DNA of 21,620 bases from the IMG/VR virus record IMGVR_UViG_3300035698_025078, positions 1 through 21,620 of that record; one strand, 5' to 3'. The position numbers were made by a program, and so were the translations under genes. Position 1 is the first letter of the stretch. Each line of letters opens with the position of its first letter. The notes beneath the pieces were generated by a model. The model was not told where the DNA came from. It did not search any database and worked only from the letters and a program-made list of their open reading frames with translations. This stretch comes from a virus. This document shows positions 1 to 21,620 of the stretch, piece by piece.

Positions 1-369
1 GATGCCGGTCCATTGCAACCGAACTGAGGCCAGCGCGACATCATCGCCAGCCTGCACAAGCGCGCTCGAAGCCGTGTCTGAACTGCAGGGAGCGGCGGCG
101 TTCGCTTCCCACAAGGTCCGAGGCAGCGCCATTCGAAACGCGGTGAGCGATGGCGCCACGGTGTCCGGTGGAGGGGTCGTCGTCGTGGTCGTCGTGGTCG
201 TCGTCGTCGTGGTCGTGGTCGTGGTCGTGGTGGTCGTGGTCGTCGTCGTGGTCGTCGTGACGCCGCCGAAGTGGATGACGTTGTGGTCGATTATGGTGAG
301 GATGAAGGCGGGGCCGTATTGGGTGACGTTGCCGTTGTAGAGCGCGCCTGCGAAATCTTCATGTATCAT
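1..369 (-). CDS. Tail surface protein with poly-threonine linker (partial, C-terminus off the left edge)
   Basis: The frame opens with an ATG at 369 that overlaps the TAA of the preceding gene (TAATG) and stays open for 123 codons to the window edge. About 37 residues come first (MIHEDFAGALYNGNVTQYG and on to HFGGV). An uninterrupted run of 28 threonines follows (positions 258-175, 18 ACG and 10 ACC codons), then a PPPDTVAPSL stretch typical of the start of Ig-like or other extracellular beta domains. Its place after the tail-tip genes and its linker design suggest an exposed tail or receptor-binding protein, with the threonine run separating a virion anchor from a distal domain. I do not recognise a specific family. 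The poly-valine reading of the other strand is its shadow. The function is inference; the reading frame is well supported by the overlap and the operon. Confidence 0.72.
   Translation of the reverse strand, partial: MIHEDFAGALYNGNVTQYGPAFILTIIDHNVIHFGGVTTTTTTTTTTTTTTTTTTTTTTTTTTTTPPPDTVAPSLTAFRMALPRTLWEANAAAPCSSDTASSALVQAGDDVALASVRLQWTGI
175..258 (-). repeat. ACG/ACC trinucleotide microsatellite encoding 28 threonines
   Basis: On the minus strand this is 28 consecutive ACG or ACC triplets; on the plus strand it reads as CGT/GGT. It is in frame in the partial tail gene. Such a tract can gain or lose whole codons by slippage without breaking the frame. The mix of two codons is irregular, so it is not a perfect microsatellite. 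Confidence 0.95.
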
Positions 370-902
370 TATGCGTACTCGATATAGGTGACGCCGGGGG
401 CGAGTTGAGTGACGTTGAACGCTGCGTTCCACACGCGGCCGATGACGTTCTGCGTGACGGCGTCGGTGTTGTTTCGCACGTATTCGAAATCACTTCCCCA
501 CCCGACCCATGTGGCGATGACGTGCGCGATTGTGGGGTCGCCCGATTCGGCGACGACGGCCTCGACTTGCCATGGGCCGAGGTCGAATTTTTGGCCGTAG
601 AAGAAATCCTTGTAGGGCGCGACGCGGTCGGTCTCGGCGATTGTTTCGTCGCCCAGGAGCACAAGCAAATCGACCTGGCCGCGTTGCGCGATGGGGCCGA
701 TCGCGCCAGCGGCGATTTCCGCGAGGGCGACGGCGTGCGAGGTGCAGAGCGAGTAGCGTGGCTTGTCGCCGGTGAAGAGGCGGCGCGACGCGACGCGGCC
801 CGTGATTTCGACAATGCCGCCGTGCGGGCAGTCGAGCGCGTTGTCGTTTCGGATTTGGCTGATGAAGGGCGCGCGCGGGCTGGCGTTGGTCGTGCGAATC
901 AT
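369..902 (-). CDS. Tail-tip region protein, 177 aa, function unknown
   Basis: The start at 902 overlaps the stop of the 705-residue tail protein (ATGA), and its own stop overlaps the start of the poly-threonine gene, so all three are translationally coupled. The sequence is soluble, mixed alpha/beta, with no signal peptide or membrane segment. It has a cysteine near residue 25 (LDCPHGG) and an aromatic C-terminal half (PYKDFFYGQKFDLGPW). I do not recognise a family. Its place after the tape measure and the large tail-tip protein makes a baseplate or tail-tip component likely. This is inferred from gene order alone. Confidence 0.75.
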   Translation of the reverse strand: MIRTTNASPRAPFISQIRNDNALDCPHGGIVEITGRVASRRLFTGDKPRYSLCTSHAVALAEIAAGAIGPIAQRGQVDLLVLLGDETIAETDRVAPYKDFFYGQKFDLGPWQVEAVVAESGDPTIAHVIATWVGWGSDFEYVRNNTDAVTQNVIGRVWNAAFNVTQLAPGVTYIEYA

Positions 903-3016
903 GACGCGCCTCCATAATTCGCCATGTCGGACTGTTGCGCCTGGAGGTTTTGCTGTTGGGCGATGACGGCTTTGGGGGTGGGCGCGCCGGGCTGATTCAT
1001 GGACGCGACGACGGTCCAGTCAACGCCGAACCATCCGGTCTCGATCGAGGTCGTGCGGTTTTCGAAATCCCATTCCTGGCGGGTGACGATTGTGTTGCAA
1101 GTGACGACGTGCGCGGCCCCCGACGCGAACGTCGTAATGAGTCCGCCGACGGTGGCGATGTTTTGAATTCTGCGGGACGTGATACTGACGCTGGCGCGTT
1201 CGACGCCGTACCATTCGAGGGCGAGCTTGGCGATGATGCGCAGGCGTTTGGCGTCGTTGCGGATGATGGCGCGTCCGCCGACGATGCGTTGGAGCGCGCC
1301 GTCGTCGTCTACGCCGACGACGGTGTCGGCGGCGACGAGCCAGAGCTCGGCGTCGGGGACGCGAATCACCATGTCGCGGCTATATTCGGCGAGGGGGTAT
1401 CCGTCGGCATACTCGCGCACGGCGAGCAGTTCGTCGGTCGGGAGGCAGACGGTGGCGATGATGTCGTCATAATCATAGGTCGGCTCGGCGCCCGTGGGCT
1501 CGGCGGCGTCGGGCCAGTGGTTTTTGGCGAGGACGTGATTGGGGGCGAATCGCGCCGCCAGGGCCATCTCGCGGTCAGAGGCGGTGACGCGCGCGGCCTG
1601 ATGGTCGTCGTCGGCGGCCTTGTCGGCGGGGACGTATTTGCCGTCGCCGGTTTTGAGCAGGATGATGGGTTTTAGAAACTCGGCCTCGGCGTCGGACGGG
1701 GCCGATGAGGGGAAGCCCGCCGTTGCATAATCCACGCTGTCGAGTAGCGGGAGGAAGTTGAGTATCGGGCGGTTCGGGTTCCAATAATTCGCGTCGGTCG
1801 TTGTGGGCGTGCCATTGGCGGAAATGACGGGGTTGACGGCGGATTTGTAGCCGCCGACGCCGTCGCCCGCGCGCCAATCGAACGTGGGGGGGATGCGAAA
1901 TCGCGCATAGACACGCTCGAATTGGTCGCTCTTGCGATAGGCGTCGTTGAGCTTCTCTTGCTGAAACGGGAATTTCGACGCATAGCCCGTGACGTTTTTC
2001 GCGGCGTCCTGAAACGCCGTTTCCTGGGCCGTCGCCCAGGCGGCTTCGAGCGTGCCGTCGGCTTTGGAGACGGTGAAACACGACTTGATGCGCGCGCCCT
2101 CGACGCGCACGACGTCGCAGAGTTGCGAGCGTTCGACACGCGTGACGGCCTCGATGATGTCTTTTGACGTGCCGACGGACAGTGCCGCTTGCTCAGTGTT
2201 CGCGGTGAACGTCATGCTGTCGGTCGTCACGTCCGATGCGAACTGCGACATGACGAATACGGTCAGCGTGTTGGCCGTCTTGTCGAAGCGCAACATCCAC
2301 GAATAGCCGCGTCGCCGATCGAGCAGCGCATCGAGCGCCTTGCGGACTGTCAGGCCGTTGACGTCGAGGACGATGTCGAGTCCGCCGTCAGGGTCGGCGG
2401 GCTCGTCGAAGTCGTCAATCTGGCCGCCGACAAGCCACGTCGGGCCGAGTGGCGCATAGCCCCGTAGGAGATATTCGGCAATGTCCCGATAATTCCATGT
2501 GGCGCCGTCGGCGGAAAAACACCAGTGGGCGGACAACTTAGCCGTCGACCGATTCCCGAGCAGCGTGCCGCGCGCGGGGTGGCGAAGGTTGAACGTCGGG
2601 ACATAGTCAATTTTCGCCGACAGCCCGCCCACGTCGCACCAGGCGCGATAGATGGGCGATCGGTCGAGAAGATGCTCAAGCCCGTAGGCCGTAAATCGCT
2701 GGACGCCGGACGGGTCGTGTACGCCCTTGCCGGCGTGGTCTTCGGTGACGTCCATGATGACGCCCAGCCATTGAATCGTCTCGTCGTCGGACTCGATGAG
2801 AACATAATGGTCTTTGATGTTGATCCGCGAGTAGTTGTCGTAGGTCGTTTCGTCGCGGCGGCGGACGGCGCCGTAGCGATACTCGAGGGTCGCGTGCGAC
2901 GTTTCCGGCGAAACGCAGAGGCACGCCGTATTCGCGTAGAGATAATCGCGCGCCGTCCACGCGTCGTACCAGTTCTCGCGCGTGTAGACGGTGATGTTGA
3001 CGGCTGCAATACTCAT
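899..3016 (-). CDS. Large tail-tip / tail hub-like protein, 705 aa
   Basis: I chose the ATG at 3016 (MSIAAVNITVYTREN) because it overlaps the preceding stop as ATGA; a longer frame upstream would run through the neighbouring gene and has non-phage-like composition. It is the largest tail gene after the tape measure. The N-terminal third (DHYVLIESDDETIQWLGVIM) resembles tail-tip hub or distal-tail-associated proteins that build a ring and then extend. The middle contains a DVNGLTVRKALDALLD stretch and the C-terminal third is beta-rich. There are no peptidase or lysozyme motifs I can see. Gene order (tape measure, 129-aa protein, this gene) fits a baseplate hub. Its role is inferred from position and size, not from a recognised domain. 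Confidence 0.8.
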   Translation of the reverse strand: MSIAAVNITVYTRENWYDAWTARDYLYANTACLCVSPETSHATLEYRYGAVRRRDETTYDNYSRINIKDHYVLIESDDETIQWLGVIMDVTEDHAGKGVHDPSGVQRFTAYGLEHLLDRSPIYRAWCDVGGLSAKIDYVPTFNLRHPARGTLLGNRSTAKLSAHWCFSADGATWNYRDIAEYLLRGYAPLGPTWLVGGQIDDFDEPADPDGGLDIVLDVNGLTVRKALDALLDRRRGYSWMLRFDKTANTLTVFVMSQFASDVTTDSMTFTANTEQAALSVGTSKDIIEAVTRVERSQLCDVVRVEGARIKSCFTVSKADGTLEAAWATAQETAFQDAAKNVTGYASKFPFQQEKLNDAYRKSDQFERVYARFRIPPTFDWRAGDGVGGYKSAVNPVISANGTPTTTDANYWNPNRPILNFLPLLDSVDYATAGFPSSAPSDAEAEFLKPIILLKTGDGKYVPADKAADDDHQAARVTASDREMALAARFAPNHVLAKNHWPDAAEPTGAEPTYDYDDIIATVCLPTDELLAVREYADGYPLAEYSRDMVIRVPDAELWLVAADTVVGVDDDGALQRIVGGRAIIRNDAKRLRIIAKLALEWYGVERASVSITSRRIQNIATVGGLITTFASGAAHVVTCNTIVTRQEWDFENRTTSIETGWFGVDWTVVASMNQPGAPTPKAVIAQQQNLQAQQSDMANYGGAS

Positions 3017-3402
3017 GACGACACCTGGCGAACGGTCCATGTTTGTTTGATGAGGAAATTGCCCCAGCCGGACGAAACGACGAGCGGCGAGTAGCGCGTC
3101 TCGGTCGTCATGACGTTCACGACCTGAACGTTGCTGCGCGTCTGCCCGTCCATGTAGGTAACGGTGAGCGGGACGGCGATTTTGAGGGCGGCCGACGACC
3201 CCTCGTGCGTTTTCATGTCGCCCGCCGAGGAGCATCGCTTGATTGTGTGGAGCGTGCTGAGGGGCGCGCGTTCGCCGATCTGATACGCCTCATAGCCGTC
3301 CACGCCGTCGCGCTCTTCTTCACGAATGTCGCCGGCCATGGGCTGAACGCGACCGTCGAGAATCTGAAATGACAGGGCGCCGATTGTTGGAGTTGTCGCC
3401 AT
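3013..3402 (-). CDS. Tail protein, 129 aa, between tape measure and tail hub (distal-tail-like)
   Basis: The start overlaps the tape measure stop (TAATG at 3404-3400) and its own stop overlaps the next start (ATGA). The N-terminus (TIGALSFQILDGRVQPMAG) and a beta-rich core (ALKIAVPLTVTYMDG) suggest a small beta-sandwich virion protein. In siphophages the gene right after the tape measure commonly encodes the distal tail or tail-tip adaptor, and this one is in that place but shorter than most distal tail proteins. No family was recognised with certainty. Confidence 0.78.
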   Translation of the reverse strand: MATTPTIGALSFQILDGRVQPMAGDIREEERDGVDGYEAYQIGERAPLSTLHTIKRCSSAGDMKTHEGSSAALKIAVPLTVTYMDGQTRSNVQVVNVMTTETRYSPLVVSSGWGNFLIKQTWTVRQVSS

Positions 3403-4733
3403 TATTCGACCGAAGCCTCCCTGCCTGCGCGGACACCACGCGATTTATCCTGGGTGATGACGACGGGCTGCGGCGTTTTGAGGCTGATGCGTTCCGCGGC
3501 TGATTCGCCGCTTTGGCCCGAGAACATCGCCGTCCACGACTCGAAGCGCAGCATCATCTCGGCGAGGGCGCGGGCAAGTTGAGGGGCGTTCGGATCGGCC
3601 TGTGACATGACCTGGTCAATGGCGGCCTGGCGTTTGAGTTCGCCGGGGCCGTAGCGTCTTTCTTCGACGACGGCGCGGGATTCCTTGGCGACGCGGCGCG
3701 CGCGCGTGGCGGCCATTTGCGGGTCGCGCCCGACGAGGCCGAGCTTGACGGCCGTGACGTCTTTGTCGGTGCCTGTCTCGCGGTCGGCTGTAACGAGGCT
3801 GGCTTGCGTTTTGAGGATGTCGGGGCGCAGGTCGAGCAGGCCTTTAAAACCACGCACGGCTTCTTTGCGCCCGAGCAGCTCGAAGAGTTCCTCGTCGGGG
3901 ACGCCGGCGGCTTCGATCTTGGCGACACGGGCGAGGATGCCGGGCGTCGTCATTTTGAGTTTCTTCATCGTCGCGGCCAGAAACGCGTCGATCTGTGTCG
4001 CGGCGATATCGGCGTCTTTCGTGCTCTTGGCCATGTGTGAGAGCGCGGCGAGATATTCCTCGTCCGTGCCTTTTGCCATTTTTACCGACTTCGCGGCGAC
4101 GGTGGCGGCGGGCGCGAATTGTTCGAGTGTGGTTTTGGAAACTTGCGACGCTTTGAAGAGTTTGTTGAGTATGTTGCGTTCGCCGCCGGTTTCTTTTTCG
4201 CCGATGGCCGATTGAAGCGTCTTGACGCCTTCAGCGATAATGGCGGGGTCGTCAACGATGCCCGTGAGTTTCGCGAAGGTCGGGCGCTCCTTTTGCGACA
4301 TGCCGAGCGATTCCATCTTGAAAACTAAATCCGTCGCGCCTGGACGCGTCAGACCCTGCTTACGATAGTGCTCGGCTTCGCCAGTCATGCGCTGTAAATC
4401 TTCGGGGGTGTCGGCGAGTTGAATGAGTTTGCCATAGTCGGTTTCTGTTTCCGTGAGCCCTTCGGCCGCGCGTTTGCGTTCGGTGACGAGTTTGCGGAGC
4501 ATCATCAGCGCGCCGCCGATTGCGCCGCCGAGCGTGGCGTAGTGCCCGACGAGCGACCCGACCGATTTTCCCCAACCGGCATTCGCACGCGACGCGCCAC
4601 GCGCGCCGGCTTTCGACTTTTGCGCCAGGCGCGCGGTTCGGGCTTCGAGCGATTTTTCTTTGTTCTCGATACGCATAAAGCCATTGACGAGCTTGGCGGT
4701 TTGCGCGTCGAATGTCATTGTGACGTTTGCCAT
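3402..4733 (-). CDS. Tape measure protein, short (443 aa)
   Basis: This is the longest mainly helical protein of the tail module and lies where the tape measure is expected, after the tail-assembly gene (its ATG follows that gene's TAA directly) and before the tail-tip genes. The N-terminus (MANVTMTFDAQTAKLVNGFM) is followed by a charged coiled-coil-like segment (about residues 20-45). A hydrophobic glycine/alanine stretch (about residues 56-85, containing LVGHYATLGGAIGGALMML) follows, as in tape measures that enter the host membrane. The rest is Ala/Lys/Glu-rich helix. Tape measure length sets tail length; by the usual rule of about 0.15 nm per residue this gives a tail near 65 nm, short for a siphovirus. 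No lytic domain is seen. Confidence 0.8.
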   Translation of the reverse strand: MANVTMTFDAQTAKLVNGFMRIENKEKSLEARTARLAQKSKAGARGASRANAGWGKSVGSLVGHYATLGGAIGGALMMLRKLVTERKRAAEGLTETETDYGKLIQLADTPEDLQRMTGEAEHYRKQGLTRPGATDLVFKMESLGMSQKERPTFAKLTGIVDDPAIIAEGVKTLQSAIGEKETGGERNILNKLFKASQVSKTTLEQFAPAATVAAKSVKMAKGTDEEYLAALSHMAKSTKDADIAATQIDAFLAATMKKLKMTTPGILARVAKIEAAGVPDEELFELLGRKEAVRGFKGLLDLRPDILKTQASLVTADRETGTDKDVTAVKLGLVGRDPQMAATRARRVAKESRAVVEERRYGPGELKRQAAIDQVMSQADPNAPQLARALAEMMLRFESWTAMFSGQSGESAAERISLKTPQPVVITQDKSRGVRAGREASVE

Positions 4734-5402
4734 TTATTTCTCGGCTAAGAGTTTGTCGGCGTCGGGCCAGCCCGCGCGATCGACGAGCACCCAGAAGATG
4801 AGGGCGCGCGCTTCGTCGGTCAGAATGTTGAGCGCAAGGGCCTCGTCGAGTCCGATGCGATAGTTGATATTGAGCGCGGCGACGCAGATTTGGACCTCGT
4901 CGGCAAAGGGGATTTTGTGGCCGTGCTTGAATGCCTCGCGCACGCGGTCGGCCTTGAGGCGCAAGTCGTCGAAACGCGGGTGGACGCGGCGGACGATTGA
5001 GCCGGTCTCGTCGTCGATCTTCGGGACTTTTGGGAGCGGGCTCTCGACGCCGTCGGCGAGAATGGCGGTCGGCACGCGCCACGCGCGTCCGTCTCCGAGT
5101 GTGGGTTCGTATTGATAATGCTGCTCGGCGCGCGCAAGGTCGTCGGGCGTCGGAGGTTTTTTTGTGCTGAGGCCGAGCCAGACGTCTTTGTCCGGCAGTT
5201 TCGCCCATGTCTGATTGTCCGCGTCATAGGCGACGTGGCGCGGGTCGTCGGTGGCTGCGACAATGGCGCCGCGTTTCCCGTCGGGTCCGCCCGTGACGAC
5301 TTGCGTTGTGACGGGGTCGGGCAAGAGGTCGTCAAGCCCGAGCTCGCGAAGCGTTTCGCGGGGGGCTGAACTTGCGCCGGGCAGATAGTAGAGGGGTTTC
5401 AT
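4734..5402 (-). CDS. Tail-assembly (chaperone-like) protein, 222 aa
   Basis: The start MKPLYYLPG at 5402 is preferred; an upstream in-frame ATG at 5435 lies inside an intergenic repeat and would add only repeat-encoded residues. The stop abuts the tape measure start. The slot between the tail tube gene and the tape measure is where tail-assembly chaperones are encoded. The sequence has an N-terminal globular part with DGKRGAIVAAT and a helical C-terminal half (GLDEALALNILTDEARALIF) that fits a chaperone-type fold. I saw no overlapping second product or obvious slippery site, so if it is the chaperone it may lack the usual -1 frameshift. There is no good ribosome site upstream, because the repeat runs up to the start codon. 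Confidence 0.65.
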   Translation of the reverse strand: MKPLYYLPGASSAPRETLRELGLDDLLPDPVTTQVVTGGPDGKRGAIVAATDDPRHVAYDADNQTWAKLPDKDVWLGLSTKKPPTPDDLARAEQHYQYEPTLGDGRAWRVPTAILADGVESPLPKVPKIDDETGSIVRRVHPRFDDLRLKADRVREAFKHGHKIPFADEVQICVAALNINYRIGLDEALALNILTDEARALIFWVLVDRAGWPDADKLLAEK

Positions 5403-5526
5403 TCTGTCTTGAACCACTAAGGACACTAAGGACACTAAGGACGGCTACGGCGGCGGCTTGTTTTGAACCACTAAACTTTCGACTGTGCTTAAGTCCTACG
5501 GGGACACTAAGGACGGCTACGGCTTT
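5403..5526. repeat. AACCACTAAG-type repeat filling the gap between two tail genes
   Basis: On the plus strand two units lie side by side. One is GAACCACTAAGGACACTAAG with a third ACTAAGG and then GACGGCTACGG. The other is a variant in which AACCACTAAACTTTCGACTG leads through GTCCTACGGGGACAC to the same GGACGGCTACGG end. The repeat occupies nearly all 124 bases from the stop of the 82-aa gene to the start of the 222-aa gene. Confidence 0.9.
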
Positions 5527-5775
5527 CTATTTCTGGGGGCCGCTGTCGGGCTGGCTGGTCTGACTGAGCAAAAAGCCCGCGATGCTGGCGGCAGCTTTGG
5601 GACAACGGATGGCCTTGTCGAGGATGCTGATCGCGTCGGTGACGGTGTTGATTTCGACGCCGATGGGGTGTATGGCGAGGTTGAACTCGGCCAGCATCTT
5701 GGTCTTTTTCTCGATGAGGGCCGTGCGCTTGGCGGCGAGTTCGGTGATCTTCTTTTTCAGGTCGGTTACGTCCAT
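5527..5775 (-). CDS. Small coiled-coil tail-module protein, 82 aa
   Basis: An AGGAGG ribosome site lies about 11 bases before the ATG at 5775. The first 35 residues are a charged helix with heptad-like spacing (MDVTDLKKKITELAAKRTAL), then a helix with ISILDKAIRCP, and a short Gln/Ser/Pro tail. There is no signal peptide. It sits between the tail tube gene and the tail-assembly gene, so it may be a small assembly factor or minor tail component. No family was recognised. The strong ribosome site and the fit between neighbours argue that it is real. Confidence 0.7.
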   Translation of the reverse strand: MDVTDLKKKITELAAKRTALIEKKTKMLAEFNLAIHPIGVEINTVTDAISILDKAIRCPKAAASIAGFLLSQTSQPDSGPQK

Positions 5776-5807
5776 TTTCTTCGAGGCCTCCTATTGTCCT
5801 GACGGGT

Positions 5808-6668
5808 TTAGGTGACGGTGATTGGGGCGTTGGTTCCGTCGTAGAGACAGTCCACGACGATTTCGGTTTCGGCGGGTTCATTGTGCGACCCGCCGAGTTT
5901 GCCGACGCGCACGAAGTTTTTGTGTGTGGCGAACGTCTTGTGGCCGGTCGCGGCGATCGTGCCGGCGGACTCGCATTTGAGGAGCGAGAGCGACACGAGG
6001 TCGTCGTTGCCTGAGACGCCCATTTGCACGAGCGACGTGGCTTTCTGACTGAGGATGGTGATCTTGGGCGCGTGCTTTTTGATGTAGACGAGCGTGGGAA
6101 ATGCTGTCGTCGGGTCGATTTGCACTTCGACTTCGATGCCGAAATCAATCGTATAGCCCGAGACGGGGCCGACGCTGACCGAGTTGATGGTCACGTCGCC
6201 GGCGCGGAAGAGTTCGTCAATGTCGAGCCCGATCGGGACGGTCTGCGCCGAGGTGGCGGCGAAGGGAATTGTGCCGTCTTCTGCGCCGCCGAAGGCGGTG
6301 TAGGCAAGCGTCGCGCCGGGCTCGTTTTTGACGCTCAGTTGCGTGGGGACGACGATGCCCGCCGTCACATTGATTTTCTCGCCGGTCGTTTTGCGGGTCG
6401 CCGCGTGATCGGCTTCGACCGTGTAGCATTCGAGCGGGTTGGCGGAAATCTCATAGCCGTCAATGCCGAAGAGCGTCATCGCGTTCGCGATTTTCAGCGT
6501 CGTGAACGGGACCTTGGGCCACTGGCGATTGATTGTGGCGAGGGTGTTGAATGCCCGGCTGTCGCCCGAGGCCAGAAACTCCTCGATGCCGGGGTCAATT
6601 TCCTGCTCCTGCATCCCGTCGAGGGTCGTCGTGTTGAGCTTGAGCGCCTGAATGAAATGCAATGACAT
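5808..6668 (-). CDS. Major tail tube protein
   Basis: 286 aa with an AAGGAG ribosome site 7-8 bases before the ATG. The composition is beta-rich with many Thr, Val and Gly, e.g. VSVGPVSGYTIDFGIEVEVQ, typical of tail tube subunits that polymerise into hexameric rings. It starts MSLHFIQALKLNTTT and has an LFGIDGYEISANPLECYTV core. It follows the tail completion and terminator-like genes and precedes the tail-assembly and tape measure genes, the normal position for the tube protein. Absence of a sheath gene next to it points to a non-contractile tail. No single diagnostic motif exists, so the call rests on length, composition and order. Confidence 0.78.
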   Translation of the reverse strand: MSLHFIQALKLNTTTLDGMQEQEIDPGIEEFLASGDSRAFNTLATINRQWPKVPFTTLKIANAMTLFGIDGYEISANPLECYTVEADHAATRKTTGEKINVTAGIVVPTQLSVKNEPGATLAYTAFGGAEDGTIPFAATSAQTVPIGLDIDELFRAGDVTINSVSVGPVSGYTIDFGIEVEVQIDPTTAFPTLVYIKKHAPKITILSQKATSLVQMGVSGNDDLVSLSLLKCESAGTIAATGHKTFATHKNFVRVGKLGGSHNEPAETEIVVDCLYDGTNAPITVT

Positions 6669-6680
6669 TGTTACGGCTCC

Positions 6681-7148
6681 TTATGCAAAGGTTCTGCGTC
6701 GGGATTTGGCCAGTAAATTGATTCGGCGTGCGACGCCGGTGTTGACGCGTTTGGCGAGGCGCATGAGTTCCATGGGGTTTGTCGCGGTGAGTTCGGCGCG
6801 ATAGTCGTGAGCGCCGGACCCGAAGTTGATCGCGCTGGACACGCTGATGGTCACGCGCGCCGACTTTGGGGTGGACCGCACGGCGCCTTGGCGCAATGCT
6901 TTTTCGCGTGTGTCGCCGGAAAAGACCAGTGGCTTCGCGTGGCCCTTGCGGCTCACGTAATACCTCATGCGGGGCGTAAAGACGCCGCCGTATCGCTGAT
7001 AGGCCGATTCCGCGAAATGGTATTTGAGATACGTCCGATGCCAGAACACGCCGGCGGCGGCGAGTTCGTGGCGCGCGGCCTCGTTGACGTCGCGTTTCTT
7101 CGCGGCGGCGGGTCCTTGAAATTGAATTGTCGGATGCAGTTCGATCAT
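6681..7148 (-). CDS. Tail completion / minor tail protein (HK97 gp10- or gpZ-like)
   Basis: 155 aa, with a GAAGG-type ribosome site upstream of the ATG. It has the pattern of small basic tail completion proteins: an N-terminal helix, then WHRTYLKYHFAESAYQRYGG, a Ser/Gly-containing PLVFSGDTREKALRQG segment, and a basic C-terminus (RRINLLAKSRRRTFA). This layout (aromatic-rich segment, then PLV-SG-R) is what I associate with gp10/gpZ-type neck proteins between head and tail. Position just before the tube gene agrees. Exact family not proven. Confidence 0.68.
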   Translation of the reverse strand: MIELHPTIQFQGPAAAKKRDVNEAARHELAAAGVFWHRTYLKYHFAESAYQRYGGVFTPRMRYYVSRKGHAKPLVFSGDTREKALRQGAVRSTPKSARVTISVSSAINFGSGAHDYRAELTATNPMELMRLAKRVNTGVARRINLLAKSRRRTFA

Positions 7149-7153
7149 TGGTT

Positions 7154-7843
7154 TTAGCCTTCGTATGAGACGAGGATTTGAGCGAGAAACGCGTCGCCTT
7201 CGTCCTTTCGGTATTCGAGTTTTACACGGCCCATGTGAATGACCTTGACGCCGGAGATTGCGAGATACGTCGCCTGGCCCGAGAGGTCGAGAATGTCGTC
7301 CACGACGGCGCCGACTTGGTTAGCGAACCACGCCCATGCGTCGCCGACGGTGTTGGCGTAGGCGGCGGGAACGTCGGCTTCGAATGAGAGCAGGACGGAT
7401 CCGGACGCGAGATATGCGCCCGTGCCGATGGCGCCTTTTTCCGCGTTGTCGCCAATGTCTACGACGGCGAAGGGACGACTGTGACGCACGGCGCTGTTGT
7501 CGGGTAGGGCGTACATGGCGCGCGCCGTCCATACGACTGTGCCGTCGGTGACGGTGCCGCCCGCGACGGTCGGCCAGGTCGGTTCGGCTGTGCCGGACGT
7601 GCCGGCGGTCGTGCATTCGTAGACAAAACTTGCGCCGGCGGCGACGCGCGCAAACTCGCGCAGGGCGAAGGCGGTGGACGCGGCCCAGGGCTTGGGCGGG
7701 TTGATGCCATAATAATGAATATACGGCAGGGCGGCGGCGGCGCTGGCGGCTCCGACCCATGTGCGAAAATTCGTCGAGCCCGCGACGCTGTTTCGCAGAT
7801 AGACGAGCGGCAGATTGATGGGGCCTGTGGGCGTCACTGACAT
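7154..7843 (-). CDS. Tail terminator-like protein with an inserted carbohydrate-binding-like module
   Basis: 229 aa, overlapping the methyltransferase stop by 10 bases. The N-terminal 45 residues (LPLVYLRNSVAGSTNFRTWV) and the part from about residue 122 onward (SRPFAVVDIGDN, then a DAWAWFANQVGAVVDDILDL helix) resemble terminator/neck proteins that cap the tail. Between them, residues 52-107 (W-AST...YECTTAGTSGTAEPTWP...VTDGTVVWT) match a module I know from phage tail fibres and adhesins, here inserted into the loop. This would put a binding module on the neck. The terminator call rests on order and partial resemblance; the module is more confident. Confidence 0.6.
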   Translation of the reverse strand: MSVTPTGPINLPLVYLRNSVAGSTNFRTWVGAASAAAALPYIHYYGINPPKPWAASTAFALREFARVAAGASFVYECTTAGTSGTAEPTWPTVAGGTVTDGTVVWTARAMYALPDNSAVRHSRPFAVVDIGDNAEKGAIGTGAYLASGSVLLSFEADVPAAYANTVGDAWAWFANQVGAVVDDILDLSGQATYLAISGVKVIHMGRVKLEYRKDEGDAFLAQILVSYEG

Positions 7844-8379
7844 GGTTTCAATCCTATGAATTCGGCGACGGTCGGTTGCGGCCCGAAATAGACCTCGTCG
7901 AAATAGCGCGTCATGGTTTCGTGAAATTCCTCGACGCTGAAAAATGGCGACGTGTGCAATTCATTCGGCGAGCCCTGGGGCTCGATGGGGGCCTGAATAT
8001 AGATCGCGCCGCCGGGGACGAGGACGCGGACGAACTCGGCCAGGGCCGCATCACGGCGCGCAAAATGCTCGATGGCGTGACGCGTGAAAATAAAATCCAT
8101 GGACTCGCAGCTATGCGGGACGCGTTCGGCCTGGGCCGTGGCGACGGGCAGGCCGCGCTCGCGTGCGCGATGTGCGAATTCGGCGACGGGCTCAATGCCG
8201 AAACACGCGGCGCGAGGCCAGCGCGCCTTGAGCGCGGCGAGGCCCGCACCCGAGTTACAGCCGACGTCGAGCAGCACGCCCGAGACCGGGCCGAGCTCCA
8301 TCTCAATCCGTTCGGCGGCGGCCATGTAGCCCGCGACCATCGCATCGCCCTGGTCGCCTACGCGTGATTGGTCAGCCAT
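7834..8379 (-). CDS. Class I SAM-dependent methyltransferase, 181 aa
   Basis: Residues 37-45 (LDVGCNSGAG) form the glycine-rich SAM-binding motif I, E63 in FGIEP is the acidic residue that binds the ribose, and HAIEHFARRD (101-110) and VPGGAIYIQAP (121-131) are the usual motifs of the Methyltransf_11/25 group. Such enzymes often methylate sugars or small metabolites, and the two glycosyltransferases directly upstream, overlapping by 8 bases, point to a glycan substrate. There is no DPPY/NPPY motif, so it is not a DNA adenine enzyme. The substrate is inference. Confidence 0.88.
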   Translation of the reverse strand: MADQSRVGDQGDAMVAGYMAAAERIEMELGPVSGVLLDVGCNSGAGLAALKARWPRAACFGIEPVAEFAHRARERGLPVATAQAERVPHSCESMDFIFTRHAIEHFARRDAALAEFVRVLVPGGAIYIQAPIEPQGSPNELHTSPFFSVEEFHETMTRYFDEVYFGPQPTVAEFIGLKPCQ

Positions 8380-9577
8380 GGAGCAGCTCCTTATATTCGG
8401 CGATTGCGGCCATCATCTTGTTGGCGTTGTGATGGTGGAATTTCTGATAGGCCCATACGCGCGTTGCGTTGACGCCGCCGATGGGCTTGTGGGTTTCGGC
8501 GGTCAGGCGCGCGCGGCGAATTGCGTTGGCGAGAACGATGGGGTCGGCTTCGGGGATGATGAGGCCGTAGTCGTCGGTGACGGTGCCGGACGGTTCGATT
8601 TGTTCGGCGGTGGGCGCGGCGACAAAGTCAAAACTGAACCCCTTGTAGGTCACGAGCGGTATCCCGCAGAGTTGCGATTCGACGAGCGGCTGGCCGAGGT
8701 TTTCGGCCTTGGACGGCGAGCAATAAACATCGAGGCAGCGATAGAACATCGGCATCGCTTCGCGCGGAAAACGTGCGCCGATGAAGTGAACGCGGTCGCC
8801 AAGACCGAGTTTCTTCGCGAGGTTTTTCGAGTCTTGAAGCACGTCCGCCTCGGACTTGCCTTCGCGCAGCCCGTCGGGGCTTTTGGCGCGGACCTTGGAG
8901 AGCAGTTGGGCGGGTGTGTGGAGGATGACATAGTGCAGGTCGGGCATTTCGGGCGCGAGGAGCGCGAGCGCCTTGAGCACGTCGTCGCCGCCCTTGCTGT
9001 TTGGCGTGTTGCCGATGGTGCCGAGACAAAACGCGTCGCTCGGGATGCCGTATTTGTATTTTAAGCGCGCGGTGACGCGTTGGTCATAACTGGACATGGC
9101 GGGGCAAAACAGGTCGGCGTCAAAGACGCTCGGCACGAGTCGCATTTTGTCGGCGGGGACGCCGTGGCGTTTGTAGATTTCGATTGAGTAGGGGCAGATG
9201 ACGCCGATAAATTTCCGCGTGCAGATCAAATCGATCACGCGGTTTTCCGAGGCGCGGCGCACGGCAGGGTCGGCGTCGACGCAGCTGAAGACTGAGCCGT
9301 TCGACCCGTACCACCAAAGGCAGGGGATTTTGCGCGCGTCGCAGGCGTCGGCGACGAGTTGTGCGTGGGAGTTGGCGATCATCAGTTGATGCCATGTGCC
9401 GGCGAGGACGACGGCGTCGACATCGGCGCCGTTTTTAATCATTGTCCACGCGCCTGCGGTCGGGTCCATGGGGATGATCTCGTGGCCGAGGCGCATGAGT
9501 GCTTCGCCCATTTCGTGACCGCGTAATGCGCCGCCGACGCCATAGTGATCTTGGGCGTGAATGCCTAGAATTTTCAT
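8372..9577 (-). CDS. Glycosyltransferase family 4 (GT-B fold)
   Basis: 401 aa starting MKILGIHAQDHYGVGGALRG, with an N-terminal Rossmann-like half. The C-terminal half carries the family 4 nucleotide-sugar site: LGTIGNTPNSKGGDDVLKAL (about 185-204), FIGARFPREAMPMFYRCLDV (about 265-284) and YCSPSKAENLGQPLVESQLC (285-304). E292 and E300 form the EX7E motif that contacts the donor sugar phosphate. It transfers a sugar from an NDP-sugar with retention of configuration. ATGA overlap with the upstream glycosyltransferase means coupled translation. No membrane segment. Donor and acceptor are unknown; modification of a virion protein or of a host surface glycan are both possible. Confidence 0.93.
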   Translation of the reverse strand: MKILGIHAQDHYGVGGALRGHEMGEALMRLGHEIIPMDPTAGAWTMIKNGADVDAVVLAGTWHQLMIANSHAQLVADACDARKIPCLWWYGSNGSVFSCVDADPAVRRASENRVIDLICTRKFIGVICPYSIEIYKRHGVPADKMRLVPSVFDADLFCPAMSSYDQRVTARLKYKYGIPSDAFCLGTIGNTPNSKGGDDVLKALALLAPEMPDLHYVILHTPAQLLSKVRAKSPDGLREGKSEADVLQDSKNLAKKLGLGDRVHFIGARFPREAMPMFYRCLDVYCSPSKAENLGQPLVESQLCGIPLVTYKGFSFDFVAAPTAEQIEPSGTVTDDYGLIIPEADPIVLANAIRRARLTAETHKPIGGVNATRVWAYQKFHHHNANKMMAAIAEYKELLHG

Positions 9578-10812
9578 GTGTCTTCGTCCTCCTTGAGTTG
9601 TGCGAGTAGCGCGGTGGCGATGAGGGCGATGCCCATTGTGAGCAGGTCGCGCGACGAGGTTTTTTTAGCGGCGCGCGTCGGCTCGGGCACGGGTTCGGGT
9701 GCGGTGGCCTTGACGGGCGGCGCGGATTTATAGAGCGCGTCATAGGCCCCGGCGACGGCGCACGGGCTGATTTTGAGTTGCATGGCAAGGGCGGCGGGTT
9801 GCGTGTCGATCGCGCCGCGCGCGACGCTGGCGAGGCTGAGCGCGATGCTGTCGTCGGTGCCGTCGGTGCGAATGACGGCGTCGCCATAGCCGTCGAACAT
9901 GGGCGAGTTATTGACGATGACGGGCGTGCCCGACATGACGCTGAGTGCGACGGTTCCGGATGAACTTTGCAGGGTCCATTGATGGTTGAGGACGATGGCG
10001 TGCGCGGATTGGAGTTGTTTATAGAGATCGTCCTCGGTGAGAAATTCCTCGACGATTTCGATGGCGTGCCCGAAGACGCGCAGTTGTTCGAGTTCGGCGA
10101 TGTTCTGGCGATGCTCGCCGGTGATGGGTTTTCCGATGACGCGATAGTGCGCGTTGGGGTAGCCCATTGCGCGGAGTTTATTGATGGCGCGGGCGGTGAC
10201 GATCTGGCCCTTGCCTTTGCCGGGGAAACCCCACGAGACGACAAGCGGGCCGGGGTCGCTTTTTTGCCCGGTCGTCTCACGGGGTTTTGGGGCGGCCAGG
10301 GGGATGAGTTTGATCGGGTTTTTCAGGACGATGTGATAGTCGTCGGCGTATTTTGTGAGGGCTTCGATCATGCCGGAGGTTCCGGCGACGATGAAATCTA
10401 TCTCGCGGAGCATGGCTTTGTAGGAGCGGACAAAGACCTCGCGCATGTCGACGCCGTGGACGGTGGCGACGGTGACGACGTCATGCTCGCGCGCCCATTT
10501 ACCGAATTCGAGCATGGACGAGTAGGGGAAAAAGCCGGGGTCAAATTGTAGGTGGATGATGCCCGCGTTGAGTTTTTCAGCTTCGGCGGCGATGTCTTTG
10601 AGCGCGGTTTTACGCGAGCGTTTCCAGACGCGTCGCACGTCATATTCCGGCGTCTCGTTCGGCGTTTCGTACCAGGGCGGCGGGTCTTCGGCGAGGATGA
10701 TTTGCTGAACGGTTTCGGGCAGTTCGCCGAGCCAGTAGCTCAGATGCTTGGCGACGCCGCAGGGGACGCCCCAGGGGGTTGCGTGCGCGATGATGTTTCT
10801 GTCTGGCCGCAT
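9574..10812 (-). CDS. Glycosyltransferase (GT4-like) with degenerate EX7E and hydrophobic C-terminal tail
   Basis: 412 aa from the ATG at 10812, which has a TAGGA ribosome site and follows the stop at 10821; an in-frame ATG 29 codons upstream lies inside the previous gene. The GT-B layout is clear: N-terminal HATPWGVPCGVAKHLSYW, then LVVSWGFPGKGKGQIVTA (about 190-207) and VMSGTPVIVNNSPMF (292-306). At the site where family 4 has EX7E, serines stand at 283 and 291, so the donor-phosphate glutamates are missing. A Pro/Ala-rich linker (365-382) leads to a hydrophobic helix (LLTMGIALIATALLAQL, 390-406) that may anchor it in the membrane. ATGA overlap joins it to the next enzyme. Confidence 0.88.
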   Translation of the reverse strand: MRPDRNIIAHATPWGVPCGVAKHLSYWLGELPETVQQIILAEDPPPWYETPNETPEYDVRRVWKRSRKTALKDIAAEAEKLNAGIIHLQFDPGFFPYSSMLEFGKWAREHDVVTVATVHGVDMREVFVRSYKAMLREIDFIVAGTSGMIEALTKYADDYHIVLKNPIKLIPLAAPKPRETTGQKSDPGPLVVSWGFPGKGKGQIVTARAINKLRAMGYPNAHYRVIGKPITGEHRQNIAELEQLRVFGHAIEIVEEFLTEDDLYKQLQSAHAIVLNHQWTLQSSSGTVALSVMSGTPVIVNNSPMFDGYGDAVIRTDGTDDSIALSLASVARGAIDTQPAALAMQLKISPCAVAGAYDALYKSAPPVKATAPEPVPEPTRAAKKTSSRDLLTMGIALIATALLAQLKEDEDT

Positions 10813-10820
10813 GTGTTTTC

Positions 10821-11153
10821 CTAAGTGGCGTAGAGGGTGACGGTGGCGTCGCCGGCGCCGCACGCACCGGCATTCGTGATGAAGAGATTTGTGACGCACA
10901 ACACGGTTTCGGGTTTTTTGTACTTATTGGCCGCGCCGGCGGCGACGGCGATGGCGCCATTCGTTGTCGCGTTGAATTTGATGGTGATGTCGGCGTCGGT
11001 CTCGACCTCGATGTAGCGCGCCTGGCCGAGGCTTGCGCGGCGTCCGAGGGCTTTGAGCAGGGCGGACAGGTCAACTTCCTGGTCCGTGGTGCCGCCGTAG
11101 ACGGTGAACTGCGCGTAGTAATACTGCTGGTTGCGTGAATCCTTTGTGAACAT
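10821..11153 (-). CDS. Small virion-like protein, 110 aa, function unknown
   Basis: An AAGGA ribosome site precedes the ATG at 11153. The protein opens MFTKDSRNQQYYYAQFTVYG and has a beta-rich, Ala/Gly/Thr-rich second half (IKFNATTNGAIAVAAG) with two cysteines (VLCVTNL and GACGAGD). That composition fits a small capsid decoration or tail-surface protein. It follows the membrane-anchored coiled-coil gene and precedes the glycosyltransferases. No family recognised; virion role inferred from composition and position. Confidence 0.7.
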   Translation of the reverse strand: MFTKDSRNQQYYYAQFTVYGGTTDQEVDLSALLKALGRRASLGQARYIEVETDADITIKFNATTNGAIAVAAGAANKYKKPETVLCVTNLFITNAGACGAGDATVTLYAT

Positions 11154-11155
11154 AA

Positions 11156-11488
11156 TTACTGTCCTTTCTCGCGGACGCGGGAGAGTTGGAAGAGAATGGC
11201 GTCGAGCTTTTTGTTGACGATTTTCGACTGGGCCTCGATGGCCTTCAGGCGTTCGTCAACGCGGCCGATGGCGTTTTCGTTTGCGCGGGATCGGTCGTCT
11301 ATTTTTTCAATCGTCGCGGACTGGACGGTGATGGCGGCGGCGACGTCTTGGCGCGAACCGCTGGCGAGCGAGATGAGCCAGCCCATGAGTGCGCTGACGA
11401 GGATGAAGGACGCGAGGACGACGCCGCGGGTGTTTCGTCCGAAATCGCAACCGGGTCGCAGTTTTACCGTAGGGGTGCCTTCGCCCAT
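11156..11488 (-). CDS. Membrane-anchored coiled-coil protein, 110 aa
   Basis: The ATG at 11488 has a GAGAGG ribosome site and overlaps the end of the head-tail joining gene; the longer frame to 11599 would run inside that gene with shadow-like Arg/Pro composition. It has a basic/polar N-terminal 22 residues, one membrane segment (GVVLASFILVSALMGWLISL, about 22-41), then a long helix with heptad pattern (ATIEKIDDRSRANENAIGRV) to the C-terminus. The topology (membrane anchor plus coiled coil) recalls holin-like or XhlA-type lysis accessory proteins, which are common in phages, but no lysin lies nearby. A role in lysis or membrane attachment is inference. Confidence 0.72.
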   Translation of the reverse strand: MGEGTPTVKLRPGCDFGRNTRGVVLASFILVSALMGWLISLASGSRQDVAAAITVQSATIEKIDDRSRANENAIGRVDERLKAIEAQSKIVNKKLDAILFQLSRVREKGQ

Positions 11489-11490
11489 GG

Positions 11491-11847
11491 TTATGCCTCT
11501 CGATAATTGCCGGGGATTGTTTCGGTCGCTTCGGCGCGGGCGACACTGAGCGCCCACTTGACGCCGTTGAGGTTTCGCGGTTTTTTTGTGACGGTCCATG
11601 TTTCGTTGGTGGCGTGGCGAGTGAGCGTGGCCTCGCGTTCGGGGTTGGCGATGTCTGAGGTGCGGACGTTGACGACGGCCTCTTGCGTGTCGTGTGCGCC
11701 GTCATCGCGGACGTCGGGCTCGGGGGCGCGTGTGACCCACTCGGCGTCGATGATGAGGGCGGACCCGATTTTCGGCGTGTAGGTTGTGCGTTCGCCGAAG
11801 AGTCGAACGTCGAGTGCTGAATTCATATGGCCTGCAAAGTCAAACAT
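11491..11847 (-). CDS. Head-tail joining protein (lambda gpFII / Phage_attach-like)
   Basis: 118 aa. The start MFDFAGHMNSALDVRLFGER, then TYTPKIGSALIIDAEW, follows the typical FGE-x-Y-P opening of FII-type joining proteins that complete the head so the tail can attach. A VRTSDIANPEREATL strand and a short beta-rich C-terminus agree with the small beta-barrel of that family. It lies two genes after the major capsid protein, as in lambda-like order. A GAGAG ribosome-site-like sequence precedes the ATG. Similarity is by pattern only. Confidence 0.72.
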   Translation of the reverse strand: MFDFAGHMNSALDVRLFGERTTYTPKIGSALIIDAEWVTRAPEPDVRDDGAHDTQEAVVNVRTSDIANPEREATLTRHATNETWTVTKKPRNLNGVKWALSVARAEATETIPGNYREA

Positions 11848-11871
11848 TTTTTCTCTCGCGTAAGGCGGCGA

Positions 11872-11918
11872 CCCGGCGGGGCGGCTGGTCGCGGCAGCCG
11901 TTGAGGACTCCCGCCGGG
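11872..11918 (-). other. Compound hairpin between cement-like and head-tail joining genes
   Basis: The arms CCCGGCGGG (11872-11880) and CCCGCCGGG (11910-11918) are perfect 9-base complements. Inside the loop CGGCTG (11882-11887) and CAGCCG (11895-11900) form a second 6-base stem. On the transcribed minus strand no run of T follows, so it is not a standard Rho-independent terminator. It could stabilise or process the mRNA, or attenuate between head genes. Confidence 0.55.
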
Positions 11919-11934
11919 CCTGATGGCGTCTTTT

Positions 11935-12339
11935 TTAGAACAATGCTTTGAAGATGACGGACGAGGCGGAGGCGTCGGCACCGCCGGCGGACAGAGTGGC
12001 CTGGGCGCGGACATAGCGATAGACGTCCACGGGCAGGCGGAAGTTTTTCGTCGCGGCGGCGGCTCCGGCGCCGGCGGCGCCGGTCTGGGTGAGGATCGTC
12101 TCGGCGATGGTGACGAAGGAGCTGTTGTCGAGCGAGTGCTGGATGTTGTACTTCATCGTCTCGCCGTTCGGGAGCGGCGTGGTGCCGAGCGCGGGCGCGA
12201 CGACACAGACTTCCATGTCGGCGAGGAAGTCGCCCTTGGCGCTGTTTTTCAGATCGAGCGCGACGGTTTGGACGCTGCCGGCGGCGGCGGGCAGGGCGAT
12301 GGTTTTCGAGAGGCTTGCGTCTTCGACTTTGTAACCCAT
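11935..12339 (-). CDS. Candidate capsid cement/decoration protein, 134 aa
   Basis: It follows the major capsid gene with a strong AAGGAG ribosome site. The sequence is Ala/Gly/Thr/Ser-rich and beta-rich (SLSKTIALPAAAGSVQTVAL near the N-terminus, YRYVRAQATLSAGGADASAS near the C-terminus). This resembles Bbp16-type capsid cement proteins, which trimerise on the capsid surface and stabilise it after expansion. Position right after the capsid protein supports this. The name is a pattern match without alignment. Confidence 0.68.
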   Translation of the reverse strand: MGYKVEDASLSKTIALPAAAGSVQTVALDLKNSAKGDFLADMEVCVVAPALGTTPLPNGETMKYNIQHSLDNSSFVTIAETILTQTGAAGAGAAAATKNFRLPVDVYRYVRAQATLSAGGADASASSVIFKALF

Positions 12340-12359
12340 TTTGGGTCTCCTTATTCTGC

Positions 12360-12386
12360 CCCGCCCCCGGCGTGTCCGGGGGCGGG
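12360..12386 (-). other. Strong hairpin between major capsid and cement-like genes
   Basis: CCCGCCCCCGG (12360-12370) and CCGGGGGCGGG (12376-12386) are exact complements of 11 bases around a 5-base loop, nearly all G-C pairs. The following minus-strand sequence is GGGCAGAATAAGGAG, the next gene's ribosome site, with no run of T. It probably acts as a 3' stabiliser for capsid mRNA, a partial terminator, or an attenuator setting capsid:cement ratio. The structure is seen; the role is inference. Confidence 0.7.
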
Positions 12387-12400
12387 ATTTCTTGCGCGGC

Positions 12401-13336
12401 TTATGCCGCGGTTTCGGTGTTGAGGATGCTGGTGGTCGGCTCGATCGGCACGCCGAACGCTTCCTCGGGGAAGGGCGCGGGGGCGCCGGTCGGGCTCGTG
12501 GCGGTGCGGCTGTTCTGCAACTGCTTTTGCAGGCGCGGCGTCATGTAGAAGACGTCGGGCTTGAAGTGCAGGTTCGTGGTGAATCGTTCGAGGAGGCTGG
12601 CGAGCAGATCGTCGGTGAGGAGTTGTGTGGACGCATCGACGGCGGCCTCGACGTTCTTGATTCGCCCGATGCTGTACTGGTTTCCGACCTGGACGCCGAG
12701 CCAACCCTGGAGCGATTGCGCGAGGGCCCACATGTTGCCGGTGCTGGCGGCGACGAGTTGCTCGATAATATCGCCCTCGTCGAAGCACCCGTCTTTGCCG
12801 AAGACCCAGCGGGTGTTTTTGACACCCCACTTGACGGCCCAGACGCTGGAGGTGTCGGCGCCGGATCCGGAGGCGTTGACTTCCATCGCCGAGACGACCG
12901 AGTCGACGAGCCCGGCATGGCCGTAGGCCGCGCCGGTGACGCCGGACGCGGTGCCATAATAGAACTGCTTGCAGACTGAATCGATGGCGCCCTCCATGTG
13001 GGATTCGGCCTCTTCGGCGCAGACGGCCTCGGGGCCGTTTTCGCTGGCGTTCGCGACGGCCTTGTCGATGCTCCACGACGCGTCGGTAATGAAGCATTCG
13101 ACGAGGCGATTTTCGACGGTCTGCTTGGTGGTTTCGACGCCGTTGTTGGCCTGGCGGAAGCCGACGTCGGGGAGGGCGGTGCGGACACGGGTTTTGTACT
13201 GCGTGCCCTTGATGGTGCGGGCGTCGCCCTTGCGGAATTCGGGGTACGGCTTGCTGGCCTCGTCAATGAGGCCGACCACGATATCGCTGTTGTTGCGGAT
13301 GGCGATGTCGAGGAGGGTGGTTCTGTCTTCTGCCAT
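12401..13336 (-). CDS. Major capsid protein (HK97-type fold)
   Basis: 311 aa with an AGGAG ribosome site. The N-terminus (MAEDRTTLLDIAIRNNSDIV) is followed by KGDARTIKGTQYKTRVRTAL, VENRLVECFITDASWSIDKA, WAVKWGVKNTRWVFG and C-terminal DVFYMTPRLQKQLQNSRTAT. I recognise this as a capsid family common in environmental siphophages, with conserved RTIKG and TRVRT blocks and a C-terminal LQNSRTAT stretch. It follows the protease/scaffold gene, as lambda E follows C/Nu3. The protein forms the icosahedral shell. No separate delta domain is obvious; scaffolding is supplied by the nested product upstream. Confidence 0.92.
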   Translation of the reverse strand: MAEDRTTLLDIAIRNNSDIVVGLIDEASKPYPEFRKGDARTIKGTQYKTRVRTALPDVGFRQANNGVETTKQTVENRLVECFITDASWSIDKAVANASENGPEAVCAEEAESHMEGAIDSVCKQFYYGTASGVTGAAYGHAGLVDSVVSAMEVNASGSGADTSSVWAVKWGVKNTRWVFGKDGCFDEGDIIEQLVAASTGNMWALAQSLQGWLGVQVGNQYSIGRIKNVEAAVDASTQLLTDDLLASLLERFTTNLHFKPDVFYMTPRLQKQLQNSRTATSPTGAPAPFPEEAFGVPIEPTTSILNTETAA

Positions 13337-13376
13337 GATTCTGTTCTCCTACTCGTGTTCGGGTTTTTTGCGGGGA

Positions 13377-13913
13377 CTATTTGGACTTGTTGCGCTTGGC
13401 GGCCATGGCGGCGGCGATCTTGGCGCGGTTCGCGCCGAGGGCCGGGGTGAGTTCCTTTTCGGCCTTGGCGCGGGCCTCCTCTTCGGGCGAGACGCTTTGG
13501 GCCTGGGCGGGTTCGGTTTCGCCGCCGAGTTTTTCGACGACGGCGCGCAGGCGTTCGTTTTCGGCTTTGAGCGATGCGTGATGCGCCTCGATGGTTTCGG
13601 GGCGGGCCATGCCTTTGGCGAAGGCGTTGACGGCAAACTCGCTGCCGACGATTTCGGCCAGTTCGGCCAGTTCGGCGCGGGGGTTTGTTTGCGCCTGGGC
13701 TTCAGGCGCGGCGTCGGGCGCGGCGTCGGGCTCGGGGGAGGTTTTGTTCTCTTCGGGCTTGATGACGGGCTCAGCGACGGTGTTGTCGGTTTCCGGTTTC
13801 GACGCGGGTGCGGCGGCGGGGACGACTGTTTTGTCTTCGACGGGGGCGGCGACGGGCGCTTCCTCCGGCGTTGCCGTGGCTTTGTCGCCACGGAGTTTCG
13901 AGAGCAGGCTCAT
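13377..13913 (-). CDS. Nested scaffold protein made from an internal start (Nu3-like), 178 aa
   Basis: Inside the protease gene, in the same frame, an ATG at 13913 (residue 319 of the long product) is preceded by AAGGAG at 13925-13920 with 6 bases between. This is as strong a ribosome site as that of any gene here and has no purpose for the long protein. The product begins MSLLSKLRGDKATATPEE, is Pro/Ala/Glu-rich to about residue 80, then helical with a LKAENERLRAVVEKLGG coiled coil and a Lys-rich end. This matches a scaffolding protein that guides capsid assembly. The arrangement mirrors lambda C/Nu3. Confidence 0.85.
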   Translation of the reverse strand: MSLLSKLRGDKATATPEEAPVAAPVEDKTVVPAAAPASKPETDNTVAEPVIKPEENKTSPEPDAAPDAAPEAQAQTNPRAELAELAEIVGSEFAVNAFAKGMARPETIEAHHASLKAENERLRAVVEKLGGETEPAQAQSVSPEEEARAKAEKELTPALGANRAKIAAAMAAKRNKSK

Positions 13914-14867
13914 AGAATTCTCCTTAGTTGCCTGAGCCTCGGCCAGAGTTTCTGTCCGGCCTTTGGTTTCGCCGGACGCAAGTGTCCGGCCTGTGTTTGA
14001 CGCGTTTGCCTGAGCCTTTGCGAGTGCGGCGTCGGCGTTGAGGACGCCGTTGATGAGTCCGAGTTTTGTGGCTTCGGGGGCGAGCCATGCCTGTCCTGTG
14101 GCGAGGGCGGCGACGGTTTCCGGGGTGAGTCCGCGCCCGCGCGCGACGGTTTCGACGAAGATTGAGGCAAGGTCGTCAATTCGTTTCTGGCTGGGTTTGA
14201 TGTCGTCATCGGTGATGGCGACGCCGTCTTCGCCGACGCCCTTGTAGGGGCCGGAGCGAAGGCGAATAACGCGGACACCGGCTTCGGCGTAGGCTTCGGA
14301 CGTGTCTTCGCAAATTGTGTAGACGCCGATGGAACCGACGACGGCGGTTTGATTAGCGGTGACGATGTCGGCTTGTGAGGCAACCCAATAGGCGGCGGAT
14401 GCACCCATGTCTTCGATGTGGGCGTAGATAGGCTTGTGGCCTCGGGCGTTGTAGACGGCGTCGGCGAGTTCCTGAATGCCCCACATTTCCCCGCCGGGGC
14501 TTTCGATGGCGAGGAGGATGGCGCTGACCGCGCTGTCGCTAAGAGCGTTTTGAATGGTGTCTTGTGTTTTAGCGGAGGAGGTGGCTTCGAGGCACATAAG
14601 GTCCATCCACACGGGAACGTCTTTGAGCATGAGCCCTGTGATGGGGATGACGGCGACGCCGTTGAGAATGTCGTAGCCGGGGCCGTCATGGGCGACGGGT
14701 TTGTTGGTGAGCGACATGAGGTCTTTGGCTTGGACGTTGACGCCGGTGAACGCGGCCATGTGGCGGCCCGAGAGGGCGTCTATGATTTCGTCAAGATATG
14801 GGCCGTTGACGGCCCACTGGCGGGTGCGGACGCGGCTGAGGATTGTGTTGCGGGCTTTCGGGTCCAT
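13377..14867 (-). CDS. Prohead protease (S49, SppA/lambda gpC-like) with C-terminal scaffold
   Basis: 496 aa; its ATG overlaps the portal stop (TAATG), with a GAGGAG ribosome site. Residues 70-280 form the S49 domain: VAVIPITGLM (71-80), IESPGGEMWG (121-130), MGASAAYWVASQ (154-165) with nucleophile S157, VVGSIGVYT (177-185) and SGPYKG with general base K209. The 52-residue spacing of Ser and Lys is that of SppA and lambda gpC. From residue 319 the chain becomes Pro/Ala/Glu-rich and then helical, a scaffold domain. The enzyme matures the prohead by cleaving scaffold and itself. A nested start makes the scaffold separately, as lambda C makes Nu3. Confidence 0.93.
   Translation of the reverse strand: MDPKARNTILSRVRTRQWAVNGPYLDEIIDALSGRHMAAFTGVNVQAKDLMSLTNKPVAHDGPGYDILNGVAVIPITGLMLKDVPVWMDLMCLEATSSAKTQDTIQNALSDSAVSAILLAIESPGGEMWGIQELADAVYNARGHKPIYAHIEDMGASAAYWVASQADIVTANQTAVVGSIGVYTICEDTSEAYAEAGVRVIRLRSGPYKGVGEDGVAITDDDIKPSQKRIDDLASIFVETVARGRGLTPETVAALATGQAWLAPEATKLGLINGVLNADAALAKAQANASNTGRTLASGETKGRTETLAEAQATKENSMSLLSKLRGDKATATPEEAPVAAPVEDKTVVPAAAPASKPETDNTVAEPVIKPEENKTSPEPDAAPDAAPEAQAQTNPRAELAELAEIVGSEFAVNAFAKGMARPETIEAHHASLKAENERLRAVVEKLGGETEPAQAQSVSPEEEARAKAEKELTPALGANRAKIAAAMAAKRNKSK
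13920..13925 (-). promoter_or_regulatory. Internal ribosome binding site for the nested scaffold
   Basis: AAGGAG on the minus strand, 6 bases upstream of an in-frame ATG inside the protease gene. It decides the start of the short product. Confidence 0.85.
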
Positions 14868-16333
14868 TATTCTTTCTCCTCAGCGAGAAGGGCTTTGGCG
14901 AGTTCGGGGTCGGTGATTGGGGACCAGGCGAGTGAGACGTTTTTCTCTTCGGCGTAGACTTTGGCTTCGGCGATTTCGTCGACGATGTCGAAGAAGTTTG
15001 TGCCTCGGCTTTTACAGATGCGTTGGGGTGAGTTGAAGCCGCCGGCGACTTCTTCGTGGGCGGCTTTGACTTCTTTGAGCATGTCGTGCCAGGGCGAGCC
15101 GGCGGGCTGCCATTCGTATTTGATGTTGCTGAGTTGCAGGGCGGCGGGGAGTCTGAGGGCGCTGTCGGCGATGCCGAGGGCGATGCGCCAGTCGGCCCAT
15201 GTGTTGAGGACGTTCTGGTTGGCGCGGATTTTGGGGGCGGAGGATTTCTCGTATTGGATGGTGGTGGAGCGGTGGACGCTGTAGGAGCCATGGAGGGCGT
15301 CGAAGAATATCCAGGGGATGTCGAGTGCGAGGAGGCTGATTTTTATCATGAGTTCGCTGTAAAGGCGGGATTCGTTTGAGGGGGTTTTTGATTCGAAGAG
15401 TTCGACGTTTTCGCCTTCTTCGAGTTCGATGAGTGAGGCGACGCCGGGTTTGGTGAAGTGCTCTTGGACTTCGTGGGTGAGGTTGCCGGCGTCGTCATCG
15501 GATTCTTCGCCGGTGGTTGTGGTTTGGCTGATGGGGGCGAATGCGCCGGTGCCGTCGGCGCGTTTGCGTGTGATGGCGGCGCCGAAGAGGGCGTGGATTT
15601 TCATTTTGATGAGTTCGTAGTCGAAGCCTTCGTAGAGGTCCTGGATGGAGTTGAGGGCGGTGGTGAGGGGGCTGATGCCGCGATATTGGTCGAAGCGGGT
15701 GAAGTAGCCGCGGGGGATGATGTTGGCGGCGGGTGCGACCTTGTCGAAGAGGAGGCGGGTGTTTTCTCGTTTGCAGATGCAGTAGTTGAGTGCGCGTCCG
15801 GCTTTGTTGGTTTGGATGCCGTGTGTCCATGTGCCGGTGTCGTAGGCGTCGGGTGGGTCGCTGGGTTTGGCGACGCGGTCGCCTTCGATGCCTTGGATGT
15901 GTCCGGTGCGCATTTTCATCCAGAAGGCGTCGCCGCCGATGACGGCGCGGTTTTCGAGGAGGCGGATCATTTTGGGGAGGTCGTGGCGTGCGGCGATGTC
16001 GAAGTTGTCGGGTCGCGATTGCTGGGCGATGAAGGTTTCGAGTTCGTTGTTGAAGTTTTTGTCGGGGGTGGCGGCTTGGAAGGTGAAGGAGGCGACATAG
16101 TCGAGGTGTTTGCGGACCATCCAGGCGAGGAGGCTGATGTTGCGTTCCTGGTCGCGGGCGGTGGCGAATAGCTTTTTGCGGTCTGATGCGGTGAGTTCTT
16201 TGTCTTCTGAGCGGATGATTGAGCGTGGGGCGGTGCGTTTTTTCTTGTCTTGGACGGCGTCGAAGCTGGCGACGGGGACGCGTGCGGGTGCGATGTTGCG
16301 GGTTCGACGGCTTCTGTGGAATTTTTTGGACAT
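14867..16333 (-). CDS. Portal protein (lambda gpB type)
   Basis: 488 aa. The N-terminus is basic (MSKKFHRSRRTRNIAPARVP), then SDRKKLFATARDQERNISLL, YVASFTFQAATPDK, and IGGDAFWMKMRTGHIQGIEG, a pattern diagnostic of the lambda-type portal (Phage_portal_2). PRGYFTRFDQYRGISPLTTA and the C-terminal WADWRIALGIADSALRLPAA agree. The portal is the dodecameric vertex through which DNA enters and leaves the head; it docks the terminase. Gene order portal, S49 protease, capsid matches lambda B, C, E. Its start follows the preceding TAG at once; there is no strong ribosome site, so it may be translated by coupling. Confidence 0.93.
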   Translation of the reverse strand: MSKKFHRSRRTRNIAPARVPVASFDAVQDKKKRTAPRSIIRSEDKELTASDRKKLFATARDQERNISLLAWMVRKHLDYVASFTFQAATPDKNFNNELETFIAQQSRPDNFDIAARHDLPKMIRLLENRAVIGGDAFWMKMRTGHIQGIEGDRVAKPSDPPDAYDTGTWTHGIQTNKAGRALNYCICKRENTRLLFDKVAPAANIIPRGYFTRFDQYRGISPLTTALNSIQDLYEGFDYELIKMKIHALFGAAITRKRADGTGAFAPISQTTTTGEESDDDAGNLTHEVQEHFTKPGVASLIELEEGENVELFESKTPSNESRLYSELMIKISLLALDIPWIFFDALHGSYSVHRSTTIQYEKSSAPKIRANQNVLNTWADWRIALGIADSALRLPAALQLSNIKYEWQPAGSPWHDMLKEVKAAHEEVAGGFNSPQRICKSRGTNFFDIVDEIAEAKVYAEEKNVSLAWSPITDPELAKALLAEEKE

Positions 16334-16335
16334 TG

Positions 16336-16818
16336 CTAGAAATGCCCTCGTAGGTCGGCGCTGTAGATTCGTGCGGCGGTGCCGTTTTCATAGGCGAGTT
16401 TTTTGGCGAGTTCGTTTCGATAGATGCGTAGGTCGGCGAGGTTGGCGATGCTGATGTGTGAGCCGTCGCCTTGGCCGGCGCTTTGGGCTTTGAGGGCGAG
16501 GCTGATGGCGGCGTCGACTTCGTCGAGGCGTTCCTGGGTGTCTTGGCCGCCTTCGATGACGATGGTTTCGGTGCCGCTGAGGTCGGTGGCGCTGGTGCGA
16601 CTGACGATGATGTAGTAGGTTGTGGTGTGTGAGTGGATGATTTTTTGCTCGCCGTTGGCGATTTCGACGGCGGTTCCGACGGTGTCGTCGGGGGCGGTCC
16701 ATGTGAGGGTGTTTGCGGTGGCGGCGATGAGTGAGCCGAGGCCTGTGGGGTTTTCGTCGCAGGCGGCGATGAGGGTTATGCCGCTGATTTTGTTGCGTTC
16801 TGTGAAGGCTTGGGTCAT
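16336..16818 (-). CDS. Connector-like head protein upstream of portal (gpW-position), 160 aa
   Basis: The stop abuts the portal start. The N-terminal two thirds are beta-rich with a GEQKIIHSHTTTYYIIVSRT stretch. The C-terminal part is helical (DEVDAAISLALKAQSAGQGD, then LADLRIYRNELAKKLAYENG) and ends RIYSADLRGHF; this tail is reminiscent of gpW-like proteins found just before the portal. The N-terminal half is unlike gpW, so this may be a fusion of a beta domain to a W-like helical tail. The ATG at 16818 has no ribosome site: the tandem repeat ends about 13 bases upstream. Function inferred from position. Confidence 0.68.
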   Translation of the reverse strand: MTQAFTERNKISGITLIAACDENPTGLGSLIAATANTLTWTAPDDTVGTAVEIANGEQKIIHSHTTTYYIIVSRTSATDLSGTETIVIEGGQDTQERLDEVDAAISLALKAQSAGQGDGSHISIANLADLRIYRNELAKKLAYENGTAARIYSADLRGHF

Positions 16819-16830
16819 GTTTTTACTGCT

Positions 16831-17076
16831 AAAAAACGGCTTGAACCACTAAGGACACTAAGGACACTAAGGACGGCTGAGGACGGCTACGGATGGGGCT
16901 GTGAAAAAACGGCTTGAACCACTAAGGACACTAAGGACACTAAGGACGGCTACGGCTGGGGCTGTGAAAAAAAACGGCTTGAACCGCTAAGAGCACTAAG
17001 GACGGCTGAGGACGGCTACGGATGGGGCTGTGAAAAAACGGCTTGAACTGTTAAGGACGGGTACGGGTTTTTGAGG
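16831..17076. repeat. Four tandem units of AACCACTAAG-type repeat
   Basis: The block ACGGCTTGAAC starts at 16836, 16909, 16974 and 17038, a period of 64-73 bases. Each unit runs ACGGCTTGAACCACTAAGGA, more ACTAAGGAC copies, GGCTACGG and GGGGCTGTGAAAAAA. The last unit is eroded (GAACTGTTAAGGACGGG). Unit lengths vary because the number of ACTAAGGAC or GGACGGCT subunits varies. Spacing is not regular enough, and spacers are not unique enough, for CRISPR. Confidence 0.9.
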
Positions 17077-17079
17077 CTT

Positions 17080-17130
17080 AAAAGAGTTAGCGCGTCTGGG
17101 CTTTTGGTGGCGGCCTCCGCCCAGGCGCGC
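17080..17130 (-). terminator. Attenuator or terminator-like hairpin upstream of the portal operon
   Basis: On the minus strand GCGCGCCTGGGC (17130-17119) can pair with GCCCAGACGCGC (17101-17090) with one mismatch across a 17-base loop. It is followed by TAACTCTTTTAAG, which contains a short run of T about six bases after the stem. It lies between the candidate promoters and the portal operon. The T run is weak, so it may be a partial terminator. Confidence 0.42.
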
Positions 17131-17166
17131 TTTGTACGACGGTCCGATGCTTGGTTATTTTTTCGG

Positions 17167-17184
17167 CTAGTTCATGGTTGCCTC
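17167..17184 (-). other. Possible minimal leader reading frame (ATG AAC TAG) with ribosome site
   Basis: On the minus strand GAGG (17184-17181) lies 5 bases before ATGAACTAG (17175-17167), just downstream of two candidate promoters and before an attenuator-like hairpin. Start-stop frames of this kind can stall or recruit ribosomes in leaders. It may equally be chance. Confidence 0.25.
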
Positions 17185-17191
17185 TGTGTGA

Positions 17192-17219
17192 GATATAAAT
17201 GGATTCGATTCGGCGTCAA
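17192..17219 (-). promoter_or_regulatory. Candidate sigma-70 promoter P2 for portal operon
   Basis: On the minus strand a -35 TTGACG (17219-17214) and a -10 TATATC (17197-17192) are separated by 16 bases. The -35 is close to consensus, the -10 fair. It lies 50 bases or less from P1, in the same direction. Confidence 0.45.
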
Positions 17220-17223
17220 TAGA

Positions 17224-17251
17224 AGTATATCGCATATCTCGAGAAGCGCAA
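17224..17251 (-). promoter_or_regulatory. Candidate sigma-70 promoter P1 for portal operon
   Basis: On the minus strand TTGCGC (17251-17246) and TATACT (17229-17224) are separated by 16 bases. The spacer contains the palindrome TCTCGAGA (17237-17244), a possible operator. This AT-rich island is unlike the surrounding GC-rich DNA. Confidence 0.48.
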
Positions 17252-17269
17252 GGGGGAAAAATAGTTCTA

Positions 17270-17284
17270 TACTACAGAGTAGTA
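17270..17284. promoter_or_regulatory. Palindrome TACTAC-AGA-GTAGTA, possible operator
   Basis: A perfect 6-base inverted repeat with a 3-base centre, about 20 bases upstream of the P1 -35 element. The position suits an activator or repressor site. The protein that would bind is unknown. Confidence 0.4.
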
Positions 17285-17307
17285 AAGAATTTTTGGCGGG
17301 TTTTTTA

Positions 17308-17381
17308 CCACTACACTTTTGACTGTGCTCACGTCCTACGGGGGCACTAAGGACACTAAGGACGGCTACGGCTACGGGTGT
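17308..17381. repeat. AACCACTAAG-type repeat at the end of the methyltransferase gene
   Basis: A variant unit: ACCACTACACTTTTGACTGT, then CTCACGTCCTACGGGGGCAC, TAAGGACACTAAGGACGGCT and ACGGCTACGGG. It has drifted from the copies near 5480 and 18670 and stops next to the methyltransferase stop codon. Confidence 0.85.
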
Positions 17382-18372
17382 TTAGGTGAAGATTTGGGGG
17401 GTTGTGGCGGGGTTTAGGCAGTGGGGGCTGAACCAGATTCGTTCTTTGGTGGGGTTGGGGTTGCCTTGTTTGTTCTGGCTGCTGTAGCCGCCTCGGGCTT
17501 TCCATGCGTGACAGGTCCAGTCGGGGGGCATGGTGTGTTCGGCGTTATAACCGCAGAGGGCGATGCGTAGTTTGGGGTTTTGGCCGTGTTCGATGGCCCA
17601 TTGGGCGACGTGGTGGGCGAGGGTTTTGGTGTCGTGTTCGCCGTAGACGTTTTTGCGCGTGGCGACGGCATAGGGGGGATCGAGGAAAACGCCTGTGAGG
17701 CCGTTGTGGGTTGTGGGGGTTTCGGTGAGGATGCGGGCCCAGTCGCCGCAACAGATGCGGACGCGGGCGACGCGTTGGGCGAGTTGGCGCATGTAGTGGG
17801 TGATGGCGCTGATGCGATCGGTTTGGGGGAGTTGGCGGTTGATGCCCTGGCCGGCGTTGCCGAGGTGGGGGAGTTGGCGGTTGATGCCTTTGCTCCTGCC
17901 GAGGTGGGGTTTGGCTCGGCAGTGTTTTCGTCCCCAGTTGTCTCCGATCCATGCGGATTGGCCCCAGACCCACCAGCCGGCTGATTGGGGGTGGTGATAG
18001 TGGGGGTCGCTTCTGAGGCGTTCGATAAATTCGGTGTCGACGTTGGGGCGATAGAAGAGCCAGTCGCCTCGGGCGTGTAGGTCGAGTTCGGAGACGGGGT
18101 CGGTGGCGTGTTGGGCGATGGCGTCGGGGTCGGCTTTGAGTGCGCGCCAAAAGTTACAGAGCCAGGCGTTGATGTCGTTGATGGTTTCGATGCGGTTGTG
18201 GCTGGGGTCGAATGGGTAGTGGGGGCGTTGGATGAGTACTGCGCCGCCGCCGAAGAAGGGTTCGATATAGTTTTTGACGTCGCCGAGTCGTTGCCAGATG
18301 AGTTCGGCGACACGGGCTTTGCCGCCGAACCATGGGTAGGGGGATTTGAGTTTTGTGGGGTGGGGGTGTCAT
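17382..18372 (-). CDS. Dam-type N6-adenine DNA methyltransferase (D12 class), start out of frame
   Basis: The open frame (codons from 18368 to 17382) reads KLKSPYPWFGGKARVAELIW, then NYIEPFFGGGAVLIQRP (SAM motif I), a target-recognition region with a 14-residue repeat ending GINRQLP, RICCGDW, GVFLDPPYAVATRKNVYGEH (catalytic DPPY), RIALCGYNAEH and KERIWFSPHCL. The order (motif I first, DPPY last) is that of Dam. It methylates adenine in a short DNA site. The oddity is the start: this frame has no ATG, GTG or TTG between the TGA of the zinc-ribbon gene and FGGK. An ATG with a GAGG site overlaps that TGA (ATGA, 18372) but is in another frame, so one base must be skipped or is an assembly error. 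The listed start is that ATG. Confidence 0.85.
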
Positions 18373-18623
18373 TGGGGCCTCGGGGGTTCGTAGGGTTTGT
18401 TGACGAGGTAGCGGAGGTTGCATTGGCGGCAGATGGAGCGTTGACAGGTGCGGCCGGGGTAGGTTCTGCTGTTGTGGTGCATGGGGCGGTCGGGGAAGAG
18501 TCTGGAGTCAACGATGTCGCCTTTCTGGCGTAGGGCGTGGCATCGGGGGCAGGCGATGGGGGCGGCGGTGATTGTGGGGTTGGGGGTTGGTGACTTGCGG
18601 GGGGCGGCGTTTTTCTTGGTCAT
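18369..18623 (-). CDS. Zinc-ribbon protein upstream of methyltransferase, 84 aa
   Basis: An AAAGG ribosome site precedes the ATG. After a Pro/Thr-rich leader of about 22 residues come CPRC (C25, C28) and, 32 residues on, C60-x4-C65-x2-C68, a zinc-ribbon pair. The text CPRCHALRQKGDIVDSRLFP, then ICRQCNLRYLV, resembles the NrdR-type zinc ribbon (CP-x-C...VVDSR...C-x-x-C...RF) and more loosely Com or Ogr/Delta regulators. The stop overlaps the methyltransferase ATG. In Mu-like phages a zinc-finger Com gene precedes and controls translation of a DNA-modification gene (mom); the same neighbourhood is seen here. A DNA- or RNA-binding regulator is likely, but the target is inference. Confidence 0.78.
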   Translation of the reverse strand: MTKKNAAPRKSPTPNPTITAAPIACPRCHALRQKGDIVDSRLFPDRPMHHNSRTYPGRTCQRSICRQCNLRYLVNKPYEPPRPQ

Positions 18624-18649
18624 GACTGGGGCCTTTCTGATTAGGGTTG

Positions 18650-18732
18650 AACGGCTTGAACCACTAAACTTTCGACTGCGCTCAAGTCCTACGGGGACAC
18701 TAAGAGCACTAAGGACGGAAACGGCTACGGCT
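18650..18732. repeat. AACCACTAAG-type repeat with AAACTTTCGACTG insert
   Basis: The unit runs CGGCTTGAACCACTAAACTT, TCGACTGCGCTCAAGTCCTA, CGGGGACACTAAGAGCACTA, AGGACGGAAACGGCTACGGC. It is the closest relative of the second unit at 5462-5523. Confidence 0.88.
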
Positions 18733-18751
18733 CCTTTCTTTGACGGATGAA

Positions 18752-18787
18752 AAGTGAGAACTGAGAACTGGGAAGTGAGAACTGAGA
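18752..18787. repeat. Direct repeat AAGTGAGAACTGAGA, two copies
   Basis: The 15-base word occurs at 18752-18766 and 18773-18787, with a GAACTG echo between. It lies between two AACCACTAAG blocks and is a different repeat class. Confidence 0.75.
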
Positions 18788-18829
18788 GGACGGGTTACGA
18801 TGCGGCTACGGCTCCTTTCTGATTTATGA

Positions 18830-18890
18830 ACGGCTTGAACCACTAAGGACACTAAGGGCACTAAGGACGGCGACGGCTACGGCTCCTTTC
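18830..18890. repeat. AACCACTAAG-type repeat
   Basis: The unit reads ACGGCTTGAACCACTAAGGA, CACTAAGGGCACTAAGGACG, GCGACGGCTACGGCTCCTTT. It ends with the same CTCCTTTCTGAT box as the neighbouring copies. Confidence 0.88.
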
Positions 18891-18906
18891 TGATATGAAT
18901 GCGCGC

Positions 18907-19131
18907 CTAAATGGGTTCGTTCGGTGGGGGCGGGGGTGGTGATTGTGATGGGGTTGCTTTTGCCTCCGGGCGTGGGGTGATTTCGAAGTCGAAGACTCTG
19001 ATGACGCGCATGTCGGGAAGGCGAATTTTCCAGCCGGTGACATAGCCTGTCTCGCGCTGTTGGGGTAGTTCTTCGAGTGTCATGGCAATATCGCCGGTGA
19101 GTTTGACGAGTACGAGGTCGCCGGTTTTCAT
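18907..19131 (-). CDS. Small hypothetical protein, 74 aa
   Basis: An AAGGA ribosome site 6-7 bases before the ATG at 19131 supports the start. The first 55 residues (MKTGDLVLVKLTGDIAMTLE, then TGYVTGWKIRLPDMRVIRVF) look like a small SH3-like beta-barrel. The tail after residue 56 is low-complexity Pro/Ser with six prolines in a row. Short MKxGDLV proteins of this type occur near packaging genes of phages. I do not recognise a function. It lies in the accessory block between terminase and portal. Confidence 0.68.
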   Translation of the reverse strand: MKTGDLVLVKLTGDIAMTLEELPQQRETGYVTGWKIRLPDMRVIRVFDFEITPRPEAKATPSQSPPPPPPNEPI

Positions 19132-19140
19132 GGTTTTTCC

Positions 19141-19172
19141 TTTCTTAGTGTTCTTAGTGTGCTTAGTGGTTC
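19141..19172. repeat. AACCACTAAG-type repeat in inverted orientation
   Basis: Here the motif lies on the minus strand (minus strand: GAACCACTAAGCACACTAAG, then AACACTAAG), opposite to all other copies. It fills the gap between the PnuC-like gene's stop and the ribosome site of the 74-aa gene, and its end blends into AGAAAGGA, the ribosome site itself. Confidence 0.82.
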
Positions 19173-19464
19173 AGTCTGTTTCGTTGTTGTTGCTGTTGTT
19201 GGGGGGGCGCCATTTTTGGTAGGCGTAGAGGGCTAGGATGAGGTAGGTGGCCATGAGGGCGGCTTGGGGGATGGCTCCGATGTGGAGGTCGTAGGCGACC
19301 CATGCGGCGTTGGTGAGTGCCCAGAGTAGGAAGCCTTCGCGGCGGCGGTGGGCGTTGAGGATGGTGCCGATTAGGCTGATGAGGGCGACGAACCACATGA
19401 GGGGGGTTAGCATTTTGGGGGGTCCTTTGAAGAGGTCGATGTGGTCGTTGTCGGTTAGGGGCAT
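19171..19464 (-). CDS. Small membrane protein, PnuC-like, 97 aa
   Basis: Three hydrophobic segments: MLTPLMWFVALISLIGTILN (18-37), GFLLWALTNAAWVAYDLHIG (44-63) and IPQAALMATYLILALYAYQK (64-83), then a polar Asn-rich tail. The SLIGTILNAHRRREGFLLWA...N-x-x-W pattern is that of short phage homologues of the nicotinamide riboside transporter PnuC. Two starts are possible: 19464 (AGGAAAT site) and codon 18 (AAAGGA site about 9 bases before ATG), the latter giving a normal compact protein. A full PnuC has seven helices, so this single repeat might oligomerise or serve another function such as holin. The transport role is unproven. It sits directly after the terminase. Confidence 0.72.
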   Translation of the reverse strand: MPLTDNDHIDLFKGPPKMLTPLMWFVALISLIGTILNAHRRREGFLLWALTNAAWVAYDLHIGAIPQAALMATYLILALYAYQKWRPPNNSNNNETD

Positions 19465-19466
19465 GG

Positions 19467-21569
19467 TTATATTTCCTGTTGGATGATTGTTCTTTTGTGT
19501 TTTTTGAAGCCTCTCGGTTGGGTGGGGGCTTGGGGGTCGGCGTTGATGGCGATGGCGGGGTGGGTGTGTTCGAGGACGCTGAGGCTGGCGAGCATGTAGC
19601 AGGTGGCGTCGAGATAGTGGTTGTCGGGGCGGCCTTTGATTTTTTCCCAGATGGGTTTGCCGCTGTCGGTTTCGATGAGGATTTCGGCGGTGATTTGGTC
19701 GGCGAGGTTCTGGTGTGTGGTGCGGTGTTCGGGTTTGAAGAGGGCGAGGGATCCGGGTTGGTCGGGGCTGAGTAGAAAGCCGCTGTGACAGATTTGTTTA
19801 TAAGCGTCGGCGTGGGCGTAGTGACAGGGTCGGTTTTTGTGGTCGCGTTTGTGGTAGAGGTTGCCGTCGCGGGTGATGGTGACGTTTTTTTCTTTGGGGT
19901 GATAGTAGCGGGGCTGGTTGCGTTGGGAGCCGCAGCCTTGGATGGGGAGGTGCTGGGGGCCGGTGGTTTGGCACCAGGCGCGGACGGTTTCGGTTCGCCA
20001 GCCGCAGTCATAATGATGGAGGTCGATGGTGGCGGGTTGGCCGGATTTGGTTTGATAGGGTTCGGTGATGAGTTTGTCGTGAAGGCGTTTGAGGCCGTCG
20101 GTGATGGCGGTGTCGAGGTCGCGGATTTTCTTTTTGTCTTTGGGGCTGATGCGTCCGCTGGGTGAGTTGACGGGCTGGATGCCGTAGTCGATGAGGGTGA
20201 CGATGCGGCCGGGGGCGCAGGCGCCGATGATCCAGTGGATGCCGAATTTGTTGATGTCGGCGCCGAGGGCGAGGACGAGGGTGTTTTCGGGGAGGTGGCC
20301 GCGGGGGAGGTTGATGGTTTGGGTTTCAATTTGGTGGGCGCTGAGGGCGAAGGCGCTTTGTTGCTGGGGGTCGGGTGGGGTGTTTTGAAATTCGGTGAGA
20401 AAGGTTTCTTCGCCGCGTTCGATGAGGATGTTCATGGCAAATTGGGTGGCGGAGATTTCTTTTTTCTTGTCGTAACGGTGGACCCAGGTGGGGTCGGCTC
20501 CGGCGTCCATGGCGGTGCGGTTGGCTTTGTAGTGCTGGGTGGCGAGGCGGATGTCGCGGTATTTTTTTAGGGATTGTTTGTGGAGTTTTTTGTAGGTGTC
20601 CCATTGGTCGGTGTCGGTGGGCATGGCGCGCATGAGGGGGTAGCGCCGGCCTTGCCAGTCGGGATGTATTTCGGGGTCGGAGAATTGGTCGGTCATGTCG
20701 TTCCGGACGATGATGGTGCCTGCGTAGATGGCGGCCATGCTTTGGTCGGGTCCGGCCATGCCGAGGATGTCGCTGAGGATGGTTTGTTTTCGTGCGGCGA
20801 CGATGAGGGGGTTTTTGGCGTGTTTGCGTTCCTGGGGGTCGTCGCAAAAGAGGAGGTCGGGGCGGATGGTTTCGCCGTTGGGCCGGGTGTGGTTGAGTCC
20901 GCGGGGTGATCCGTCCATGCCGGAAAATCCGATGACGGCGCCGGAGGATTTGTCGCCGGTGATGGTGGGCATGATGATGATGTTGTCGGCGCCGCCGCCA
21001 AATTGGATGTAGGTGGGCTCGCCGTTGACGGTCTGGCCGGCGGCGCGGTTGTAAACGCCTTGAAGGGCGCGGGCGCATGTGCAGGGGCCGGGGAAGTCGG
21101 CGGTGAGGTGGTCGTTGGTTTCGAAGATTCTCCGGACGGCTTTCATGTTGCGTAATGCGTTGCCGAAGGTGTCGCAGAGGAGGAATGGGAATTTTCGGTA
21201 GCCGTAGAGGATGGCGTAGGCGAGGGCGAGGCGGGCGCGGGTGGTTTTGCCGTCGCCGCGTGGGCCAACGATGGTGATTTTGTTGCCGTTGGTGATGACG
21301 TCTTGTAAGATGGGGATGGCGGCGTAGTGCTCGTCGGACCAGGGAAGATAGAAGCTCTCGGGGAAGTAGGTTTCGTAGAATTTGAGTAGGTCCACTTCGC
21401 AGGCGGCGCGGCGGGTGGGCTCGGCGATGTCGGGAATGTGGATGTCGCGGTGGCTGGCGCGTCGGGCGCGGCGGCGGATGACGTCTTTTTGGTCGCCATG
21501 CGCGGCTGGATGCGCGGGCGCGTCGGGCCAGATGCCGGGTTGGTATGGGGTGGCTTGGGGGTTAGCCAT
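19467..21569 (-). CDS. terL: Terminase large subunit (packaging ATPase-nuclease)
   Basis: 700 aa, with a GGAG ribosome site 8 bases before the ATG. The N-terminal ATPase has Walker A GPRGDGKTT (102-110) after an NKITIV strand, and Walker B RPDLLFCDDPQ (about 236-246). The TIIVRNDMTDQF segment (residue 280s) fits the coupling motif. The C-terminal nuclease begins near LVLALGADINKFGIHWIIGA, with the first acidic residue, and ends with PDNHYLDATCYMLASL, the last acidic residue; IDLHHYDCGW lies between. It cuts concatemeric DNA and pumps it through the portal. The preceding gene should be the small subunit, but only a few codons, at most, are inside the window. Length is normal for the GpA-like type. 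Confidence 0.93.
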   Translation of the reverse strand: MANPQATPYQPGIWPDAPAHPAAHGDQKDVIRRRARRASHRDIHIPDIAEPTRRAACEVDLLKFYETYFPESFYLPWSDEHYAAIPILQDVITNGNKITIVGPRGDGKTTRARLALAYAILYGYRKFPFLLCDTFGNALRNMKAVRRIFETNDHLTADFPGPCTCARALQGVYNRAAGQTVNGEPTYIQFGGGADNIIIMPTITGDKSSGAVIGFSGMDGSPRGLNHTRPNGETIRPDLLFCDDPQERKHAKNPLIVAARKQTILSDILGMAGPDQSMAAIYAGTIIVRNDMTDQFSDPEIHPDWQGRRYPLMRAMPTDTDQWDTYKKLHKQSLKKYRDIRLATQHYKANRTAMDAGADPTWVHRYDKKKEISATQFAMNILIERGEETFLTEFQNTPPDPQQQSAFALSAHQIETQTINLPRGHLPENTLVLALGADINKFGIHWIIGACAPGRIVTLIDYGIQPVNSPSGRISPKDKKKIRDLDTAITDGLKRLHDKLITEPYQTKSGQPATIDLHHYDCGWRTETVRAWCQTTGPQHLPIQGCGSQRNQPRYYHPKEKNVTITRDGNLYHKRDHKNRPCHYAHADAYKQICHSGFLLSPDQPGSLALFKPEHRTTHQNLADQITAEILIETDSGKPIWEKIKGRPDNHYLDATCYMLASLSVLEHTHPAIAINADPQAPTQPRGFKKHKRTIIQQEI

Positions 21570-21620
21570 TGCCGTAACTCCAACCGGTCAGTGTATACAC
21601 TCCCCGCCGATCATGTGCCC
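21562..21620 (-). CDS. Possible C-terminal end of the upstream gene (partial)
   Basis: A minus-strand frame from the right edge reads ...DRRGVYTLTGWSYGNG and then TAA at 21564-21562, overlapping the terminase start by a few bases. Such overlap is normal in this operon and the residues look protein-like. Upstream of terL one expects the small terminase. Only 18 codons are visible, so this is a weak call. Confidence 0.35.
   Translation of the reverse strand, partial: AHDRRGVYTLTGWSYGNG
21590..21601. promoter_or_regulatory. 12-base palindrome upstream of the terminase start
   Basis: AGTGTATACACT is a perfect palindrome about 20 bases upstream of the terminase start, just before its ribosome site. 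It could be a repressor site or a chance match within the upstream coding end. Confidence 0.3.

Follow-up and report, generated by a model that had tools for sequence, protein, structure and literature searches.

A late glycosyltransferase and methyltransferase cassette among the virion genes of a phage whose family infects Planctomycetota

Why would a tailed phage carry two glycosyltransferases (GTs) and a methyltransferase in the middle of its virion genes? The question is raised by a 21,620-base IMG/VR virus record, probably a fragment, which was analysed over its full length and is called the window below. All its recognised genes lie on the minus strand, and they include a lambda-type head-tail operon within which the cassette sits. 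From the head side to the tail side, the features are:

19467-21569, minus strand: terminase large subunit (TerL), on the head side, upstream of the cassette
14867-16333, minus strand: lambda-type portal, a head gene upstream of the cassette
13377-14867, minus strand: S49 protease/scaffold, a head gene upstream of the cassette
12401-13336, minus strand: GP7-type capsid protein, a head gene upstream of the cassette
11935-12339, minus strand: Bbp16-like protein
11491-11847, minus strand: head-tail attachment protein (PF05354, E=2.3e-7), 45% identical to L003:8653-9009; upstream border of the insert
11156-11488, minus strand: 110-residue ORF with an N-terminal hydrophobic segment and a coiled-coil-like tail; part of the insert
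10821-11153, minus strand: 110-residue ORF with no function assigned; part of the 3.65-kb insert that is missing in L003
9574-10812, minus strand: GTa, a GT4-like glycosyltransferase
8372-9577, minus strand: GTb, a GT4 glycosyltransferase
7834-8379, minus strand: MT, a class I SAM-dependent methyltransferase
7154-7843, minus strand: neck/tail-completion protein, 46% identical to L003:9009-9719; downstream border of the insert
6681-7148, minus strand: ORF downstream of the neck gene
5808-6668, minus strand: tube-like protein, named from its position
3402-4733, minus strand: tape-measure candidate
between the tape-measure candidate and the truncated tail protein, minus strand: three further tail ORFs
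1-363, minus strand: truncated tail protein with a 28-threonine linker (run at 175-258), seen in sequence and codons; candidate O-glycan acceptor

GTa and GTb overlap by 4 nucleotides (ATGA), GTb and MT by 8, and MT and the neck gene by 10; the three cassette genes all start with ATG, each with an AGGA-like ribosome site ahead of it. The ORFs are intact and their composition resembles that of the neighbouring genes. The initial annotation, made from the sequence of the window, had described three co-oriented enzymes with ATGA and 8-base overlaps amid structural genes, and both the ORF coordinates and the overlaps are confirmed. It had also called gene 7154-7843 tail terminator-like: this gene does border the cassette downstream, but the label is unproven, since the one strong hit that it gives is a head-decoration module (PHROG 20658). 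That match covers residues 48-109 only. Some homologues lack this module, as the matches of the neck protein in L138 and L141 skip it or stop ahead of it. Concerning the two small ORFs upstream of the cassette, 11156-11488 weakly matches an Rz-like spanin (PHROG 89, E=7e-4), and 10821-11153 has no family match in profile searches and no homologue among the related loci. No lysogeny genes were recognised within the 21.6-kb window.

The closest syntenic relative, L003/L050, has a capsid protein, a portal and a tube-like protein which are 51, 56 and 52% identical to those of the window, and its gene order matches from the portal to ORF 899-3016. Position 9009 of L003 is where the attachment gene ends and also where the ATG of the neck gene lies, leaving no gap; the five window genes between 7843 and 11491 are therefore absent there. 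Compared with this empty site, the cassette of the window is thus an insertion at the junction of head-attachment and neck genes. A methyltransferase 46% identical to MT occurs at another head site, in L066, flanked by the Bbp16-like gene and the next head gene. No GT is visible beside it on this contig, which ends about 270 bp later, and this counts against an action of the cassette on the virion. Because MT can occur without a visible GT, we infer, rather than observe, its link to sugars.

GTb matches PF00534 (Glycos_transf_1) with E=2.8e-15 and 56.7 bits, compared to a cut-off of 26.4, and has an EX7E motif, ENLGQPLVE (E292-E300). Among proteins with solved structures, those closest to it in sequence are GT4 enzymes, WaaG included; it also matches the PHROG 2170 glycosyltransferase and, weakly, the MshA model. 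GTa matches PF00534 weakly (E=0.0018, 18.3 bits, under the curated cut-off of 26.4), and PF13439 weakly too. In phmmer searches, its residues 8-327 align to three GTs of O-antigen/EPS-type loci over about 320 residues, and it aligns to the C-terminal domain of a WbdA-type GT from a plasmid-borne O8-type O-antigen locus. It is also similar to multi-domain proteins of Azospirillum and of a planctomycete (E=5e-20 for the latter), and tblastn gives 21-26% identity with the GTs of O-antigen/EPS loci. Judged by these alignments, GTa is a diverged homologue of one WbdA polymannose-synthase domain. In GTa, SSSGTVALS stands where the EX7E motif would be, which makes catalysis by this protein uncertain. 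An AlphaFold2 model of GTa made without an alignment had a pLDDT of 40 and was set aside. MT matches PF08241 (Methyltransf_11, E=4.7e-16) over residues 37-128, the SAM-binding domain, and by this match is a generic class I SAM methyltransferase; of 10 viral-contig loci with a distant relative of it, 7 have GT2 or GT4 genes nearby. A pattern scan of viral contigs with single sequences returned no relatives of GTa or GTb, and PF00534 was found in 0 of 100 related virus records; both results count against a virion role. When 50,697 phage records were searched by tblastn with GTa and GTb, no mycobacteriophage matched.

When genomes were scanned with the capsid protein, a Planctomycetaceae MAG proved to contain a provirus-like locus. 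Similarly, 16 of 392 Planctomycetota genomes have a portal homologue, nine with E <1e-60 and several within multi-megabase contigs, which shows that this phage family infects Planctomycetota and can integrate into their genomes. The proviruses of its family point to Planctomycetota as the host of the window phage as well. Late-region GTs recur in the family, but their types vary, sometimes with methyl- or sulfotransferase genes:

G002/G025, late region: GT2-like and methyltransferase domains in a single ORF
G009, head operon: two GT2 genes in the terminase-portal interval
G012, late region: GT2 and a methyltransferase domain
G035, late region: GT2 followed by a methyltransferase
G049, late region: GT2
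provirus G202, late region: GT2
provirus G422, late region: GT2 and Galactosyl_T
provirus G474, late region: GT2-GT4 fusion
provirus G490, late region: GT4 and a sulfotransferase-like gene

Threonine- or serine-rich tail proteins adjoin the GT region in G002, G012, G202 and G422. The capsid protein of G009 and a small neighbour have Thr-rich C-termini, TTTTTTTAATTTTTTAATTTTTTTAG and GATTTTTTGA respectively, and a protein that follows the capsid protein begins with MPDTTTTTTTTTG. G490, G474, G035 and G049 have late GTs and no Thr-rich tail protein, which counts against the virion as the target. Within the MCP/portal family, Thr-rich tails are associated with GTs at a Fisher p of 0.011 when truncated records are excluded and of 0.08 when they are counted as GT-negative; the table was compiled by hand once the pattern had been noticed, and the association is weaker than 0.011 if the Zn-ribbon/GT-A-like ORFs of proviruses G125 and G295, which may be counted as GTs, are included. 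This association alone is only suggestive.

A larger sample was obtained with the GT2 alignment of G012 and G202, with which 2.9 million viral contigs were scanned, giving 292 relatives. An ORF was called Thr-rich when it had a 30-residue stretch with at least 60% Ser/Thr and at most 6 residue types. Among the best 80 of the 292 loci, which were fetched, 52 have a Ser/Thr-rich ORF, compared to 3 of 123 capsid/portal-family loci (p=4e-24). Residue pairs lacking both Ser and Thr reach such richness in no more than 2 of the 80 GT2 loci, so that what is enriched is threonine (and serine). The query loci were already known to have Thr-rich neighbours; the guards against this were deduplication based on the GT, controls within each locus and clustering of the upstream proteins.

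Removing near-identical GTs left 50 loci, in which the position of the Thr-rich ORF was counted; ORFs were called mechanically and some neighbour assignments will be wrong. A Thr-rich ORF lies immediately upstream of the GT2, on the same strand, in 23 of 47 of these deduplicated loci, and the proportion falls to 7/41, 2/42 and 0/37 at the second, third and fourth upstream positions. It is 2/109 for downstream neighbours on the same strand and 0/91 for neighbours on the opposite strand. Overall, the adjacent upstream position differs from all other same-strand positions (23/47 vs 11/229, p=7.6e-13). Once low-complexity sequence is masked, the 23 Thr-rich proteins sort into 20 clusters with no similarity detected between them, while their GTs belong to one family; this is readily explained by a substrate (functional) relation, and not readily by shared descent of the gene pair. 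From these comparisons, the pairing of GT2 and Thr-rich protein looks functional. The co-occurrence proposed as a check in the initial annotation is therefore strongly positive for one phage GT2 family. The GT2 domain has no match among the cultured phages of the INPHARED collection.

In the window, the run at 175-258 consists of exactly 28 threonine codons (18 ACG and 10 ACC), as the initial annotation had said of the partial tail protein at the left edge. This protein is cut by the contig edge, beyond which its downstream neighbour lies; among the window genes, none was recognised as a GT2.

Taken together, the cassette is very probably a late-expressed glycan-modifying set. Its overlaps with virion genes and the apparently functional link between GT2 and Thr-rich proteins make virion self-glycosylation the best reading, and an action on a virion protein is slightly favoured. 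A planctomycete phage would have gained a glycan-modification module as an insert at its head-attachment/neck junction; as virions assemble, GTb and GTa would move sugars from host nucleotide-sugar donors onto a virion protein, and MT would O-methylate, and so cap, the added sugar. The acceptor would likely be a Thr-rich segment such as the 28-threonine linker, although this particular assignment is tentative. Enzyme activity, donor, acceptor and sugar methylation are all deduced from the genes, and giving the GT4 enzymes of the window the role that we infer for the GT2 partners is an argument by analogy: the window enzymes are of a different GT class from the GT2 pairs, and no Thr-rich partner is shown elsewhere for them. 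Thus, the operon placement and the GT2 co-occurrence speak for the self-glycosylating tail of the initial annotation, but they do not extend to an action of GT4/WbdA-like enzymes on poly-threonine or on any virion protein. As a whole, late glycan modification of a virion protein with methyl capping is the best explanation that we have, at about even chances.

The nearest relatives of GTa and GTb act in polysaccharide synthesis, and surface-glycan substrates fit them equally well, which counts against the virion reading. For this reason, the main rival is that the cassette changes the envelope glycans of the planctomycete, in the lysogen or at a late stage of infection, and blocks superinfection or the re-adsorption of progeny to debris. 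The resemblance of GTa to a WbdA-type polymannose synthase domain and of GTb to WaaG-type GTs is as expected from such a role; in addition, WbdA-like proteins adjoin methyltransferases in O-antigen loci, and distant phage relatives of MT are found in multi-GT clusters. However, the cassette has no flippase-like or polytopic membrane partner, it lies within a structural operon with overlapping starts, and in related phages a GT2 family goes with Thr-rich virion proteins instead. Modification of the host surface is rather unlikely.

Less probable still, the cassette could be a passenger (moron), or decayed genes from a bacterial polysaccharide locus, with no virion-specific role. Its absence from the closest relative, the lack of EX7E in GTa and the independent movement of MT seen in L066 would fit, but three intact overlapping ORFs with a composition like that of their neighbours would not, nor would the recurrence of late-region GT insertions with different GT types in the family. 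Glycosylation of modified bases in the phage's own DNA by the GTs is very improbable. Many kinds of phage GTs are capable of this (PMC12619734, reference 46), but no hydroxymethylase, thymidylate synthase-like or kinase genes were recognised in the window, and the GTs are in the virion operon, not with replication genes.

Returning to glycosylation of the virion, it is an evenly balanced proposition that many uncultured tailed phages, including that of the window, build mucin-like O-glycosylated tails from Ser/Thr tracts and a dedicated nearby GT, sometimes with a methyl- or sulfotransferase; the clearest case of such a GT would be the GT2 family encoded in the adjacent gene. So far, a few mycobacteriophages have been demonstrated to glycosylate their virions, and no description of Thr-rich phage proteins paired with adjacent GTs was found in the open-licence literature. 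If reproducible, this signature would make virion glycosylation predictable from sequence across uncultured phages, give a reason for poly-threonine linkers in phage tails and provide compact protein O-glycosyltransferases. The version added by the window has GT4, GT4-like and methyltransferase genes and occurs in a phage family of Planctomycetota.

Three known systems can be compared with the cassette. The serotype-conversion gtr cassettes of temperate phages consist of the GtrA flippase, GtrB and a polytopic Gtr near the attachment site. They are also phage-borne glycosyltransferases, but the window cassette is late and structural, with no integrase next door, and its insert has no family match to GtrA, GtrB or Gtr membrane proteins and no such neighbours.

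The O8-type polymannose O-antigen locus of E. coli resembles the cassette in that GTa is homologous to a WbdA-type domain and that a methyltransferase-domain protein adjoins the WbdA-type protein. In contrast, GTa is single-domain, lacks EX7E and sits among virion genes, and the window has no ABC exporter (wzm/wzt) or sugar-donor genes.

In mycobacteriophages (Che8, Corndog, Myrna), phage-encoded GTs glycosylate the phage's own structural proteins, as described in three reports (PMC12363180, PMC12619734, PMC11256854), and the glycans are placed at the C-termini of capsid and tail-tube proteins in two of them (PMC12363180, PMC12619734). The window GTs, which are putative virion glycosylators, differ in having no sequence match there and in being accompanied by a methyltransferase; the candidate acceptor is a long poly-threonine linker and the host belongs to the Planctomycetota, as its family suggests. 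The likeness is closest in G009, where the candidate acceptors are the Thr-rich C-termini of the capsid protein and its small neighbour, which recall the C-terminal glycans of the mycobacteriophages.

Threonine-rich proteins accompany one family of phage GT2 glycosyltransferases. Among the best 80 of 292 GT2 relatives found on viral contigs (L254-L333), the gene immediately upstream is Thr-rich in about half of the deduplicated loci. The Thr-rich partners fall into 20 unrelated protein clusters, and their threonine runs reach 36 residues. Two such loci are:
L260:3268-5982, GT2 locus with a Thr-rich upstream gene
L310:3619-5958, GT2 locus with a Thr-rich upstream gene

In the related phage G009, the major capsid protein carries a C-terminal Thr-rich tail, the product of the following gene has poly-Thr at its N-terminus and a small neighbouring protein has it at its C-terminus; the head operon that holds the capsid gene also contains two GT2 genes. 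Two other relatives (L022 and L026), whose contigs stop short of the tail end, each encode two different head/tail-region proteins with long poly-Ser C-termini.
L148:10851-11879, 9301-9777 and 8975-9328, Thr-rich and poly-Thr gene set of G009
L022:8469-9053 and 9898-10566, poly-Ser C-termini
L026:6754-7314 and 8164-8838, poly-Ser C-termini

Enzymes of other kinds are also encoded at the tail end in this family: a sulfotransferase-like protein (weak PF03567) and phosphoribosyltransferase-like ones (weak PF00156). In proviruses G125 and G295, tail-end ORFs without a Pfam match combine a Cys-rich, zinc-ribbon-like N-terminus with a GT-A-like domain bearing an IDHD motif; a similar Cys-rich segment precedes the glycosyltransferase region in L131/L132.
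L228:4478-5023, L230:6803-7870 and L181:13138-14715, sulfotransferase-like or phosphoribosyltransferase-like genes
L238:13335-14627 and L242:13347-14654, Cys-rich and GT-A-like ORFs (G125, G295)

The two halves of the window look as if they had different histories, judging from codon use and GC skew. The threonine codon ACG is never used in the portal (14867-16333, 0/30) or TerL (19467-21569, 0/53) genes and is common in the tail genes (30 of 57 in ORF 899-3016), while GC skew climbs from about 0.15 to 0.45 toward the right end.

Residues ~54-123 of the window's neck protein (7154-7843) form a YECTTAGTSGTAEPTWP-like module, matching PHROG head decoration. This module seems to be absent from the L138 homologue, which suggests that it is an inserted surface domain.
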